Shown here in pieces: positions 1-64,000 of a DNA stretch of 64,000 bases. Position 1 is the first letter of the stretch. Each line of letters begins with the position of its first letter. Below the pieces are notes generated by a model. The model saw nothing but the letters and a program-made list of their open reading frames with translations, did not search any database and was not told the DNA's origin. The translations under genes were made by a program, and so were the position numbers. Location of the stretch: the NCBI RefSeq assembly GCF_022095675.1, contig NZ_JAHYSG010000061.1, positions 10,201 through 74,200 on the forward strand. Reading direction: 5' to 3'. The DNA is from Dactylosporangium sp. AC04546. Its GTDB lineage: Bacteria > Actinomycetota > Actinomycetes > Mycobacteriales > Micromonosporaceae.

Positions 1-558
1 TTCGAGTACGACGCGAATTGGCGGACAAGAGCAACAGAGGAAGGCAACCATCTGATCCTGGCCCGCGATGATGCCGGTGCGCTGCTGAGCGATCCGAGCG
101 CCTGGGACACGGACGGCGACGGGGCAGGCGTCATGTTGTGTCAGTCGGACCGGGCCGACGGGTTGTCGTTCGACGCCTGGTTCGACAAGCTCGCGGGCCT
201 GCCGGACCACCTGATGTACAAGCAAACTCTGAGCGGGGCGTCCGACGGCACGGTCCGGCAGAAGCTGCCCGAGCCGGAGGAGCTTCGCAATGCGGGGTCG
301 TGGACCCAGGCCGTCGAACACGCCGCAACTGATGGCCTGCCCCTGCTCTGCCCGGTCAATCGGGACGCCGATCTCGTGTTCGACTGGGAACCGGCCGATG
401 GCGAGACTGCCGTCGGCGAGTCCATCGAAGACATCTTCTGCTTCGTCGAACGAGGCGATGTCGGGCGAGGACAACCGTTCCCGTTCGGACGTCACCGGCT
501 ATGGTGTCCCGGCTGTGGTGCGGAGCGGCACCTCGTCGTCACGCGCAAGCCGGACTGA
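1..558 (+). CDS. Hypothetical protein, 5'-truncated by the window edge
   Basis: Reading frame 1 is open from the first base to the TGA at 556-558, giving 185 visible residues. The start lies outside the window. An internal ATG at 133 is possible, but the upstream codons keep the same G/C-ending pattern, so the gene probably extends to the left. The protein is acidic and ends with WCPGCGAERH, a single CxxC that is too little for a complete zinc ribbon. No signal peptide or membrane segment is seen. I do not recognise the family. The next gene begins about 65 bp downstream in the same direction. Confidence 0.6.
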   Translation, partial: FEYDANWRTRATEEGNHLILARDDAGALLSDPSAWDTDGDGAGVMLCQSDRADGLSFDAWFDKLAGLPDHLMYKQTLSGASDGTVRQKLPEPEELRNAGSWTQAVEHAATDGLPLLCPVNRDADLVFDWEPADGETAVGESIEDIFCFVERGDVGRGQPFPFGRHRLWCPGCGAERHLVVTRKPD

Positions 559-622
559 GTGCCATCGCTGTCCTCTCCGGACGCGGTCGTGGGCACGGGC
601 GTCGGTGTGCTGTGCTCATCCC

Positions 623-1219
623 GTGGGTATGGATGTGCAGAGCCTCGCCGTGTCGCTCGATGCCGATCCGGTGCGGGCGATCCGTGCCGACCCCGAGTTG
701 TGGGCGTCGGCCAGCGAGCAGCCCCCGTTCTGTGCCGCGTGGGGCGACGAACCGCTGCCGGACATCAGCCAGGCTCTTCTGACCGCGGTGCCGGCCGGTG
801 CCGGCTGGGTCCGCCACTTCGAAGACCGTTCCTTCCAGCAGGCGGAGTACCTGCTCGACCCGATGGCATACCGCGCGGCTCGGACGTGGGAGGAGCGCGA
901 GCGGACGGTCGCCTACCGGATCATTGCCGGCGACCAGGCTTTCGCCGAGCACGCCACGAGCGGTCAGGGGTTTGCGTGGCGGTGCTCGACGACGGCGTTC
1001 CTGGCCACGGCGGTGGAGCGGATCGACGCGCTGGACGTTGCCGCGGTCCGTGCGGAGTTCTCCGTCGTCGAGATGGACCGTCTCGGGTTGTACAAGGTGG
1101 ACCGCGAGGAGGACGACGAACATGCCTTCGCTCGCGTACTGACCCAGCTGCGCGCGTTCGCCGAACACTGCCGCGCGGTCGTGACGCGCGATCTCGACCT
1201 GATCATCACCCTGTACTGA
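623..1219 (+). CDS. DUF1877 (YfbM-like) protein
   Basis: This is a 198-aa cytoplasmic protein of the YfbM/DUF1877 family, whose biochemical role is unknown. The C-terminal half matches the family pattern seen in E. coli YfbM: a helix reading ATAVERIDALDVAAVRAEFS, then a Glu/Asp-rich stretch, then a closing strand DLDLIITLY. I chose the GTG at 623 over the ATG at 629 because it gives an N-terminus beginning Met-Gly-Met, as is usual in the family. No Shine-Dalgarno sequence is visible, so the transcript may be leaderless. The stop lies 2 bp from the end of the convergent membrane-protein gene. The family call is from memory of the pattern. Confidence 0.7.
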   Translation: MGMDVQSLAVSLDADPVRAIRADPELWASASEQPPFCAAWGDEPLPDISQALLTAVPAGAGWVRHFEDRSFQQAEYLLDPMAYRAARTWEERERTVAYRIIAGDQAFAEHATSGQGFAWRCSTTAFLATAVERIDALDVAAVRAEFSVVEMDRLGLYKVDREEDDEHAFARVLTQLRAFAEHCRAVVTRDLDLIITLY

Positions 1220-1221
1220 GG

Positions 1222-1671
1222 TCAGTGGCGCTGCAGGCGTGGCGCCACGAACGCGTAGACCCCGCCGAGCAGCAGGCCGTACATGAGATGGCCCATCAGG
1301 CCCTGCCAGGCGGTGGCATTGAAGATGAACACCTCCGTGCCGAGCCTGACCGGCATGAGCAGCAGCGTCCCGAGCACCCACCACACGGCGGCGTAGCCCA
1401 TGCCGATCATGGCCGACGTGACCGGGCTGGTGGCCCAGCGGGCGAACAGGATCGCAAACGTGGTGCCGATGAACGCCGAAATGGCCAGGTGCACCAGCCA
1501 CCCGAGGACCGCCGAGGTGCTGCCGACGAGCATGGCCACGATCGTGATCATGCCCATCATCTGCATCAGAACGCCGAACATGATTCCGCCGACGAGCCCG
1601 CCAGCGGCCCCTGCCGCGATTCGGGCTGGCAGCGTGGCGGCCGTGGTGGGTGGGACGGGCACTGTCGTCAC
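1222..1671 (-). CDS. Small four-helix membrane protein
   Basis: This 149-aa protein has about four hydrophobic segments separated by short loops, at roughly residues 17-38, 41-75, 85-108 and 122-142. A Gly-rich first helix (AAGAAGGLVGGIMFGVLMQM) suggests close helix packing. It starts with GTG at 1671, preceded by AGGAGG seven bases upstream, a strong ribosome site. It has no catalytic motif and no family I can name. A 31-codon frame ends inside the ribosome-binding site (see the small-ORF entry). It converges on the DUF1877 gene with 2 bp between the stops. Confidence 0.7.
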   Translation of the reverse strand: MTTVPVPPTTAATLPARIAAGAAGGLVGGIMFGVLMQMMGMITIVAMLVGSTSAVLGWLVHLAISAFIGTTFAILFARWATSPVTSAMIGMGYAAVWWVLGTLLLMPVRLGTEVFIFNATAWQGLMGHLMYGLLLGGVYAFVAPRLQRH

Positions 1672-1674
1672 GGT

Positions 1675-1770
1675 TCATCCTCCTTCCGCCTGGTATCTCG
1701 CCGACCGTAAAGCCGATCCGTGGATCAGATCCTCGGTGACCGCGTACACGCTTCGGTAGTTCACCCTCAC
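1675..1770 (-). CDS. Possible 31-aa leader ORF before the membrane protein
   Basis: A GTG-started frame of 31 codons ends in a TGA that overlaps the AGGAGGATGA ribosome site of the downstream membrane-protein gene. That geometry would allow translational coupling. The peptide, beginning VRVNYRSVYAVTED, matches nothing I know, and codon bias is not informative at this length. It may be chance. Confidence 0.2.
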   Translation of the reverse strand: MRVNYRSVYAVTEDLIHGSALRSARYQAEGG

Positions 1771-1907
1771 GATCGGTGCCTCATCCGGGTGACCGACGCC
1801 ACCGGGCGCCGGCGCGGTGCGATGGCCAACTCCGGGTTGATCCGGCCGGCTAGGTTTCGGGTGTGCCGGCGGTAAGCCCGGAGGGCTCAGCGTTGCAGTC
1901 CGCGGCG

Positions 1908-3500
1908 TTACCCCCAGGCGCGCTCCAGGGCGAGCGCGAGGCGCCAGCGCCACTGCTCGGCGGTACCGCCGGACCAGGGATATTCGTCCGTGAAGTTGGG
2001 CCAGTCGACGGTCAGCGCCAGCACGCTCTCAGCGCAGAAGGTGTCGGCCTCGGCACCCAGCTCGGGGCGCAGCAGGTCGCGGACGAAGTGCAGGTCGGGT
2101 GCTGCGAGTTCGGCCAGCAGCGCCGCGTCGTAGAGGTCCTTGCCCTGGGGGTACGTGTCGGTGGCCAACCACAGCAGCTTCCACGCCAGGGCGAGTTCGG
2201 GCGGCGCGGCCTGCACCGGCCGGTCGATGCCGGGCAGCGTGATCGGCTCGGGCGGCAGCGGCAGCGGCTCGCCGAATACCACGTCGATCTGGATGCTGCC
2301 GCCGGGGCCGCCGTCGCCGGTGGTGAACGGTACGGCGAGGCGGCGGCCGTCGGCGCGCTCGTAGGTCCAGATCTCCGCATGGACGACGCGGTCGGGGCGC
2401 AGGCCGGCGCCGGGGTCGGCGGCGAGCGCGTCGGTGATGCCGTCGAGCAGCTCCCGCGCCTGGTCGCTGCCGCTCGTGATGGTGTGCGGGGTGACGACGA
2501 AGTCGAGGTCGCCGGGGTCGCGCGCGGCGTCGCCGACCCACGCGGACATCGTGACGCTGCCGCGCAGCACGAGGTGGCCGGCCCAGCGGCTGCGGGCGAT
2601 CGCGCCGAGGGCGTGTTCGAGGGCGGCGCGGCGGGCCTGCCGCCACCGCCGGCCGGTGCCCTCGTCGGCGAAGGCGGGCTCACCGGCCCGGTATGCGTTC
2701 TGGTACTGCCGCATGGCCGGGTCGAACGCCGCCGTCTGCCGCACCGACCCGACGTCCGGCACCGGCAGGTAGGTGGGCGGGTATTGCGGGGAGCCGGCCG
2801 GCGCGGCGCGCATCGTTGCCTCGCGGGTCTCGTTGCGCCAGGACTCGGGCTCGCGGGTGATCCAGCCACGGTCGTAGCCAAGATTGGAGTCTTCGACGAC
2901 GTACTCCTGCTCGACCTTGACCACGTCGAGGCCCGCGTCGCGGAGCGCGGCGGTGAGCCGCTCGAGCCGCTGCGTCGCGGTGTCCAGCCCGACGTGGTGG
3001 CAGCGCTGGGTAAGGAACCGCTCCTGCCCGCCACCGTCGTGGCGGCGCCGCGCGTTGCGCGACAGGCGGGCGTCGTGAGCCGCGCCGATTTCGGCCGCCG
3101 TTTGCATGGCGGCGACCGGGGCGGCCGGCAGGGCAAGCTTCACGTGGTGCTCGAAGTAGCGCCCCGCCGGCTCCGCGGCGGCCTCGTCGTCGGTCTGCGG
3201 CAGCCCGTCGCACCACGGCGCCGCCTCGATCTTCAGCCGGGCCGGGACGAGCCCGCGCTTGAGCAGCCGCTCCCGCCACTCGGCGGCCGTCTTCCGTGCC
3301 TGGGCGAGGGTGCCGTGCGTGGACAGGGTGAGCATCGGCTGGGACGGAAACCGGCCGCGGTCCAGGACGATGTGCAGGAACTTGACATCGTGCTGCTCGG
3401 CGAACCGGGCGAGGTCCGTGCCGTGGCGCGCCTCGACGGTCACGTGGATCTCGAACGTCCCGGTGATCTCGGCCACCGGGGAAGCGTAGCGGGCGTTCAC
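1908..3500 (-). CDS. Fusion: duplicated FEIHVTV-type domain plus AbiEii-like nucleotidyltransferase
   Basis: The protein is 530 aa. The N-terminal ~230 residues contain two similar halves, one opening with GTFEIHVTV and one with RYFEHHVKLAL, each followed by a basic helical stretch. I do not recognise this domain. The C-terminal ~270 residues look like an AbiEii/AbiGii (DUF1814) nucleotidyltransferase: LVLRGSVTMSAW, then DPGDLDFVV, then IQIDVVFGEP. These correspond to the glycine/serine loop and the metal-binding Asp-x-Asp plus third Asp of the fold. AbiEii proteins are toxins of type IV toxin-antitoxin systems, but no AbiEi-like antitoxin gene lies next to it. The start is GTG 3500, with GTG 3476 as an alternative; neither has a clear ribosome site. 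Confidence 0.65.
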   Translation of the reverse strand: MNARYASPVAEITGTFEIHVTVEARHGTDLARFAEQHDVKFLHIVLDRGRFPSQPMLTLSTHGTLAQARKTAAEWRERLLKRGLVPARLKIEAAPWCDGLPQTDDEAAAEPAGRYFEHHVKLALPAAPVAAMQTAAEIGAAHDARLSRNARRRHDGGGQERFLTQRCHHVGLDTATQRLERLTAALRDAGLDVVKVEQEYVVEDSNLGYDRGWITREPESWRNETREATMRAAPAGSPQYPPTYLPVPDVGSVRQTAAFDPAMRQYQNAYRAGEPAFADEGTGRRWRQARRAALEHALGAIARSRWAGHLVLRGSVTMSAWVGDAARDPGDLDFVVTPHTITSGSDQARELLDGITDALAADPGAGLRPDRVVHAEIWTYERADGRRLAVPFTTGDGGPGGSIQIDVVFGEPLPLPPEPITLPGIDRPVQAAPPELALAWKLLWLATDTYPQGKDLYDAALLAELAAPDLHFVRDLLRPELGAEADTFCAESVLALTVDWPNFTDEYPWSGGTAEQWRWRLALALERAWG

Positions 3501-3615
3501 GACGCCGCTGGCGCGTGGCGGTTCGTCCTGGGGTCGGGCCGTTCGACTCGCGGGAGCGGTTGAAGGCGCTAGTCACCGTTCGCAGTGGGCTTCTTCGCGT
3601 ACCCGCTCAGATCGG

Positions 3616-4197
3616 TCAACGGCGCACCCGATAGCGCAGGTGAAGCACCCGGTTGCCCTGAATCACCACGTCAGGATCCTCCAACAGGTGCTGCGCGTGG
3701 ACCGAACCGAAGTAGCGCTTGCCGGACCCGAACACGACGGGTACGACGTCCATGCGCACCTCGTCGATCAGGCCCGCGGCAAGCACCTGGCCACCGACGT
3801 CGCCAGCGGCGACCTCGACGATGCGGTCACCCGCAAGCTCCTGCGCCTTGGCCATGGCTGCCTCGACGCCATCGACGAAGTGAAACGGCGCCTCGGGGTC
3901 CCAGCCCTCGGGCGCCGGCCGGTGCGTCACGACAACCACGTGGTCGATCCCGCCCGGAGGCTTCCCGTCCCAGCCGTCCGTCATGTCGAAGACGTGGCGG
4001 CCGGCGATTGTCACCCCGATCTGGTCCCAGTACGGCCGGACGTAGTCGTAGGACGTCTGCGACACCTTCAAGACGCCGCCCTCGTCCAACGGGACGTCAC
4101 CGCTGAGCAACCAGTCGAACAACGGTCCGGGCTGGTCATTCTCGTCCGCGACAAAGCCGTCTACCGATACCGAGCTGTACATGACTACTTTGCCCAC
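3616..4197 (-). CDS. Dihydrofolate reductase family (RibD C-terminal-like) protein
   Basis: This is a 193-aa protein with the RibD_C/DHFR-like fold. It opens with VMYSSVSVDGFVA, and continues with a strand-helix containing VTIAGRHVFDMTDGW, a middle EVAAGDVGGQVLAAGLIDEV and a closing PVVFGSGKRYFG. The family includes NADPH-dependent reductases acting on riboflavin precursors or pteridines, and many standalone members have no assigned substrate. GTG at 4197 is chosen because GAGGAG lies six bases upstream and the methionine-rich opening strand follows directly. A perfect 24-bp palindrome sits immediately upstream of the ribosome site. The AraC gene upstream on the same strand, 65 bp away, may regulate it or be co-transcribed. 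Confidence 0.85.
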   Translation of the reverse strand: MGKVVMYSSVSVDGFVADENDQPGPLFDWLLSGDVPLDEGGVLKVSQTSYDYVRPYWDQIGVTIAGRHVFDMTDGWDGKPPGGIDHVVVVTHRPAPEGWDPEAPFHFVDGVEAAMAKAQELAGDRIVEVAAGDVGGQVLAAGLIDEVRMDVVPVVFGSGKRYFGSVHAQHLLEDPDVVIQGNRVLHLRYRVRR

Positions 4198-4208
4198 GGG
4201 GCTCTCCT

Positions 4209-4232
4209 CTACTTTGGGGCACCCCAAAGTAG
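4209..4232 (-). promoter_or_regulatory. 24-bp perfect palindrome, likely operator
   Basis: The arms CTACTTTGGGG and CCCCAAAGTAG are separated by two bases. The site sits between the AraC gene and the ribosome site of the RibD/DHFR-like gene, only 12 bp upstream of its start codon. Perfect dyads of this length so close to a start are usually repressor operators. The cognate regulator is not known. The stem is too close to the coding start, and lacks a T-run, to be an ordinary terminator. Confidence 0.55.
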
Positions 4233-4262
4233 CGTGTCGTGAGCTGAAGCTCTTGTAAGAAA

Positions 4263-5108
4263 TCAATCGGCCGGCAGCGGCCAGCTGTCCAGCGCGTGGC
4301 CGGGATGTTCGCGCAGGAACCGCCGCCGGACTTCGATGTACCGGGTCGGTGTGAGCCCGGTGAACGTCCGGAACTCGTGGCCGAAGTGGGCCTGGTCGAA
4401 GTAGCCTGCGCCAACGGCGAGCTCGCCCCAGTCGATCGGTTCGGCGGGGTTGATCGCGAGCACGGTGGCGGCGAAGCGGTGGGAGCGGGCCAGCCGCTTC
4501 GGCGTGACGCCGATGATGTCCTTGAACCGCTGTGCCAGATGAGTGTTGCTGACACCGGCTGCCTCGCTCAGGTCGCCGACCGGCACCGCCCCGTTGGTCG
4601 CCGCGATGACGCTGCTCGTATGACGGACCAGCGCCAGGCCGGGTGTCTCGCACAGCCGTCGCATGAATTCCTCTTCGAGCAGCGTCAGCATCTCGTGCGG
4701 TCCGTCCGCCGTGGCCAGCCGGTCTCGCAGCTCAGCAATGGCGGGCCGGCCCCAAACCTGCTCTACCGTCACCGGCCGGTCACACAGCTCGGCCGCGGGC
4801 ATCGGCAGGAACGGCGCCAGCCCCCACGGCTTGAAGTGCACGCCGACGGACCGGGTAGGGAGTGGGTAGCCGAAGTCCCACGCGCGGGTGGGCATGGTGA
4901 CCACGCAGCCGTCGGCGTACTCGGCCGTCTCAATGTCGGTGCCGCCGCGGATGCGGAACGGCGCCCCGAGGTTGACGATGAGCAATGCCGCCGGCGACGG
5001 CGGCAGCGTCAGCCGGGCGTACGGCGGCGCACCCTTCAGGTAGTAGAGGTCGTCGATCAGCCCGTCCAGCGGCGGTCGCGGCACTCTGGACACGTACTCC
5101 ACGCCCAC
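4263..5108 (-). CDS. AraC-family transcriptional regulator
   Basis: The protein is 281 aa. Residues about 1-150 form a sensor domain of the kind often found before AraC DNA-binding domains, with a cupin-like stretch PSPAALLIVNLGAPFRI. The last ~100 residues carry two helix-turn-helix motifs: VGDLSEAAGVSNTHLAQRFK, and the second with the family signature AVGAGYFDQAHFGHEFRTFT followed by GLTPTRY. It lies 65 bp upstream of the RibD/DHFR-like gene on the same strand, with the 24-bp palindrome between them, so it may control that gene. The inducer is unknown. Confidence 0.88.
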   Translation of the reverse strand: MGVEYVSRVPRPPLDGLIDDLYYLKGAPPYARLTLPPSPAALLIVNLGAPFRIRGGTDIETAEYADGCVVTMPTRAWDFGYPLPTRSVGVHFKPWGLAPFLPMPAAELCDRPVTVEQVWGRPAIAELRDRLATADGPHEMLTLLEEEFMRRLCETPGLALVRHTSSVIAATNGAVPVGDLSEAAGVSNTHLAQRFKDIIGVTPKRLARSHRFAATVLAINPAEPIDWGELAVGAGYFDQAHFGHEFRTFTGLTPTRYIEVRRRFLREHPGHALDSWPLPAD

Positions 5109-5425
5109 AACGGTATCGCCGACGCCCCGCCGGCATCGCGCGCCGGGATGGTCCGGCCGCCCTGCTCAGCCTGCTGTAGCGGTTCAAACCCATTGCTGCG
5201 CAAGGCGCATCCGTTCACGAGCGTTCGCCAGCGTCCGCTGTCATCCGTTCCGATGACCCCTCGGTTTGGGGCGAGTGAGACGAAGGCTAAGCCTCCTGGC
5301 TCGGTTCCTTGCCGCCTCGCCACACTTCCAATTGTCTTGCCGAACGCTAATGCTGGGCCGACGCCTGGCCGGCGCCCAATTCACCGTGAACACCCGCGAG
5401 CAATTCGTGATCCGGACGGCGAGCC
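5109..5425. other. Gene-free stretch
   Basis: This 317-bp region separates the AraC gene from the Imm1-like gene. I see no open frame with gene-like codon usage, no convincing hairpin and no repeat. It should contain the promoter of the AraC gene on the minus strand. Confidence 0.5.
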
Positions 5426-5935
5426 TCAGTCAGCGTCAAGTCGAACTCCGTCCAACCCCCCGCGCACCCAGTTGATCAACTCCGGACGGTCGCCGGTTCC
5501 TACACGGCAGAACTCTTCGACGACCTCGCGCACCTTCGCCACCGGCAACGCATTTCTTCGATCGTGGAAGGCGCTTTCACCCGGATCTGCGACAACCCTG
5601 GGATCGAAGACGGGAGGGCTCGGATTGTCTGACATCCAGATATGCCGCCGAACCTCCGACGGAGCAGGGTGCGTTGCTCGCACGCACCAGATGAGGGCGC
5701 CGAAACCGGTGTCGTTGTTGACGGCAACCAGCAACAAATTGTCCGGAACATCAGTGAAATTGCCATGGAACTTGTCTGAAATCATGAAGGACGCATTATC
5801 GCCGGGCGCCCAATGGCGGCCGTCGACCAAGCGCTCCGACCTGATCGACCGGAAAATCATGGCAATCAGGGCGTGAATCTCATCAGGAGATTGGGCATGA
5901 TGCCACTCGAAGTCGAACTTAACATTGACAACCAT
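5426..5935 (-). CDS. Probable Imm1-family immunity protein (orphan)
   Basis: This 169-aa soluble protein has the C-terminal pattern typical of actinobacterial Imm1 immunity proteins: FDPRVVADPGE, then AKVREVVEEFCRVGTGDRPE and a closing WVRGGLDG stretch. Imm1 proteins neutralise polymorphic toxins, often nucleic-acid deaminases, that are delivered between cells. ATG 5935 is preferred because GGAG lies just upstream; a longer frame runs to 5980. No toxin gene is adjacent, so it would be an orphan antidote. Its AT content is slightly higher than that of its neighbours, consistent with transfer, and it sits next to a tRNA gene. The family name is from memory of the motif. Confidence 0.55.
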   Translation of the reverse strand: MVVNVKFDFEWHHAQSPDEIHALIAMIFRSIRSERLVDGRHWAPGDNASFMISDKFHGNFTDVPDNLLLVAVNNDTGFGALIWCVRATHPAPSEVRRHIWMSDNPSPPVFDPRVVADPGESAFHDRRNALPVAKVREVVEEFCRVGTGDRPELINWVRGGLDGVRLDAD

Positions 5936-6144
5936 CTCGCTCCGGTGCTTGGGTTGGCTTGCAATCGCCGACAGCCGCAATCATTGTCTACCGCGAAGAG
6001 GTGCGGCCGCCCTATGCACGTGACGGGTCGAGTTGAAGCGATACCGTCCTTGTGTTCACATCCGCGCTCGGAACGGAGATCGCGATCGGCACGACGCCGG
6101 GTCGGATGCGAGTGCAGCGAGCACGGCCGCGCGAAGCGCGGCAA

Positions 6145-6171
6145 GGGGGGTGCGGGGTGGCGAAGCCCCCC
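6145..6171. repeat. G-rich stem-loop repeat, copy A
   Basis: GGGGGG and CCCCCC flank a TGCGGGGTGGCGAAG core. On the opposite strand, two closely similar units occur at 39576-39727 (GGGGGG, TGTGGGGTGGGAA, CCCCCC). This looks like a dispersed intergenic element able to form a hairpin, here downstream of the tRNA transcript. Confidence 0.5.
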
Positions 6172-6221
6172 GCCTGGAGCGAGCGAAGCGAGCGCGAGGA
6201 ACACCACGAGCTGGAAGCGAA

Positions 6222-6255
6222 TCAGGCGCAGCCTGCATGAGCAGACTGCGCCTGA
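6222..6255 (-). terminator. Stem-loop downstream of tRNA-Val
   Basis: A perfect 10-bp stem, TCAGGCGCAG with CTGCGCCTGA, encloses a 14-base loop that can itself pair CTGC with GCAG. It starts 5 bp beyond the 3' end of the tRNA in the direction of transcription. The flanking sequence in that direction is TTCGCTT rather than a T-run, as is common in high-GC actinomycetes. Confidence 0.55.
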
Positions 6256-6260
6256 GCTCG

Positions 6261-6332
6261 TGGGCGATACTGGGATCGAACCAGTGACCTCTTCGGTGTG
6301 AACGAAGCGCGCTCCCGCTGCGCCAATCGCCC
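6261..6332 (-). tRNA. tRNA-Val (anticodon CAC)
   Basis: Read on the minus strand, the acceptor stem GGGCGAT pairs perfectly with ATCGCCC, followed by the discriminator A at 6261. The D arm contains the GCGC/GCGC pairing. The anticodon stem CTTCG/CGAAG holds the seven-base loop TTCACAC with CAC at positions 34-36. The T arm is CTGGTTCGATCCCAG. The mature 72-nt body lacks an encoded CCA. All canonical features are present, so this is a firm call. Confidence 0.95.
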
Positions 6333-6406
6333 GCGTGCTCGGAACTCTACCCGATGCGTTGACCGGTGCGCACCCCGGGGGCCTCGTCAAGGGTACGCTC
6401 GCCCCC

Positions 6407-6742
6407 GTGGAGCTTCCACATCGGCACGTGTGCTGGGCCTACGACGAGCCCGAGGGGTTTCTTGCGCGGGCCCGGGAGCGGGTTGCCGAAGGTGTCGCCG
6501 CCGGGAACCGGGTCTGGTACGTGCCCGGCGGGACCGTTGCGGGGCTCGACGGGGCGCAGGTCGTGCCCGCCGGTGAGGCCTACCCGGGGGTCTTCGATGT
6601 CTACCGGGAGGCCACCGAGCGGGCGTACATGCGCGGGGCGCCGTTGACCGCTTTGTGTGCGTATGACCGCAAAAGTCTGGCCGGTGGGGCCGCCAAGCGG
6701 ATCGTCGAGCTGCTCGACCTGCGGCGGGTGCTGGCCGGATGA
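6407..6742 (+). CDS. Short MEDS-domain protein
   Basis: This 111-aa protein corresponds to part of a MEDS (DcmR-like sensory) domain: HVCWAYDEPEGFLARARE, then VWYVPGG and PLTALCAYDRK near the end. MEDS domains are proposed small-molecule sensors. The GTG at 6407 is preferred to an in-frame start at 6335, because the earlier one would begin 2 bp from the tRNA gene and read through its promoter, and because family members begin just before the HVCWAYDE block. Its stop overlaps the start of the next MEDS gene by four bases (ATGA), so the two are translationally coupled. It probably acts with that neighbour. Confidence 0.75.
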   Translation: MELPHRHVCWAYDEPEGFLARARERVAEGVAAGNRVWYVPGGTVAGLDGAQVVPAGEAYPGVFDVYREATERAYMRGAPLTALCAYDRKSLAGGAAKRIVELLDLRRVLAG

Positions 6743-7683
6743 GGACCGGGGCCGCCGCGGGGCACACGGGGTACTTCCATGAGGCCGTCGTGTACGACAG
6801 CGACGCCGACCTGCTCGCCGTCGCCGTGCCGTTCGTGCTGGACGGGGTCGCCGCCGGGGAGCCGACCGTGATCGCGTTCGGGGCGCGCACGGCCGGGCTC
6901 GTGCGGGACGCCGTCGGCACGGCAGGCGTCGACTTCCTCACCGGCGGGACCGCGTACGGGCGGCCGGCCGGGGCCATCCGGGCCTACCGGCAGCTGCTGG
7001 CCGGGCACGTCGCCGGCGGGGCCACGCAGATCCGGCTGCTCGGCGAGTTGCCCGAGGCGGTGTTCGGCCGCACCTGGGACTGGTGGGCCCGCTACGAGGC
7101 GACCGTCAACCACGCCTACGACGAGTTCCCGCTCTGGAGCCTGTGCGCGTACGACGCGCGGCTCGCCCCGCGGGCCGTGATCGACGACGTCGAGCGCACC
7201 CACCCGCGGCTGGCGACGACCGACGGGCGGCACCTGGACAGCGGGCTGTTCGTCGACCCGGTCGGCTACCTGCGCACACCGCGGGAGGACGAGGACGACC
7301 CGCTCCAGCGGCGGCACCCGGACATCGCGCACGAGAACCCCAGCCCCGCCGCCGCGCGGCAGGCGGTGCGGGCCGTCGCCGGCGGGCAGGGGTTCCGCGA
7401 GGAGCAGCTGGAGGGGCTGGTCATCGCGGTGAGCGAGGTGGTCACGAACGCGCTGCGGCACGGCCGGCCGCCGGTCGGGCTGCGGGTCTGGGGCGGCGGC
7501 GGCCGGGTCGTGGTCCAGGTCACCGATCGCGGCGACGGGCCCGACAACCCCTACGCGGGCCTGCTGCCGAGCACCCAGCAGCAGATCGGCGGCCTCGGGC
7601 TGTGGATCACGTACCAGTCGTGCGACCACGTCCGCGCCAGCCGCACTCCGGAGGGGTTCGCGGTGACGCTGACAGTAGGCTGA
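6739..7683 (+). CDS. MEDS sensor fused to RsbW-like ATPase (anti-sigma type)
   Basis: The protein is 314 aa. Residues about 10-180 form a MEDS domain (GYFHEAVVYDSDADLLAVA, then PLWSLCAYDARL). Residues about 195-314 are a HATPase_c_2 domain of the RsbW anti-sigma type, with the N box SEVVTNALRHG, then VTDRGDGPDNP and GGLGLWI. Such fusions sense a ligand and may phosphorylate or sequester an antagonist or sigma factor. It overlaps the short MEDS gene by 4 bp. The methyltransferase gene follows after 7 bp, so the three may form one transcript. The STAS and sigma genes at 32.9-35.7 kb are possible but unproven partners. Confidence 0.85.
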   Translation: MRTGAAAGHTGYFHEAVVYDSDADLLAVAVPFVLDGVAAGEPTVIAFGARTAGLVRDAVGTAGVDFLTGGTAYGRPAGAIRAYRQLLAGHVAGGATQIRLLGELPEAVFGRTWDWWARYEATVNHAYDEFPLWSLCAYDARLAPRAVIDDVERTHPRLATTDGRHLDSGLFVDPVGYLRTPREDEDDPLQRRHPDIAHENPSPAAARQAVRAVAGGQGFREEQLEGLVIAVSEVVTNALRHGRPPVGLRVWGGGGRVVVQVTDRGDGPDNPYAGLLPSTQQQIGGLGLWITYQSCDHVRASRTPEGFAVTLTVG

Positions 7684-7690
7684 GACTCCT

Positions 7691-8722
7691 ATGGCCCGTT
7701 ACGCACTGCTCATCCTGCCGTCGACCAACCGCGTGTACGCCGACGCTTCCGTCGCGCTGACCCGCGCCGAGCTCGCCGCCTTCGGCCGCGCCCTGCGGGA
7801 ACCACCGCAGAAGATCGAGGAGGAGACGATCGCGGGCGTCCCGTACGTGACGTTCGAGGCCGACGGCCTCGGCGAGCGTGACGTGGCGCTGCTGTCGAAC
7901 CTCTCCGCCGCCTACGCGCTGTTCGAGCTCCAGGGCGACCTGCTGCGCCCCGTCGCGCTGCGAGCGCTCGACCGGTTCGACGACGACCTGCTCACGATCC
8001 AGAAGTACCAGGGAAAGACGAATGAGCTCTTCACCAAGCTGCTCCTGAACGTCACGCTGCTCGCGACGGACTTCGCCGGGGAGTTCCTGGACCGGCGGTT
8101 CCGGGTCCTCGACCCGCTGTGTGGCCGCGGTACCACACTGAACCAGGCGATCATGTATGGCTTCGACGCCGCCGGGGTGGACCGCGACCAGAAGGACTTC
8201 GAGGCGTACGCCACGTTCATCCAGACCTGGCTCAAGCGCAAGCGGATCAAGCACCACGCCGACCTCGGCCCGGTGCGGCGCAACCGCCAGGTCGTCGCGC
8301 GCCGGCTGCGCATCGACCTCGCCGCCGACAAGGACGAGTACAAGGCGGGCCGGACGCAGGCCCTCGACGTGGTGAACGCCGACACGGTCCGCTCGGGCGA
8401 GTTCTTCAAGCCGGCCACGTTCGACGTGGTCGTGGCCGACGCGCCGTACGGCGTGCAGCACGGCAGCCGGACGGCCGGCAAGGGCCTGACCCGCGACCCG
8501 GGCGACCTGCTCACCGAGGCGGCCCCGGTGTGGGCCGACCTGCTCCGCCCGGGCGGCGCGATGGGCATCTCGTGGAACACGTTCGTGGCCCGCCGCGAGG
8601 ACGCCGCGGCCGCGCTCACCGGCGCGGGCCTGCAGGTCGTGGAGGACGAGCCGTACCTGTCGTTCCGCCACCGCGTCGACCAGGCGATCATGCGCGACAT
8701 CCTGGTGGCCGTGAAGCGCTGA
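7691..8722 (+). CDS. Trm11-like RNA (guanine-N2) methyltransferase
   Basis: This is a 343-aa class I SAM-dependent methyltransferase. The SAM-binding motif is DPLCGRGTTLNQA at about residues 139-151. The catalytic loop is VADAPYGVQH, which corresponds to the (N/D)PPYG of tRNA G10 and rRNA guanine methyltransferases with Ala in the second position. The N-terminal ~100 residues are a substrate-binding region in place of a clear THUMP domain. The protein is likely to modify tRNA in the cytoplasm. It starts at ATG 7691, seven bases after the anti-sigma-like gene. The RNA target is inferred from family resemblance only. Confidence 0.75.
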   Translation: MARYALLILPSTNRVYADASVALTRAELAAFGRALREPPQKIEEETIAGVPYVTFEADGLGERDVALLSNLSAAYALFELQGDLLRPVALRALDRFDDDLLTIQKYQGKTNELFTKLLLNVTLLATDFAGEFLDRRFRVLDPLCGRGTTLNQAIMYGFDAAGVDRDQKDFEAYATFIQTWLKRKRIKHHADLGPVRRNRQVVARRLRIDLAADKDEYKAGRTQALDVVNADTVRSGEFFKPATFDVVVADAPYGVQHGSRTAGKGLTRDPGDLLTEAAPVWADLLRPGGAMGISWNTFVARREDAAAALTGAGLQVVEDEPYLSFRHRVDQAIMRDILVAVKR

Positions 8723-8822
8723 CGGTTCCGTCCGCCGGCGAAATTTCCAGGCCTCAGGTCTGACGTTTCGGCGTGTCCGGAACCGGTTGCGAGGCGTGCC
8801 CGCAACCGGCCCTCATCAGCGA

Positions 8823-8836
8823 AGAGAGCGCTCTCT
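8823..8836. promoter_or_regulatory. LacI-type operator O1 upstream of GH16 gene
   Basis: The 14-bp perfect palindrome AGAGAGCGCTCTCT has the AGCGCT core typical of actinobacterial LacI-family sugar regulators such as CebR/CelR. It lies about 75 bp upstream of the -35 element and could act with the second site by looping. Confidence 0.65.
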
Positions 8837-8910
8837 CACAAGAATCTTGCCCATCGATCAAGCTCAAACTGTTAACAACGTGACCTGTAGAAATACAGAA
8901 AATTCGATGA

Positions 8911-8956
8911 TTGACAGGGTTTTCGCGACCGACTAGAAACGTGAGAGCGCTCTCAC
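8911..8956 (+). promoter_or_regulatory. Sigma-70 promoter with overlapping LacI-type operator
   Basis: TTGACA at 8911-8916, a 17-bp spacer and TAGAAA at 8934-8939 form a good housekeeping promoter. The 16-bp perfect palindrome GTGAGAGCGCTCTCAC at 8941-8956 covers the expected transcription start, so a bound LacI-family repressor would block initiation. The GH16 start codon is 53 bp downstream of the operator. Confidence 0.75.
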
Positions 8957-9009
8957 GGCGCGGCTCCGCCTGGCCGCGTCGTACCGCAGTCCGCTAGGAG
9001 GTTCCCCGA

Positions 9010-10419
9010 ATGACCCCCACCCCGACACGGCGCCGTCGCCGTCTCCTCCTCGCAACGGCCGCCGCCACGGTCCTCACCGCCACCACCGCCGTCACCGTCA
9101 ACGCGTGGGCGTCGCTGCCCTCGACGCCGTCGGGCTGGACGCTGCAGTGGAGTGACGACTTCACCGGCGCCGCCAACGCCCTGCCGTCGTCCAGCAACTG
9201 GATCTACACCACCGGCACGCAGTACAGCGGAGGCCCCGCCCAGTTCGGCACGGGTGAGATCCAGACGTACACCACCAACAGCCAGAACCTCGGCCTCGAC
9301 GGCTCCGGCAACCTGAAGATCACGCCGGTCAAGGCCGGCAACGGCTCGTGGACCTCGGCCCGCATCGAGACGAAGCGCACCAACTTCAAGCCGCCGTCGG
9401 GCGGCGTGCTGCGCATCGAGGGCCGCCTCGCGATGCCGAACGTCACCGGCAGCGCCGCGGCCGGCTACTGGCCGGCGTTCTGGGCCCTGGGCTCCCCCTA
9501 CCGGGGCAACTACTGGAACTGGCCGGGCATCGGCGAGCTCGACATCATGGAGAACGTCAACGGCCTGAACCAGGTCTGGGGCACGCTGCACTGCGGCGTC
9601 AACCCCGGCGGTCCCTGCAACGAGACCAACGGCCTCGGCACGACCCGCAGCTGCCCGAACAGCACCTGCCAGGGCAACTTCCACACGTACGCGATCGAGT
9701 GGGACGCCAGCGTCAGCCCGCAGATGCTGCGCTGGTACGTCGACGGCGTCAACTTCTTCAACGTCTCGCAGAACACCGTCGGCTCGTACTGGTCGAACAT
9801 GACCAGCCACGAGGGCTACTTCATCCTGCTGAACGTCGCCATGGGCGGCGGGTTCCCGAACGGTGTGGCCGGCTCCTCGACGCCGACCGGCAGCACGGTG
9901 TCCGGCAAGCCGATGCTCGTCGACTACGTCGCCGTCTACACCAAGGGCGGCAGCGCCGGCACCACCAACCCGACCACCGGCAACCCGACGCCGACCTCCA
10001 CCGGCACGGGTGGCGGCAGCGGCACTCGCAACGCGTACAGCACCATCGAGGCGGAGTCCTTCAACGCGCAGAGCGGTGTCGTCGCCGGCGCCGGCGAGAT
10101 CGGCTACATCGCCAACGGCGACTGGGTGCAGTACACCAACGTCGACTTCGGCAACACGTCACCGAAGGACGTCATGCTCCGCCTCGGCTCGGGCGCGGCG
10201 GGCGGCATCAGCGGCCTCGTCGAAGTCAAGATCGACAGTCTCAGCAACTCGTCGATCGCGACGGTCTCCATCGCCAACACGGGCGGCTGGAGCACCTGGA
10301 AGGACACACCCAGCAACCTCAGCGGCTCGGTCACCGGCAAGCACACCGTGTACTTGAGGTTCACCAGCGGCCAGCCGGCGGACTTCGTGAACGTCGACTC
10401 GTTCTACTTCCGCAAGTAA
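9010..10419 (+). CDS. Secreted GH16 endo-beta-glucanase with CBM6
   Basis: The protein is 469 aa. It has a twin-Arg-rich N-terminus and hydrophobic segment (about 8-36), probably a signal peptide. A GH16 catalytic domain follows at about 40-315, with the signature GIGELDIMENVN, where the two Glu residues and the Asp are the nucleophile, acid/base and helper. A Thr/Pro/Gly linker at about 316-340 leads to a CBM6-like module at about 343-469 (STIEAESF, then DWVQYTNVDFG). GH16 laminarinase-type enzymes cleave beta-1,3 or beta-1,3-1,4 glucans outside the cell. AGGAGG lies eight bases before the ATG. The promoter and two LacI-type operators upstream imply sugar-responsive repression. Exact substrate specificity cannot be read from the sequence. 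Confidence 0.93.
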   Translation: MTPTPTRRRRRLLLATAAATVLTATTAVTVNAWASLPSTPSGWTLQWSDDFTGAANALPSSSNWIYTTGTQYSGGPAQFGTGEIQTYTTNSQNLGLDGSGNLKITPVKAGNGSWTSARIETKRTNFKPPSGGVLRIEGRLAMPNVTGSAAAGYWPAFWALGSPYRGNYWNWPGIGELDIMENVNGLNQVWGTLHCGVNPGGPCNETNGLGTTRSCPNSTCQGNFHTYAIEWDASVSPQMLRWYVDGVNFFNVSQNTVGSYWSNMTSHEGYFILLNVAMGGGFPNGVAGSSTPTGSTVSGKPMLVDYVAVYTKGGSAGTTNPTTGNPTPTSTGTGGGSGTRNAYSTIEAESFNAQSGVVAGAGEIGYIANGDWVQYTNVDFGNTSPKDVMLRLGSGAAGGISGLVEVKIDSLSNSSIATVSIANTGGWSTWKDTPSNLSGSVTGKHTVYLRFTSGQPADFVNVDSFYFRK

Positions 10420-10541
10420 CACCTCGCACATCCGCCACGAGCACCGGTGGCCACAGTGGACAGCGGTCCGCAGTGGTCACCGGTTCGCCGGGCTGACCGA
10501 TGGTCGGTCCCCGTCGGATCCCGCACCACAACGGTGCCTGT

Positions 10542-10937
10542 TCACGTCCGTTGCGACGCTGAAGGCACTGGCGAGCCGATGTTCGGTGACGTGACCACGT
10601 GATCCGGGGACGGTACGACGCCATCCTGGGAGTGCGCAGCGGGACTCGGTGACGGCAACGGCGACGCCGGCGGTGACGGCGCGCCGGACGAGCCCGACGG
10701 CGACGGCGTCACAACGGGCTGCTGCGGTTCCGAGCCGGTTGGCCGCAGCGTGACGACCGTGACGGCCACCAGCAGCAGCGTCGCGGCGACCCAGCCGGCA
10801 CGTCGCACGAACATGGACGCTTGGCGGCGTGCCGGCAGCGCGGTCGGGGGGACCGCCGGCCGCAGTCGCTCCGGGGTGACCCGGGCCGCCTGCGCGACGA
10901 GTGCCGAGCGTAGGCGGCTCTCAATGTCCACGTTCAT
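10542..10937 (-). CDS. Small single-pass membrane protein, putative sigma-factor partner
   Basis: This 131-aa protein has a cytoplasmic N-terminal helix (ESRLRSALVAQAARVTPERL), one transmembrane segment at about residues 48-63 (AATLLLVAVTVVTL) and a Pro/Ser-rich extracytoplasmic tail. It overlaps the upstream sigma-factor gene by four bases (ATGA), a typical arrangement for a membrane-bound regulator of an ECF sigma factor. No canonical zinc anti-sigma motif (HxxxCxxC) is present, so the role is inferred from position. Confidence 0.65.
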   Translation of the reverse strand: MNVDIESRLRSALVAQAARVTPERLRPAVPPTALPARRQASMFVRRAGWVAATLLLVAVTVVTLRPTGSEPQQPVVTPSPSGSSGAPSPPASPLPSPSPAAHSQDGVVPSPDHVVTSPNIGSPVPSASQRT

Positions 10938-11521
10938 CGTCGCGACTCCGACAGCGCTGCACGCAGGATGGTCAGAGCCCGGTTGGCCGTCGACTTGACG
11001 GTACCGCGCGATACATGCAGCACCTCGGCGATCTCCCTCTCGGACAGTTCCGACCAGTACCGCAGCACCACCACCTGGCGCTGCCGGACGGTCAGCCGCG
11101 CCAGCGCCGCGACCACCTCCTGGTCTTCCTCCGGCAGCAGGGCCTCTTCCTCCGCGGCCGGCACGGTTGGCGGTGGCGGCGGCACGTAGGCGCGGGCACT
11201 GCGGCGCCGGCGCAGCACCGACCGCGCCGCGTTCATCACCCCCGCCGTGAGGTACGCGTGCGGATCGGCGATGGTGCGCAGGTCCGCGCCGTGCCGCTGA
11301 TACAACGCGGCGAACACGTCCTGCACGACATCCTCGGCGGTGGGCAGGTCGTCAACCATGAGGACGGCCAGCCGTACCAGGCTGAGCCGCCGCGCGTGGT
11401 ACAGCTCGTTGATCGCCGGCGGACCATCCCGCTGCGGGGTGCCTCGGGAAGTGGACGCGCCGAACACCACCGAGCGCAGCACGCGCAGCAGCGGCCAAGG
11501 CAGGCGGAACGTGAGCGTCAT
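10934..11521 (-). CDS. SigE-family ECF-type RNA polymerase sigma factor
   Basis: The protein is 195 aa. Region 2 is around LVRLAVLMVDDLPTAEDVVQ, and region 4 carries the helix-turn-helix LSEREIAEVLHVSRGTVKST. The two are joined by a proline-rich linker (YVPPPPPTVP). ECF-type factors direct RNA polymerase to stress or envelope promoters. The gene is the second in a probable three-gene operon: secreted repeat protein, sigma factor, membrane partner. A second sigma locus is read divergently from about 12.1 kb. Confidence 0.88.
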   Translation of the reverse strand: MTLTFRLPWPLLRVLRSVVFGASTSRGTPQRDGPPAINELYHARRLSLVRLAVLMVDDLPTAEDVVQDVFAALYQRHGADLRTIADPHAYLTAGVMNAARSVLRRRRSARAYVPPPPPTVPAAEEEALLPEEDQEVVAALARLTVRQRQVVVLRYWSELSEREIAEVLHVSRGTVKSTANRALTILRAALSESRR

Positions 11522-11576
11522 GGTTCTCGCAGGTCAGGGGACAGACACGTGACGGTACCGCGGTGGCGGACCGGGG

Positions 11577-11900
11577 TCACCGCAGCGGCGACGGCGACGG
11601 CAGGACCGACGACGACTCCGGCACCGGCGACGGCAGGACCGACGACGACCGCGGCACCGGCGACGGCAGGACCGACGACGTCTCCGGCAAGGGTGACGGC
11701 AGCGCCGACGACGGCTCCGGCACCGGCGACGGCAGGACCGACGACGACTCCGGCACCGGCGACGGCAGCGCCGGCGAAGACCGCGGCACCGGCGACGGCA
11801 GCGGAGCGTCGTCGGCGAACGCGACGGCGGACACGGCGCCGATCGCGGCGACGGCAGCCGCGCTCACGACGTAAGCAACGGTACGAACCTTCAGGCGCAT
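11577..11900 (-). CDS. Secreted 11-residue repeat protein
   Basis: The protein is 107 aa. The first ~28 residues are a signal peptide (VAYVVSAAAVAAIGAVSAVAFA). The rest is six units of eleven residues of the form LPSPVPESSSV plus a partial seventh. The DNA shows the same 33-bp periodicity. ATG 11900 is chosen because it opens the signal peptide and has GGAG seven bases upstream, although the frame extends to 11990. Pro/Ser repeats of this kind usually form extended, possibly glycosylated cell-surface stalks. It lies 55 bp upstream of a sigma-factor gene on the same strand. The function is unknown. Confidence 0.65.
   Translation of the reverse strand: MRLKVRTVAYVVSAAAVAAIGAVSAVAFADDAPLPSPVPRSSPALPSPVPESSSVLPSPVPEPSSALPSPLPETSSVLPSPVPRSSSVLPSPVPESSSVLPSPSPLR
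11580..11815. repeat. 33-bp coding tandem repeat
   Basis: About six and a half imperfect copies of a 33-bp unit lie inside the secreted repeat gene. On the plus strand a typical unit is GGCACCGGCGACGGCAGGAC followed by CGACGACGACTCC. Copies differ mostly at the codons for Glu/Arg and Ser/Pro, so the repeat is maintained at the protein level. It is a likely site of length variation. Confidence 0.75.
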
Positions 11901-12128
11901 CAGGGCACTCCAGTGGATGAGGTACGGCTTTCGCACCGATAGACGCACGACGCCACGGAAGGTTGGCTCCGCAACGGTGACCTGGATCACAGCGCCCGCT
12001 TGGACGCGCGAACCGCCCCGTCGAGATCGGAGGCAGGATGCACCATGTCCGGTTCCTCCACATTGGAGCCCGCCACCCGGCCGGGCGCGTCACCTTCACT
12101 AGAGGGACCACACCTGGGAGGGCCACAC

Positions 12129-12644
12129 GTGCGCACCGAACTCGAGCGGGAGTACGTCGAGTACGTGGAAGGGCGCCTCCACGTTTTGAAGCGCGGTGCG
12201 TACCTGCTGTGTGGGGATGTCCACCGGGCGGAGGACCTCGTGCAAACCACGATCACCGCGCTGTACCAGCACTGGCCCCGAGCCCGGCGGGCGGACAACA
12301 TCGACGGCTACGTGCACCGGATGCTGCTGCGCAAGCACATCGACGAGCAGCGGCGGGGCTGGTCCCGGGTGCGGCTCATGGCCGACGCGCCCGACCGGAC
12401 CGTGGCGCCGGCGACAGACGTCGAAGCGCGGGTCGCGCTCCGGGCCGCGCTCGCTCAGCTGCCCCGTACCCAGCGAACGATGCTGGTGCTGCGGTTCGCC
12501 TGCGACATGTCGGTCGAGGACGTGGCGGCCGCGCTGCGCTGCTCCCCCGGCACCGTCAAGAGCCACACCAGCCGCGGCCTTGCGGCGTTGCGGCGGCTGA
12601 TGCCACTGGACGAGTTGATGGGAGAACGGCATGACCTGGGATGA
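12129..12644 (+). CDS. SigE-family RNA polymerase sigma factor
   Basis: This 171-aa protein has the classic SigE-family opening (YVEGRLHVLKRGAYLLCGDV, then HRAEDLVQTTITALYQHW) and a region-4 motif MSVEDVAAALRCSPGTVKSH. GTG 12129 is chosen because GGGAGG lies seven bases upstream and the protein then starts at the usual distance from region 2; an ATG at 12045 is possible. Its end overlaps the next gene by 14 bp. The pair is divergent from the other sigma operon, so the 228-bp gap holds both promoters. Confidence 0.9.
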   Translation: MRTELEREYVEYVEGRLHVLKRGAYLLCGDVHRAEDLVQTTITALYQHWPRARRADNIDGYVHRMLLRKHIDEQRRGWSRVRLMADAPDRTVAPATDVEARVALRAALAQLPRTQRTMLVLRFACDMSVEDVAAALRCSPGTVKSHTSRGLAALRRLMPLDELMGERHDLG

Positions 12645-13884
12645 GGAACGGGCCGCGGCAACGGTGGCGACCCTGATGCATCACGAGGATGTATCCCCCA
12701 TGCGGGTCGACGTGCACGCGGCCGTCCTCGCCGGCCGTCGCGGGGCCCGGCGGCGCATGATCGTGAACGCGGGGGTGGTGATCGTCGTCCTGGCCGGGGT
12801 CTCGGTGGTCGGGGTACGACTGACCGGCCGCGATCCGGTTCCCGAGCCGCCGGCGGCACCGTGGAAGGCCACCGCCGTCCAGCCGTTGACCTGCACGACG
12901 GCCCCCTTTGGCGACCACCCGGACCAGGAGACCGTCATCAGCGTCGACCCGACCGGGAGCAACGTGCTGACCAGCGTCAGCGACCCGGTGTCCCCGGGCA
13001 CCAGGCTGGTGCGGTACGCCGACGGCGTCCGTACCGTGCTCGACGTGCCGAAGGGTCGGCTGGCCGATGCGGTGGTGAACCGCGCTGGTCTCGTCGTGGG
13101 ATTTTCGAACACGACAAGCGCGCCGGTCATGAGCTCCGTGTGGGCCTATCGGGGCGAAACGCCGCAGGAACTGCCGCTGCCCACCGGCTACCAGACAGTG
13201 CAGGACGTGGCGATCAACGGGCTGGGTGACGTCGTGGCCACGGTGACCTCCGGCGACACGACCGCGGTGGCGCTCTGGACGGCCGCGACTCCCGACCGAC
13301 CTCGCGTGTACCCAGCCGACCGGTCGGGCTTTGTCTATGCCATCGCCGACGACGGCTCGGTAGTCGGTGTCTTCGGCCTCACGTCCACCCCGTCGGGCCC
13401 GGAGAACCGGGGCTGGCTCTGGTCGCCGGACGGCACCGGGCGCGACCTTGCGGTGCCGCCGGGTTGGACCGGGGGCACCGCGACGGCGTTCCACGCTTCG
13501 TGGGTGATGGGCTCCGTGACACAGCGGGAGCCCGCCCCTGGCGCCCCCGGTCTGAGGTCCGCGCCGGCACGCTGGAACCTGGCCACCGGCGCGGTCGAGG
13601 TGATGTCCGGTATCGAGTTCGAGCATCGGATCCAGGCCATCCCAACCGGATGGTTCATCATCACGGCACCGCCGAAGTCGACGGCCGTGGTCGCGCCGGA
13701 CGGGCGCCTGTTCAACCTTCCCGGGCCGGCGGACGCGGAGAACCAGTACGCCGCCCCATCCTGGATCAGCGACGACGGCCGGAGGATGGTGGGTAACGTC
13801 GTCAGCATCAGGACAACGGGGACGGACCCCGGCCCGTACACCAAGGCCCGGGCAACGACCTGGTCGTGCACGCCCGGCCGCTGA
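12631..13884 (+). CDS. Membrane-anchored beta-propeller-like protein, putative anti-sigma partner
   Basis: The protein is 417 aa, with a cytoplasmic N-terminus of about 40 residues (VSPMRVDVHAAVLAGRRGA), a transmembrane segment at about 44-62 (VNAGVVIVVLAGVSVVGV) and a ~350-residue extracytoplasmic part. That part is built of repeated strands with Trp/Gly-rich turns such as DDGSVVGVFGL, NRGWLWSPDGTG and DDGRRMVGNVV, resembling HAF/propeller repeats. The basic N-terminal segment and the 14-bp overlap with the sigma gene suggest it controls that factor. No zinc anti-sigma motif is visible. Confidence 0.7.
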   Translation: MTWDEERAAATVATLMHHEDVSPMRVDVHAAVLAGRRGARRRMIVNAGVVIVVLAGVSVVGVRLTGRDPVPEPPAAPWKATAVQPLTCTTAPFGDHPDQETVISVDPTGSNVLTSVSDPVSPGTRLVRYADGVRTVLDVPKGRLADAVVNRAGLVVGFSNTTSAPVMSSVWAYRGETPQELPLPTGYQTVQDVAINGLGDVVATVTSGDTTAVALWTAATPDRPRVYPADRSGFVYAIADDGSVVGVFGLTSTPSGPENRGWLWSPDGTGRDLAVPPGWTGGTATAFHASWVMGSVTQREPAPGAPGLRSAPARWNLATGAVEVMSGIEFEHRIQAIPTGWFIITAPPKSTAVVAPDGRLFNLPGPADAENQYAAPSWISDDGRRMVGNVVSIRTTGTDPGPYTKARATTWSCTPGR

Positions 13885-13912
13885 ACGGACGCAGACGGGG
13901 TGGCCACGGCGG

Positions 13913-14128
13913 GTGGTGGCTGGATACGCGAAGCTCAACCTGGACCACATGCACGGCGTCGGCACGCTGCTGCGGGTGCGACCGGGCAGATATCAGGTCG
14001 CCTGCGGGTCGCATGCAGGCACGCGGGGCCGGTACGCACCCGAGACGGAGCACTACGGACCCCCGGTCACCGGCAGCGACGACGACTGGAGCTGCCGCTG
14101 GGTTCGTTTCGTTCGCTCCGACGGGTGA
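13913..14128 (+). CDS. Possible small hypothetical protein
   Basis: This is a 71-aa frame starting at GTG 13913, 28 bp after the sigma-partner gene. Codon third positions are mostly G/C for the first two thirds, then less so. The sequence has no known motif, though the end is Trp/Arg/Asp-rich. It may be a short gene of the same transcript or non-coding. Without it the gap would be 345 bp. Confidence 0.3.
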   Translation: MVAGYAKLNLDHMHGVGTLLRVRPGRYQVACGSHAGTRGRYAPETEHYGPPVTGSDDDWSCRWVRFVRSDG

Positions 14129-14155
14129 GGCCGCGCTCGGACGCAATGCGGTGAG

Positions 14156-14180
14156 GCCCGGGGAGGTTGTCCCCGGGCTT
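14156..14180. terminator. GC-rich bidirectional terminator hairpin
   Basis: A perfect 8-bp stem, GCCCGGGG with CCCCGGGC, has a 7-base loop and is followed by TTCGCTGTGTGT. It lies between the forward sigma operon and the reverse HxlR gene, so it can serve both. Confidence 0.65.
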
Positions 14181-14229
14181 CGCTGTGTGTGCTGGCTCCC
14201 CGGGCCCGCGATGGCCTCCCAGGCGTCCC

Positions 14230-14928
14230 TCAGGGTGCGGGCACCAGGGACGGCGTGCCGCGGGGCACCGACACCCAGCCCATCTCCTTGAACCAACCCG
14301 GTAGCGCCCGGCGCAGCTCGGCCGGGCCATCGAGGGCCACGTCGCCGGAGCGCAGGACGGCGGCCCAGGTGCGGTTGCCGAGCCACACGTCGACCAGCGC
14401 GCGCAGGTCGGCGGTCACGTGGACGCCCACCTCGTGGCCCGGGTCGGCGTCGCACACGTCGGCCTCGGCCGGGGTGAGCACCAGCCACCAGTGCCGCACG
14501 GCCGGCGGTACCGCCGGGAATCGGAAACCCACGACGGTGCGGCCGGCCGGCAGGGCCGAATGGTCGACATTCCGACGCATGTCCCACAGCAGCAGCTTCG
14601 GGTCGAGGTCGCGGTCGCCCAGCTCGCCGATCCAGCGCACGCCCCATGCGCCGATCGCGCGGACGATCGGCTCCAGCTCCCGGCCGGCGGGGGTGAGCTG
14701 GTAGCGCACCTCGCCGCCCTCCGGGCGCCGGTCGACCAGGCCGGCCGCGACCAGCTGCTGGAGGCGCTTGGACAGCAGGGTGGGCGACATCCGCGGCAGG
14801 CCGCGGCGCAGGTCGTTGAAGTGCTGGCGGCCGGCGATCAACTCGCGCACGACCAGCAGGGTCCACCGCTCGTCGAGCAGCTCCATGGCCTTGGCGACGG
14901 GGCAGAACTGGTAGTACGAGGCTCCCAT
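14230..14928 (-). CDS. HxlR-family regulator with extra C-terminal domain
   Basis: The protein is 232 aa. Residues 1-105 are the HxlR winged helix, starting with the conserved near-N-terminal Cys (YYQFCPVAKAMELLDERWTL) and the recognition region FNDLRRGLPRMSPTLLSKRL. Residues about 110-225 form a second domain resembling SCP2/sterol-carrier-like domains seen in similar regulators (VHVTADLRALVDVWLGN). It probably represses the divergent methyltransferase gene. A GTAC-N7-GTAC motif lies between the two genes. Confidence 0.85.
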   Translation of the reverse strand: MGASYYQFCPVAKAMELLDERWTLLVVRELIAGRQHFNDLRRGLPRMSPTLLSKRLQQLVAAGLVDRRPEGGEVRYQLTPAGRELEPIVRAIGAWGVRWIGELGDRDLDPKLLLWDMRRNVDHSALPAGRTVVGFRFPAVPPAVRHWWLVLTPAEADVCDADPGHEVGVHVTADLRALVDVWLGNRTWAAVLRSGDVALDGPAELRRALPGWFKEMGWVSVPRGTPSLVPAP

Positions 14929-14947
14929 TCCTCGACGGTAGAGCGCG

Positions 14948-14962
14948 GTACAGATGTTGTAC
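14948..14962. promoter_or_regulatory. Candidate HxlR operator GTAC-N7-GTAC
   Basis: GTACAGATGTTGTAC lies in the 70-bp gap between the divergent HxlR and methyltransferase genes, 20 bp from the regulator start. Paired GTAC half-sites are typical of HxlR/MarR-like operators. Autoregulation is inferred. Confidence 0.45.
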
Positions 14963-14998
14963 TAGGCGTCGCCGAGTCGCGTTTCTAGCGTCGGAGGC

Positions 14999-15778
14999 AT
15001 GGACGAGTTGAAGCAGAAGCACCGGGCCATGTGGGCCCTGGGTGACTATCCGGCCGTGGCCACCGACCTCATCCCCGAGCTGGGTGCGGTGATGGTCAAG
15101 GCGTGCAACATCGGGCCCGGGCAGCGGGTGCTGGACGTCGCGGCCGGCAGCGGCAACGCGGCGGTCCCGGCGGCCCTGGCCGGGGCGCAGGTCGTGGCCA
15201 GCGACCTCACCCCCGAGCTGCTGGCGACCGGCGAGGCGAACGCGCCGGTCGCGCTGGAGTGGCGGGAGGCCGACGCCGAGGCGCTGCCGTTCGGGGAGGC
15301 GTCGTTCGACGTGGTCATGTCCGTCGTGGGCGTGATGTTCGCGCCGCACCACCAGGCGGCCGCCGACGAGCTGGTGCGGGTGTGCCGCCCGGGCGGGACG
15401 GTCGGCCTGATCAGCTGGACGCCGGGCGGGTTCATCGGGCAGATGTTCCGGACGATGAAGCCCTACGCGCCGCCCCCGCCGCCCGGGGTGCAGCCGCCGC
15501 CGCTGTGGGGCGACGAGACGCACGTCCGGGCGCTGCTCGGCGACCGGGTCACCGACGTGGTGGCGGAGCGCCGCACCGTGCACATCGGCAACTTCGCGGA
15601 CGGGGCCGCGTTCCGCGACTTCTTCAAGCGGGTCTACGGGCCGACGATCGCCGCCTACCGCAACCTGGCCGACCGCCCGGAGGACGCCGCCGAGCTCGAC
15701 CGGGCGCTGGCCGAGCTGGGCGACGGGCCGGACGGGAAGGACTGGGAGTACCTCCTGCTGACCGCGGTCAGGGCGTGA
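14999..15778 (+). CDS. SAM-dependent class I methyltransferase
   Basis: The protein is 259 aa. It has SAM motif I VLDVAAGSGNAAVPAA, motif II acidic residue in VVASDLTPELL, and motif DADALP-like EADAEALPFGEASFDVV, followed by VCRPGGTVGLISW. This is the UbiE/Methyltransf_11 arrangement. The C-terminal ~90 residues would shape a small-molecule acceptor site. It is divergent from the HxlR gene, which may respond to the same compound. Its end overlaps the convergent YciI-like gene by 11 bp. The substrate is unknown. Confidence 0.87.
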   Translation: MDELKQKHRAMWALGDYPAVATDLIPELGAVMVKACNIGPGQRVLDVAAGSGNAAVPAALAGAQVVASDLTPELLATGEANAPVALEWREADAEALPFGEASFDVVMSVVGVMFAPHHQAAADELVRVCRPGGTVGLISWTPGGFIGQMFRTMKPYAPPPPPGVQPPPLWGDETHVRALLGDRVTDVVAERRTVHIGNFADGAAFRDFFKRVYGPTIAAYRNLADRPEDAAELDRALAELGDGPDGKDWEYLLLTAVRA

Positions 15779-16037
15779 GGATCTCGTTCCAGTCCCGGAT
15801 CTCGTAGGCCGTGACGACCCCGTTGAGCACAAACGGGTCGCCGGCGACGAACTCCTCGGCGCTCTCCCGGGTGCGGAAGACGGCCAGCGCGCCCTCCCGC
15901 GGGTCGCCGAAGGTGCCGACCATGAGCAGGTCCCCGCGCGCGTGGAACGCGTCGATGCGCGCCCTGTGCGCGGGGTAGTGCACCGGCGCCGTGGTGAGCA
16001 CGTCGTCGGCGGAGGTGTAGGAGACGACGGCCTTCAC
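15768..16037 (-). CDS. YciI-like protein
   Basis: This 89-aa protein has the YciI/dimeric ferredoxin-like fold pattern: HYPAHRARIDAFHARGDLLM followed by GTFGDP and SAEEFVAGDPFV. The Asp in GDPF and the early His are the conserved pair of the family. The GTG at 16037 overlaps the stop of the SRPBCC gene (GTGA), so it is the third gene of the ArsR operon. YciI domains occur with AHSA1 and ArsR genes in many actinomycetes; their reaction is not settled. Confidence 0.85.
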   Translation of the reverse strand: MKAVVSYTSADDVLTTAPVHYPAHRARIDAFHARGDLLMVGTFGDPREGALAVFRTRESAEEFVAGDPFVLNGVVTAYEIRDWNEILTP

Positions 16038-16498
16038 CGGGCGCGCGCCGCGAACGCGTCGAGGGTGGCGGTCCAGGCGCCGGGCTCCTCGAACGTGCCG
16101 CGCATGGCGGCCGCGTCGGCGCCGAACGCGTCGAGGTGGCGGTGCTCCAGCCGGACGCGGGTCCGGCCGGGGCCCGCCTCGGTGAACGTCACCTCCACGG
16201 AGGTCACGAGGTCCTCGTGGTACTTCCAGTCGGCCCCGATCTGCCAGGTGAGCACAACCCGGCCGGGCGGCTCCCACGCGGCGACGAAACCGGTCGACGT
16301 CTCGGTGCCGTCCTCGTGCCGGGTGTACCACCGGCCGCCGCGGTGCGGCTCGATGACGATGCGCTCGATCGGCGCCGACCCGATGTGGTGCGCGCTCGGC
16401 CACCACGACGTCATGTCGGCGGTGAAGATCTCGAAGGCGCGCGCGGGGTCGGTGTCGACGACGACCTCGCGCCGGATGGACTCGACGGTCGGGATCAT
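16034..16498 (-). CDS. SRPBCC (AHSA1-like) protein
   Basis: This 154-aa START/Bet v1-fold protein opens with VESIRREVVVDTDPARAFEIF, followed by WWPSAHHIG, then a Gly-rich GGRWYTRHEDGTET strand and a terminal helix. Such proteins bind hydrophobic ligands in a central cavity. It is translationally coupled to the ArsR gene upstream (4-bp overlap) and the YciI gene downstream. This ArsR-SRPBCC-YciI set is a common actinobacterial operon whose effector is unknown. Confidence 0.9.
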   Translation of the reverse strand: MIPTVESIRREVVVDTDPARAFEIFTADMTSWWPSAHHIGSAPIERIVIEPHRGGRWYTRHEDGTETSTGFVAAWEPPGRVVLTWQIGADWKYHEDLVTSVEVTFTEAGPGRTRVRLEHRHLDAFGADAAAMRGTFEEPGAWTATLDAFAARAR

Positions 16499-16812
16499 GG
16501 CTGGCCGCCCTTCTCGTCACGGACTCGTTGCTCGAACGCGGCCATCGAACGGGCCCAGAAGCCGTCGAGGTGCGCCCGCAGCGCGGCGATGGCCTCGGGA
16601 TCGGCCTGGTAGAGCCGGCGGGTGCCGTGCTGCCGGTCGGTCACCAGGCCGGCCTCCTTGAGGACCTTGAGGTGCTGCGACACGGCCGGGCGGCTCACCG
16701 GCAGCACCTCGGCGAGCTCGCCGACGGCGAGTGGTCCGTCGGCGAGCCGGTCGAGGATGGCCTGCCGCGTCGGGTCCCCGAGCGCGGTCAGCATCGCGGT
16801 TACGTTCGTCAT
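16495..16812 (-). CDS. ArsR-family transcriptional repressor
   Basis: This 105-aa winged-helix protein has LTALGDPTRQAILDRLADGP and the recognition helix VSRPAVSQHLKVLKEAGLV, then the wing RQHGTRRLYQ. It lacks the metal-binding ELCVCDL motif of arsenic sensors, so it is the SRPBCC-linked subtype. It is the first gene of the three-gene operon. The start codon is two bases from a palindrome, which suggests a leaderless, self-repressed transcript. Confidence 0.9.
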   Translation of the reverse strand: MTNVTAMLTALGDPTRQAILDRLADGPLAVGELAEVLPVSRPAVSQHLKVLKEAGLVTDRQHGTRRLYQADPEAIAALRAHLDGFWARSMAAFEQRVRDEKGGQP

Positions 16813-16813
16813 G

Positions 16814-16836
16814 GCTTACCGTAAGCTACCACTTAC
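16814..16836. promoter_or_regulatory. Candidate ArsR operator
   Basis: The 13-bp dyad GCTTACCGTAAGC is followed by another CTTAC half-site, together reading as overlapping inverted GTAAG/CTTAC pairs. It begins 1 bp upstream of the ArsR start codon. Confidence 0.5.
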
Positions 16837-16856
16837 CAAGCACCGTGACCAGCCCG

Positions 16857-19199
16857 TCAGAGCTGGTAGATCGCCACCGACCCGCTGCGGAAGCGGAACT
16901 CGGCGTGGTCGGCCAGGCGCGGCGACAGGTCCGGGGCGCTCTCGTCGACCATGAGCCAGCGCACGTGGTACCGCGTCCGCAGCACCCCGATCGTCTCCGC
17001 CGACGGCAGCCTGAAGGCGACGTCGTTGTCGACCAGCTTCGACGGGTCCCAGTAGGGCACGTAGACCGCGTTCACCCCGGAGACGGCCGCGGCCTCGTGG
17101 GTCCTGGCGGTGAAGCCCCAGCCCTCGACGAGGAAGCGGCGCTCGGCGTGGGCGGCGAACCAGAAGTGCCGGTTGTCGCAGGCGCCGGGCGTGGCGTACG
17201 CGCCGCCGACGCAGTGCGCGTTCGTGGCGACCAGGTCGTCGGGCGCGGAGTGCTCGCGCAGCCAGTGGCCGGCCACCCGGGTGCCCGGGGTGACGAACGG
17301 GGTGGTCTGCACGACGCCGCGCCAGCCGCCACGCTGCGACTCGCGGGTCATGAGGTACAGGTGCTTCACCGACGTGACGAGGCAGGCGCCGGCGAGCAGG
17401 GCGACGACCAGCGTGCGCCACTCGGGCAGGCGGGTCCGCCGGACGAGCCACGCGACGGTCGCGAGGAGCAGGAGCGTCAGCAGGTACGGCCAGACCAGCG
17501 CCCAGGCGGTCAGGGCCACGCTGCCGGTGGCACCTTCCCGCGGCACCCACTGCGGGCCGAGGAGATGCACGACGCCGAGGATCAGGCCGCCGGCCGCGAC
17601 GGCGGCGAGGACCCGCAGGACCGTGGGCCGCGCCGGCAGCCCCTCCGGCGTGAGCAGGGCCAGGCCCACGGCGGCCGCGAGCGACAGGTACGGGCGGCCG
17701 GAGACCATGAACCAGCCCTCGGCGCCGCCCTCATGGCCGAACAGCAGCAGCGCGGCGACGCCGGACAGGCCGATGCCGAGCACCAGCAGGACCGGTGTCG
17801 GGTCGGCCACCCGCCCGCGGAACCGGCGCAGACCGGCGAGCCCGGGCCATACGCAGGCCCAGCAGAGCAGGGTGAGGGCCAGCACGACGAGCAGCCGCCA
17901 GAGCTGATGGTCGCCGTCCGGGCTGGCGAAGCCGGTGGTGTACGGGGCGCCGGAGATCTGCGCGAAATGCAGCGGGTCGACGGTCATGCCCTGGGAGGCG
18001 CCGCCGAACAGCACGAACTGCGCGAAGAGCATCGCGAGCAGGGTGACGCCGGCCGCCGCGAGGACGCCCGGGCGGACCCGGCGCCGGGCCGGCAGCTGGA
18101 CCGCGATCACCAGCAGCAGGCCGGCCAGCAGCATCGGCATGAAGGTGGCCTTGCCGCCGGTCACGGCGACGACGAGCAGCCCCACGAGGGCCCACCGGGC
18201 GGCGCCCGGGCGGCGCAGCGCCTCCAGCAGGGCGAGCACCAGGCCGGCGAAGAGCACCGCGCCGAACGTCTGAGTGGGGCTGGTCCACAGCTGGGCCCGC
18301 AGGGAGGAGCCGTCCTCGTAGGCGTTGGTGCCGAACGCGGAGAACCAGCCGGCGAGGGGCCAGTGGTACGGCAGGGGCGTGAGCACGAAGAACGTGATGA
18401 CGACGGCCGCGGCCGCCGCCCACCAGCGGCCGGTGAGCCGCCGGCCGAGAACGCCCACGAGCGCGGCCAGGCCGAACAGCATCGGCAGCGGGCCGAGGCG
18501 CACGAGCAGCACGTGCGGCTCGATCCCCGTCGCCCAGGACGTGGCGGCCAGCTCGGCGTAGACGAACCAGTGGTACAGCACGGGCTGGTCGGCCAGCCAC
18601 GGCGACGTCAGCGGCATGTGGTGCTTCGCCTCGCCGACCAGCGCCAGATGGAACGGCGAGTCGGCGTCGGGGCTGAGCATGCCGGGCTCGACGAGCGCGT
18701 GCGTGCGGAAGAAGCGCACGCAGCTCCAGTAGAAGAGCACCCCGGCGGTGCCGGAGACGACCGCCGACCACCACACGGGTGTGCGGTCCTCGTCGCGGTC
18801 GCTGGGCCGCCAGTACCGCCGCAGCCGCGGTACCGCCAGGAACACGCCGATCGTCCCGGCCGCCCAGGCGGGGGTGAGCAGCGGCAGCCCGGCGGCCCGG
18901 GCGGCGATGTAGACCAGCACCTCGCAGCCGTAGCCGACGGCCAGGCCGGCGGCGGCGTCCTCGACCAGCCAGCCGGAGCGGCCGCGCGCGGCCCGCCAGA
19001 GCAGCGTGCCCGGCACGACGATGCCGAGCCCGACGTACGCCGCGAAGCTCGCGGTGTCGGCGGCGGAGACCCCGTAGTACCGCAGCCCGGCCGCGACCGC
19101 GAGCGCGACGACGACGGCCGGCACCCACGCGAACGACCGCCGCCCGGAGGTCCCTCTGTCCGAAATAGCCGATTGGGACTGAACGACCGTAGATGCCAT
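16857..19199 (-). CDS. Large polytopic membrane protein, GT-C glycosyltransferase-like
   Basis: The protein is 780 aa with at least twelve hydrophobic segments over the first ~590 residues and a soluble C-terminal domain of ~190 residues. Early loops contain DADSPFHLALVGEAKHHMPL and VLYHWFVYAELAA. Acidic residues in the first loops and a C-terminal extracytoplasmic domain are typical of GT39/GT-C-type lipid-linked sugar transferases. The end has ESQRGGWRGVVQTTPFVTPG and GGAYATPGACDN. ATG 19199 is chosen because the longer frame to 19316 adds a charged, non-gene-like stretch. No neighbour gives a pathway clue. It overlaps nothing and faces a divergent gene 192 bp away. Confidence 0.7.
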   Translation of the reverse strand: MASTVVQSQSAISDRGTSGRRSFAWVPAVVVALAVAAGLRYYGVSAADTASFAAYVGLGIVVPGTLLWRAARGRSGWLVEDAAAGLAVGYGCEVLVYIAARAAGLPLLTPAWAAGTIGVFLAVPRLRRYWRPSDRDEDRTPVWWSAVVSGTAGVLFYWSCVRFFRTHALVEPGMLSPDADSPFHLALVGEAKHHMPLTSPWLADQPVLYHWFVYAELAATSWATGIEPHVLLVRLGPLPMLFGLAALVGVLGRRLTGRWWAAAAAVVITFFVLTPLPYHWPLAGWFSAFGTNAYEDGSSLRAQLWTSPTQTFGAVLFAGLVLALLEALRRPGAARWALVGLLVVAVTGGKATFMPMLLAGLLLVIAVQLPARRRVRPGVLAAAGVTLLAMLFAQFVLFGGASQGMTVDPLHFAQISGAPYTTGFASPDGDHQLWRLLVVLALTLLCWACVWPGLAGLRRFRGRVADPTPVLLVLGIGLSGVAALLLFGHEGGAEGWFMVSGRPYLSLAAAVGLALLTPEGLPARPTVLRVLAAVAAGGLILGVVHLLGPQWVPREGATGSVALTAWALVWPYLLTLLLLATVAWLVRRTRLPEWRTLVVALLAGACLVTSVKHLYLMTRESQRGGWRGVVQTTPFVTPGTRVAGHWLREHSAPDDLVATNAHCVGGAYATPGACDNRHFWFAAHAERRFLVEGWGFTARTHEAAAVSGVNAVYVPYWDPSKLVDNDVAFRLPSAETIGVLRTRYHVRWLMVDESAPDLSPRLADHAEFRFRSGSVAIYQL

Positions 19200-19391
19200 A
19201 CAATCCGCCGTTTCATGTGGTGATGGGGGCAACCTATGCAACGCCGGAGCGACACGTGCGCCCGCGCCGTTTCTCCACCCCGAACGAGACCCCGAACGAG
19301 TGAGACGGACGGTCACGTCGACCCGGCCGATCGGGCGGACTTGTGATCATCACATGGCGCTGCGTGACGGCGACCCGGCACGATCGGGCGC

Positions 19392-20756
19392 GTGAGCACC
19401 GATCCGTGGCCCGCGGCGAGCCCGGCCGAGCGCATCGGGCGGTCGCGGGCGCTCATGCGCGCGTGCGCCGGCGCCGTCGCCGCGTGGTTCGCCGAGCGGG
19501 CCGGGCAGCGGGAGTTCGCGGTCTTCGAGGCGCACTTCGCCGTCCTGCGCACGGTGCTCGACGAACTGCTGAGCGCCGTCGAGGGCCGGCTCGACGGGCT
19601 CGGGCCGGCGGGCGTCCCCGTCGACGTCCACGCGGCCTGCCGGGACCTCGACGCCCGCGTCGAGATCGTCCGCCGGCTCTTCGGGTGGTACCGCGAGAAG
19701 TACGACCAACGGGCCGACCCGGTCCTGGGCCCGACGATCCGGGCGGCCGACGCGATCGTGCGCAGCTGCTGGACGGCGCCGTTCATGATCGCCGAGGTGC
19801 CCCGGCCGGCCGGCCCGCTCACCTGGCTCGACCACCGCTACGACGCCGCGGCCCGGCTGCGCACCGCCGTCCCCGGCGAGCTGCGCGCGCTCGCCGAGGA
19901 GCTGCCGATCCCGGTCGTGGTGCTGCCGGCGGTCAGCGTCGTCGAGCCGTGGTGGCTGGCGCTGGCGGCCCACGAGACGGGGCACCACGTGCTGCACGAG
20001 CTCGACCCGGGGCTGCCCGCGGCGGCCCGGTCCGCGGTCGCGTTCGGGACCGCGGCGTTCGAGACCGCGGGCGCCTGGCCGGACTGGGCCGAGGAGTCGT
20101 TCTGCGACGCGTTCGCGGTGCTGTGCGTCGGACCGGCGGCGGTGCGGGCCGTCGCCGAGCTGGAGTACGGGCCGCCCGCCGACCTGGTCCGGTTCCCCGG
20201 CGACGCCGACCGGTACCCGCCGCCGGCCGTGCGGCTCGCCCTGCACGGGGAGCTGGCCCGGGCCGTGGGCCTGGACCCGCCCGGGCCCGGCGCCGCCGAG
20301 GTCGCGGCCTGGCTCGACACGCTGCCGCCGGGTGCCGTGGCACCCCTCGCCGTCGACGAGGTCCGGGCCCACCTGGACCTGGTGCCGGCGGTCGCGGCCG
20401 CGCTGCTCGGACTGCGGGTCAACGGCTGCGACCTGCCGGAGCTGTGCGGCTTCCGGCCGGAGCGGTTCGCGCCCGGCGGCGAGGTCGACGAGTGGCTGGC
20501 CCAGCTGCCCCGCACCGACCCCGTCGTGCTGTCCCGGCAGTCGCAGACCGCCGCCCGCAGCGCGATCGCCGCCGCGGCGGCGCGGCCGCTCGATCCCGGC
20601 GCCGCGCGGAACCTGCTGACCCTGCTCGACGGCAGCGGGCCGCCCGGCACGCTCGCCGGCCCGGTCCGCCGGGACGTCGACCCACGCCCGGTCGTCGACC
20701 GGCTGTTCGGTCTCGACCTGACACTCGACCTGACAGGAGAAGCGCATGGCGCCTGA
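19392..20756 (+). CDS. HETGH zincin-type putative metallopeptidase
   Basis: This 454-aa soluble protein has a zinc-peptidase helix AAHETGHHVLHEL, with HETGH at residues 194-198, and a second helix WAEESFCDAFAV at about 232-243. E235 is the likely third zinc ligand and D239 a stabilising residue, the gluzincin arrangement. No signal peptide is present, so it would act in the cytoplasm. The remaining helical regions are unfamiliar. Its last 11 bp overlap the start of the 344-aa gene, so the pair is co-translated. That partner is paralogous to the tail of the large NTPase encoded opposite, which ties the peptidase to the CHAT/NTPase operon. The family is not recognised beyond the active site. 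Confidence 0.7.
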   Translation: MSTDPWPAASPAERIGRSRALMRACAGAVAAWFAERAGQREFAVFEAHFAVLRTVLDELLSAVEGRLDGLGPAGVPVDVHAACRDLDARVEIVRRLFGWYREKYDQRADPVLGPTIRAADAIVRSCWTAPFMIAEVPRPAGPLTWLDHRYDAAARLRTAVPGELRALAEELPIPVVVLPAVSVVEPWWLALAAHETGHHVLHELDPGLPAAARSAVAFGTAAFETAGAWPDWAEESFCDAFAVLCVGPAAVRAVAELEYGPPADLVRFPGDADRYPPPAVRLALHGELARAVGLDPPGPGAAEVAAWLDTLPPGAVAPLAVDEVRAHLDLVPAVAAALLGLRVNGCDLPELCGFRPERFAPGGEVDEWLAQLPRTDPVVLSRQSQTAARSAIAAAAARPLDPGAARNLLTLLDGSGPPGTLAGPVRRDVDPRPVVDRLFGLDLTLDLTGEAHGA

Positions 20757-21780
20757 GTTCGCCCGCCGGATGTGGTCCATGGTCCGCGACTGGTTCGCGA
20801 AGGAGGCGAGCCACGTCACCGTGGCCTTCCTGCCCGACGAGGGCGCCGCGCCGGTCGCGCCCGGCCAGGGGTACCTGCGGCTGTGGGTGTCGGAGGGGTT
20901 CCTGGCCCAGGAGCGCAGCTGGGGCAACGAGCACTTCCCGGTCCTGCACGGCGGTGCGGCGCTGCGCTTCCTCGGCGGCGAGGCCACGTTCACCACGTTC
21001 GAGCGGCCGCCGGACGCGTGGAAGGTCCCGGGCGCGCAGCTCGACTTTCCCATCACGCCGCTGCTGCCGTTCGGCGGCGGGACGGTCGAGGTCGAGGCCG
21101 CGCTGTACCAGGCGACCGTCGGCGGTCCGATCAGCACCGCCGTCGACCTGCTCGGCGGGGTCGCCAAGCTCATCGGCCCGCCCCTCGCGACCGCGGCGAC
21201 GATCGCCGACAAGGTCTCCGACGGGCTGGCGGCCGTGCTCAAGGCGACCGGCGACCAGCCGGTCCTCGGCCTGCACTACGCGATGGTGTCCGACGGCGGG
21301 ACCGGCACGCCGGTCCGCTCCGGCCACGTCGCCGTCATCGACCACCGCGGCGACCAGCTGGCGGGCCCGCCGGTGATCGCCGGCGGCCGGCTGCGCCTGG
21401 CCACGCCGGGCGGCGAGGTCCAGCCGACCGGCGTCGACTACCTCGTCGTCCGCGTCGAGTGCCGCACCGAGCGCGACGACTGGCGCTTCCCGGAGCTCGA
21501 CGAGCTGGTCCGCCAGGCCGGCGCCGCGATCGCCCGCGGCAAGAAGGACGTCTTCGCCGACCTGCGCGGCGAGATCCTGGCCACGGTCTACACCTCGGCG
21601 GACCTGGTGCCCGCCGACCGGCTCCGGGTCGCCGTGCTGCTCAAGGACGAGCTGGACAGGATGGCCGAGCTCGGCGTCGTCGCCGCCGGGGAGTTCTCCC
21701 TCGCCGGCGCGGCCGGCCGCCTCCCGTCCCGCGACGACGAGCGCCTGCGCGGCCTCACCCTCGCGAAGCTGCTCGCCTAG
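20746..21780 (+). CDS. Stand-alone copy of the NTPase C-terminal module
   Basis: This 344-aa protein has no assigned family. It is clearly paralogous to the last ~300 residues of the opposing 1,820-aa NTPase. Shared blocks in the same order are a VxFLPD start, YLRLW versus YVRLW, PLLPFGGGTVEVEAAL versus PLLPYGGGAVEIEAAL, PVRSGH, ECRTERDDWRFPELDEL versus ECRAERDDWLFPELDDL, and DLVPADRLRVA versus DLVPVDRRRVA. It starts at ATG 20746, with AGGAGA five bases upstream, and overlaps the zincin gene. The stop TAG is part of the CTAG target duplication of the adjoining MITE-like element. It may act as substrate, adaptor or decoy for the NTPase system. Confidence 0.75.
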   Translation: MAPEFARRMWSMVRDWFAKEASHVTVAFLPDEGAAPVAPGQGYLRLWVSEGFLAQERSWGNEHFPVLHGGAALRFLGGEATFTTFERPPDAWKVPGAQLDFPITPLLPFGGGTVEVEAALYQATVGGPISTAVDLLGGVAKLIGPPLATAATIADKVSDGLAAVLKATGDQPVLGLHYAMVSDGGTGTPVRSGHVAVIDHRGDQLAGPPVIAGGRLRLATPGGEVQPTGVDYLVVRVECRTERDDWRFPELDELVRQAGAAIARGKKDVFADLRGEILATVYTSADLVPADRLRVAVLLKDELDRMAELGVVAAGEFSLAGAAGRLPSRDDERLRGLTLAKLLA

Positions 21781-21992
21781 GCCCTGTCCTGCCGATCATG
21801 TCGAGCCGAGACGGAGTCCAGATTTCGTCTGGCGTCGCCCCGCGGAAGTCCGGCTACCGGTGTTGTAACCGGGCTTTCGCGGGGCGGCGTCAGCGCCATG
21901 GGCGGGCCGGCCGGGCGCAGCTGCGCCGGGCCGGCCTTGGCGAGGAATCTGGGCCCGTCGCAGGCCGGCATGATCGGCAGGACAGGGCCTAG
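21777..21992. mobile_element. MITE-like element with 20-bp perfect TIRs and CTAG duplication
   Basis: A 208-bp element (21781-21988) has perfect 20-bp terminal inverted repeats, GCCCTGTCCTGCCGATCATG at 21781-21800 and its complement at 21969-21988, flanked by direct CTAG repeats at 21777-21780 and 21989-21992. A 4-bp YTAR duplication fits the IS5 group of the IS5 family. It encodes no transposase. The inside is strongly folded: CGCCCCGCGGAAGTCCGG can pair with CCGGGCTTTCGCGGGGCG, and a near-perfect 32-bp palindrome centres on GCAGCTGC. Each CTAG supplies the stop codon of the flanking gene, one on each strand. The folded core may now terminate both transcripts. Confidence 0.85.
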
Positions 21993-24900
21993 CCCTCGAT
22001 GAGCCGCTCGAAGGTGTTGCGCGGCAGGCGGTCGTCGGTGCGCTCGGGCAGCTCACCGGACAGCTCCAGCCCGTCGCGCAGCGCCTCGAGCCGGTCGCGG
22101 ACGAGCGTCGCGACCCGGCGCCGGTCCACCGGCACCAGGTCCGGCGACCCGTACGCCGTCGCGATGGCCTCGGCCCGCAGCCGCTGGAAGTCCTCGTGCC
22201 GGCCCTGCAGGTACGCCTCGGTGGCCCGCCGGGTGAGATCGTCGAGCTCCGGGAACAGCCAGTCGTCCCGCTCGGCCCGGCACTCCAGCCGCAGCACGAG
22301 GTGTTCGAGGTCGCCGGCCGGCCGCGTGCCCACGTGCAGCGTACCGTCCACAATGGACGGCAGCCCCGGCAGCGACCCGCGGGCCACGACGAGGTGGCCC
22401 GACCGCACGGGCATGCCGCCCGCCAGGGCGTACCGCACGGCCAGCATGGGGTCCTCGTCCGCCGCGTCGAGGACGGCACCGAAGCCGGCGGCGATCCGCC
22501 CGGCGACCGTGGCCGCGACCGTGAGCGGCGGCGCGACCAGACCGGCGACCTCGGCCAGCGCCGTGCAGGCCGCGTCGACCGGGCCGCCCGGCGGCCCCGC
22601 GAACAGCGCGGCCTCGATCTCCACCGCGCCGCCGCCGTACGGCAGCAGCGGCGTGAGCGGCATCCCCAGCCGGTCGCCGGGCCGGCCGACGGCCGCGAAC
22701 ATCGTCCGGTCCCCGGCGAAGCCCAGCGCGACACCGCCGTACGCCACGTGCCGGCCGCGGCCCGAGCGCAGGCTCCCGCCGGCCAGCCACAGGCGGACGT
22801 AGCCGAGCTCGGGGCGGACCGGTTCGGACCCGGGGTCGGGCAGGAACACGACGTCGAGCCGCTCGGACTCCCGGTCGCACCACCGCCGGACCCGCGCCGA
22901 CGCCCCGCCGCCCGCAGTCGTTGCCCGCGGCACCGCGACCGGCGGACTGAGGGGCCGGCCGGCGAGCATGAGCACCACGTCGTCGGCCGCCCGCCCGGGC
23001 CGGCCGGCCAGCCGGCGCAGCTCGCGCACCAGCGGCAGCAGCTCGGCCGGTCCCCGCGGGCTGGTCAGCGACTCCTCGGCCGCACGGTCGACCAGCCGGA
23101 CCGCCTCGGCGGCGGCGTCGTCGGGCAGCGGCGGGACGACGAGCACCGCGGCCGCCCCGCCCGCGAGCAGCTCCCGCGCGAGCTCGAACGTCGGCACCCG
23201 CAGCTCGCCGAGCGGCTCGGCCGCGCGGTCCGCCGGCTCCGCCTGGAGGACCACCAGCGCGGTGTCGCGCACGTCGAGGTCGTCGACGCCGACGAAGTAC
23301 TCCCCCTCGGTGAGCCCGCGGCTGGTGTAGCCGCTGTCGTGCCCGTCCCCGGCGCGGATCCGCATCCGGGCGCCGCCCTTGGTCAGCGCTGGCTCGCCGA
23401 CGAGGTGCAGCACGGTCCGCGCGCGGCCCGGGCCGGTGGGCTGCCGCGGGTCGAGCGGCCCCTGTCGCTCGACGCGCAGCGGCCGGCCGGCGGCCGGCCA
23501 GTCGACGACCAGGTCGGCGGCCTGGTCGGCGGCCTGGATCCGCACCGCGACGGTCCCGGGCCCACCTTCCGCGTAGGCGAAGTGCTCCCACTCGAAGTGC
23601 TCCGCGACATCGGGCAGGAGCACCACCATGACCGACGGTCCGGGCGGGGTCGCCCGTGCGTCGGCGAGCAGGACCAGCCGCTCCCGACCGGCGGTGAGCC
23701 GGGCGACCCGCCGGCCGTCGCCGGCCAGCACCGGGACCCCGTCGGCCACCGTGCGCTCCCCCGTGCGCGGGCCGGCGTCGAGCGGGGGCCCGTCGTCCTC
23801 GGGCCGCAGGGGGCTGAGGTCGAGCTCGGGGATGTCGCCGGGCGGCGGGGTGCCGAACGCCGCCTTGTTGCGGGCGTCCAGCAGCTCGTGCCATCGCCGG
23901 TTGAGCGCGTCGGGCGGAAAATCGATGTGCAGGTTCTCCTGCGGCGGCGGCCCGCCGGCCCGGATCTCGGCCAGCTCGCGCAGCAGCCGGGCCCGGTCGG
24001 CGCCGAGCCGGTCGCCGGCGGCCCGGTACCGCGTCTCGGCCCGCCGCAGCAGCTCGGCGCCGAGGTCGGCGTCGCGCAGGGCCAGCAGCTCCCCCTCGGC
24101 GAGCAGCGCTTGCGCGTACCACCGCGGCGGCAGCGCGGCGAGTGCGTCCGCGGGGAAGATCCGGGGGCGTACCAGCTCGACGCGGACCACGGCCAGCAGC
24201 GCCGTGCCCGTCCGGTCGGCGGTGAGCACGGCCGGGATCTCCCCCCGGCGCAGCGCGTCGATCCACGCCGGCAGCGGGCCGTCGACCTCCGGCGCGGTGC
24301 TCTCGTCGTCGACCGGCATGGCCCGGTCCGCGAACTGGGCCGCGTCGTGGGCCGGGCCGTCCTGCGACCGGGACGCCGGCAGGCCCGTCAGCCGCCCGCC
24401 GAGCTGCCAGTGGACGTGGGCGGTGCCCGCCTCGGCCGGGTCGCGGGGCCTCTCACCGGTGGCGAGGAACAGCGCGGGCCAGGCCGCGGCGCGAACCTGC
24501 GGGTCCGGGTCCTTCGCCAGCCGGTGCAGGGAGGTGCTCGGCCGGGTCGTGCGGGCCAGGCGGCACACGGCGGCGAGGGTGACGTCGCAGGCCTGGACGG
24601 TGTCCGGCTCCTGGCCGCGGGCGATCGCCTCCTCGCGCCAGCGCTGCACGAGCTCGGTGGCGAGGGTCCAGCGGCCGGTGACGAGGAGCAGGCGGACGTG
24701 GGCGACGAAGTACGGCGGGGTCTGCGCGTGCCAGACCGATGTGGGCCGCAGGCCGGCGACGCGCTCCGGTGGGAACCGCACCTCGCGGTCGGGCCGCTCC
24801 GGCAGCGTCCAGTCCAGCTCGTAGTCGAGCTGTGCGGCGGCGAGGCGCTCCGCGTCGAGGTCGGCGACGTCCGGCACGCCCGCGAGCCGGACCTCGTCCG

Positions 24901-27451
24901 GGACGTCGGCCGGGGGCTCGGCGGTGGCCACGGCGAGGCGGAGGCGGGCCAGGCGGGCCCGGTACAGCGGGTTCGCGATCCCGGGCCAGTCCAGGTCGAC
25001 GACGGGTGTGTTGCCGGCGGACGCCGCCAGGGCCGTGGTGAGCTCGTCCCGCGCCACCGCGAACCGCTCGTGCCGCATCGCGATCGCCGCCCGGGTGAGG
25101 GCGATCGCGGCACGCAGGCCGCCCCGCGCGGCGCGCTCGCGGACGTGCAGCTCGGCCGCGAACGGCTCGGCGTCGGCGCCGGCGAGGAGCAGGGCCTCGG
25201 CCGCGGCGATCAGCGAGCCGACCGGGGCGGCCTGGAACACCATGCCGTTCGACCGTGCCCGGTCCAGGTCCGGCAGGGCGGGGAGGCTCCGGTGCGGGTC
25301 GGCGACGATCTCGCCGCACACCGCGCGGGCGCGCAGCCGGGCCCGGTCGGGCACGGCCGGGTGCCGGTCGGCCAGGCGCCACACGTCGTGCCACAGCTCG
25401 CGGGCGGCGGCGGGGCCGGCGACCCGCAGCGTCGTCGCGGCCTGGGTCGCCCGGACCGCGGCCAGGATCGTGGGCCCCGCGGGGCGTTCCAGCTCGGCGG
25501 CCGCGGCGCGGGGCATCACCTGCGCGGCCCAGCCCCACGCGTGCTCCGCGAGGAGGGTCTCGTCGACGCGGTCCCAGAACGCGGCGGCGTCCCCGACGGG
25601 CAGCAGGCGCAGGGCCGCCTCGACCGCCTCGGCCGGGGCCTCGTCCAGGTCGCCGGCGAAGCAGCGGTCGGCGGCGTCGCGGCCCAGGCGGTACAGCTCG
25701 GTCTCCGGCAGTCGCGGGAGCGCGGCCCGCAGGCGGGGCGCGAGGTTGGGGTCGACCTCGACCACTCGGGCGCGGCCGGCCTCGTCGAACCTGCGGGTGT
25801 GGACCCACTCGTGGGCGGCGAGGTCGGCGAACGTGCGCTGCGGGTCGAGCCGGCGGCGGCGCAGGGCCGGCTCGATCATGCCGAGGTCGAAGCGGCCCAG
25901 GGCCAGCGCCGCCGGCAGGGCCTCGACGACGGCGGGCTCGCCGACGCGCCCCAGGATGCGCTGCTCGACGTACGGGTCGCCGGCCGACGCGCGCAGCCGG
26001 CCGGCGGTGAGCGCCGGGTCGTCGACGGCCCACTGGGCGTACGCGCTGAGCTGGAACGGGTTCCAGGTGCCATCGGGGTCGGCGCAGCGCTCCAGGATGG
26101 CCGCGCGCACGTCGGTGGCGATGCGCCCGCCGGGGTCGCGCCGGATGAGGAACTCGGCGGCCTCGGCCCGGCTGAACCCGCCCAGCTCGACCGGGCGCAG
26201 GCCGTCGCCGAAGGCCGGGGGGACCCGCTCGTGGCCGGGCGGCCCGAGCCAGCGCCGGCCGGCGAGCACCACCCGCAGGCCGGGGAACCACTCGTGCAGG
26301 AAGGTGAGCATGTCGACGGTGCGGGCCACGGCGGGGGCCATCGCGCCGGGGGCGTGCGCCTTGACCAGCTCCTCGCAGGTGTCGAGAACGAGCACGACGC
26401 ATTGGCCGAGGTCGGCGAGGTACACGGCGAAGGCGGTGAGCGTGCGCTCCAGGGCCGCGCCGAGCGCCGGGTCGTCGAGGCTGCCCTGGGTCAGCTCGTG
26501 CAGCGCGAACGCGGCGTCGTCGAAGTGCCGGCGGCGGCGCCGTTCGCCGCGGGTGCCGGTGTAGCCGGTCAGGTCGTCGGCCAGCGCGAGCAGCAGGTCG
26601 GCCGGGCGGGTGAACGGGTACCGCGGGTCGAGGTGGTCGAAGTCGACCCGCGCGAACACGGTCGGCGGCAGGCCGTGGCGCTCGGCGAAGCCGGCCGAGG
26701 CGAGGTGCCGCAGCAGCATCGTCTTGCCGACCCCGCCGTCGCCGCGGATGTGCAGCGCCCAGTGGCCGGCGCCGGCGATGAGGTCGGCGAGGGCCTGCTC
26801 CGGGTCGGTGCGCGGCTGGTAGTGGCGCAGCGCGGCGGCGTCGGCGGCCTGGCGGTAGGCCCGCCCGAGGCGCCACTGGGCGCGGCGGGCGCTCGCGGCG
26901 AGCGGGTCGCCGACCACCTCGCCGAGGCACTCGGCCGCGGCGACGAGGCGGGTCGCGTCGACCGCGCGGTCGCCGTCGAGCAGCCCGTCGACCGCGTCGA
27001 GGAGCGGGCCGCCGGTCGGGTCGAGGTACGGCAGGTCGAGCATCTCGCGCAGCGCGCCGACGGCCGGCGGCAGCGGGTCCGGCCGGTGCAGGGCCGCGCG
27101 CAGGTCGTCGAGGGTGGTGCCGAACCCGGTCCCGCGCAGGTAGGCGCCGACCTCGCCGCGGCGCGACGCCGGCAGCCAGAACGCGAGCCCGATCCGCCCG
27201 TCCGGCTCCAGGGCCGGCCGGGACTGGGCGATCCCGGCCGTTTCGAGGGCCGCGACGAGCGCCGGCACGCCGGGGTGGTCGCCGGCCGGGAAGCCGAGCC
27301 GGGTGGCCAGCTCGACGCTCCACTCGGGCAGCGCGGCGAGCCAGGTGAGCGTGGCGGTTTCGAACCGGGCCAGCCCGGCCCGTGCCGACTCCGCCTGATC
27401 GGCCCGCAGGGCCGCCAGCGCCTCGGCGACGGTCGCGTCCGGGAGGGTCAT
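21989..27451 (-). CDS. Giant STAND-like P-loop NTPase with degenerate CHAT-like region and duplicated C-terminal module
   Basis: The protein is 1,820 aa. Residues 1-130 are a helical N-terminal region. A P-loop NTPase follows at about 220-480, with Walker A GDGGVGKT at 237-244 and Walker B VLVLDTCEE (D357), resembling NACHT/STAND ATPases. A long alpha-helical, TPR-like sensor region covers about 560-1150. At about 1230-1500 the pattern matches a CHAT protease, ending in TALVVLQAEPADRA and ELARELLAGGAAAVLVVPPL, but the catalytic Ser-Ala-Cys is replaced by Gln-Ala-Glu. The last ~300 residues are paralogous to the 344-aa protein encoded opposite. ATG 27451 overlaps the CHAT gene stop (ATGA), so CHAT and NTPase are one operon. 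STAND proteins usually oligomerise on ligand binding and activate an effector, here plausibly the CHAT protease. Confidence 0.8.
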   Translation of the reverse strand: MTLPDATVAEALAALRADQAESARAGLARFETATLTWLAALPEWSVELATRLGFPAGDHPGVPALVAALETAGIAQSRPALEPDGRIGLAFWLPASRRGEVGAYLRGTGFGTTLDDLRAALHRPDPLPPAVGALREMLDLPYLDPTGGPLLDAVDGLLDGDRAVDATRLVAAAECLGEVVGDPLAASARRAQWRLGRAYRQAADAAALRHYQPRTDPEQALADLIAGAGHWALHIRGDGGVGKTMLLRHLASAGFAERHGLPPTVFARVDFDHLDPRYPFTRPADLLLALADDLTGYTGTRGERRRRRHFDDAAFALHELTQGSLDDPALGAALERTLTAFAVYLADLGQCVVLVLDTCEELVKAHAPGAMAPAVARTVDMLTFLHEWFPGLRVVLAGRRWLGPPGHERVPPAFGDGLRPVELGGFSRAEAAEFLIRRDPGGRIATDVRAAILERCADPDGTWNPFQLSAYAQWAVDDPALTAGRLRASAGDPYVEQRILGRVGEPAVVEALPAALALGRFDLGMIEPALRRRRLDPQRTFADLAAHEWVHTRRFDEAGRARVVEVDPNLAPRLRAALPRLPETELYRLGRDAADRCFAGDLDEAPAEAVEAALRLLPVGDAAAFWDRVDETLLAEHAWGWAAQVMPRAAAAELERPAGPTILAAVRATQAATTLRVAGPAAARELWHDVWRLADRHPAVPDRARLRARAVCGEIVADPHRSLPALPDLDRARSNGMVFQAAPVGSLIAAAEALLLAGADAEPFAAELHVRERAARGGLRAAIALTRAAIAMRHERFAVARDELTTALAASAGNTPVVDLDWPGIANPLYRARLARLRLAVATAEPPADVPDEVRLAGVPDVADLDAERLAAAQLDYELDWTLPERPDREVRFPPERVAGLRPTSVWHAQTPPYFVAHVRLLLVTGRWTLATELVQRWREEAIARGQEPDTVQACDVTLAAVCRLARTTRPSTSLHRLAKDPDPQVRAAAWPALFLATGERPRDPAEAGTAHVHWQLGGRLTGLPASRSQDGPAHDAAQFADRAMPVDDESTAPEVDGPLPAWIDALRRGEIPAVLTADRTGTALLAVVRVELVRPRIFPADALAALPPRWYAQALLAEGELLALRDADLGAELLRRAETRYRAAGDRLGADRARLLRELAEIRAGGPPPQENLHIDFPPDALNRRWHELLDARNKAAFGTPPPGDIPELDLSPLRPEDDGPPLDAGPRTGERTVADGVPVLAGDGRRVARLTAGRERLVLLADARATPPGPSVMVVLLPDVAEHFEWEHFAYAEGGPGTVAVRIQAADQAADLVVDWPAAGRPLRVERQGPLDPRQPTGPGRARTVLHLVGEPALTKGGARMRIRAGDGHDSGYTSRGLTEGEYFVGVDDLDVRDTALVVLQAEPADRAAEPLGELRVPTFELARELLAGGAAAVLVVPPLPDDAAAEAVRLVDRAAEESLTSPRGPAELLPLVRELRRLAGRPGRAADDVVLMLAGRPLSPPVAVPRATTAGGGASARVRRWCDRESERLDVVFLPDPGSEPVRPELGYVRLWLAGGSLRSGRGRHVAYGGVALGFAGDRTMFAAVGRPGDRLGMPLTPLLPYGGGAVEIEAALFAGPPGGPVDAACTALAEVAGLVAPPLTVAATVAGRIAAGFGAVLDAADEDPMLAVRYALAGGMPVRSGHLVVARGSLPGLPSIVDGTLHVGTRPAGDLEHLVLRLECRAERDDWLFPELDDLTRRATEAYLQGRHEDFQRLRAEAIATAYGSPDLVPVDRRRVATLVRDRLEALRDGLELSGELPERTDDRLPRNTFERLIEG

Positions 27452-29646
27452 ACCGTCGCTCCGGGATGCAGTTGGGTGTAGGCGTGCCACGCGGCCTCGT
27501 CGTTGTCCGGCTCGAACACGGTGGGGATGCGCGCGGCGACCACGTGCACCGCGTTGTCGGGCTTGCCGGGGCGGCTGCCGACGAAGTCCAGCGCCATCTC
27601 GTAGCCGTTGAGCTGGCCGTCCCGGACCGTGTAGATCCGGGTGCGGGGGTCGCCGTCCGGCGCGCTGCGGTCCGGGTGCAGCAGCACCCACTGGTAGCCG
27701 ACCAGCATGTCGTCGCGGCCCAGCTCGCCCAGCTGCTGGATCCGCCGCTCGACCGCGGCGGTCTCGGCGAAGGTGTGCAGGCGGCTGCCGGCGTCCTCGG
27801 TGCGCGACCCGGTGAGGATCACCGGGATCGGCCGGTGCGGGCTGCCGAGGCCGAACGAGTCCACCATCTCCAGCAGCAGCCCGAGCCCGGTGTGGGCGTC
27901 CGGCGTCGCCCAGCGGTGGGCGTCGTCGCACAGCAGCACGGCCCGGGTGTGCCGGCCGAACGGCGCGCCCCAGCGGGCGGCGGCCTCGTCGCAGAGCCGG
28001 TCGAGGTCGGCGCCGAGCGCGGTCCGCAGGATCGGCGCCGGCACCGGGCCGGCGCCGTCGTCGAGCTCGTAGATCGCCTGGCCCACCGCGAGCAGGCGGT
28101 CGGCCCGCGCTTCGGCGCCGAGGTCGGGCTGCGGGTGCCGGGCGACCTGGAACATCCGCAGCGGGAACGGGTCCAGGCCCAGCTTGTCCACGAGCAGGTG
28201 GACCTGCTCCAGGACCGCCTTGACCAGCGCCCGGGCGGTCTGCGGGCCGGGCGCCGCGCCGTTGCCGGCGATGAACAGCGGCAGGTGGCCGTCGCGCAGG
28301 ATCCGCCAGCCGATCTCGCGCAGCAGGCGGGTGCCGCCCAGGCTGCGGATCCGGTCCTTGGCCAGGACGGCCAGGACGCCGGCGGCGCCTTCGACGACCT
28401 CGTCGGCGGTCTTCAGGATCGGCCCGCGCCCGACGTGCAGCGGGTCGCCGGGGAGTTTCAGCGACCTCGCCAGGCCGACGAGCCGCCGGACCACCGCCTC
28501 GTCGACCATGCGCGCGGCCGGGTCGAGCTGCTCGGCGAGGTACAGCGCGGGGAGTGCCCAGTCGAGGGCCTCCGGGTCCTTGCGCAGCAGCGCGGCCCGG
28601 CGGCCGTGGGCGGAGGCCGCGACGAACGACGCGCCGCAGTGCACGGCGTGGATGAGGCGGCGGGTGTACAGGCGGCACGCCGGCTCGCTGATCTCACCGC
28701 TCATGGCGGACACGATCGGGACGCCCGCGGCGACGAGCTGCGCGGCGAGCGGGCCGACGTCGGTCGGGTCGTCGGAGCCGGCGCCGGCCGACTCCCCGGC
28801 GGACGCCGTGTTGCAGGCGGAGAGCATGACGGCCAGGGGCGGCCGGCCGGCCGCGAGGGCCTGGAACAGCTGCTCGGCGTCGCAGGGTTCCAGGCCGCCG
28901 CCGAGCAGCAGCTCGCCGCGGCCGTCGGGCGCGATCCGGCCGTGGGCGACGAGGTGGACGACGTCGGGATGGTGGCGGGCGCAGGCCTCGCGCAGCTTGT
29001 CGATCGTGACGCCGTGCTCGGTCCGGGCCCGGCAGACGCCGTCGACGTCGAGCTGCTGCAGCAGGCCCATGTACATCGCGCCGGGGCGGATGGTCGGGTC
29101 GGCCAGCGCCATGCCGGTGGCGAACAGCGCGACCGGGATGCCGGCGACCGGGCCGGCCTTCGTCGCCGGCGACGGGACCAGCCGGGTGATCGCGACCGTG
29201 CGCTCGGTCAGGCCGGCGAGGGGCCGCTCCTCGGTGCGCATCGACTCCCACACGAGGCGGTGCAGGTCGGCCTCCGGCACCGGCCAGCGCAGCGCCAGCT
29301 CGGCGTCGTCGTCACCGATCGCGGCCCAGACGGGCCGGAGCAGGCACTCGAACAGCCAGCGGCCGTACGCGACGACGTCGGCGGGGGTCGACTGGCGGGT
29401 CCGCAGCCGGCGCAGCACGCCGGCGGCCGCCTCGGCGTCGCCGGCGCACAGGCCGTCGAGCAGCGCGTCGCCGGTCGGGGTTCGCCGGTCGGCCGGCACC
29501 ATGGGCAGCCGCCGGCCGGCGGCGGTGAAGACCTCCATGGTGTGGCCGGCGCCGAGCGGTGTCCCGGCCCCCGCATCGCCGGCGGTGCGGGCGGTCACCG
29601 CCCAGTCCGGGCCGGAGGGGCTGACCTCGACGATGATGCGCCGCAT
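27448..29646 (-). CDS. CHAT-domain (caspase-like) protease with degenerate AAA region
   Basis: The protein is 732 aa. The CHAT protease domain lies at about residues 150-400, with the catalytic His in DVVHLVAHG (H235) and Cys in VMLSACNTA (C278), both intact. The N-terminal ~120 residues (MRRIIVEVSPSG) are an accessory domain. The C-terminal ~300 residues look like an AAA/STAND ATPase with Walker B-like AVLLCDDAHRW and sensor-like IPVILTGSR, but the expected P-loop reads FIAGNGAAPGPQTA, which lacks GKT and is probably inactive. ATG 29646 starts just before the first strand; the longer frame to 29907 is not gene-like. CHAT proteases (separase/caspase clan) act as effectors in bacterial abortive-infection systems. 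It is translationally coupled to the NTPase. Confidence 0.82.
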   Translation of the reverse strand: MRRIIVEVSPSGPDWAVTARTAGDAGAGTPLGAGHTMEVFTAAGRRLPMVPADRRTPTGDALLDGLCAGDAEAAAGVLRRLRTRQSTPADVVAYGRWLFECLLRPVWAAIGDDDAELALRWPVPEADLHRLVWESMRTEERPLAGLTERTVAITRLVPSPATKAGPVAGIPVALFATGMALADPTIRPGAMYMGLLQQLDVDGVCRARTEHGVTIDKLREACARHHPDVVHLVAHGRIAPDGRGELLLGGGLEPCDAEQLFQALAAGRPPLAVMLSACNTASAGESAGAGSDDPTDVGPLAAQLVAAGVPIVSAMSGEISEPACRLYTRRLIHAVHCGASFVAASAHGRRAALLRKDPEALDWALPALYLAEQLDPAARMVDEAVVRRLVGLARSLKLPGDPLHVGRGPILKTADEVVEGAAGVLAVLAKDRIRSLGGTRLLREIGWRILRDGHLPLFIAGNGAAPGPQTARALVKAVLEQVHLLVDKLGLDPFPLRMFQVARHPQPDLGAEARADRLLAVGQAIYELDDGAGPVPAPILRTALGADLDRLCDEAAARWGAPFGRHTRAVLLCDDAHRWATPDAHTGLGLLLEMVDSFGLGSPHRPIPVILTGSRTEDAGSRLHTFAETAAVERRIQQLGELGRDDMLVGYQWVLLHPDRSAPDGDPRTRIYTVRDGQLNGYEMALDFVGSRPGKPDNAVHVVAARIPTVFEPDNDEAAWHAYTQLHPGATV

Positions 29647-29872
29647 GGGCCTCAGCCCGCAGCCGGCCGGATCCGCGCCATCCCAGGATCGTGCCCGCCC
29701 GGGTGACCCAGCGCCACCGTTTGACCACCGTTTCGGCTGATCGGTCACCGGGTGGCGGCCGCTCGACCGAGACAGTCCGCCACGGTGCTCCTCGTCACGG
29801 GGTGGCGAACGCCGCACGGCCGAGCGTCGAGGCGAGCGGTGGGTCGGCGGGCGGCTAGGAAATACTGGGCCG

Positions 29873-31048
29873 GTGAGCAGCGCGAGCACGCAGGTCGAGG
29901 ACGTCATCCGCGGTCGCGTGGACTACGAGGACGGGCTCGACCGGCTGTCCGTGGCGCCCGCCGCCGACGTCGACCCGGCGCTGTTCGCGGCGCTGGCCGA
30001 GGCCGCCACGCGGCTCTTCGAGCGGGGCTGGCAGCCGGCCGAGCTCCAGCGGGCGGCCACCCGGCGGGGGCGGCCGTCGCTGGCGCCGCTCGTGGCCGAC
30101 GCGGTGGCCGCGCACCTGCGGCGGTACCGCCGCACCACCGTGGACGAACGCTGGCTGGAGCAGGCGGACACGCTCGGTGCCGGGGTGTGGTGGCCGGACG
30201 ACGCGGCCTATGTCCGCGCGGTCGCCGCCCGCCGCCGGTCCGACCGGGTGCCCGTGCTCGACGACCTGCTCACCCTGCTCGGCGTGCTCGCGGCGCTGCC
30301 GCCGGTCGAGGTGCTCGTGCCGCCGCCGGGCAGCGCGCCCGCCCGGGCCGCGTCCAGGGTCGACGAGCGGCTGCTCGACCGGGTCCGCGCGCTGCTGGCG
30401 AAGGCCGAGTCGACGACCTACCCGGCGGAGGCCGAGACCTACACCGCGAAGGCGCAGGAGCTGATCGCGCGGCACAGCATCGACGAGGCGCTCGCGTACG
30501 GCGGCGCGGCGGACGCGACCGTGGTGCCGTTCGCCCGCCGGATCGGCGTCGACCACCCGTACGAGAGCGAGAAGGCGTCGCTGCTGAACGCGGTCGCCGA
30601 GGCGAACCGCTGCCACGCGGTGTGGTCGCCGGACCTCGGGTTCTGCACGGTGTTCGGCTTCGACGCCGACCTCGACGCGGTCGACCTGCTGTACACCTCG
30701 CTGCTGGTGCAGGCCCACCGGGCGATGGCACGGTCGGAGCCGCCGGGCGGCAAGGCGGGCAAGGCCCGGCTCAAGGCGTTCCGCCAGTCGTTCCTGGTGG
30801 CGTTCGCGGTGCGCATCGGCGAGCGGCTGGCCCGGGTCGCCGAGACGGCCCTGGAGGAGGCTGTCGCGGCCGCCGCCGTCGCGGACCCGCTGCCCGTGCT
30901 GCGCTCCCGCGACGAGCAGGTGCAGGAGACCATGCGGCGGGTGTTCCCGCGCACGGTCCGCGGCCGGAGCAGCCGGGTCGACAGCCTGGAGGGCTGGGAG
31001 TCCGGCCGGGAGGCGGCGGACGCCGCGGAGCTGCCCGTTCGGAGCTGA
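29873..31048 (+). CDS. DUF2786 protein
   Basis: This 391-aa soluble protein has the DUF2786 core at about residues 170-210, with VRALLAKAESTTYPAEAETY followed by TAKAQELIARHSIDEAL. Downstream it continues with VPFARRIGVDHPY and a central conserved helix region typical of the longer actinobacterial members. The family has no established activity. It starts at GTG 29873, 226 bp from the divergent CHAT operon. Sharing that intergenic region means it could be co-regulated with the CHAT/NTPase genes, but there is no direct evidence. Confidence 0.8.
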   Translation: MSSASTQVEDVIRGRVDYEDGLDRLSVAPAADVDPALFAALAEAATRLFERGWQPAELQRAATRRGRPSLAPLVADAVAAHLRRYRRTTVDERWLEQADTLGAGVWWPDDAAYVRAVAARRRSDRVPVLDDLLTLLGVLAALPPVEVLVPPPGSAPARAASRVDERLLDRVRALLAKAESTTYPAEAETYTAKAQELIARHSIDEALAYGGAADATVVPFARRIGVDHPYESEKASLLNAVAEANRCHAVWSPDLGFCTVFGFDADLDAVDLLYTSLLVQAHRAMARSEPPGGKAGKARLKAFRQSFLVAFAVRIGERLARVAETALEEAVAAAAVADPLPVLRSRDEQVQETMRRVFPRTVRGRSSRVDSLEGWESGREAADAAELPVRS

Positions 31049-31129
31049 TCCTCGGCCGGACGGCTGACCCCGACTCCTCCGGCAGGCACCAGAATCTTCG
31101 CGATCCGCCCCATTCGCTGAGGAGCTTCA

Positions 31130-31633
31130 ATGCCTATGGTCACCATCCCGGCCGGTCAGGTCGCCGCCGGGCACCTCCCGCCCGTCTGCGCCCGCCACGG
31201 CGAGCAGGCGACGGCGACGAAGAAGGTCAACCTGATCTCGAAGCCGCCGGCCTGGGCCGCGGTGCTGATCATCGCCGGGGTGCTGCCGTACCTCATCGTG
31301 GTGATGGCCCTGCGCAAGACCGTCAAGGCGCCGGCCTGGCCGTGGTGCGCGAAGTGCACCAGCCAGCGCACCCGCAGCCTGCTCATCGGCCTCGGCCTGA
31401 TCGTGCTGTCGTTCGTCCTGATGATCGCGTTCGCGGCGGCCCAGAGCGACGCGGCGGCGTTCGGCATCCTGCTGGCCTTGATCGGCTTCCTGGCCGGCAT
31501 CATCGTGGCCGCCCGCGCCACGACCCAGGCGATCACCGGCGCCTTCGTGTCGAAGGACGGCAACCTGGTCGAGATCCCGAAGGCCGACGAGCGCTTCGCC
31601 TACGCCCTGCACCACCCGGGCGCGCGGGTCTAG
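31130..31633 (+). CDS. Small membrane protein with Cys motifs
   Basis: The 167-aa protein has three hydrophobic segments at about 40-60, 84-104 and 108-128. Two Cys-containing stretches precede the second helix, LPPVCARHGEQ and WPWCAKCTSQ, which could bind a metal or form a short zinc-ribbon-like element. GAGGAG is five bases before the ATG. A strong stem-loop follows the stop. I do not recognise the family. Confidence 0.7.
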   Translation: MPMVTIPAGQVAAGHLPPVCARHGEQATATKKVNLISKPPAWAAVLIIAGVLPYLIVVMALRKTVKAPAWPWCAKCTSQRTRSLLIGLGLIVLSFVLMIAFAAAQSDAAAFGILLALIGFLAGIIVAARATTQAITGAFVSKDGNLVEIPKADERFAYALHHPGARV

Positions 31634-31659
31634 CAGCAGCGGGTCCAGGAGCAGCGGAC

Positions 31660-31694
31660 GGGCCGCGCCGTCCGCCAACGAAGCGGCGCGGCCC
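31660..31694 (+). terminator. Stem-loop terminator
   Basis: GGGCCGCGCCG at 31660-31670 pairs perfectly with CGGCGCGGCCC at 31684-31694 around a 13-base loop, 26 bp after the stop of the small membrane protein. Confidence 0.65.
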
Positions 31695-31725
31695 GCCTCC
31701 CCCGCCCTCAGGGGGAAGCGCTGCT

Positions 31726-31796
31726 AGAGAGCGCTCTCTCAAGCCTTCCCTGTCACTCCGGTCAATGTCAAGGCCATCGCCTCGGAGAGCGCTCTC
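31726..31796. promoter_or_regulatory. Pair of LacI-type operators upstream of the TIGR04222-like gene
   Basis: AGAGAGCGCTCTCT at 31726-31739 is identical to the O1 site upstream of the GH16 gene. GAGAGCGCTCTC at 31785-31796 lies 24 bp before the start codon of the next gene. The centres are about 58 bp apart. The arrangement mirrors that of the glucanase promoter, so the same LacI-family regulator probably controls both. Confidence 0.65.
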
Positions 31797-31820
31797 TATC
31801 CCCTTGCCCACGCCAGGACA

Positions 31821-32672
31821 ATGACGGACATGGAACTCGCACTGTCGGGTGAGGCGTTCGTCTGGTGGTACGGGCTCTTCGCCTGCCTCGCCGCCGCCGC
31901 CGTGCTGCTGTGGCGGCGGCCCGTCACCCGCGGCCCCGAGGCCGGCGACCCGACGCCGCTCGAACTGGCGCTGCTCGCCGGCGGGAGCGCCCGCGCGATC
32001 GCCGCGTCGCTCGCCGCGCTGCGCGTCGCGCACGCCGTCGCCGCCGACGGGCTCACGCTGCGGCGCATCGGGCCGGCCCACGACGAGGCAACCGAGCTCG
32101 ACCGCGCGGTCCTCGACGCCGTCGGGCGGGAGGTCGCGCCCGACGAGGATCCCGCCGTACGGCGGATCGTCACCGCCGCCGGCCATTCCCTCGCCGAACG
32201 GGGGCTGCTGATCGACGCCCGGGCGCGGCGGCGGCTCCGCGAGGGCGCGATCCCGCTGGGCTCGCTCGCGCTGCTCGCGCTGCTGTTCGTGGCGGTGCGG
32301 CTGTCGTACCACCACCCGGTGACCCTGCACCTCGAGGCCGCGCTGGCCGTGGCCGCCGGTGGCGGCGCGCTCCTGCTGGTGCCGCGGCTGCCCCGGCGCA
32401 CCCGGGCGCTGCTCGACCGGCTGCGGGCCGAGGGCGGCTTCCTGCGCGACGGCTGGCACACGTTCGGCCCGCCGACCGCCGCGCTGGCGGTCGCCGTCCA
32501 CGGCCCGGACGTGATGGCGAGCATCGACCCGGCCTTCGCCGCGGCGGCGTCGCGGTCCACCGTGGACATTCCGCTGGACCGCCCGCGCCCACCGGAGGGC
32601 GAGGGCGCCGGGCCGGGGTTCGATCCCGGCCCGACGGGCCCGGTCGGCTGGTACTTCGGGGATCGCGAGTAG
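31821..32672 (+). CDS. TIGR04222-type membrane protein
   Basis: The protein is 283 aa. One N-terminal transmembrane helix (WWYGLFACLAAAAVLLW) is followed by the family block PTPLELALLAGGSARAIAAS. A soluble region of ~110 residues leads to two adjacent helices (SLALLALLFVAVRL, then AALAVAAGGGALLLVP) and a cytoplasmic tail ending GPVGWYFGDRE. TIGR04222 proteins have no known function; typical members have a Gly/Cys-rich C-terminal tail, which is absent here. The gene starts at ATG 31821 and lies behind two LacI-type operators shared with the GH16 gene, suggesting expression under the same sugar signal. Confidence 0.7.
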   Translation: MTDMELALSGEAFVWWYGLFACLAAAAVLLWRRPVTRGPEAGDPTPLELALLAGGSARAIAASLAALRVAHAVAADGLTLRRIGPAHDEATELDRAVLDAVGREVAPDEDPAVRRIVTAAGHSLAERGLLIDARARRRLREGAIPLGSLALLALLFVAVRLSYHHPVTLHLEAALAVAAGGGALLLVPRLPRRTRALLDRLRAEGGFLRDGWHTFGPPTAALAVAVHGPDVMASIDPAFAAAASRSTVDIPLDRPRPPEGEGAGPGFDPGPTGPVGWYFGDRE

Positions 32673-32759
32673 GCCCCGCGTTTGCCGGTGCGCGGCGGCG
32701 GGTACCCAGGCCGCTCATGGATCGCATCGACCCGCCGATTCCCGCGTAACGTCTGCGCC

Positions 32760-32876
32760 ATGGCCGGTCCGAACGGGCTCGTCGTCGTGGGCGCGTCCGC
32801 CGGTGGCGTGCTGGCCCTGCGCGCCTTCGCCGGCGACGCCGGGCTCGTGCAGGACCCGGGCGAGGCCCGGTCATGA
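32760..32876 (+). pseudogene. CheB methylesterase N-terminal remnant
   Basis: This is a 38-codon frame from ATG 32760. Its opening, NGLVVVGASAGGVLALRAFA, matches the first strand and catalytic-Ser loop of CheB methylesterases, where the consensus is GASAGG. It then loses similarity and stops at 32874-32876, overlapping the next gene start. A functional CheB catalytic domain is about 190 residues. It is probably the 5' end of the same ancestral CheB-CheR-PAS gene whose 3' end lies at 33602-34498. Confidence 0.65.
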
Positions 32877-33589
32877 CCACGCTGACCTGCATCGCCGAGC
32901 CGGACCACCCGATCACCCTGATCCGGGCCGTCGGCCTGCTCACGTACGGCTCGGCGCCGCTGCTGCGCGAGGCGGCCGGCAAGGCGTTGACCGACCACCC
33001 GGACCTGCTGCTCATCGACGTCTCCGGAGTCGAGGTGCTCGACGACATGACACTCACCGTGTTCCCGGCACTGGCTTCGCAGGCGGCGGAGCGGGAGGTC
33101 TCGGTGATGCTCGTCGGGCCGTCGCCGACCCTGGCCGGCCACCTGGAGTCGCTGGCGATCGGCCGGCGGCTGCCGGTGTTCGCCAGCCGGGCCGAGGCCG
33201 AGGCCGCACACGACCGACGGCCCGGCCCGCGGCGGATCTCGGCCGACCTGCCGGACGAACCCGCGGCGACCCACCTGGCTCGCGCGTTCGTCGACCGGAC
33301 CTGCGCCCGCTGGCGGATCCGCCCGCTGGCCGACCACGCCGCGCTCGTCGCGACGGAGCTGGTCGCCAACGCGGTCCAGCACGCCAGGACCGCCGCGGTC
33401 ATCTCGCTCGCGCTGCGCCAGCATTACCTGCACCTCAGCGTCCGCGACGGCAGCCACGAACGGCCGCGCCGCTCCCCCGAGGGCCACGGTCTGCTCATCG
33501 TCGAGGCGCTCGCGGCCAGCTGGGGCTGCGTCCAGACCACCGACGGGAAGGCGATGTGGGCGACGCTGCGGCTGCCCGGCGCGCGGTAG
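32873..33589 (+). CDS. STAS domain fused to RsbW-like ATPase
   Basis: The protein is 238 aa. Residues about 5-105 form a STAS domain (ITLIRAVGLLTYGSAPLLRE, then LLLIDVSGVEVLDDM, where the usual phosphorylatable Ser is replaced by Asp-Asp). Residues about 125-235 are a HATPase_c_2 domain with N box ALVATELVANAVQHA and G box GHGLLIVEALA. Both halves belong to partner-switching control of sigma factors. It starts within the stop of the CheB remnant (ATGA) and lies upstream of a decayed CheR-PAS gene and a STAS-sigma fusion, so it may regulate the latter. Confidence 0.82.
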   Translation: MTTLTCIAEPDHPITLIRAVGLLTYGSAPLLREAAGKALTDHPDLLLIDVSGVEVLDDMTLTVFPALASQAAEREVSVMLVGPSPTLAGHLESLAIGRRLPVFASRAEAEAAHDRRPGPRRISADLPDEPAATHLARAFVDRTCARWRIRPLADHAALVATELVANAVQHARTAAVISLALRQHYLHLSVRDGSHERPRRSPEGHGLLIVEALAASWGCVQTTDGKAMWATLRLPGAR

Positions 33590-33601
33590 CGTAACGTGCC
33601 C

Positions 33602-34498
33602 GTGACCGAGCCACGACCCGGCTTCGAGGCACTGCTGCTGCATTGAAAGAGGCGCGCGGCTTCGACCTCACCGGGTACAAGCGCTCCAGCCTGACGCGCC
33701 GCGTCGGCCGGCGGATGGCACAGGTGGACATCGCGGACCACGCCGCCGTCCGCCCGCGACGTCGGCCGGCCGTTGCGCGACCTCGACCTGTCGTACCGCC
33801 CGGTGGAGCTGCTCGGCCACATCGAGCAGGCGCAGCTGGAGCGGCGGATCATCAAGCTCGACGGTGTCGAGCTGGTCAACGCCGCGGGCGAGTCGGTCTT
33901 CCTCGACATCCAGATCAAGCCGCTCGTCGACGGCGACGCCGCCCGGCTCGGCGCGGTCGTCATCGTCCAGGACATGACCGCGTCGCGGCGCCTCCAGGAG
34001 GAGCTGGAGCACGCGAACCGGCAGCTGGAGACGGCCTGCGAGGAGCTGCAGTCCACCAACGAGGAGCTCCAGTCGACCAACGACGAACTCCAGTCCATCA
34101 ACGACGAGCTCAACCACGCGAACTCGTTCATGGAGGCGGTCCTCAGCAGCCTCCAGGCCGGCGTGATCGTGCTCAACCGCGACCTGCAGATCCTGGTCTG
34201 GAACCGTCGCGCCACGGACCTGTGGGGGCTACGCTCGGACGAGGCGGTCGGCCAGCACCTCCCAAACATCGACATTGGTCTATCGATGGCCGAGCTGCGA
34301 CCGCTCATCCGCGACGTGCTCGACGGCCGCACGACGCCCGCAGCGTCGACCCGGACCGCGGTCAACCGCCGCGGCCGTCAGGTGGAGATCCGGGTGGTGT
34401 GCTCACCCCTGACGAGTGAATTGGCCGGCGTGATCGGGGTGATCCTGATCATGGAGGTGCCCGCGTCTCCCGCTGCGGGCCAGGCCGAACCGCCATAG
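33602..34498 (+). pseudogene. Decayed CheR-PAS signalling gene
   Basis: Frame 2 starts at GTG 33602 (VTEPRPGFEALLLH) and hits TGA at 33644. One base earlier, frame 1 continues with LKEARGFDLTGYKRSSLTRR, the CheR N-terminal helix, until about 33750. The CheR catalytic core (about 200 residues) is then missing. Frame 2 resumes near 33758 with DVGRPLRDLDLSYRPVEL, a PAS region, then a coiled coil (CEELQSTNEELQSTNDELQS) and a second PAS domain. So there is one single-base frameshift and one large deletion. The 3' part (33773-34498, 241 codons) is still open and might be expressed as an orphan PAS protein. Confidence 0.75.
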
Positions 34499-34527
34499 TC
34501 TGGGCGAAACGGCGGGAAGGGGGCAAG

Positions 34528-35664
34528 GTGGACCTGACCATCACCGTGGCGACGCGGCGCGCCGCGAGCGTCCTGCAGGTCACCGGCGCCCTGGACTACG
34601 CCTCCGTGCCCTACCTGCGGCAGGTCGTCTTCGAGCTCTTCGACGCGGGCGACCGCGACATCGTCGTCGAGACCTCCGGCCTGCGCCTGCTCGACGCCGC
34701 CTCGATCAAGGTCCTGCTGTACCTCCAGCACCGCGGCCAGCAGCTCGACGCCAAGGTCCGCCTGACCGGCACGGCCGGCACGGCGCTGACCGCGCTGGAG
34801 ATCGCCGGGGTGGCCAAGCAGCTCGGCGTCTTCGAGGACGTCGACGTCGCCTGGGCCGCGACCGCCCCAGACCGCCACGAGATCGACCTCGAGACGCTGC
34901 ACCTCGTGCAGGGCCACTGGCCGGCCGAGGTCACCGAGCTGCTGTCCCGCCTGCAGGAGCTGCGCCCCGACGACCCGGCCCGCAAGCGGGCCCGCGACGA
35001 CGTCATCGAGCTGTGCCTGCCGGCCGCCCGCCGCCTGGCCCGTCGCTACGGCGCCACCGGCGAGCCGCTCAACGACCTCGTCCAGGTCGCCTGCCTGGGC
35101 CTGGTGAAGGCGGTCGACGGCTTCGACGCCTCCCGGGGCATCGAGTTCGGGACCTACGCCACGCCCACGATCGTCGGGGAGATCAAGCGGTACTTCCGGG
35201 ACCGCACCTGGGGCATCCGCCTGCCCCGCCGCCTGCAGGAGCTCCGCCTGGCCGTCAACAAGGCCCGCGACGACCTGGTCCAGACCCTGGGCCGCTCCCC
35301 CACGGTCCCGGATCTCGCCGCCCACCTGGAGGTCGACGAGGAGCAGGTGATCGAGGTGATCGGCGCCCTGCACGCGTACCGCCCGATGTCCCTGGACGCC
35401 CCCACCACCGGCGCCGACGACGAGGCGACGCTCCAGGACGCCATAGGCTCGGACGAGCCGGAGTTCGTCCTCGTGGACTACCGCGAGTCGCTGCACGTGC
35501 TGATCGACCGCCTCCCGGAGCGCGAGCAGCGCATCTTGACGCTCCGCTTCTACGGCAACCTGACCCAGGCGGAGATCGCCGACCAGGTGGGCCTGTCCCA
35601 GATGCACGTGAGCCGCCTGCTCCGCCAGTCGCTGAACTTCCTCCGCCGCCGCCTGACCGAGTAA
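34528..35664 (+). CDS. STAS domain fused to SigB/SigF-type sigma factor
   Basis: The protein is 378 aa. Residues 1-115 are a STAS anti-anti-sigma domain (VLQVTGALDYASVPYLRQ, then LRLLDAASIKVLLYL, keeping the Asp-Ala-Ala-Ser segment). Residues about 130-378 are a group 3 sigma factor: region 2 DLVQVACLGLVKAVDGFD and GTYATPTIVGEIKRYFRD, region 3 SPTVPDLAAHLEVDEEQV, and region 4 LTQAEIADQVGLSQMHVSRL. Normally STAS antagonists and such sigma factors are separate proteins joined by an anti-sigma kinase. Here the antagonist is part of the sigma chain. It starts at GTG 34528 after a GGAAGGGGG ribosome site. Upstream STAS/ATPase genes are likely partners. Confidence 0.88.
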   Translation: MDLTITVATRRAASVLQVTGALDYASVPYLRQVVFELFDAGDRDIVVETSGLRLLDAASIKVLLYLQHRGQQLDAKVRLTGTAGTALTALEIAGVAKQLGVFEDVDVAWAATAPDRHEIDLETLHLVQGHWPAEVTELLSRLQELRPDDPARKRARDDVIELCLPAARRLARRYGATGEPLNDLVQVACLGLVKAVDGFDASRGIEFGTYATPTIVGEIKRYFRDRTWGIRLPRRLQELRLAVNKARDDLVQTLGRSPTVPDLAAHLEVDEEQVIEVIGALHAYRPMSLDAPTTGADDEATLQDAIGSDEPEFVLVDYRESLHVLIDRLPEREQRILTLRFYGNLTQAEIADQVGLSQMHVSRLLRQSLNFLRRRLTE

Positions 35665-36030
35665 CCCCATGATCAAGGGAAAGATCCGGCTGCCATGGCA
35701 ACCAGCTGTTTCCCACGATCAACCCCGTCCGCAGCGCCCACGGTCGACGGTCCCGCCGGGTGCGCGAAATATCCGATAAATCGGACTCATTGATCGCGCG
35801 GCAAGTGACGAGGCGCGGGCCGCCGGGGCGCTCGACTTTTCTTGGGTGGCACCGACCGCAATCACGACCGGCAGGACAGGGACCAGGAGACGGCCGCCAC
35901 CGTGGGAGGCCCGGCCCTGAAGGCGCCGGACAGGTGGAATCGCGAGCCACCGCACCCCACCAGCCGGGAACCTGCGCTGCTGAGCCGGGAGCATGCCGAC
36001 ATCGTCCCCAGGCCGGCATGCTCCCCCGGC
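35665..36030. other. Convergent intergenic region with two stem-loops
   Basis: The 366-bp stretch between two gene ends holds no credible gene. TGATCAAGGGAAA (35670-35682) can pair with TTTCCCACGATCA (35709-35721) with two mismatches, a likely terminator of the sigma gene. GGGAGCATGCCG (35987-35998) pairs perfectly with CGGCATGCTCCC (36014-36025), a terminator for the minus-strand gene ending at 36031. The motif CGCGAAATATCCG at 35763-35775 recurs inverted at 51060-51072. Confidence 0.6.
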
Positions 36031-39000
36031 CTACGAGACTGCGGGCGCCGTCGAGGCGCCCGGCCCCGACGATGCCGGACCGGGCGGGGACGCCAACCCA
36101 CCTGGCGCCGCCAACCCCGGGGCGGGCGCCGCCGAACCGCCGGGTGCTGCCGGCCCAGAGGCTGGAAGCGCGCCGGACGACGCCGCCGAGCCCGTAGGTG
36201 ACGGTGGTCCGCCGGGCGCTGCCGGCCCAGGAGCGGGAGCAACGCCGGACGACGCCGCCGAGCCCGTACGTGACGGTCCGCCAGGGGCCGCCGGGCCCGG
36301 TGGAAGCGTCTGGCCGGTGGACGGCGTCGGCCGCCGTGGCAGGGCCGGCAGCGGCGAGGCCGCCGGGCCGGCAGCGCCGCCCGGGCCCGCCGCGGCCGGG
36401 TGGGACTGCGGGGTCCCACCAGCGCCCAGGGGCACGGCGGAGGCGGAGCCCGTGCGGGTCGGCGGGCCGCCGCGACCCGGTAAGGCGTGGGCCGGGCGGC
36501 GCGGTGGGCGGCGGCCCAGGGAGAGCAGCACACCGGTGACCATCAGCAGCAGGCCGGCCAGCGCGGTGAACAGCGGCAGGGACGTGGGGATGCCGAGGTA
36601 CACCGTGATGCCCAGGATCCGCGACAACCCCCACGGCAGCAGCGCCAGCTGGTCGTTCCAGACCGTGAGCGCGCGCTCCAGGCCGATCACCGCCACCACC
36701 GCCGACAGCACCGCGAGGGGGGCGCCGAACGTGGCCAGGGCGGCGCCCACGGTGCGGCGGCGCAGGAGGCCGTAGCGGTCGCGCAGGACCAGGGCGGTGG
36801 CGACGAACAGCCAGGCGAAGGCGGCGAAGGCGACGATGACGTACGCCGCGCGCCAGCCCGGCGACGTCCAGAACACGAACCAGTAGTGGCCCGGGCCGCG
36901 CAGGGCCAGCGCGGCCAGGAGGAGGACGGTGCGCAGGAGGGCGACGCCGCCGATCACCGCCCACAGGTGGAACGGGTCGCGGCGGCCGACGACGAGCCGG
37001 GCGGTGGCCGCGAACAGGAGCCAGCCGCCGAGCGTGACCAGCACGTGCGCCGGGGCGGCGAACCAGGTGAAGACCAGGCGGCTGGCGACCAGCGCGGCGA
37101 GCGGGACGGCGATCACGAGCACCCGGTCGACGGGGCTCGGCATCTCGTCGAGGTCGGCGAGGCGCCACGGCCGCAGCGCGCCGAGGCTGAGCGCGCGCAG
37201 GCCGCGGGCGCCCGGCGAGCCGGGGCGGCGCAGGGCGCCGCGCAGCAGCACGAGCAGGAGCAGCAGGAGCAGGGCGCGGGCGGTCCAGGCCATCGCGACG
37301 TCGCGGTCGGCCCGCTCGGCGCCGAGGTCGGCGGCCGTGAAGTTGTACGCCGGCAGGTCCACGTCGCCGCCGTAGCGGGTCAGGTGGGCGTCGCGCGCCG
37401 ACCGGTAGCGGGACTCGGCCTCCTTCCACGCCGTGTGGGCGGACGAGGAGCCGGTGTCGAGCCACTGGGCGTGGCGCAGCACCGTCGCCCGGTAGGCGCT
37501 CAGGGTGCGCAACAGGTCCACCTCATACGACAGCGTGTCGATGAGCCGGGCCCGCTGGGTCGCGTCGCGCCAGGTCGCCGGGTCGGTCGCGGCCACCTCG
37601 TCGTGCATCAGGGCGGCGAGCGTCACCGCCCGCTCCCCGTCGGCGATCGCCTCGTCGACCCGGCCGCGGCTCACCGCATAGATGCTGTCGAGGGCCGCCG
37701 AGTCGCCGGTGACGATGTCCCACTCGAAGATCCACATCATCGGCGGGGGCTCCAGGCCGAGCGCGCGCACCGAGTGGTCGGCGTAGGGCGAGAGGTAGAG
37801 CCCCTTGGTCACCGCCTCGCGGGACATCGCCATCATGCGCCCGATCGCGGCGACCGTGCGCGGGTCCTCGGAGAACGTCTGCCGGGCCCAGTCGGCGGTG
37901 ATCCGCGCCGCCGGCGTCTGCGGGTCGTGTGCGAGGCGGCCCATCGCGTAGGAGTTCAGGTCGTACAGCTGCCAGAACCCGCTGCGCAGCAGCAGCGACA
38001 TCGGCCCGGCGCGCAGCGGCCCGCCGTCCTGCGTCCAGGTCCACACGCCCTCGACGTGCGGGTTGGCGGCGAGGAACCGCTGGAGGGCCTGCTGGTGCAG
38101 CACCGTGAGGTCGTTGGGCAGCGCCCCGAAGCCCTCGAACTCCCGCCGCGACTGGAACTCCACGATCCGCCGCTGCGAGCCGGTGGTGAGCGTCGGGTTG
38201 AGCGGCAGGTGGCTGTAGAAGTCGCCCGCGCTGTACTTCGTGGAGACGATCAGGTGCGGGTCGTCGATGCCGCCGAGGACCTCCTCGTAGGAGGCCGGGT
38301 TGGTGTGCAGGTCGCCGACCGCGCCCACGCCGACCGTCCACGTCCGGAAGATGACGTCCTTGCCGGCCGCGCCGGCCGTGTGCAGCAGCGCGGTGAGCAT
38401 CGCCCGCACCCCGGCGGCGCTCGTGACGGCGATCCGCGACGAGTAGTCCCAGCCGGGCTGCTTGTAGACGTCGCCGCCCTCGCCGACGCGCACCATGAGG
38501 CCGCTGACGAACGGCATCCGGTCGAACAGCTCCGCGAGCCCCACCTGGTACACCTGCCAGAACCGGGCGCTCGTGGTGTCGAGCCCGCCGGTCGCGCGCT
38601 CCAGGAAGCGCTCCAGGGGCGGGGACAGCGCCAGCATGTCGGTGAGCAGGTAGACCCGCATGCTCATGTCCCGCGCGTAGCGGAACACCGGCCCGAACGC
38701 CGCGACCAGCGCCTCCGCGCGGGCGATGTGGTCGTCGCCCTCCGGATAGACGGCGTGCCCGTCGCCGATGGCGGAGAAGGTGACGTACTCCAGGAAGCCC
38801 GGCACGACCACGCCGTTATACCCCTGGGCGAGGGCATGGCCGACGAACTCCTGGAACTCGCGCGAGATCCGGTCGACGGCGGCCTTGTCCACCCACGGCG
38901 CCTCGGGCAGCAGCGCACTGCCGACGACGTCGGTGTTCAGCGAGTAGTCGGTGCCGGCGGCGAACTCGGCGACGTCGGGCTCACGCCCCACGGCGCCGGC

Positions 39001-39540
39001 ATCGGTGAGCCGCAGCCCGAGCCGCGGCGTGATCTCCTTGCCGCGCTGGTCGGCCGGCAGCACCTCGGCGCCGGAGCGGATGCGGTCGGCCACCGTGTAG
39101 AGCCCGGTCGCGGCCCCGGCCAGGTCGGCGGCCTCGACGACCAGCGCGCCCGGCGCGCCGGCCAGCCGGAACGACTCGGGCGTCACCGCGGGCACGAGGC
39201 GCACGTCGAGCCCGCCCGGCGCGGTCTGCTCGCCCGGCGTCTCCTGCACGACGGCGGGCCGGGGGCGGCCCCGCTGCTGCACCGCGTCGGCGACGGCGGT
39301 GGCGGCGAGCCGCAGCCGGGCCACGGCCGGGACCCGGATCGCGGTGATCGGCGGCGGCGCCGCGGCGTCCTGCGGCGGCGCGGCCTCGGCCGGCTCGGCC
39401 GGCACGCTCGCCGGCGTGTAGCTGAGCCCGAGCGCGCCGGAGACGCCCCAGGCCACGGCGGCGCCCAGGGCAAGGACCACCGCCGCCGCGATGAGCGGCA
39501 GCCGCGGCGAGCGGACCCGGCGTTCGATCACGGGGCACAT
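36031..39540 (-). CDS. Membrane-anchored glycoside-hydrolase-like protein with low-complexity tail
   Basis: The protein is 1,169 aa. A transmembrane anchor or uncleaved signal lies at about 15-38. An alpha-glucuronidase/GH20b-like N-terminal domain follows (ALVVEAADLAGAATGLYTVA), then a putative TIM-barrel domain with GYNGVVVPGFLEYVTFSAIG and MRVYLLTDMLALSP. About six transmembrane helices occupy roughly 800-1030. The last ~130 residues are Pro/Gly/Ala/Ser repeats built around GPAAPGG and TGSAASSG. The architecture suggests a surface enzyme with a GH67-like fold, but the catalytic acids cannot be fixed by eye. ATG 39540 opens the anchor; GTG 39528 is an alternative. The minus-strand CHAT-TPR gene lies upstream, separated by a repeat pair. 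Confidence 0.6.
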   Translation of the reverse strand: MCPVIERRVRSPRLPLIAAAVVLALGAAVAWGVSGALGLSYTPASVPAEPAEAAPPQDAAAPPPITAIRVPAVARLRLAATAVADAVQQRGRPRPAVVQETPGEQTAPGGLDVRLVPAVTPESFRLAGAPGALVVEAADLAGAATGLYTVADRIRSGAEVLPADQRGKEITPRLGLRLTDAGAVGREPDVAEFAAGTDYSLNTDVVGSALLPEAPWVDKAAVDRISREFQEFVGHALAQGYNGVVVPGFLEYVTFSAIGDGHAVYPEGDDHIARAEALVAAFGPVFRYARDMSMRVYLLTDMLALSPPLERFLERATGGLDTTSARFWQVYQVGLAELFDRMPFVSGLMVRVGEGGDVYKQPGWDYSSRIAVTSAAGVRAMLTALLHTAGAAGKDVIFRTWTVGVGAVGDLHTNPASYEEVLGGIDDPHLIVSTKYSAGDFYSHLPLNPTLTTGSQRRIVEFQSRREFEGFGALPNDLTVLHQQALQRFLAANPHVEGVWTWTQDGGPLRAGPMSLLLRSGFWQLYDLNSYAMGRLAHDPQTPAARITADWARQTFSEDPRTVAAIGRMMAMSREAVTKGLYLSPYADHSVRALGLEPPPMMWIFEWDIVTGDSAALDSIYAVSRGRVDEAIADGERAVTLAALMHDEVAATDPATWRDATQRARLIDTLSYEVDLLRTLSAYRATVLRHAQWLDTGSSSAHTAWKEAESRYRSARDAHLTRYGGDVDLPAYNFTAADLGAERADRDVAMAWTARALLLLLLLVLLRGALRRPGSPGARGLRALSLGALRPWRLADLDEMPSPVDRVLVIAVPLAALVASRLVFTWFAAPAHVLVTLGGWLLFAATARLVVGRRDPFHLWAVIGGVALLRTVLLLAALALRGPGHYWFVFWTSPGWRAAYVIVAFAAFAWLFVATALVLRDRYGLLRRRTVGAALATFGAPLAVLSAVVAVIGLERALTVWNDQLALLPWGLSRILGITVYLGIPTSLPLFTALAGLLLMVTGVLLSLGRRPPRRPAHALPGRGGPPTRTGSASAVPLGAGGTPQSHPAAAGPGGAAGPAASPLPALPRRPTPSTGQTLPPGPAAPGGPSRTGSAASSGVAPAPGPAAPGGPPSPTGSAASSGALPASGPAAPGGSAAPAPGLAAPGGLASPPGPASSGPGASTAPAVS
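36060..36400. repeat. Tandem repeat encoding the Pro/Gly/Ala tail
   Basis: Imperfect units of about 75-80 bp recur, for example GACGACGCCGCCGAGCCCGT occurring near 36176 and again near 36250, each followed by a GACGGT-GGCCGCCGGG-type segment. They encode the repeated GPAAPGG/TGSAASSG tail. Such GC-rich tandem DNA may vary in copy number. Confidence 0.5.
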
Positions 39541-39575
39541 CGTAGGTCCAGGGGCCGACAGTTTTTTACCTCCCC

Positions 39576-39727
39576 GGGCTTCGCCCGCGGTTTCGTGGGG
39601 GGTTCCCACCCCACACCCCCCACGCGCCGCTACGCGACGCACGCTGTTCCTAGCTCCACGGGCTTCGCCCGCGGTTCCGTGGGGGGTTCCCACCCCACAC
39701 CCCCCCATGCGCCGCTGCGCGACGCAC
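39576..39727. repeat. Two tandem intergenic repeat units, copies B and C
   Basis: Two units of about 67-68 bp start at 39576 and 39660 (period 84). Each reads GGGCTTCGCCCGCGGTT, a GTGGGGGGTTCCCACCCCAC block, then a C-run and GCGCCGC-(T)-GCGACGCAC. The C-rich core is the reverse complement of the element at 6145-6171. Each unit can fold into GC hairpins. They fill the gap between two minus-strand genes and may act as terminator or processing signals. Confidence 0.7.
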
Positions 39728-39755
39728 TTCTTGGCCTCGCGGAAGTTTCTTGTAC

Positions 39756-42386
39756 CTATCCGGCGCCGAAACAGACGAACGAGTCCGTGCTCGGCCGGTC
39801 CTGCGGCGCCGCCTCCGCCTGGGCGAGGGCGAGCGCCGACGCCGGCCGGTGCCCGGCCGCCAGGTGCCCGTAGAAGGCGCGCATGAGCACGCGGGTGGCT
39901 CCGTCGTCGACCGGCCCGGTGGACGCGACGACCGTCGCCGTCCCCATGTTCAGCAGCGCCGCGACCAGGCCCATCAGCTCGTCGCCCGGGTGCACCGCGG
40001 CGAGGCCGGTGTCGCAGCCGGACAGCACCAGCAGCGCGGGCGGGCGGCGCAGGGCCGTCAGGTCGTACACCGTGAGCTGCCCGTCGGCCAGCATCAGGAA
40101 CGAGAAGAGGGGGTTGTCGACCCGGAACTCCCCGTGCGAGGCGATGTGCCCGATCCCGGCGCCGTCCAGGGCCGCGAGGGCCGGCGCGACCCGCGCCTGC
40201 TCGCCGGCCAGGACCGTCGCGCCGGGGCGGTCGGACGCGATCTCGCGGACCTCGTCGGCCGCCTGCGCCGCCGAGGGCGCGCCGACCAGCACCAGGTCGC
40301 TGGGGGCGGGCGGCTGCGCGGCGGCCCGCCACCAGATCGCGGCGGAGGGGGCGACGGCGATCGAGCGGCCGCGCAGGCGCGGGAGCATCGTCCACGGCAG
40401 GGCGTGCAGGGCCCCGGTCGGCACCAGCACGATCGGGCCGGTGCCGATCAGGTCGGCGAGCGGGTCGAGCAGCAGCCGGTCCAGCAGCAGCACCTGCCGC
40501 GACAGCCGCTCGGCCGCGGTGCCACCGTGGCCGAGCACCTGGCTGCGCAGCGCGAACCGCAGCGACTCCAGCTCGGCGGCGACCTCCTCGATCTTGCCGA
40601 CGACCCGGTGGGTGACCCGCCGGCCGCGCACCACCAGGGCGTGCAGCAGGCCGTCGAGGTCGAGCAGCTCGACGAGCACCCGCTCGCCCAGGGCCGAGGC
40701 CAGCGCCGTGAGCGGCAGCTCCTGCGACGAGGACGAGGAGGAGGTCGCGGCCGTGCCCGGCGTGCGCCAGGTCCGCCGCCGGATCTCCGCCTCCAGGAAC
40801 CGCTGCCGGCGCAGCAGCCGGTTGGTGCGCTGCGGGCCGGTCGGCGCGGCGGCCAGCTCCCCGCCGATGCGGCGCAGCTCGGTGAGGTGCCGCGCGACGA
40901 CCGGGTCGGTGGACGGGCGGGCCGGCGGCAGCGTCAGGGCGGCCGACCGGCAGCGCTGGGCCCAGGTCAGGGCGGCCGACGGGCCGTGGTGGTCGAGCGC
41001 CAGCCGCAGCCGGAGCCCGGCCAGGGCGGCCGTCTCCGCGCTGCCGCGCACCCGCAGCTCGGTGGCGCCGAGACTGGCCCGGTAGGCGTCGGCCTGGCGC
41101 AGTCCCGCGGTCGCCGCCCGGACCGCGTCCGGCACCGAACCGGACGCCAGCTCCAGCCGGGTCCGGATGTGCCACCAGCGGACCCGCAGCTGGGGCGGGC
41201 CGAGCTTGGCCGCGGCGCCCGCCTCGGTGAGCAGCTCGCGGGCGGTGTACAGCTCGCGGAGGTCGACGGCGAGCTGGGCGGCGTCGAGCAGCCCTTCCCA
41301 GCCGGGCTGCAGCCAGCCGGCCTCGACCAGGCTGCCGGCGGCCGCGCGCAGCTCGCGCAGGGTGCCGCGGTTGGCCCGACCGGCCGCCACCACTGCGGCC
41401 AGCTCGACGAGCCGGGCCCGGGCGCTCCACACCGGCCGGCCCTGCTTGACGAAGGTGCGCCGGGCCGCAGCCGCGGCCGTGCGGGAGTCCTGCAGCTTGC
41501 CGACGGCGAGCAGGATCCGGGCGAGCGTCAGGTGGGCCTGGCCGAACAGCAGGTCGAGCTGCCCGTCGGCGCAGGCGTCGATGGCCGCGCGCACGGCCGC
41601 CTCGGCCTCCGGCAGCAGGCGCACCGACAGCAGCAGGTCGGCCCGGTCGAGCAGGCCGTAGGCGGCGCTGCCGGTGTTCCACAGCCGGTCGTGCGCCCGG
41701 TCGTAGCGGGCGAGCGCGGTCGGCACGTCGCCGGCCTGCGCGGCGACGAAGCCGAGGTTGTGCTCGACCTGCGCGGCGGCGGTCGCCATGCCGAGGCGGT
41801 TGTAGAGCGCCTGGGCCTGACGCAGATCGCTCTCCGCCTGTTTGAGATTGCCCCGATACCCGTGCAGAACGCCCCGGTTGGTCAGTGTCCGGGCCTCCCA
41901 CACCTCGTCGCCGGAGGCCCGGAAGGCGCGCAGCGCGCTGCGGTACAGCTCCATCGCCTGCAGGTCGTAACCGAGGCGGTCGAGGATCAGCGCGCGCTGC
42001 ATCGAGGCGCGGGCGCGGCGGTGTCCCCGCAGCTCGGCGAGTGCCCGGTCGATCTCCTTCAGAGCGGCGGTCGGCCGGCCCAGGTCCTCGAGGACGTACG
42101 CATGGCTCATGCGGGCCTCGGCCTCATGGACGCTGAATCCGGCCTTCCGGGCGACCGCGATCGAGGCGCGCAGCAGCTGCGCCGCGCGGCCCGCGTCGTG
42201 CCGCGCGTGGGCGGCCAGACCCAGCGCACGCAGGGCAACTGCCTCCGACGCGGGGTCGCCGTCGCGCTTCGCGTCGCGCAACGCCGCCTCGGCGAGGGCC
42301 TTGGCCCGGACCGGGTCGGCACCGACAATCGGGAGCAGCCGCTGCGCCAGGTCGTCGGCGGGGGTAAGCACGGGCGCTGCCGTCAT
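39756..42386 (-). CDS. TPR-CHAT protein (caspase-like protease)
   Basis: The protein is 876 aa. The first ~500 residues are TPR-like helical repeats, for example ASEAVALRALGLAAHARHDA and RTLTNRGVLHGYRGNLKQAE. The C-terminal ~300 residues form a CHAT domain with catalytic His in GIGHIASHGEFR and Cys in LLVLSGCDTGLAA, followed by ELMGLVAALLNMGTATVVAS. It is longer and of different architecture from the CHAT protein at 27.4-29.6 kb. It starts at ATG 42386 and is divergent from a subtilisin-like gene 119 bp away. CHAT-TPR proteins paired with proteases are thought to form activation cascades; which cleaves which is unknown. Confidence 0.88.
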   Translation of the reverse strand: MTAAPVLTPADDLAQRLLPIVGADPVRAKALAEAALRDAKRDGDPASEAVALRALGLAAHARHDAGRAAQLLRASIAVARKAGFSVHEAEARMSHAYVLEDLGRPTAALKEIDRALAELRGHRRARASMQRALILDRLGYDLQAMELYRSALRAFRASGDEVWEARTLTNRGVLHGYRGNLKQAESDLRQAQALYNRLGMATAAAQVEHNLGFVAAQAGDVPTALARYDRAHDRLWNTGSAAYGLLDRADLLLSVRLLPEAEAAVRAAIDACADGQLDLLFGQAHLTLARILLAVGKLQDSRTAAAAARRTFVKQGRPVWSARARLVELAAVVAAGRANRGTLRELRAAAGSLVEAGWLQPGWEGLLDAAQLAVDLRELYTARELLTEAGAAAKLGPPQLRVRWWHIRTRLELASGSVPDAVRAATAGLRQADAYRASLGATELRVRGSAETAALAGLRLRLALDHHGPSAALTWAQRCRSAALTLPPARPSTDPVVARHLTELRRIGGELAAAPTGPQRTNRLLRRQRFLEAEIRRRTWRTPGTAATSSSSSSQELPLTALASALGERVLVELLDLDGLLHALVVRGRRVTHRVVGKIEEVAAELESLRFALRSQVLGHGGTAAERLSRQVLLLDRLLLDPLADLIGTGPIVLVPTGALHALPWTMLPRLRGRSIAVAPSAAIWWRAAAQPPAPSDLVLVGAPSAAQAADEVREIASDRPGATVLAGEQARVAPALAALDGAGIGHIASHGEFRVDNPLFSFLMLADGQLTVYDLTALRRPPALLVLSGCDTGLAAVHPGDELMGLVAALLNMGTATVVASTGPVDDGATRVLMRAFYGHLAAGHRPASALALAQAEAAPQDRPSTDSFVCFGAG

Positions 42387-42505
42387 GGTTGCATCCTGCC
42401 AAAGGTGCGGACGTGTATCACGATGCCGGGTAGGCGTCTCTAGTCACTGGTTCTGCTGTCGGGAACTTGTCCTTTGCGTCGAAGAGAACCGATTGAGGAG
42501 CATTC

Positions 42506-43675
42506 ATGACCGTTGCACGCGATCGTTTCCAGCGCTGGGAACGGCGCCGTGACCAGCGCCTGGCCGGCATCCCGTGGCTGCGCACCGAGCTGCACGACGG
42601 CCGGCCGGTCCGGTTCGTCCGCGACGAGATCCTGGTCCAGGACTCGGGCGCCGGGACCGCCCACCGCACGCTGAACGGGCTGGGGCACCGTTCCAGCGAG
42701 ATCCGCGAGGACGAGCCGGCCCGCGGGCTGCGCCGGCTGCGCACGTCCGGCCTCGACGTCGCCGCCGCCGTCCGCCAGCTGCGCGGGCAGCTGCCCGACG
42801 CGGTCGTCGGCCCGAACCACGTGTTCACCTCCACGCCGTACAACCACGGCGGCCCGTTCGGCCCGCCCGTCTCCTGCACCGCCCTCGACGCCAAGCTCGC
42901 GCCGCTGGCGTCGGGCGCCTCCCCGGTGCGGGTCGTCGTGCTCGACACCGGCGTGTGGGTCGACAGCCCGCTGCCGGCCGGCTGCTACTCCGCGACCACC
43001 GAGAACCACGAGACGGTCCTCGACGGCGACAACAACGGCGAGCTGGACTCCGACGTCGGGCACGCCAACTTCATCGCCGGCGTGGTCGTGCAGGCCACCG
43101 AGGGCGCGCAGGTGCGCATCGTCAAGGTGCTCGACAGCTTCGGCATCTGCACCGAGGCCGACCTCGCCGCGAAGATCGCCGCGCTGACCGACGTCGACGT
43201 GCTCAACCTCTCGCTCGGCGGGTTCTCGATCGGCGACCAGCCGCCTGCGGTGCTGCACGCGGCCCTGCAGACGTTCCTGGCGGGCACCGGCCGGGTCGTC
43301 GTCGCGGCCGCGGGCAACAACGGCATCGACGACCGTCCGTTCTGGCCGGCGGCCTTCACATCCAGTGGTACCGCCTGGGCCCCGCAGATCCTCGCCGTGG
43401 CCGCCCACAACGGCACCGCGGTGTGCGACTGGAGCAACCACGGCCCATGGGTGACCCTGGTCGCCCCCGGCGAGGACGTCGTCAGCACGTTCATCAACCA
43501 CCCGAGCTTCACGAGCGGGTGGGCGCAGTGGAGCGGCACGTCGTTCGCGGCCCCGAAGGTGGTCGCCGCGATCGTCGAGCGCGTCCCCACCGCCGGCTCC
43601 GTCACGGCCGCGGCCGACCAGCTGCGCGCGGCGGTCGCCGCCCAGCCCATCGGCGGGTACCCGGCCCTGCAGTGA
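42506..43675 (+). CDS. Intracellular S8 (subtilisin-like) serine peptidase
   Basis: The protein is 389 aa. The triad is complete: Asp in VVVLDTGVW (D147), His in VGHANFIAGVV (H186) and Ser in WSGTSFAAP (S346), with the oxyanion Asn in AAAGNNG. The first ~120 residues may be a propeptide or recognition domain. There is no signal sequence, so it should remain cytoplasmic. GAGGAG lies five bases upstream of the ATG. The gene is divergent from the TPR-CHAT gene, and a perfect 28-bp terminator dyad follows the stop. The pairing suggests one protease activates or is a substrate of the other, by inference. Confidence 0.92.
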   Translation: MTVARDRFQRWERRRDQRLAGIPWLRTELHDGRPVRFVRDEILVQDSGAGTAHRTLNGLGHRSSEIREDEPARGLRRLRTSGLDVAAAVRQLRGQLPDAVVGPNHVFTSTPYNHGGPFGPPVSCTALDAKLAPLASGASPVRVVVLDTGVWVDSPLPAGCYSATTENHETVLDGDNNGELDSDVGHANFIAGVVVQATEGAQVRIVKVLDSFGICTEADLAAKIAALTDVDVLNLSLGGFSIGDQPPAVLHAALQTFLAGTGRVVVAAAGNNGIDDRPFWPAAFTSSGTAWAPQILAVAAHNGTAVCDWSNHGPWVTLVAPGEDVVSTFINHPSFTSGWAQWSGTSFAAPKVVAAIVERVPTAGSVTAAADQLRAAVAAQPIGGYPALQ

Positions 43676-43683
43676 CCAGGTGG

Positions 43684-43711
43684 CCCCTGTCCCGCCGCGG
43701 CGGGACAGGGG
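43684..43711 (+). terminator. Perfect 28-bp dyad terminator
   Basis: CCCCTGTCCCGCCG and CGGCGGGACAGGGG are perfect complements with no spacer, 8 bp after the S8 peptidase stop. No T-run follows, as usual at this GC content. Confidence 0.8.
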
Positions 43712-43843
43712 TCGTCCTGACATGCTCCGATCAGGCACAGTGAACCGGCCGTTAGGCTGAACCGCCACCGGGCCGGACCGGTGGTGAACTGTTGCGTTGA
43801 TGCACGGGCTTTGGGCGGGAGCGGCAGGTTGAGCGTCACACTC

Positions 43844-45655
43844 ATGGACCGGTACCGGCTCGACTACCCGGTCGGCGCGGGCGGCATGGGCATCGTGTGG
43901 CGCGCCACCGACCTGCGTTCCCAGCGGCACGTCGCGGTCAAGGAGGTCCGCTTCCCGGCGACCCTGCCCGACGCGGAGCGGGCCGAGCTGACCCGCCAGG
44001 TGCAGGACGCGGCCCGCGTCGAGCACCCGCACGTCGTCACGGTCCACGACGTCGTGGTCGACGACGGCCGCCCGTGGATCGTCATGGACCTCGTCGCCGG
44101 CCGCTCGCTCGAACGCCTCGTCCTGGACGAGGGCACCCTGACCCCGCGCGCCGCCGCCGAGCTGGGCCTGGCGCTGCTGGACGCCCTGGCCACGGCGCAC
44201 ACGCAGGGCGTCGTCCACGGCGACGTGAAGCCGTCGAACGTCCTGGTCGAGTCGGACGGGCGGGCCCGCCTCACCGACTTCTCGGTGGCCCTGGCGCTGG
44301 GCCCGGGGACGCTGCTGGCGTCCCCCGGCTACGTGGCCCCCGAACGCCTGCGCGACGGCGTGGCCGGCGTGGCCGCGGACCACTTCTCGCTGGGCGCGAC
44401 CCTGTACTTCGCGGTCGAGGGCCGCAACCCCTTCCAGGCGGCCGGCGAGGCGCTGTCCGGGCTGTTCACGGCGGCCTCGGAGCCGCACCCCCGCCCGGAG
44501 CGCGCGGGCGCGCTGACGGCGGTCATCGACGGCCTGCTGGACAAGTCCCCGCAGACCCGCCTGACGGGCGCGGCGGCCCGCGAGGCGCTGCTGGCGGCGC
44601 TGGACGAGGCGGAGACCGAACGCGTGACGCCGCCGCCCGCCGTGCCCGGCAAGTCGGAAATGTCCGTCGTGGCGAACGAACCGGACGAAGATCAGGCGGA
44701 GGAGCTTCCGGACATCCCGGCCGCCGAAACACCGATCGACGAGGCCGGGACCGCGCCGGCCGCCGGGGCCGCCGCACCGGGCGCACACGACGAGCCGGCC
44801 ACCGAGGACGACGCGGACGAACGGACCGCCGGGGCCGCCGCACCGCCCGCCGCCGACGAGCCGACCGGCGAGACCGGACCGATCACGCAAACCGGACCGA
44901 TCACGCAAACCCAACCGGCCGGGCAGACCACGCAGACCAGGCAGACCGGGCAGACCACGCAGACCGGGCCGGCGCCGGCCGACGACGATCCCACCAACGA
45001 GACGGCGCCGATCCTCGGCGGCACGTACGCGTCGAGCTACAGCCAGCCCCCCGCCGCCGACCAGCCCACCGGGCCGAGGCGCAAGCGCCGCCGGGCCGCG
45101 CTCGCCGGCCTCGCGGGCGCCGCCGTCCTCGCCCTCCTCGTCACCGTCGGCCTGCTGACCCGCGGCGGCGGCGAGCCCGCCGCCGTCACCGGCGAACCCG
45201 CCCAGGCCCTGGTCACCACGCCCAGCCCGGCGCCGTCGCCCGAGGCCAGCAGCGCGCCGCCAGCCGAGGCCAGCCCCTCGGCCAGCCCGTCGCCGTCCAG
45301 GACCCGGACGACGACCCGGCCGGCCAGCCCCAAGCCGCCCGCCACCACCGGCGCGGCACTGAGCTTCGACACCACCAGCTACACGGGACGCTGCCGGTGG
45401 GGCACCACCGTCACCGCGACCGTCACGATCCGGGTCAGCACCAGCGCGGCCACGACCGTGCGGTACCAGTTGGTGTCCGATGCCGGATACTCCGCCGGCG
45501 CCGTCGAGGGCACCGCCCGCAACGGCGTCTACACGGAGAGTTTCACCGTCGGGGTTGGCCTGGGCGAACGCAAGACGACGGAGTTCTGGTTCGACGTGCA
45601 GACGCCCACCGGACGCCAGTCCAACCACGTCACGTTCCGCAACTCGTGCTCGTGA
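43844..45655 (+). CDS. Membrane Ser/Thr protein kinase with extracellular domain
   Basis: The protein is 603 aa. The kinase domain covers about 1-265: GAGGMGIVW glycine loop, AVKEVRF with the catalytic Lys, HGDVKPSNVLV catalytic loop and LTDFSVAL in place of the usual DFG. Ala-Pro-Glu is present as VAPERL. A ~140-residue acidic linker contains repeated QTxQT units (TGPITQTGPITQT). A transmembrane helix (AALAGLAGAAVLALLVTVGL) and a Pro/Ser linker lead to a C-terminal domain of ~95 residues with Cys in YTGRCRWGT and NSCS. ATG 43844 is chosen because kinases of this type begin just before the glycine loop; the frame is open from 43781. The gene downstream encodes a similar ectodomain. Confidence 0.88.
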   Translation: MDRYRLDYPVGAGGMGIVWRATDLRSQRHVAVKEVRFPATLPDAERAELTRQVQDAARVEHPHVVTVHDVVVDDGRPWIVMDLVAGRSLERLVLDEGTLTPRAAAELGLALLDALATAHTQGVVHGDVKPSNVLVESDGRARLTDFSVALALGPGTLLASPGYVAPERLRDGVAGVAADHFSLGATLYFAVEGRNPFQAAGEALSGLFTAASEPHPRPERAGALTAVIDGLLDKSPQTRLTGAAAREALLAALDEAETERVTPPPAVPGKSEMSVVANEPDEDQAEELPDIPAAETPIDEAGTAPAAGAAAPGAHDEPATEDDADERTAGAAAPPAADEPTGETGPITQTGPITQTQPAGQTTQTRQTGQTTQTGPAPADDDPTNETAPILGGTYASSYSQPPAADQPTGPRRKRRRAALAGLAGAAVLALLVTVGLLTRGGGEPAAVTGEPAQALVTTPSPAPSPEASSAPPAEASPSASPSPSRTRTTTRPASPKPPATTGAALSFDTTSYTGRCRWGTTVTATVTIRVSTSAATTVRYQLVSDAGYSAGAVEGTARNGVYTESFTVGVGLGERKTTEFWFDVQTPTGRQSNHVTFRNSCS

Positions 45656-45701
45656 CGGCATACTGTCGCGGGTATCCGAGCGGGAGCGGGGAGCGGGCGG
45701 A

Positions 45702-46385
45702 GTGGACGAGGACGACATGACGCGCGACGGGCTGCCGCGGTTTCTCGACCGCGAGCCCGGCGAGGAGTACGCGGAAGAGCAGAACGCGCAGAGCGCCGAG
45801 GCGGCCGCTGCCGCCACCCGGCGCACGATGGGCCTGCTCATCGCCGGCGGCCTGTCGGGCACCCTGATCGTCGCGCTGGTCGTGGCCGCCCTGGTCAGCG
45901 GCGGCAACACCGACGCGTCCGACCAGAAGGCGTCGGCCACCCAGTCGGCGCTGCCGCCGGTGGTGCCGGAGGAGAGCGTGTCGCCCGAGGCGACGACGGA
46001 CCCGAGCCCGTCGCTCGAGTCGAGCAGCAGCTCGCCGTCGCCGAGCAAGAAGCCGACGCCGTCGAAGACGACCAGCGGGCCGAAGGGCACGGTCACCTCG
46101 ATCTCGCTGACCCTGGACCCGCCCGGTTACGCGGGCGACTGCAAGAACGACCAGTCCCGGCAGGTCACGGCCACCCTGCGGATCCGGGTCAGCCAGTCCG
46201 GCGCCGCGGTCACCTACACGGTCGACGGCGAACGGTTCACCGGTACCGCGCAGGGCACGACGTACACCCGGAGATGGACGTTCTCGGTCCCGGAGACCAA
46301 CGGCTCGCGCAAGGTGTCGGTCGCGGTGAGCGCGCCGAGCACCACCAGCGCCTCGACGACGTTCGTCGTGCGATGCAATAAATAG
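45702..46385 (+). CDS. Single-pass membrane protein with the kinase's ectodomain
   Basis: The protein is 227 aa, with a cytoplasmic N-terminus of ~50 residues, a transmembrane helix (GLLIAGGLSGTLIVALVVAA) and a Ser/Pro linker. Its extracytoplasmic domain has YAGDCKNDQSRQVTATLRIR, closely matching the kinase tail YTGRCRWGTTVTATVTIR, and a final Cys (VVRCNK). The two Cys residues may form a disulfide. It starts at GTG 45702, 46 bp after the kinase. It may be a co-receptor or decoy for the kinase ligand. No enzymatic motif is present. Confidence 0.75.
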   Translation: MDEDDMTRDGLPRFLDREPGEEYAEEQNAQSAEAAAAATRRTMGLLIAGGLSGTLIVALVVAALVSGGNTDASDQKASATQSALPPVVPEESVSPEATTDPSPSLESSSSSPSPSKKPTPSKTTSGPKGTVTSISLTLDPPGYAGDCKNDQSRQVTATLRIRVSQSGAAVTYTVDGERFTGTAQGTTYTRRWTFSVPETNGSRKVSVAVSAPSTTSASTTFVVRCNK

Positions 46386-46406
46386 ATCAGTATTCATGCC
46401 GACCGG

Positions 46407-46438
46407 CACGGTTGGTTACCATTGAGGTACCAACCGTG
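46407..46438. promoter_or_regulatory. Inverted repeat upstream of TGT-like gene
   Basis: CACGGTTGGT at 46407-46416 and ACCAACCGTG at 46429-46438 are perfect complements, and pairing continues inward through TACC/GGTA with one bulged base. The dyad lies 18 bp before the preferred ATG, so it may be an operator. Confidence 0.5.
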
Positions 46439-46456
46439 ACGGGATCGGCATGGGTC

Positions 46457-47518
46457 ATGATCACCGAACGCAGCCTGCTCGTGTACTGCTCGGCGAACCA
46501 GGCCCTGCGCTGTGCCCCGGTCGCCGACCGGCACCGCGGCGGGCTGGTCGTCTCGCCGCACCAGCGCGACGAGGCCGGGCTGCTCGCCACCGCCGCCTAC
46601 CTGCTGCGCCAGCGCGGCTTCGCGGCGCCGCTGCTGCTCGACGCGGCGCGGTACGCGGGCCAGGCCCGGCTGCCGGCCAGCGCCCCCTTCAACCCGCGCT
46701 GGCTGCGCCGCCAGCGCGAGCTCGGCCTGCCGGTGCTCACCGACTCCGGCTACGTCGACGCCGACGACGAGCGCGGCCTCGCCGGCCTGCTGCACCGCGC
46801 GGCGGCCGTCCCCGGCGCGATCGCCGTCCTCCCGCTGCACCCGTCGTGGCTGCACGACCGGATGCGCCGCGCGGTGCTCACCGGGCACGTCCGGGCCGCG
46901 GCGGTCCCGGTGGCGCTGGTCCTGGAGGCCGCCCGCGACCCGTTCGCGCTGCCGGGCGTCGTCGCCGGCCTGCTCGCGCTGCTGCGCTGCGAGGTGCCGG
47001 TCCTGCTGCTGCGCAGCGACGTGTCGGCGCTCGGTGCGCTGTGCCACGGCGCCACGGCGGCGGCCGTCGGCACGGTCGGCGCGCTGCGGCACCTGGCGCC
47101 GCGCTACGACGTGCGGGGACCGGTGCCCCGCCCGCCGCCGTCCACGGTCTTCCGGCCGACGCTCTCGTACCGCCGGCTCGGCGCGATCGCGCGGGCGAAG
47201 CGCGGCCACCCGGAGCCGGCGCTGTGGGGCTGCGGGTGCGAGGCGTGCGACGGCCGCGACGTCGACTGGATGGCCGGGCTGCCGGAGCGCGATCGCGAGG
47301 TGCCGGCCTTCGAGCACGCCATCCGGGTGCTGCAGGACCTCCGCGGCGGTCTCCTCGGCGACTCGGTACCCCTGGCGGCCGCCCGCCGCAGCTGGGCCGC
47401 CCGGTGCGCCGACGCCGTCTTCCGCTCCCGCGAGCTGGGCTGGGCGCCGGCGCCGATGCTGACCCGCTGGCGGGAGGAGACGCCGGCCGCCGCACCGGTG
47501 GCACGGTTGACCGCGTGA
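46457..47518 (+). CDS. Divergent tRNA-guanine transglycosylase (TGT)-like protein
   Basis: This 353-aa soluble protein has an alternating beta/alpha pattern. Two features recall the TGT superfamily: LPVLTDSGYVD, like the TDSGGF active-site motif, and a zinc site WGCGCEACDG followed 22 residues later by the His of FEHAIRVL (CxCxxC...H). Canonical TGTs exchange guanine for a 7-deazaguanine in tRNA, and DpdA relatives modify DNA. The usual nucleophile segment (GVDxFD) is not evident, so this may be a new branch or an inactive relative. ATG 46457 is preferred; TTG 46412 or GTG 46436 are also in frame, but the first overlaps the inverted repeat. No queuosine or dpd genes are nearby. Confidence 0.5.
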   Translation: MITERSLLVYCSANQALRCAPVADRHRGGLVVSPHQRDEAGLLATAAYLLRQRGFAAPLLLDAARYAGQARLPASAPFNPRWLRRQRELGLPVLTDSGYVDADDERGLAGLLHRAAAVPGAIAVLPLHPSWLHDRMRRAVLTGHVRAAAVPVALVLEAARDPFALPGVVAGLLALLRCEVPVLLLRSDVSALGALCHGATAAAVGTVGALRHLAPRYDVRGPVPRPPPSTVFRPTLSYRRLGAIARAKRGHPEPALWGCGCEACDGRDVDWMAGLPERDREVPAFEHAIRVLQDLRGGLLGDSVPLAAARRSWAARCADAVFRSRELGWAPAPMLTRWREETPAAAPVARLTA

Positions 47519-47567
47519 ACGTCGACCCGCCCCTGCCGTGGGACGAGGCGCAGCGCGAGTTCATGCG

Positions 47568-47624
47568 ACCACGGGCGGCGCCGTGCGCGTCGACGGCGGC
47601 TACGTCGACGCGATCCTGCCCTGA
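47568..47624 (+). pseudogene. C-terminal remnant of a short-chain dehydrogenase
   Basis: Eighteen codons read TTGGAVRVDGGYVDAILP and then stop. This matches the typical end of SDR-family enzymes (G-x-V-x-R-V-D-G-G). No Rossmann fold precedes it; the sequence before it is unrelated. It is a short fossil, 49 bp downstream of the TGT-like gene. Confidence 0.45.
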
Positions 47625-47670
47625 GACCTGAGCCCCTGGACCCATCGGGCGGCAACCGGCAGAATCGGCG

Positions 47671-47688
47671 CCGGCAGATTTCTGCCGG
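47671..47688. promoter_or_regulatory. Palindrome upstream of the SARP-NB-ARC gene
   Basis: CCGGCAGA-TT-TCTGCCGG is an 18-bp dyad, 35 bp before the start codon. A further CCGGCAGA direct repeat begins at 47656, 15 bp earlier. SARP-type regulators bind direct repeats, so autoregulation is possible but unproven. Confidence 0.4.
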
Positions 47689-47723
47689 AGTCGTGCCGCA
47701 CGGCACCCGGTCCAAGGCGTCGG

Positions 47724-50700
47724 ATGGAGTCATCGGCCCAAGTAGCGCCGCTCGGCGCCCTCATCGAGCGCTGCCGGCGGCGGGCCGGACTCACTCAGGA
47801 GTCACTCGCCGCACGCAGCGGGATGAGCGTGCGCGCGCTGCGCGACATCGAGCGCGACCGGGTCCGCCACCCGCATGCGGCGTCGCTGGAGCGGCTCGCC
47901 GCGGCCCTGGGCCTCTCCCCCGCCGAGCGGGCCGAGCTGCTCGCCGTGCTCGACCGGGCCGGCCGCGGGCGCGAGACGACCCGCGTCGGCGTGCTCGGGC
48001 CGCTCGCGGTGACCCGGGCCGGCCAGCCGATCGGCGTCGCCACCTCGGCCCAGCGCGGGCTGCTCGGCCTGCTGGCGCTCCAGGTGGACCGGGCGGTGTC
48101 GCGCGACGAGATCGTCGAGACGCTGTGGGGGCCGCGCCCGCCGAAGACCGCGCCGGCCCAGGTGCACGCGGCGGTCGGGCGGCTGCGCACGATCCTCGAC
48201 CCGGCCGGCGAGCGGGCCGGCGCGGGCGGGGTGCTGCCGCTGACGCACGGGCGGTACCGGCTGAGCGTCCCGTCCGACACGGTGGACGTGAGCCGGTTCG
48301 CGGGCCTCGTCGCCCAGGCCGAGCGGCACGAACCGGACGAGGCCCTGCGCCTGCTCGACGAGGCGCTGCGCGGCTGGCGCGGGCCGGTGCTCGCCGACGC
48401 CAACGCCCGGCTGCGGGCCCACCCGGCGGCCGCGGCGCTCGGCCACCAGCGGCTGGCGGCCGCGCTGCGGCTGGCCGACCTGTCGATCGAGCTGCGCCGG
48501 TACGCCGAGGCGACCGGGCCGCTGCGCGAGCTGACCCGCGACGAGCCGTTCCACGAGGGCCTGCACGCGCGGCTGGTGCTGCTGCTGGCCGGCGGCGGGG
48601 AGCGGGCGGCGGCGCTGCGGCTGTACGCCGAGGTGCGCGCCCGGCTGGTCGACGAGCTCGGGGTGGAGCCGTCGCAGGAGATGCGGGCCGCGCACGTGCG
48701 GGTGCTGCGCGAGGAGGTGCCCGGGCCGCACGAGGTGGTCGCGGCGAGCGGGCGGCCTTCGACGGTGCCGGCGGTGCCGGTCGTGCCGGCGCTGCTGCCG
48801 CCGGACATCCCCGACTTCACCGGCCGGGCCGCCGAGGTGGACGCCGCGGTCGAGCTGCTCACGGCGCCCCGCCCGGCGCTCGTCGTGGCCGGGGTCGCCG
48901 GCATGGGCGGCGTCGGCAAGACGGCGTTCGCCGTGCACGTGGCGCACCTCCTGGCCGGCGCGTTCCCCGACGGCCAGCTGTACGCGAACCTGCGCGGCAT
49001 CGACCCGGCCCCGGCGGCGCCGATCGAGGTGCTGGCCCGGTTCCTGCGCGCCCTCGGCGTCGACAGCCAGGCCGTGCCCGACGACCCCGTCGAGGCCTCC
49101 TCGCTGTACCGCAGCCGCCTCAACGGCCGCCGCGTGCTCGTGGTGCTCGACAACGCGGCCGGCGAGGACCAGGTCCGGCCACTGCTGCCCGGGTCGGCGA
49201 GCTGCGCGCTCGTGCTCACCGGCCGGGCCCGCCTGGCCGGCGTCGAGGGTGCCCGGTGGTTCGACCTCGGTGACTTCCCGGCCGGCGACGCGCTGCGGCT
49301 GCTCGCCGAGGTGGCCGGGGCCGAGCGGGTGGCGGCCGAGGCGGACCGCGCGGCCGAGCTCGTCGGGCTCTGCGGCCGGCTGCCACTCGCGGTGCGGGTC
49401 GCCGGGGCGCGGCTGGCCGCCCGTCCGCGCTGGCGGATCGCCGGCCTCACCGCCCTGCTGGCCGACGAGCGCCGCCGCCTCGACCGGCTCGCCGCCGGGG
49501 ACCTCGCGGTGCGGGCGTCGCTGGCGCTGTCGTACCGCGGCCTCGACCCGGTCGCCGCCCGGCTGCTCGCGATGCTGGGCCTGTTCGACGCGCCCGACGT
49601 GCCGGTGTGGCTGGCCGCGTGCCTGCTGGAGGTACCGCCGGACGACGCGGTCGAGCCGCTGGACGCCCTCGTCGACGCCCAGCTGCTCCAGCTCGCCCGG
49701 ACGGACGCGATCGGCCAGGTGCGGTACCGCCTGCACGACCTGGTCCGGCTCTACGCGCGCTCGCTGGCGCCGCCGGAGGAGGTCGCCGGCGTGCTGGCCC
49801 GCGGCCTCGGCGGCTGGCTGTCGCTGGCCGAGCGGATGGCTCCCGGCGTGCCCGGCCCGTGCTTCGCGGTCCTGCACGGCCCGGCGGACCGCACGCCGGT
49901 GGCGCTGCCGGCCCGGGTCGACCCGCTCGCCTGGTTCGACGCCGAGCGCTCGGCGCTGCTGGCGGCGGTCGCCCAGGCCTGCGACCACGGCCTCGACGAC
50001 CTGGCGTTCGACCTGGCCGGGACGCTGGAGAAGTACTTCGACCTGCGTGGCATGTACGAGTCGTGGCGCGGCACGAACGAGCGGGTGATGCTGTTGTGCC
50101 GGCGCACCGGCAACCGGCTCGGCGAGGCGGTCATGCTGCGCGGGCTGGCCGAGGTCCGGGCCTGGAACACCACCCACGCCGACGGCGGGGCGATGGCCGG
50201 CCTGGAGGCCGACGGCGACCGGGTCCGCGAGCTGTTCACCGCGGCCGGCGAGCCGCGCGGCACGGCCGACGCCGAGGTGATGCGGGCCTGGGGCCTGGCG
50301 GCGCGCGGCGCGTACGCCGAGGCGGTCGCGGCGGCGACCCGCGGCCTGGAGCTGGCCACGGCCACCGGCCACCTCGGCGGGCAGGCCCGGGCGCACATCG
50401 CGCTCTGCCTCACCTACCGCGAGCAGGGCCGCTTCGCGCCGATCCCGGCCCACCTGGAGGCCGCGCTGAGCGCGGCCCGGGCGCTCGGCAACCCCCGCTA
50501 CGAGGCGGCGGTGCTCCAGTTCACCGGCATCGGCCACGGCGAGATGGGCCGGCTGGACGAGGCCCTCGCCTTCCTCGACGAGTCGCGGGCGATCTCCGAG
50601 CGGTACCGCGACCACTACGCCGAGGCGCTCACGATGCTCGCCTACGCCCGGGTCCACGCCAAGCGCGGCGACGACGGCCGCGCCCGGTCGGCGGCCGCCG

Positions 50701-51011
50701 CGTCCCTCGCGCTGGGCCGGGAGTACAACATGACCCACCACGTCGCCGACGCGCTCGCGGTCCTCGGCGAGCTGGAGCTGGCCGCCGGCCGGCCCGCCGA
50801 GGCGGTCGCGTTGCTGGCCGAGTCGGTACGGCTGTGGCGCACGCGGGGCTGGCCGGCGTTCCTGGCCGCGGCCCTGACCGCGCTCGGCGCGGCGCAGTCC
50901 ACACTGGACGCCGCCGCCGCGAGGGCGGCCTGGGAGGAGGCCCGGTCACTGTTCGCCGCGCTGGGCGCCGAGGACCGCGTGGCGGCCCTGGACGCCGCCC
51001 TGTCGCGCTGA
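47724..51011 (+). CDS. AfsR/SARP-like regulator: XRE-BTAD-NB-ARC-TPR
   Basis: The protein is 1,095 aa. An XRE-type HTH lies at residues about 10-70 (TQESLAARSGMSVRALRDIE). A trans_reg_C winged helix of the SARP type is at about 88-175 (LGPLAVTRAGQPIGV, then IVETLWGPRPPKTAPAQVH). A BTAD helical domain is at about 180-330 (PDEALRLLDEALRGWRGP). The NB-ARC NTPase is at about 360-650, with Walker A GMGGVGKT, Walker B VLVVLDNA and LTGRARL. A C-terminal TPR region follows. Such proteins switch on specialised-metabolite or developmental genes after nucleotide and ligand binding. The extra N-terminal XRE domain gives two DNA-binding domains. ATG 47724 is used. Its target is not obvious nearby. Confidence 0.92.
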   Translation: MESSAQVAPLGALIERCRRRAGLTQESLAARSGMSVRALRDIERDRVRHPHAASLERLAAALGLSPAERAELLAVLDRAGRGRETTRVGVLGPLAVTRAGQPIGVATSAQRGLLGLLALQVDRAVSRDEIVETLWGPRPPKTAPAQVHAAVGRLRTILDPAGERAGAGGVLPLTHGRYRLSVPSDTVDVSRFAGLVAQAERHEPDEALRLLDEALRGWRGPVLADANARLRAHPAAAALGHQRLAAALRLADLSIELRRYAEATGPLRELTRDEPFHEGLHARLVLLLAGGGERAAALRLYAEVRARLVDELGVEPSQEMRAAHVRVLREEVPGPHEVVAASGRPSTVPAVPVVPALLPPDIPDFTGRAAEVDAAVELLTAPRPALVVAGVAGMGGVGKTAFAVHVAHLLAGAFPDGQLYANLRGIDPAPAAPIEVLARFLRALGVDSQAVPDDPVEASSLYRSRLNGRRVLVVLDNAAGEDQVRPLLPGSASCALVLTGRARLAGVEGARWFDLGDFPAGDALRLLAEVAGAERVAAEADRAAELVGLCGRLPLAVRVAGARLAARPRWRIAGLTALLADERRRLDRLAAGDLAVRASLALSYRGLDPVAARLLAMLGLFDAPDVPVWLAACLLEVPPDDAVEPLDALVDAQLLQLARTDAIGQVRYRLHDLVRLYARSLAPPEEVAGVLARGLGGWLSLAERMAPGVPGPCFAVLHGPADRTPVALPARVDPLAWFDAERSALLAAVAQACDHGLDDLAFDLAGTLEKYFDLRGMYESWRGTNERVMLLCRRTGNRLGEAVMLRGLAEVRAWNTTHADGGAMAGLEADGDRVRELFTAAGEPRGTADAEVMRAWGLAARGAYAEAVAAATRGLELATATGHLGGQARAHIALCLTYREQGRFAPIPAHLEAALSAARALGNPRYEAAVLQFTGIGHGEMGRLDEALAFLDESRAISERYRDHYAEALTMLAYARVHAKRGDDGRARSAAAASLALGREYNMTHHVADALAVLGELELAAGRPAEAVALLAESVRLWRTRGWPAFLAAALTALGAAQSTLDAAAARAAWEEARSLFAALGAEDRVAALDAALSR

Positions 51012-51023
51012 CCCCCGCCCCTC

Positions 51024-51108
51024 GCCTCCGCGATCTTGGAGTTGCGGTCCCGAATATGCCGGATATTTCGCGATATAGCCGGGACCACAACTCCAAGATC
51101 GCGGAGGC
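51024..51108. terminator. Long inverted repeat between convergent genes
   Basis: A 28-bp stem with one mismatch, left arm 51024-51051 beginning GCCTCCGCGATCTTGGAGTT and right arm 51081-51108, encloses a 29-base AT-rich loop. It lies 12 bp after the regulator stop and 25 bp from the stop of the molybdenum-enzyme operon, so it can terminate both. The loop contains CGGATATTTCGCG, the complement of a motif at 35763. It resembles dispersed terminators seen in Micromonosporaceae, by recollection. Confidence 0.75.
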
Positions 51109-51133
51109 AAAAGCGGCGAGGACGGCGAGGACG

Positions 51134-53242
51134 TCAGCGGAGCAGGGAGGCCGGGGTGATCGGCAGGTCGTGGACCCGGATGCCGGTGGCGTGGTACACG
51201 GCGTTGGCGACCGCGGCCGCGGTGCCGACGATGCCGAGCTCGCCGATGCCCTTGGTGCCCATCGGGTTGAGGTGCGGGTCGTCCTCGTCGATCCAGCGCG
51301 CCTCGATCGCCGGCACGTCGGCGTTCACGGCCACGTGGTAGCTCGCCAGGTCGTCCGTCACGAAGTCGCCGGTGCGCCGGTCCATGACGCTGCGCTCCAT
51401 GAGCGCCATCGACAGGCCCATCGTCATGCCGCCGATGAGCTGCGAGCGGGCCGTGGTGGGGTTGACGATCCGGCCGGCCGCGAAGACCCCGAGCAGGCGG
51501 CTCACCCGGACCTCGCCGGTGCCGGGGTCGACGCGCACCTCGCAGAACTGGGCGCCGAACGAGTGGCGCGCGAACTCCTCCCGCGCCGCGACGTCCTCGG
51601 TGGTGTCGGCGGTCGCGAAGACGCCCTCGGCCGGCACCCGCCCGTGGTGGAGGCTGTCGATGCGCTCGCGGACCCGCCGGCACGCCTCGGTGACCGCCCA
51701 GCCCCACGACGAGGTGCCCATCGAGCCGCCGGCGACCGGCGCCGGCCCGATCGCGCTGTCGCCGACGGTGATCTCGACGCAGTACTGGGCGACGCCGAGC
51801 GCGTCGGCGGCGATCTGGCGCAGCACGGTGCGGGCGCCGGTGCCGATGTCGGCCGCGTTCACCTGCACGTGGAAGTGGTCGTCGGCGGTGGCCCGGGCGG
51901 TCGCGGTCGACGGCCAGGTGATCGCCGGGAACGTCGACGCGGCGACCCCGGTGCCGACCAGCCAGCGCCCCTCGCGGCGCACCGCGGGCCGCGGGTCGCG
52001 GCCGGCCCACCCGAACCGCTCGGCGCCGTCGCGCAGGCAGTCGGCGAGGTGCCGGCTGCTGAACGGGATGCCGAGCTCCGGGTCGACCTGGGTGTCGTTG
52101 GCCAGGCGCAGCTGGACCGGGTCCCAGTTGCCGGCCACGGCGAGCTCGTCCATCGCCGACTCCAGCGCGAACGACCCCGGGCACTCGCCGGGCGCCCGCA
52201 TCCAGGTCGGCGGCGGCACGTCGAGCGGCGCGACCCGGTGCGTGGTGCGCCGGTGCGGGGCGGCGTACAGCGTGCGGCTGATCACCGCGGTCTGCTCGAC
52301 GAACTCGATGACCTTCGACGTCTGGCTCACCGCGTCGTGGCCGATCGCGACCAGCCGGCCCCGCTCGTCGGCGCCGAGCCGGACCCGCTGGATGGTCGGC
52401 GTGCGGTACCCGGCCAGCGAGAACAGCATCTGCCTTGTGAGTGCCAGCTTGACCGGCCGGCCGACGCACCTGGACGCCATGGCGGCCAGGACCGCGGTCA
52501 CCCGGCCCGGCCCCTTCGAGCCGAAGCCGCCGCCGACGTGCTCGTTGACCACCCGGACCATCTGCGGCGGCAGCTCGAACAGCCCCGCGAGGGCGTCCCG
52601 CACGCTCGTCGAGGACTGCGTCGAGTCGAACACGACGAGGTTGCCGCGCTCCCAGAACGCGGTCGCGGCGTGCGGCTCCATCGCGACGTGGTGCATCGCC
52701 GGGGTGCGATAGGTGGCGTCGACCCGCACGGCGGCCGTGGCCAGCCCGGCGTCGAGGTCGCCGACCACGCTCATGCCCGGGAAGCCGGCGTTGACCGTCT
52801 CGGGGGCGTAGAGCGCCGGGTGGTCGGCCCGCAGCTCGGTGTCGGCCGTGACCGGCTGCTCGTCGACGACCACCGCCTCGGCGCCCTCCCGGGCGCGCTC
52901 CAGCGAGTTGGCGACGACCATCGCGACGACCTGGCCGCGGTACTGGATGCGGGGCGACTGGAGCACCAGCAGGCCGGGGTCGCCGATCGGCTCCAGGCGC
53001 GGCGCGCTGCCGTGCCACACGACCGCGAGCACCCCGTCGAGGGCGAGCGCCGGCTGGGTGTCCACCGTGGACACCCAGCCGGCGGCGACGGTCGACAGCA
53101 CCGGCCAGGCGTAGACGGCTCCCGGCACGGGATGGTCGACGGCGTACGGCGCGTGGCCGGTCACCTTGTCCCGGGCCTCCAGCCGCGGCTGGGCGACGCC
53201 GATGCTGCGCACCTCACCGAGGCGGATCCGCGCGATGCTCAC
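51134..53242 (-). CDS. Molybdopterin-binding subunit, xanthine/aldehyde oxidoreductase (PaoC-like)
   Basis: The 702-aa large subunit of a molybdo-enzyme has an opening ARDKVTGHAPYAVDHPVPGA and a molybdopterin loop VNEHVGGGFGSKG. A substrate-pocket segment TWMRAPGECPGSFALESAMD follows, with IGTGARTVLRQIAADALG and a C-terminal GTKGIGELGIVGTAA whose Glu is the catalytic base in the family. The GTG start at 53242 overlaps the FAD-subunit stop (GTGA). With the two smaller subunits it oxidises aldehydes or N-heterocycles in the cytoplasm. No Tat signal is visible. A dedicated insertion chaperone (PaoD/XdhC type) is not in the window. Confidence 0.9.
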   Translation of the reverse strand: MSIARIRLGEVRSIGVAQPRLEARDKVTGHAPYAVDHPVPGAVYAWPVLSTVAAGWVSTVDTQPALALDGVLAVVWHGSAPRLEPIGDPGLLVLQSPRIQYRGQVVAMVVANSLERAREGAEAVVVDEQPVTADTELRADHPALYAPETVNAGFPGMSVVGDLDAGLATAAVRVDATYRTPAMHHVAMEPHAATAFWERGNLVVFDSTQSSTSVRDALAGLFELPPQMVRVVNEHVGGGFGSKGPGRVTAVLAAMASRCVGRPVKLALTRQMLFSLAGYRTPTIQRVRLGADERGRLVAIGHDAVSQTSKVIEFVEQTAVISRTLYAAPHRRTTHRVAPLDVPPPTWMRAPGECPGSFALESAMDELAVAGNWDPVQLRLANDTQVDPELGIPFSSRHLADCLRDGAERFGWAGRDPRPAVRREGRWLVGTGVAASTFPAITWPSTATARATADDHFHVQVNAADIGTGARTVLRQIAADALGVAQYCVEITVGDSAIGPAPVAGGSMGTSSWGWAVTEACRRVRERIDSLHHGRVPAEGVFATADTTEDVAAREEFARHSFGAQFCEVRVDPGTGEVRVSRLLGVFAAGRIVNPTTARSQLIGGMTMGLSMALMERSVMDRRTGDFVTDDLASYHVAVNADVPAIEARWIDEDDPHLNPMGTKGIGELGIVGTAAAVANAVYHATGIRVHDLPITPASLLR

Positions 53243-54225
53243 CAGCTCGCCTCCGTCATGCCGCGCAGGACCGCCACCGTCAGGTTGCGCAGCAGCGGGA
53301 CCTTCCAGCCGTTGTCCGGCAGCGGCCGCGCGGCGAGCAGCTCCTCGTCGGCGCCGCGCTCGAAGGTGTCCACGGTGGCCGGCGCGCCGCGCATCGCGCG
53401 CTCCGCGGCCCAGGCGCGCCACGGCAGGTGGGCCACCCCGCCCCAGGCGATGCGCACGTCCTGGACGGTGCCGTCGCGCACGTCGATCGCGGCGGCGACC
53501 GAGCCGTCGGCGAACGCGAACGACGCGCGGTCGCGGACCTTGCGGTAGGTGGAGCCGGCCGCCATGGGCAGCGGCGGCAGTACGACACCGGTCACCAGGG
53601 CACCGCGGGGAAGGTTGGTGTCGCGGTCGGGGCGGTCGCCGGGCCGCCGGTAGAGATCGTGGACGCTGATCCGGTCGGGCCCGTGCGGGCCGAGGAACTC
53701 CACCTGGGCGTCCATCACGGACAGTGCCACGGCCAGATCCGACGGGTTGGTGGCGACGCACTGCCGGGAGGCGCCGAGGATCGCCAGGTCGCGGTGCTCG
53801 CCCTCGATGGCGGCGCAGCCGGCGCCCGGCTGGCGTTTGTTGCACGCCTTCGTGACGTCCTGGAAGTACCGGCAGCGCGTGCGCTGCAGCAGGTTGCCGC
53901 CGAGCGTGGCACGGTTGCGCAGCTGCCCGGAGGCGCCGGAGAGCAGGGCGAGCGACACCGCGGGGTAGCGCTCGCGCACGACCGGGTGGGCGGCCAGGTC
54001 GCTGTTGGACACCAGCGCGCCGGCCCGCAGGGCGCCGTTCGGCAGCGTCTCGACGTCGCGGTAGGGCAGGTCGCCGACGTCCACCACGACCTCGGGCGCG
54101 CTGACCCCGAGCTTCATGAGGTCGACGAGGTTGGTGCCGCCGGCCAGGTACACGCGGCCCGGGCGGGCCATGGTGGCCACCACGGCGGCCGGCTCCGCGG
54201 CGCGCTCGTAGGCGAACGGCTTCAT
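53239..54225 (-). CDS. FAD-binding subunit with probable [4Fe-4S] site (PaoB-like)
   Basis: The 328-aa subunit has FAD motifs YLAGGTNLVDLMKLG and ATLGGNLLQRTRCRYF. The inserted Cys-rich stretch (RCRYFQDVTKACNKRQPGAG, then CAA) is characteristic of PaoB/YagS-type subunits that carry an extra [4Fe-4S] cluster. It passes electrons from the molybdenum site via the 2Fe-2S subunit to FAD and an acceptor. It starts at ATG 54225, overlapping the 2Fe-2S gene by four bases, and its end overlaps the molybdopterin gene. Confidence 0.9.
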   Translation of the reverse strand: MKPFAYERAAEPAAVVATMARPGRVYLAGGTNLVDLMKLGVSAPEVVVDVGDLPYRDVETLPNGALRAGALVSNSDLAAHPVVRERYPAVSLALLSGASGQLRNRATLGGNLLQRTRCRYFQDVTKACNKRQPGAGCAAIEGEHRDLAILGASRQCVATNPSDLAVALSVMDAQVEFLGPHGPDRISVHDLYRRPGDRPDRDTNLPRGALVTGVVLPPLPMAAGSTYRKVRDRASFAFADGSVAAAIDVRDGTVQDVRIAWGGVAHLPWRAWAAERAMRGAPATVDTFERGADEELLAARPLPDNGWKVPLLRNLTVAVLRGMTEASW

Positions 54226-54725
54226 CGGCCGGCCACATCGGCGACGGCGGCGACGATGTTCACGTAGGCGCCGCAGCGGCAGATGTTGCCGCTCATCCGC
54301 TCGCGGATCTCGTCCTCGGCGCTCACGTCCCCGGTGCCCGTGAGGACGCTCGGCCAGCCCTGCTCGAGCTCGTCGAGCAGCCCGACGGCCGAGCACACCT
54401 GGCCCGGCGTGCAGTAGCCGCACTGCAGCGCGTCGTGCTCGGCGAACGCCTCCTGCACCGGGTGCAGCCCGTCGCCGGCGTTGAGCCCCTCGACGGTCGT
54501 GACGGCGGCCGCGTCGACGCTGACCGCGAGGATGAGGCAGCTGTTCACCCGCCGCCCGTCGAGCAGCACCGTGCACGCCCCGCACTGCCCGTGGTCGCAG
54601 CCCTTCTTGGTGCCGGGCAGCCCGAGCTCCTCGCGCAGCACGTCGAGCAGCGTGGCCCGGTTGTCGGTGCGCAGCTGCTGGCGCCGCCCGTTCACGTGCA
54701 GCGTCAGGTCGCTCGTCGTTCGCAT
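54222..54725 (-). CDS. [2Fe-2S] subunit of the molybdo-enzyme (PaoA-like)
   Basis: This 167-aa protein has a plant-type ferredoxin cluster motif, TKKGCDHGQCGACTVLLDG, and a second alpha-helical cluster motif, CGYCTPGQ then NICRCGAY. It is the first gene of the three-gene operon. ATG 54725 follows an in-frame GTG at 54734; either may be used. Periplasmic PaoA has a Tat leader, which is missing here, so the complex is likely cytoplasmic. Confidence 0.92.
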   Translation of the reverse strand: MRTTSDLTLHVNGRRQQLRTDNRATLLDVLREELGLPGTKKGCDHGQCGACTVLLDGRRVNSCLILAVSVDAAAVTTVEGLNAGDGLHPVQEAFAEHDALQCGYCTPGQVCSAVGLLDELEQGWPSVLTGTGDVSAEDEIRERMSGNICRCGAYVNIVAAVADVAGR

Positions 54726-54832
54726 GTCCCCCACGACCGGCGTGCTGCCCGCCCCGCCCCGGATGATGCCCGGCCGGGACGGAGATCACCCTTCCTTGAC
54801 CTCAAGCCCGCTTCAGGTTCGACGCTGGATGC

Positions 54833-55801
54833 ATGCGTGCGATCGAGGTGGCCCGGTTCGGCGGGCCGGAGGTGCTGGTGGCGGCGGAGGTACCGGACCC
54901 GCGGCCGGTGCCGGGGGCGGCGGTGGTGCAGGTCGCGGCGGCCGACACCCTGTGGGTGGAGACCCGGATCCGGGCGGGCGAGGCCGGGGCGATCTTCCCG
55001 GTCGAGCCGCCGTACGTTCCCGGGGCCGGCTTCGCGGGGACGGTCCGCACGGTCGGCAGCGGCGTCGATCCACAGTGGATCGACCGGCGGGTCGTCGTGC
55101 GGACCGGGCACACCGGCGGCTACGTGGAACGGGCGGCGGTGCCGTGGGCCTCCCTGGTGCCCGTGCCGGACGGGGTCGAGCTGCGCGACGCGGCGGCGGT
55201 GCTGCACGACGGCGTGACCGCGCTCGCCCTGGCCGACGTGGTGAAGCTCGCCGCCGGCGACCGGGTGCTGGTGACGGCGGCCGCGGGCGGGATGGGGGCG
55301 CTGCTCGTCCAGCTGGCCCGCGACCTCGGCGCGACGGTGGTCGCGGCGGCCGGCGGGCCGGCCAAGCTCGACGCACTGCGCGGGCTCGGCGCGCACCTGC
55401 TGGCCGACTACACCGCGCCGGGCTGGACGGACCGGGTGTGGGAGGCGACCGGCGGGCTCGACGTGGTGCTCGACGGCGCCGGCGGCGACTACGGCCGGGC
55501 CGCGTTCGACCTCGTCGCCGAGGGCGGCCGGTTCTCCGCGCACGGCACCCCGGCCGGTGCGTTCGCGGTCGCCGACCCGGTGGTGGCGCGGCAGCGCGGG
55601 GTCACCGCGACCGGCATCGAGGCCGTGCAGCTGGACCCCGGGGCGTTCCGCGGGTACCTCGTGCGGGCCCTCGCGGCGGTGGCCGCCGGGCGGCTGCGGC
55701 CGCTCGTCGGGCAGACGTTCCCGCTGGAGCGGGCCGCCGACGCGCACCGCGCGATCGAGGCCCGCACCGCGGTCGGCAAGACGCTGCTAACAGTCGCATG
55801 A
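54833..55801 (+). CDS. Zinc-independent quinone oxidoreductase-like (MDR family) protein
   Basis: The 322-aa medium-chain dehydrogenase/reductase has an N-terminal GroES-like domain (YVPGAGFAGTVRTVGSGV) and a Rossmann NADPH site VLVTAAAGGMGALLVQLARD. The catalytic-zinc Cys/His and structural-zinc Cys residues of alcohol dehydrogenases are absent, which fits quinone reductases or enoyl reductases. A C-terminal helix region LERAADAHRAIEARTAVGKT is typical. It is divergent from the molybdo-enzyme operon and ends 15 bp inside the convergent rhodanese gene. The substrate is not known. Confidence 0.88.
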   Translation: MRAIEVARFGGPEVLVAAEVPDPRPVPGAAVVQVAAADTLWVETRIRAGEAGAIFPVEPPYVPGAGFAGTVRTVGSGVDPQWIDRRVVVRTGHTGGYVERAAVPWASLVPVPDGVELRDAAAVLHDGVTALALADVVKLAAGDRVLVTAAAGGMGALLVQLARDLGATVVAAAGGPAKLDALRGLGAHLLADYTAPGWTDRVWEATGGLDVVLDGAGGDYGRAAFDLVAEGGRFSAHGTPAGAFAVADPVVARQRGVTATGIEAVQLDPGAFRGYLVRALAAVAAGRLRPLVGQTFPLERAADAHRAIEARTAVGKTLLTVA

Positions 55802-56212
55802 CACGGCCCAGCGGGGAGCCGTGAGGTCGTCGGCCGGACGGTGGTCGCGGCCCGCCGGGGTCTGGAACGTCAGGCCCTCGCGGACCCAGTACTCGTAGCC
55901 GCCGAGCATCTCGCGGACCCGGTAGCCGAGCCGGGCGAACTCCAGCGCGGCCTTCGTGGCGCCGTTGCAGCCCGGGCCCCAGCAGTACGTGACGACGTCG
56001 GCGTCGCGCGGGATCTCGGCCGGGGCGCGGGTGGCGATCTCGGCGGTCGGCAGGTGCACGGCGCCGGGGACGTGGCCCTGGGCCCAGGCCTGCGGGCCGC
56101 GGGAGTCGACCAGGACGAAGCCGGGAGTCCCGGCCTCCAGCAGGGCGTGGACGTCGCTGACGTCGGTCTCGTAGGTCAGGCGGGCGGTGAAGTGGGCGAT
56201 CGCGTCGGTCAT
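55787..56212 (-). CDS. Single-domain rhodanese-like sulfurtransferase
   Basis: This 141-aa rhodanese domain has FVLVDSRGPQAWAQGHVPGA, and the active-site loop VTYCWGPGCNGATKAA, whose first Cys would be the persulfide carrier. ATG 56212 (or 56221) is the start. It is divergent from a GlxA/FtrA-type regulator, a pairing common in actinobacteria and likely involved in sulfur or cysteine stress, by inference. The 3' end overlaps the oxidoreductase gene. Confidence 0.88.
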   Translation of the reverse strand: MTDAIAHFTARLTYETDVSDVHALLEAGTPGFVLVDSRGPQAWAQGHVPGAVHLPTAEIATRAPAEIPRDADVVTYCWGPGCNGATKAALEFARLGYRVREMLGGYEYWVREGLTFQTPAGRDHRPADDLTAPRWAVSCDC

Positions 56213-56283
56213 GGCGTCCATGGTCGGTTGCCGAGCGCGGGCGGGACAGTGGCGGTAACGACGCCGTACGCTAAGATCCCGCC

Positions 56284-57246
56284 ATGCTGCGCGTGTCGGT
56301 GCTGGCCTACCCGGGGATGTCGGTGTTCGAGACGGGCATCGTGACCGAGGTGTTCGGGCTGCCCCGGCCGGAGCTCTCCGTGCCGTGGTACGACCTCGTC
56401 GTGTGTGCGCCGTCGGCCGACCCGGTGCCGGTCATCGGAGGTGCGCAGCTGCACACGCCGCACGGGCTGGACGCGTTCGCGGCCGCCGACACCGTCATCG
56501 TGCCCGGCGTCGCCGGCGTGCACGGCGACCCGCCGGCGGCGGTGCTCGACGCGCTGCGGCACGCCCACGCGCGGGGCGCGCGCATCCTGTCGATCTGCTC
56601 CGGCGCGTTCGCGCTCGCCGCCGCCGGGCTGCTCGACGGGCGGCGGGCCACCACGCACTGGCGCTACGCCGAGGTGTTCCGACGCCGGTTCCCGGCCGTG
56701 GACCTCGACCCCGACGTGCTGTACATCGCCGACGGGCCGGTCTGGACGAGCGCGGGCAGCGCCGCCGGGCTGGACCTGTGCCTGCACGTGGTCCGCTGCG
56801 ACCACGGCGCGGCGATCGCCAACGCCGTGGCGCGGCGGCTCGTCGTCCAGCCCCACCGCGACGGCGGGCAGGCGCAGTTCATCGAGAGCCCCATGCCGCC
56901 GGCGGCCGAGGACGACCGGATCGCCGCCAGCATCACGTGGGCCCTGGAGCACCTGGCCGAGCCGATGACGGTCGAGGGGCTCGCCGCGCGGGCGCACATG
57001 TCGCCGCGCACCTACCTGCGGCACTTCGCCCGGGCCACCGGCACCTCGCCGATCCGCTGGCTGATCCGCCAGCGCGTGCAGGCCAGCCTGGCGCTGCTGG
57101 AGACCAGCGACGAGCCGGTCGAGCGGATCGCCGCCGCGGTCGGGTTCGAGACGCCGGTGACGTTCCGCCACCACTTCACCGGCGTCATGCGCACCTCTCC
57201 CTCGGCGTATCGAAATGCGTTTCGGGCCCGGGTGGCTCTGGGGTAG
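56284..57246 (+). CDS. GlxA/FtrA-type AraC regulator with GATase1-like domain
   Basis: The protein is 320 aa. Residues 1-190 form a DJ-1/PfpI-like domain (VLAYPGMSVFETGIVTEVFG, with nucleophile-elbow region RILSICSGAFALAAAG). Residues about 215-310 are two AraC helix-turn-helix motifs (MTVEGLAARAHMSPRTYLRH, then PVERIAAAVGFETPVTFRHH). Related proteins respond to small metabolites. It is divergent from the rhodanese gene, which is probably its target. It is followed after 11 bp by ABC permease genes, which may be co-transcribed. Confidence 0.9.
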   Translation: MLRVSVLAYPGMSVFETGIVTEVFGLPRPELSVPWYDLVVCAPSADPVPVIGGAQLHTPHGLDAFAAADTVIVPGVAGVHGDPPAAVLDALRHAHARGARILSICSGAFALAAAGLLDGRRATTHWRYAEVFRRRFPAVDLDPDVLYIADGPVWTSAGSAAGLDLCLHVVRCDHGAAIANAVARRLVVQPHRDGGQAQFIESPMPPAAEDDRIAASITWALEHLAEPMTVEGLAARAHMSPRTYLRHFARATGTSPIRWLIRQRVQASLALLETSDEPVERIAAAVGFETPVTFRHHFTGVMRTSPSAYRNAFRARVALG

Positions 57247-57257
57247 CGTCACTCGCC

Positions 57258-58052
57258 GTGCCGACCTGGGGGACGCTCATCGGGCTGGGCTTCCGGCGCT
57301 GGTCGGCCTACCGGATGGCGGCGTTCGCCGGCGCGTTCACCAACAGCGTGTTCGGCCTGATCCGGGCCGCCGTCGTCACCGCGACCGTCGGCGTCGCGGG
57401 CGGGGTGCTCGCCGGCTACGACGCGCGCGGCGTTGCCACCTACGTGTGGCTCGGGCAGGCGCTCATCGGCCCGGTGCACCTCGGCGCCTGGAACGACCTC
57501 GCCCAGCGCATCCGCACCGGGGACATCGCCGTGGACCTGGCCCGCCCGGTCGACCCGATGCTCGTGTACCTCGCCGCCGACCTCGGCCGCGCCGCCTTCG
57601 TCTTCCTGCCGCGCGGCCTGCCGCCGCTCGCCGTCGGCGCGCTGGTGACCGGCCTGTCCCTGCCGGCGACGCCATTGCCGTACCTGCTGGGCCTGGTGAG
57701 CGTCGCGCTCGCCGTGGGCGTGTCGTTCGGCTGCCGCTGGCTGCTGAGCCTCAGCGCGTTCTGGCTGCTCGACCTGCGCGGGCCGACCACGCTGTACCTC
57801 GTGCTGACCGCCGTCCTCACCGGCCTGGCGGTGCCGGTGCACTGGTTCCCGCCGTGGCTGGCCACGCTCGCGGCGGCCACGCCGTTCCCGGCGATGCTCC
57901 AGGCGCCGATCGACATCCTCAGCGGGCGGGTCGCCGGCGGCGCGGCCGTGGCGGGCCTCGCGGTGCAGGCCGCCTGGCTGGCCGGGCTGCTCACGGCCGG
58001 GTCGCTGATCTTCCGGCTGGGCGCGCGCCGCCTGGTGGTACAGGGTGGCTAG
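57258..58052 (+). CDS. ABC-2 type transporter permease 1
   Basis: This 264-aa protein has about six hydrophobic segments, with the amphipathic TYVWLGQALIGPVHLGAWND and LAQRIRTGDIAVDLARPVD motifs typical of the ABC-2 permease subfamily DUF990. It starts at GTG 57258 and overlaps the second permease by 8 bp. Two permeases plus one ATPase gene form a complete exporter. The substrate is unknown. Confidence 0.85.
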   Translation: MPTWGTLIGLGFRRWSAYRMAAFAGAFTNSVFGLIRAAVVTATVGVAGGVLAGYDARGVATYVWLGQALIGPVHLGAWNDLAQRIRTGDIAVDLARPVDPMLVYLAADLGRAAFVFLPRGLPPLAVGALVTGLSLPATPLPYLLGLVSVALAVGVSFGCRWLLSLSAFWLLDLRGPTTLYLVLTAVLTGLAVPVHWFPPWLATLAAATPFPAMLQAPIDILSGRVAGGAAVAGLAVQAAWLAGLLTAGSLIFRLGARRLVVQGG

Positions 58053-58833
58053 CCCCTATCTCACGCTCATCGCACTGCGGATGCGGTCCCAGACGGCGTA
58101 CCGCGGATCGTTCGCGATCGAGGTCGCCGCCAGCCTCGGGGCGACCGCGACCGGGCTCGCCGAGCTGTACGTCATCTTCGCCAACGTGCCGGTGCTCGGC
58201 GGGCTCACCTTCGACGCGGCGCTGCTGGTGTTCGCGCTCGGGCACGTCGCGTTCAGCCTCGCCGACCTCGTCGTCGGGCACCTCGACACGCTGCCGACCT
58301 ACCTGCGGGCCGGGACGCTCGACGCCTTCCTGCTGCGCCCGCTGCCGGTCCTCGCCCAGCTGGTCACCGACGACCTGTCGCTGCGCCGGCTCGGCCGTAC
58401 CGCCGCCGGATCCGTGATCGCGGGCGTGGCGCTGGCCCGCACCGCCCCCGGCTGGAGCGCCTACAGCGTCGGGCTCGTCGCGCTGACGATCGTGAGCGGC
58501 GCCGCCATCTTCGCCGCCCTGTTCGTCGGTGCGGCGGCGGTGCAGTTCTGGATGGTCGACGGCGCCGAGTTCACCTCGTCGTTCGTCTACGGCGGCAGCT
58601 ACGCGGCGCAGTTCCCGACGAGCATCTTCACCGCGCCGCTGCGGGTGCTGTTCACGTTCGTGGTGCCGGCGGCGTTCACCGCCTACCTGCCGGTGCTGAC
58701 CCTGCTCGGCCTGCCCGGGCCGTTCCCGTCGTGGATCGGCTGGTGCACGCCGGTCGCCGCGGCCGGGGCGTGGGCGGTCGCGCTGCTGGGCTGGCGGGCC
58801 GGGCTGCGGCACTACACGGGGACGGGATCATGA
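58045..58833 (+). CDS. ABC-2 type transporter permease 2
   Basis: The 262-aa partner permease has six hydrophobic segments and a similar cytoplasmic motif, HLDTLPTYLRAGTLDAFLLR. It starts at GTG 58045. The ATPase gene starts within its stop codon (ATGA). The sequence is related to permease 1 but distinct, so the exporter is likely a heterodimeric membrane unit. Confidence 0.85.
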   Translation: MASPYLTLIALRMRSQTAYRGSFAIEVAASLGATATGLAELYVIFANVPVLGGLTFDAALLVFALGHVAFSLADLVVGHLDTLPTYLRAGTLDAFLLRPLPVLAQLVTDDLSLRRLGRTAAGSVIAGVALARTAPGWSAYSVGLVALTIVSGAAIFAALFVGAAAVQFWMVDGAEFTSSFVYGGSYAAQFPTSIFTAPLRVLFTFVVPAAFTAYLPVLTLLGLPGPFPSWIGWCTPVAAAGAWAVALLGWRAGLRHYTGTGS

Positions 58834-59759
58834 TCATCGAGGTCGAGGCGCTGGAGCGGCGGTTCAAGGCGGTCAAGGCCGTCGACGGGCTCACGTTCGC
58901 GATCCCCGAGGGCGCGGCCGTCGGCTACATCGGCGCGAACGGCGCGGGGAAGTCGACCACCATCAAGATGCTCACCGGCATCCTCAAGCCGAGCGCGGGG
59001 CGGGTCCGCACGTGCGGGCTCGAGCCGCTGCGCCACCGCCGGCAGCTCGCCCGCCGCATCGGCGTCGTCTTCGGCCAGCGCAGCCAGCTGTGGTGGGACC
59101 TGCCGCTGCGCGACTCCTACCGGGCCCTGGCCGCGATCCACCGGCTCGACCGGGCGGCCGCCGGGCGCCGCCTGGACGAGCTGGCCGACCGCCTCGATCT
59201 CGGCGAGTTCCTCGGTACCCCGGTCCGGCAGCTCTCGCTGGGCCAGCGCATCCGCGGCGAGGTCGCGGCGGCCCTGCTGCACTCGCCGGAGCTGCTCATC
59301 CTCGACGAGCCGACGATCGGGCTCGACGTGCTGAGCAAGGAGCGCCTGCGGGTGTTCCTCACCGAGCAGCGCGAGCTGCACGGCACCAGCCTGCTGCTGG
59401 CCACCCACGACATGGGCGACGTGCACCGGCTCACCGGCCGCATCCTGGTGGTCGACCACGGGCGGCTCGCGTTCGACGGGACGCTCGCCGAGCTCGCCGG
59501 CCAGGTCGGCGCCGAGCGGATCGTCGTGCTCGACCTGGCCGGGCCCGCCCCGGACCTGACCGGGGTGCCCGGCACCCGGTTCATCGGCGCCGAGGCCGGC
59601 GGGCTGCGCCAGCGGCTGGCGTTCGCCCCGGGCTCCTCGACGGTGGCCGCGGTGCTGGCCGCGGTGGCCGAGCGGGCCCAGGTCCACGACCTCACGATCG
59701 AGGAACCCGACATCGAGGCCGTGGTGCGCCGCCTGTACCTGCTAGGTTCGGCGTCGTGA
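58830..59759 (+). CDS. ABC transporter ATP-binding protein
   Basis: The 309-aa protein has Walker A GANGAGKSTTIKML, a Q-loop in FGQRSQLWWDLP, an ABC signature reading LSLGQR rather than LSGGQ, Walker B LLILDEPTIGLD and the switch His in LLATHDMGD. A C-terminal extension of ~80 residues ends in DIEAVVRRLYLL. It powers the two permeases encoded just upstream, to which it is translationally coupled. The altered signature Gly-to-Leu is normal for DUF990-linked ATPases. Confidence 0.9.
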   Translation: MIIEVEALERRFKAVKAVDGLTFAIPEGAAVGYIGANGAGKSTTIKMLTGILKPSAGRVRTCGLEPLRHRRQLARRIGVVFGQRSQLWWDLPLRDSYRALAAIHRLDRAAAGRRLDELADRLDLGEFLGTPVRQLSLGQRIRGEVAAALLHSPELLILDEPTIGLDVLSKERLRVFLTEQRELHGTSLLLATHDMGDVHRLTGRILVVDHGRLAFDGTLAELAGQVGAERIVVLDLAGPAPDLTGVPGTRFIGAEAGGLRQRLAFAPGSSTVAAVLAAVAERAQVHDLTIEEPDIEAVVRRLYLLGSAS

Positions 59760-60388
59760 CGATGAGTGGCGCGGACGTCCTGCGGTCGGTGGCGCTGGTC
59801 CGGGAAGCCTTCGGCGACGTGCCGGACGACGGCTGGGGCCGTCCGGCGGGCACGCTGACCTGGTCCTGCTGGGAGACGATCGAGCACATGGCGGACGACC
59901 TGTTCGCCTACGCCGGCCAGGTGGCGCTGGCCGACCCGCCACGCGAGACCTACCTGCCGATCGTGTGGCGCACGATGCGCGACGACGGCCCGTCCAGCAC
60001 GATCTTCGTCGAGGCTACGGGCGGCACGCTCGGCCTGATGCGCGTGCTGGAGGCGTGCGGCACGATGCTGGCCGGCGTCGTCGACAGCGCCCCGGCGGAC
60101 CGCCGCGGCTGGCACCCGTACGGGATCAGCGACCCCGAGGGCTTCGCCGCGATGGGCGTCGTCGAGGTGCTCGTGCACGCGTGGGACGTGGCCGACACCG
60201 TGGGCCGGGCGTGGAAGCCACCGGCCGACCTGTGCCAGGCGGTACTGGACCGGCTGTTTCCCGGGGTGCCGTCGAGCGACGATCCCTGGCAGGTGCTGCT
60301 GTGGGCGACCGGCCGCGCCGAGCTGCCCGGCCATCCGGCCCGCGCGGACTGGCGCTGGGACGGGCGTCCCCTAGCCGAACGCGGCTAG
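59756..60388 (+). CDS. DinB-like / TIGR03086-type metalloenzyme-fold protein
   Basis: The 210-aa protein has a four-helix DinB-like pattern: GTLTWSCWETIEHMADDLFA and a second His in AMGVVEVLVHAWDVADTV. The conserved His residues can bind a divalent metal, as in mycothiol-dependent maleylpyruvate isomerases. It starts at GTG 59756, overlapping the ABC ATPase stop, so it is in the same transcript. Its 3' end overlaps the convergent DyP gene by 18 bp. The reaction is unknown. Confidence 0.75.
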   Translation: MTMSGADVLRSVALVREAFGDVPDDGWGRPAGTLTWSCWETIEHMADDLFAYAGQVALADPPRETYLPIVWRTMRDDGPSSTIFVEATGGTLGLMRVLEACGTMLAGVVDSAPADRRGWHPYGISDPEGFAAMGVVEVLVHAWDVADTVGRAWKPPADLCQAVLDRLFPGVPSSDDPWQVLLWATGRAELPGHPARADWRWDGRPLAERG

Positions 60389-61225
60389 CGCCTCCACCGG
60401 CGGGATCACGTAGTACGCGCCCGTGAGCGGGGTCGTGTAGCGGGTCAGCGCGTCCCGCACCCCGTCACCGACCCCGGCCATGCGGCGCAGCATCTCGGCG
60501 AGCGGGTACTGGCTCGCGCAGAAGCCCACGAACATCGTGCCGTGGTCGCGCACGGTGCCGTACGCCGTGTTCCGCCGGAAGATCTTCAGCTCCTCGCCGT
60601 CCTGCTCGATGACCGTGCGGGAGACGTGCGACGTCGGGGGCTGGTGGTCCTCGTCGAGCTCGACGCTGTCGGCCTTGGTGCGGCCGATGACCAGCTCCTG
60701 CTGCCGCTCGGTCAGGGCGTCGAAGGCGCCGGTGTCGTGGCGCCACTGCTGGACCAGGGCGATGCCGGTGCCCTCGTGCGTGGCGACGCCCGGGGCCAGG
60801 CTCCGCGGCGGGTTCTCGGTGCCGTCGATGAAGCCGGTCAGGTCGCGGTCGTGGTGGTACACCCAGCCGGTGACCTCGGTGGCGACGGTCGCCACCGGGT
60901 CGAGGACGGCGAACGCGGCCCGCGTGTAGTCGAACAGGGCGGTGCGGTCGGCGCCGGCCAGCCACAGCCAGGCGTCGTGCTGGGTGGCGGGCATCGTGAA
61001 GCCGTCGGGGCCCACGACCGGCTCGGTGAAGTCCTCGGCGCCGCCGCCCCACAGCGAGGGCCGGATCCCGGCCACCACGTTGATCGCTCCGGCCGCCGGC
61101 ATCGGCTCGCCCACCGCGTTGAGCGCCTTGACCAGGTCTTCCCTGCTGGTCCTGCGGTCGAGCTCCAGGTAGACGTGCTCGGCGAGGGCCGCCGCGAAGA
61201 TGCCGGGCTGTGGGGTCGGTGCCAT
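60371..61225 (-). CDS. DyP-type heme peroxidase
   Basis: The 284-aa protein has the family motif GFIDGTENP, where the Asp aids peroxide cleavage, and the region TSHVSRTVIEQDGEE, containing the likely proximal heme His. FRRNTAYG and MFVGFCASQYPL follow. It has no Tat leader, so it is cytoplasmic or encapsulated. No encapsulin gene is adjacent. It acts on dyes, phenolics or other reductants with hydrogen peroxide. Confidence 0.9.
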   Translation of the reverse strand: MAPTPQPGIFAAALAEHVYLELDRRTSREDLVKALNAVGEPMPAAGAINVVAGIRPSLWGGGAEDFTEPVVGPDGFTMPATQHDAWLWLAGADRTALFDYTRAAFAVLDPVATVATEVTGWVYHHDRDLTGFIDGTENPPRSLAPGVATHEGTGIALVQQWRHDTGAFDALTERQQELVIGRTKADSVELDEDHQPPTSHVSRTVIEQDGEELKIFRRNTAYGTVRDHGTMFVGFCASQYPLAEMLRRMAGVGDGVRDALTRYTTPLTGAYYVIPPVEALAAFG

Positions 61226-61326
61226 GGGGGGATGGTACTTACTTCAAGATCGGCAGGACATTTGTCACCGCCGTCGTGAGACGTCCAACTCTGCACGCTT
61301 CGTGTGCGCGTTCGTACGGTTTGGTC

Positions 61327-62190
61327 ATGGACGCGGTTGCGCTCGAAGAACTGTCATACGCCTACGGCACAGTGCAGGCCGTGGAGGACGTGTCACTGCG
61401 GATCACCGCCGGGGAGGTCGTCGCCGTGCTCGGGCCCAACGGGGCCGGGAAGTCGACGACGCTGCTGATGCTGCTCGGCCTGCTGCCGCCGCGCACCGGC
61501 AGCGTGCGGCTGTTCGGCCGCCCGCCCGCGGCGGCCGTCGCGTCGGGGCAGGTCGGGGCGATGCCGCAGGTCGGCGGGCTGCTGCCGCACGCGACCGTCG
61601 GTGACCTGCTGCGCTTCCTGCACGACGTCTATCCGAAGCCGATGCCGGTCGCCGAGGCACTCGAGCTGGCCGACCTCACCGACCTGGTCCGCCGGCCGAC
61701 CGAGCGGCTCTCCGGCGGGCAGGCCCAGCGGCTGCGGTTCGCGATGGCGATCATCGGCCGGCCCGACCTGCTCGTGCTCGACGAGCCGACGGCGGCGCTC
61801 GACGTGGCCGCGCGGCGCTCGTTCTGGGCGGCGATGCGCGGCTACGGGCGCACAGTGCTGTTCTCCACGCACTACCTGGATGAGGCCGACGCCAACGCCG
61901 ACCGCATCGTCGTGCTCGACCGGGGGCGGGTCATCGCCGACGGCACGGCGGCCGAGGTGAAGCGGCGCGTCGACGTGCGCACGGTGAGCGTCGCCCTGGC
62001 CGCGGTCGACTACTCGGTCCTGCCGGGGGTCGTCGCCGTCCACCGCCGCAACGACCGCGCCGTGCTCACCACCACCGACGCCGACGAGACGGTGCTCGCG
62101 CTCGCCGCCGCCGGCCTGCTGCGCGACCTGGAGGTCGGCGGGGCCGACCTCGAGTCGGCGTTCCTCGCCCTGACCGCCCGGGAGGCCTGA
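61327..62190 (+). CDS. ABC transporter ATP-binding protein (NatA/CcmA type)
   Basis: The 287-aa ATPase has Walker A GPNGAGKSTTLLML, Q-loop region VGAMPQVGGLLP, signature RLSGGQAQRLRF, Walker B LLVLDEPTAALD and switch His in FSTHYLDEAD. A C-terminal domain follows. It begins at ATG 61327 about 100 bp from the divergent DyP gene, and ends directly before the permease start. With the permease and a sensor kinase downstream, it resembles LiaFSR- or DesKR-linked antibiotic-response exporters. Confidence 0.92.
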   Translation: MDAVALEELSYAYGTVQAVEDVSLRITAGEVVAVLGPNGAGKSTTLLMLLGLLPPRTGSVRLFGRPPAAAVASGQVGAMPQVGGLLPHATVGDLLRFLHDVYPKPMPVAEALELADLTDLVRRPTERLSGGQAQRLRFAMAIIGRPDLLVLDEPTAALDVAARRSFWAAMRGYGRTVLFSTHYLDEADANADRIVVLDRGRVIADGTAAEVKRRVDVRTVSVALAAVDYSVLPGVVAVHRRNDRAVLTTTDADETVLALAAAGLLRDLEVGGADLESAFLALTAREA

Positions 62191-62928
62191 ATGCTGCCCT
62201 ACATCCGCCTGGAGCTGCGCCGGCTGATCCGCATGCCGGGGCTGCTCATCTTCGCCGTCCTCATGCCGCTGCTGAGCTACCTGCTCTTCACCAACCTCAC
62301 CACGCTCACCGGACAGGACCAGGCCACCGCCGCCACCTACGCGATGGTGTCCATGGCCGCCTACGGCGCGATCGGCGCCCTGCTCAACTACGCGTCGGGC
62401 CTGGTGCTCGACCGCTCGATCGGCTGGCTGCGCCAGCTGCGGCTGACCCCGCTGCCGCCGGTCAAGGTGGTGCTCGGCAAGGGCGTCACGGCCCTGGCCA
62501 CCGCGCTCGTGCCGGTGCTCGCGCTGTGCGGGGCGGCGGTCGCCATCAACGGGGTGTCGCTGCGCCCCGGGCAGTGGCTGGCGCTCGTGCCGCTGCTGTG
62601 GCTGGGCTCGTTCCCGTTCGCGCTGCTGGGCATCGGGCTCGGCTGCCTGGCGACGGCGCAGACGGTGCAGCCGCTCAATCTCCTGGTGTACCTCGGGCTG
62701 TCGATCGCCGGCGGGCTCTGGCTCCCGCTCGACATCATGCCCGGGTGGCTCGCCGCCGTGGGCCGGTGGCTGCCGACGCACGCCTACGCCGACATGGCCT
62801 GGCGGGTGGCGTTCGGCGGCGCGCCCACGGCGACCGACGTGCTGACCCTCGCCGCGTGGCTGGTGCCGTTCACGGCGCTCGCCGTGTTCGGCTACCGGCG
62901 CTCCACCCGCAGCGTCGCGGTGCTGTGA
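62191..62928 (+). CDS. ABC-2 type transporter permease
   Basis: The 245-aa protein has six hydrophobic segments, with an N-terminal amphipathic part (YIRLELRRLIRMPGLLIFA) and the typical loop SGLVLDRSIGWLRQLRLTPL. It starts at ATG 62191, immediately after the ATPase stop. Together they form an exporter, probably of a drug or lipid. Confidence 0.9.
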   Translation: MLPYIRLELRRLIRMPGLLIFAVLMPLLSYLLFTNLTTLTGQDQATAATYAMVSMAAYGAIGALLNYASGLVLDRSIGWLRQLRLTPLPPVKVVLGKGVTALATALVPVLALCGAAVAINGVSLRPGQWLALVPLLWLGSFPFALLGIGLGCLATAQTVQPLNLLVYLGLSIAGGLWLPLDIMPGWLAAVGRWLPTHAYADMAWRVAFGGAPTATDVLTLAAWLVPFTALAVFGYRRSTRSVAVL

Positions 62929-62941
62929 CAGGGTGGACGAC

Positions 62942-64000
62942 GTGAGCCAGCGCTGGTGGTGCCCCTCGATCGCGGGAATGATCTGGGTCGCCGTGTGGAC
63001 GTTCCCGCTGCTCGACACCATGAGCACGGTGCGCGAGCCGGTCAGCGGCACGGCCCTCGTCCTCTTCTGGGTCCTCTACGTCTACACGACGGCGCTCGGC
63101 TTCGAGGGCGAGGAGGTCACCCGCACCAAGCGCACGCTCCACGCGATCGTCGCCGCGCTGGGCCTGACGATCGCGGCCGTCCACGGCTCGCACTGGCTGG
63201 TGGTGCTGCTGTTCGTGTCGGTGTGCGGCATCGCCGTCTACGGCGGCGCCGCGAAGCCGGTCGCCGCCCTGCTGCTGCTCCTCGCCGCGCTCGCCGCGCT
63301 CGCCGTGATCGGCCTGGCGCACCGCGTCCCGGTCGCCGAGCTCGTCAGCACATTGGTCGCCACGGTGCTGTCCTCGGCCCTGGTCGCCGTGGTCCGCCAG
63401 CTCAACCGCACGGTCGCCGAGCTGCGGCGCACCCGCGAGGCGCTGGCCGTGGCCGCCGTCGCCGAGGAGCGGCTGCGGTTCTCCCGCGACCTGCACGACC
63501 TGCTCGGCCACACGCTGTCCGTCATCGTGGTCAAGGCGGAGGTGGTGCGCCGCCTGGCCGAGCGCGACCCGGCCGCGGCCGCCGCCCAGGCCGCCGACAT
63601 CGAGGACGTGGGCCGCCGCGCGCTGGTCGAGATCCGCGAGGCGGTGACGGGCTACCGCGAGAGCGGCCTGACGGCCGAGCTGACCCGCGCCCGCGGCGCC
63701 CTGTCCTCGGCGGGCATCGCGGCCGAGGTCCAGCGCGCCGCCGCCCTGCTGCCCGACCCGGCCGACCACCTGCTGGCCTGGGTCCTCCGCGAGGCCGTGA
63801 CCAACGTGGTCCGCCACAGCGAGGCCAGGACCTGCACGATCACCCTGACCACGGACGACGCCGCCGCCACGCTGTCGGTGGCCGACGACGGCCGCTTCAC
63901 GGCGACGACCCAGACCCTGCCGGGCAACGGCTTACGCGGCCTGACGGAGCGCCTGCGCGCCGCGGGCGGCACCCTGGAGACGGGCCCCCGCCCGGGCGGC
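62942..64000 (+). CDS. NarL/DesK-type sensor histidine kinase, 3'-truncated by the window edge
   Basis: GTG 62942 opens a frame that runs to the last base: 353 codons with no stop. Five or six transmembrane helices lie in the first ~160 residues. They are followed by a HisKA_3 dimerisation helix with the phosphorylated His in FSRDLHDLLGHTLSVI and an ATPase domain with N box LREAVTNVVRHSEA and G2 GNGLRGLTERLR. Only the C-terminal end is missing. It starts 13 bp after the permease, consistent with a regulator of the transporter. A response-regulator gene should follow outside the window. Confidence 0.92.
   Translation, partial: MSQRWWCPSIAGMIWVAVWTFPLLDTMSTVREPVSGTALVLFWVLYVYTTALGFEGEEVTRTKRTLHAIVAALGLTIAAVHGSHWLVVLLFVSVCGIAVYGGAAKPVAALLLLLAALAALAVIGLAHRVPVAELVSTLVATVLSSALVAVVRQLNRTVAELRRTREALAVAAVAEERLRFSRDLHDLLGHTLSVIVVKAEVVRRLAERDPAAAAAQAADIEDVGRRALVEIREAVTGYRESGLTAELTRARGALSSAGIAAEVQRAAALLPDPADHLLAWVLREAVTNVVRHSEARTCTITLTTDDAAATLSVADDGRFTATTQTLPGNGLRGLTERLRAAGGTLETGPRPGG

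What the first reader, a model, noticed from the sequence alone, without database searches (positions are those of the whole stretch)
19392..29646. Candidate proteolytic conflict system: zincin + module protein facing a CHAT/NTPase operon
Four genes form two coupled pairs that point at each other: an HETGH zincin with a 344-aa protein, and a CHAT protease with a 1,820-aa P-loop NTPase. The NTPase tail is paralogous to the 344-aa protein, so the two arms belong together. CHAT proteases and STAND NTPases are known in bacterial immunity. A zincin plus a free copy of the NTPase tail is not an arrangement I know.
Basis: partly seen in the sequence, partly recalled or inferred. Interest (0 to 1): 0.85.

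Follow-up and report, generated by a model that had tools for sequence, protein, structure and literature searches.

The report
Four-gene two-protease bacterial immunity-type operon
Two predicted proteases, a large ATP-using sensor protein and a protein of unknown type form a conserved four-gene unit in soil actinobacteria; it looks like a cell-suicide or virus-defence system in which the unknown protein sits where a related operon carries a membrane-pore protein.

Summary
In detail: zincin (19392-20756 +), p344 (20746-21780 +), STAND-like NTPase (21989-27451 -), CHAT protease (27448-29646 -); the NTPase tail is 43% identical to p344. The grouping is real: 8 of 12 named p344 loci hold all four genes; 2 are cut by contig ends, 1 is decayed, 1 is an orphan p344. 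Five distant sister operons keep CHAT>NTPase>zincin; the next gene varies: gasdermin, subtilase, trypsin. In 3 of 4 p344-like plasmid cases from other phyla the neighbour is a papain-type, caspase or CHAT gene. Best reading: an NTPase-gated protease system whose p344 is the protease-released effector, gasdermin-like in role but not in sequence. The assembly is shown; the mechanism is inferred. The zincin model (pLDDT 90) has no convincing PDB match.

The parts
19392..20756 (+). zincin-like metallopeptidase, 454 aa; H194-E195-TG-H198 and E235xxxD239 (gluzincin-type spacing)
   Evidence: AlphaFold pLDDT 90.1; no Pfam/NCBIfam family at E<=1
20746..21780 (+). p344: conserved protein of unknown family; predicted C2-like beta sandwich (res ~40-243) with a helical hairpin insert (128-168) and C-terminal helices
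21989..27451 (-). STAND-like NTPase, 1820 aa: N-terminal region 1-225, P-loop NTPase ~227-400 (K243; LVLDTCEEL-like stretch at 353), long middle region, fused p344-like tail 1519-1818
21998..22897 (-). p344-like tail (NTPase residues 1519-1818), a fusion not seen in any other protein found
27448..29646 (-). CHAT protease, 732 aa: CHAT domain 93-365 (H236, C278) plus C-terminal degenerate P-loop NTPase-like region (GGT instead of GKT, by eye)
21777..21992 (.). MITE-like element (38-nt terminal inverted repeats) between the two convergent stop codons; probably a passenger

Best explanation
The four genes are one NTPase-gated, protease-executed conflict system (abortive-infection or regulated-cell-death type). 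SHOWN: conserved four-gene linkage, overlapping genes, conserved catalytic motifs of CHAT and zincin, conserved P-loop of the NTPase, a CHAT>NTPase>zincin core kept in five distant sister operons with a changing next gene, and p344 relatives beside proteases of different families. INFERRED: the NTPase senses an invader or damage cue and, on ATP binding and assembly, activates the CHAT protease; CHAT (alone or with the zincin) cleaves p344 and releases an effector that probably acts at the membrane, in the way caspase-like proteases release bacterial gasdermins. The zincin is most simply a second cutter in the cascade. In the window one p344 copy became tethered to the NTPase, which could hold substrate or effector at the sensor.
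For: Linkage: all four genes in 8 of 12 named p344 loci and in unnamed G038, G122 and G430; in L013 and L016 all three junctions overlap by 4 nt with the starts I chose, each a valid start codon. Protein distances correlate across 11 loci (r 0.96-0.98; 0.74-0.87 in 7 representatives without G430; shared species history contributes). Motifs. Sister core CHAT>NTPase>zincin in L045, L048, L049, L102, L103; next gene gasdermin (L048), S8-type subtilase (L049, by eye), trypsin (L045). Gasdermins: 3 of 397 genomes, 3 of 3 in a CHAT+NTPase gene row. p344 relatives beside papain C1 (Sporomusa), caspase (Pseudanabaena, annotation), CHAT (Rhizobium, annotation). C2-like core, a membrane-binding fold in known cases (borderline). 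Precedent of protease-released effectors: PMC9079055 (whole text), PMC9612521 (passages), PMC12799240 (outline and abstract).
Against: No gasdermin homology of p344 (hhalign probability 0.2). The p344 model is only pLDDT 68 and Foldseek finds nothing at E<=0.001. 1 of 4 plasmid-borne p344 relatives (Prosthecochloris) has no recognisable protease as its neighbour, and there was no random-gene control for protease adjacency. Actinokineospora bangkokensis has p344 but no zincin match in its genome, and no CHAT/NTPase match in the 21 kb held. L102 and L103 have the CHAT>NTPase>zincin core and no p344 match in the 18-20 kb held. PADLOC has no convincing model for any of the four. No trigger, cleavage or toxicity was tested. 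Fusion of p344 to the NTPase fits an adaptor role as well.
Confidence: 0.5

Rival explanations
1. p344 is an adaptor or regulatory module of the NTPase (scaffold or membrane anchor), and the executioners are the two proteases acting on host or phage proteins.
For: p344 is fused to the NTPase C-terminus in the window and its gene overlaps the NTPase stop in relatives such as L013 and L016; the C2-like core suits membrane recruitment; in L102 and L103 the CHAT>NTPase>zincin core exists with no p344 match in the stretch held.
Against: The stretches around the p344 relatives of Sporomusa, Prosthecochloris and Rhizobium show no BLAST match (E<=0.001) to this NTPase, and that of Pseudanabaena only a match of one NTPase (L013) to a beta-propeller gene; in L048 the gene after the zincin is a gasdermin.
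Confidence: 0.3
2. A regulated-proteolysis or developmental cell-death module (for example of the mycelium), not an anti-phage system.
For: The named actinobacterial holders are mycelial genera (recalled biology); two loci of this kind lie beside contractile-injection genes (L014 with the four genes, L077 with a gasdermin), and such systems in Streptomyces are linked to cell death (recalled). Rarity (7 of 296 class genomes) does not by itself show defence.
Against: Scattered distribution and decayed copies (L020; the short zincin remnant of L046) look more like a conflict gene set than a core developmental pathway.
Confidence: 0.15
3. One reading: zincin+p344 is a separate counter-unit (toxin/antidote or inhibitor pair) that opposes the CHAT/NTPase arm.
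For: In the window the two pairs are separate convergent units.
Against: In L010, L013, L014, L016, L017 and G430 all four genes run in one direction, and in the five Frankia-type loci the zincin is on the CHAT side.
Confidence: 0.04

Closest known systems
Bacterial gasdermin operons (caspase-like/CHAT protease, often with NLR/NACHT-type genes, plus bGSDM; e.g. Lysobacter, Runella)
   Same: Caspase-superfamily protease and large NTPase with a partner protein of a few hundred residues; sister operon L048 has CHAT>NTPase>zincin>gasdermin; a review describes bGSDM operons with CHAT/C14, trypsin, NLR/NACHT and Peptidase U49 genes (PMC9612521 passages)
   Different: p344 has no detectable gasdermin homology and the zincin is not a Pfam-recognised peptidase
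MoxR-vWA ternary conflict systems (VMAP, iSTAND) of Kaur et al. 2020
   Same: Multi-gene NTP-dependent systems of multicellular bacteria with exchangeable caspase, trypsin and rare metallopeptidase domains (PMC7159879 passages); a p344 relative lies in a MoxR + SAV_2336-related + caspase locus (annotation)
   Different: No MoxR or vWA gene among 19 window neighbours scanned; STAND-like NTPase instead
Protease-activated pro-effector pairs (nuclease-trypsin in Hachiman/AVAST; caspase-nuclease)
   Same: A protease adjacent to its candidate pro-effector, exchanged between unrelated systems (PMC12799240 outline and abstract)
   Different: p344 matches no Pfam family, so no nuclease domain was recognised
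Craspase (type III-E CRISPR gRAMP with TPR-CHAT)
   Same: CHAT protease switched on by a partner (PMC9729208, search listing and start of abstract)
   Different: No CRISPR component noticed; this CHAT is followed by a degenerate P-loop-like region and Pfam shows no TPRs

Membership tests
CHAT peptidase (PF12770) | Pfam domain above curated cut-off and His/Cys catalytic pair | tested here: met
   56 bits against 24; H236 and C278 kept in 14 of 14 sequences aligned
STAND NTPase (NACHT/AP-ATPase class) | P-loop NTPase of STAND type | tested here: inconclusive
   Walker A GK(T/S) in 15 of 15, LVLDTCEEL-like stretch; AAA_16 and NACHT hits below their cut-offs
Gluzincin metallopeptidases | HExxH plus downstream ExxxD | tested here: met
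   H194-H198 and E235/D239 invariant in 32 of 32 and 12 of 12 divergent sequences
Gluzincin metallopeptidases | Known peptidase fold | tested here: inconclusive
Peptidase U49 (Lit-like) of gasdermin operons | Match to the Pfam family (PF10463, number recalled) | tested here: not met
   12 zincins scanned against Pfam-A to E 10: no U49 among the families listed
Bacterial gasdermin system | Gasdermin protein | tested here: not met
   No NF051890 match in own genome; p344 profile against three gasdermins probability 0.2
Bacterial gasdermin system | Adjacent caspase-superfamily protease | tested here: met
   CHAT gene in the unit
MoxR-vWA ternary conflict systems | MoxR ATPase and vWA protein in the locus | tested here: not met
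   19 window neighbours scanned with Pfam at E<=0.001, none
Known anti-phage systems in PADLOC-DB 2.0.0 | Model match for the component proteins | tested here: not met
   No match better than E 0.009 for the four proteins
C2 domain | C2 beta-sandwich fold in p344 | tested here: inconclusive
Any conflict system | Protection against phage or induced cell death | not testable with these tools
   needs experiment

The most novel reading that the evidence does not exclude
p344 founds a new family of protease-released executioner proteins, analogous to but unrelated to gasdermins. Its relatives are spread over at least five phyla (Actinomycetota, Bacillota, Cyanobacteriota, Chlorobiota, Pseudomonadota) and are mostly paired with proteases of different families (CHAT, papain, caspase). 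The window's zincin belongs to a second, structurally unmatched metallopeptidase family that is a constant partner of a CHAT/STAND-like NTPase core. Together they would be bacterial inflammasome-like systems with two proteases in series and a non-gasdermin membrane effector.
Probability: 0.3. Interest if true: 0.92.

Novelty: new variant of a known kind. Interest (0 to 1): 0.7.

Why it matters
If true, it adds a candidate protease-paired effector family (p344), unrecognised by Pfam, and an unclassified HExxH family to the bacterial counterparts of inflammasomes. It gives a compact set of natural operons with one CHAT>NTPase>zincin core and a last gene that is p344, gasdermin or another protease, so that 'what do the proteases cut?' can be tested directly. 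It also shows a sensor NTPase that has captured its presumed substrate or partner by gene fusion.

Tried and rejected
p344 as a gasdermin: rejected at sequence level; the structural test is open (gasdermin is not among the Foldseek/VIA rows shown, which excludes nothing). Zincin as Lit/U49 or as an NCBIfam family: no match. The window's second CHAT gene (39756-42386) as a paralogous copy: rejected, only weak CHAT-core similarity (E 0.005), and the ORF beside it is unrelated to the NTPase. p344 on phages or, with relatives, on viral contigs: none. Zincin on plasmids: none. Zincin in a phylum-wide sample: 3 of 296 genomes, the own one and 2 marginal (E 5e-6 and 9e-6). PDB sequence matches for the four: none significant. 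The third zincin branch (HE(V/I)SH in the 5 of 5 aligned; L047, L050-L057, L099-L101, L104-L108) showed no NTPase match and was not followed. My G+C-based gene caller missed the CHAT genes of L045 and L103, and I first took both loci for CHAT-less; a direct tblastn corrected this. 42 pooled neighbours of the loci matched 11 PADLOC families at E<=1e-8 (mad2, mad3, IetA and others); with no control and no placing of hits I draw nothing from it.

Literature: searches listed no paper that I recognised as describing this four-gene set; 'CHAT domain' with 'zincin' gave 0 papers. The library lacks most subscription journals. The original gasdermin paper (Johnson 2022) was not read, only a commentary (whole) and passages of a review.
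Full report
WHAT IS THERE. The window (G000, contig C61:10201-74200 of a 13.0 Mb assembly with 11.5% estimated contamination; window 74% G+C) holds two convergent gene pairs. Plus strand: a 454-aa HETGH zincin and a 344-aa protein (p344), overlapping by 11 nt, with AGGAG before the p344 ATG. Minus strand: a CHAT protein (732 aa) and an NTPase (1820 aa) sharing ATGA. The NTPase's last 300 residues are 43% identical to p344 (E 3e-70). CHAT scores 56 bits against a cut-off of 24; the NTPase has only sub-threshold AAA_16/NACHT hits; zincin and p344 match nothing in Pfam or NCBIfam at E<=1. PADLOC shows nothing convincing for any of the four (best E 0.009).

THE FOUR GENES BELONG TOGETHER. A pattern-based scan of the 84,980-species genome collection with the p344 alignment gave 12 loci. 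Searching them with the four window proteins, 8 of 12 contain all four: L010 Actinokineospora enzanensis; L012, L015 and L018 Frankia; L013 Microbispora; L014 and L017 Amycolatopsis; L016 Streptosporangium. L011 and L019 end at contig edges inside the NTPase. L020 Herbidospora holds broken remnants of zincin and p344. L009 A. bangkokensis has an orphan p344 and no zincin match in its genome; CHAT and NTPase were looked for there only in the 21 kb held. A zincin match is present in 11 of the 12 p344 genomes, one of them the decayed Herbidospora copy. In the unnamed class sample 7 of 296 genomes have p344, the own genome included; the other 6 are of one genus, which I take for Frankia because several of its loci give the same match values as named Frankia loci. 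In addition, 12 of the 44 zincin proteins listed (the window's included) have the same longest-contig length as a listed p344 protein, which suggests but does not prove linkage.

ORDER AND COUPLING. L010, L013, L014, L016, L017 and G430 run zincin>CHAT>NTPase>p344 on one strand; in L013 and L016 all three junctions overlap by 4 nt with the starts I chose, each a valid start codon. In the five Frankia-type loci (L012, L015, L018, L058, L059) p344 converges on zincin>CHAT>NTPase. The window alone has the zincin on the p344 side. Pairwise distances of the four proteins over 11 loci correlate at 0.96-0.98, and at 0.74-0.87 for 7 representatives without G430; common species descent contributes to this.

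THE TAIL IS THE DERIVED PART. In the 11 other four-gene loci p344 is a separate gene. The ends of the 10 close NTPases printed share, by eye, a DVLLFL-like stretch that the window has (DDVVLML) just before its linker and tail; the distant G430 protein does not show it. A search with the tail in proteins of NTPase size found only the window's own protein (8000 best candidates scored from 5.8 billion). In a 43-row tree the tail is a long branch (1.81) in a group with the window's free p344 and its nearest relatives (support 80/87, not strong). So p344 was probably duplicated in this lineage; one copy was fused to the NTPase and diverged quickly, losing the segment around W59-H68 whose key residues are invariant in the 30 free copies aligned. 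Between the two convergent stop codons lies a MITE-like element (21777-21992, 38-nt inverted repeats; 43 matches in the genome, some being both strands of one copy; one other near-complete copy at 97%). It is probably a later passenger: in the five convergent Frankia-type loci the stops are 4-121 nt apart, too close for such an element.

SISTER OPERONS SWAP THE LAST GENE. Zincins about 26-28% identical to the window's (L045, L048, L049) and two found with a wider profile (L102, L103) lie behind a related large NTPase, and all five have a CHAT gene before it on the same strand: L048 and L102 by Pfam, L049 by BLAST, L045 and L103 by tblastn (E 2e-40 and 1e-44). After the zincin come a gasdermin in L048 (NF051890, 122 bits against cut-off 100; a Met-Cys start is visible inside the ORF), an S8-type subtilase in L049 (by eye) and a trypsin in L045; nothing comparable was seen after the zincin of L102 and L103, and none of L045, L102 and L103 has a p344 match. 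So CHAT>NTPase>zincin is the constant core of this branch (5 of 5) and the last gene varies. A third zincin branch has no such NTPase. Gasdermins are rare in the order (3 of 397 genomes), and all three lie in a CHAT+NTPase gene row (L078 by BLAST and a visible P-loop), two of them with no zincin seen.

p344 HAS RELATIVES IN OTHER PHYLA, MOSTLY BESIDE PROTEASES. Plasmid records gave four: Sporomusa (hhalign 99.1) directly after a papain-family peptidase (Pfam); Pseudanabaena (99.1) directly before a gene annotated as caspase, in a row with MoxR and SAV_2336-related genes; Rhizobium (97.4) directly after a gene annotated as CHAT, with an S8 peptidase gene next downstream; and Prosthecochloris (tblastn E 4e-31), whose next gene is not a recognisable protease. 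My own CHAT references do not reach the Rhizobium gene at E 0.001, so that label rests on the record. 3 of 4 is suggestive but has no random-gene control. The p344 profile shows no relation to the three gasdermins (probability 0.2).

MECHANISM. The simplest reading is sensor NTPase -> CHAT (and zincin) -> cleavage of p344 -> damage, most likely to the membrane, as for gasdermins (PMC9612521 passages, PMC9079055 whole text). Every arrow is inference. The fusion of p344 to the NTPase equally fits an adaptor. One four-gene locus, L014, lies beside contractile-injection (eCIS) sheath genes. Pooled neighbours of the loci also include DUF5682, AAA_5, VWA_CoxE and gyrase matches, which I did not place locus by locus.

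VERDICT. A real, conserved, apparently undescribed four-gene system of the NTPase-plus-protease immunity kind.

Noticed in passing
window 21777-21992: MITE-like 216-bp element with 38-nt inverted repeats, folding into a long hairpin (z -14), between the two convergent stop codons; 43 matches in the genome, some being both strands of one copy.
   Followed up: partly
   Followed up: yes
L077 7853-14098 (-) and 16952-18502 (+): Alpha/beta hydrolase, CHAT-SIR2, nSTAND1 and gasdermin genes about 3 kb from a contractile-injection sheath gene.
   Followed up: partly
L014 18172-19689: A four-gene p344 locus of Amycolatopsis lies beside an eCIS-type sheath gene (34% identical to that of L077).
   Followed up: partly
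L123 5009-12190: Pseudanabaena plasmid: p344-like gene in a row with MoxR, SAV_2336-related and caspase genes; a beta-propeller gene at 16127-18325 resembles part of the L013 NTPase (29%, E 1e-29).
   Followed up: partly
L124 7929-9176: Prosthecochloris conjugative plasmid: p344-like gene without a recognisable protease neighbour.
   Followed up: partly
L047, L050-L057, L099-L101, L104-L108: A third branch of the zincin superfamily (HE(V/I)SH in the 5 aligned) in other settings, several with recurring unknown partner genes.
   Followed up: no
window 39756-42386 (-): A second, TPR-CHAT gene, hardly related beyond the CHAT core; the genome has 15 CHAT matches in all.
   Followed up: partly
L020 9113-10595: Decayed zincin and p344 remnants in Herbidospora.
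   Followed up: no
window 16857-19316 (-): An 819-aa protein with no Pfam match at E<=0.001, divergently placed 75 bp from the zincin start; no match to it in the relatives' loci.
   Followed up: no
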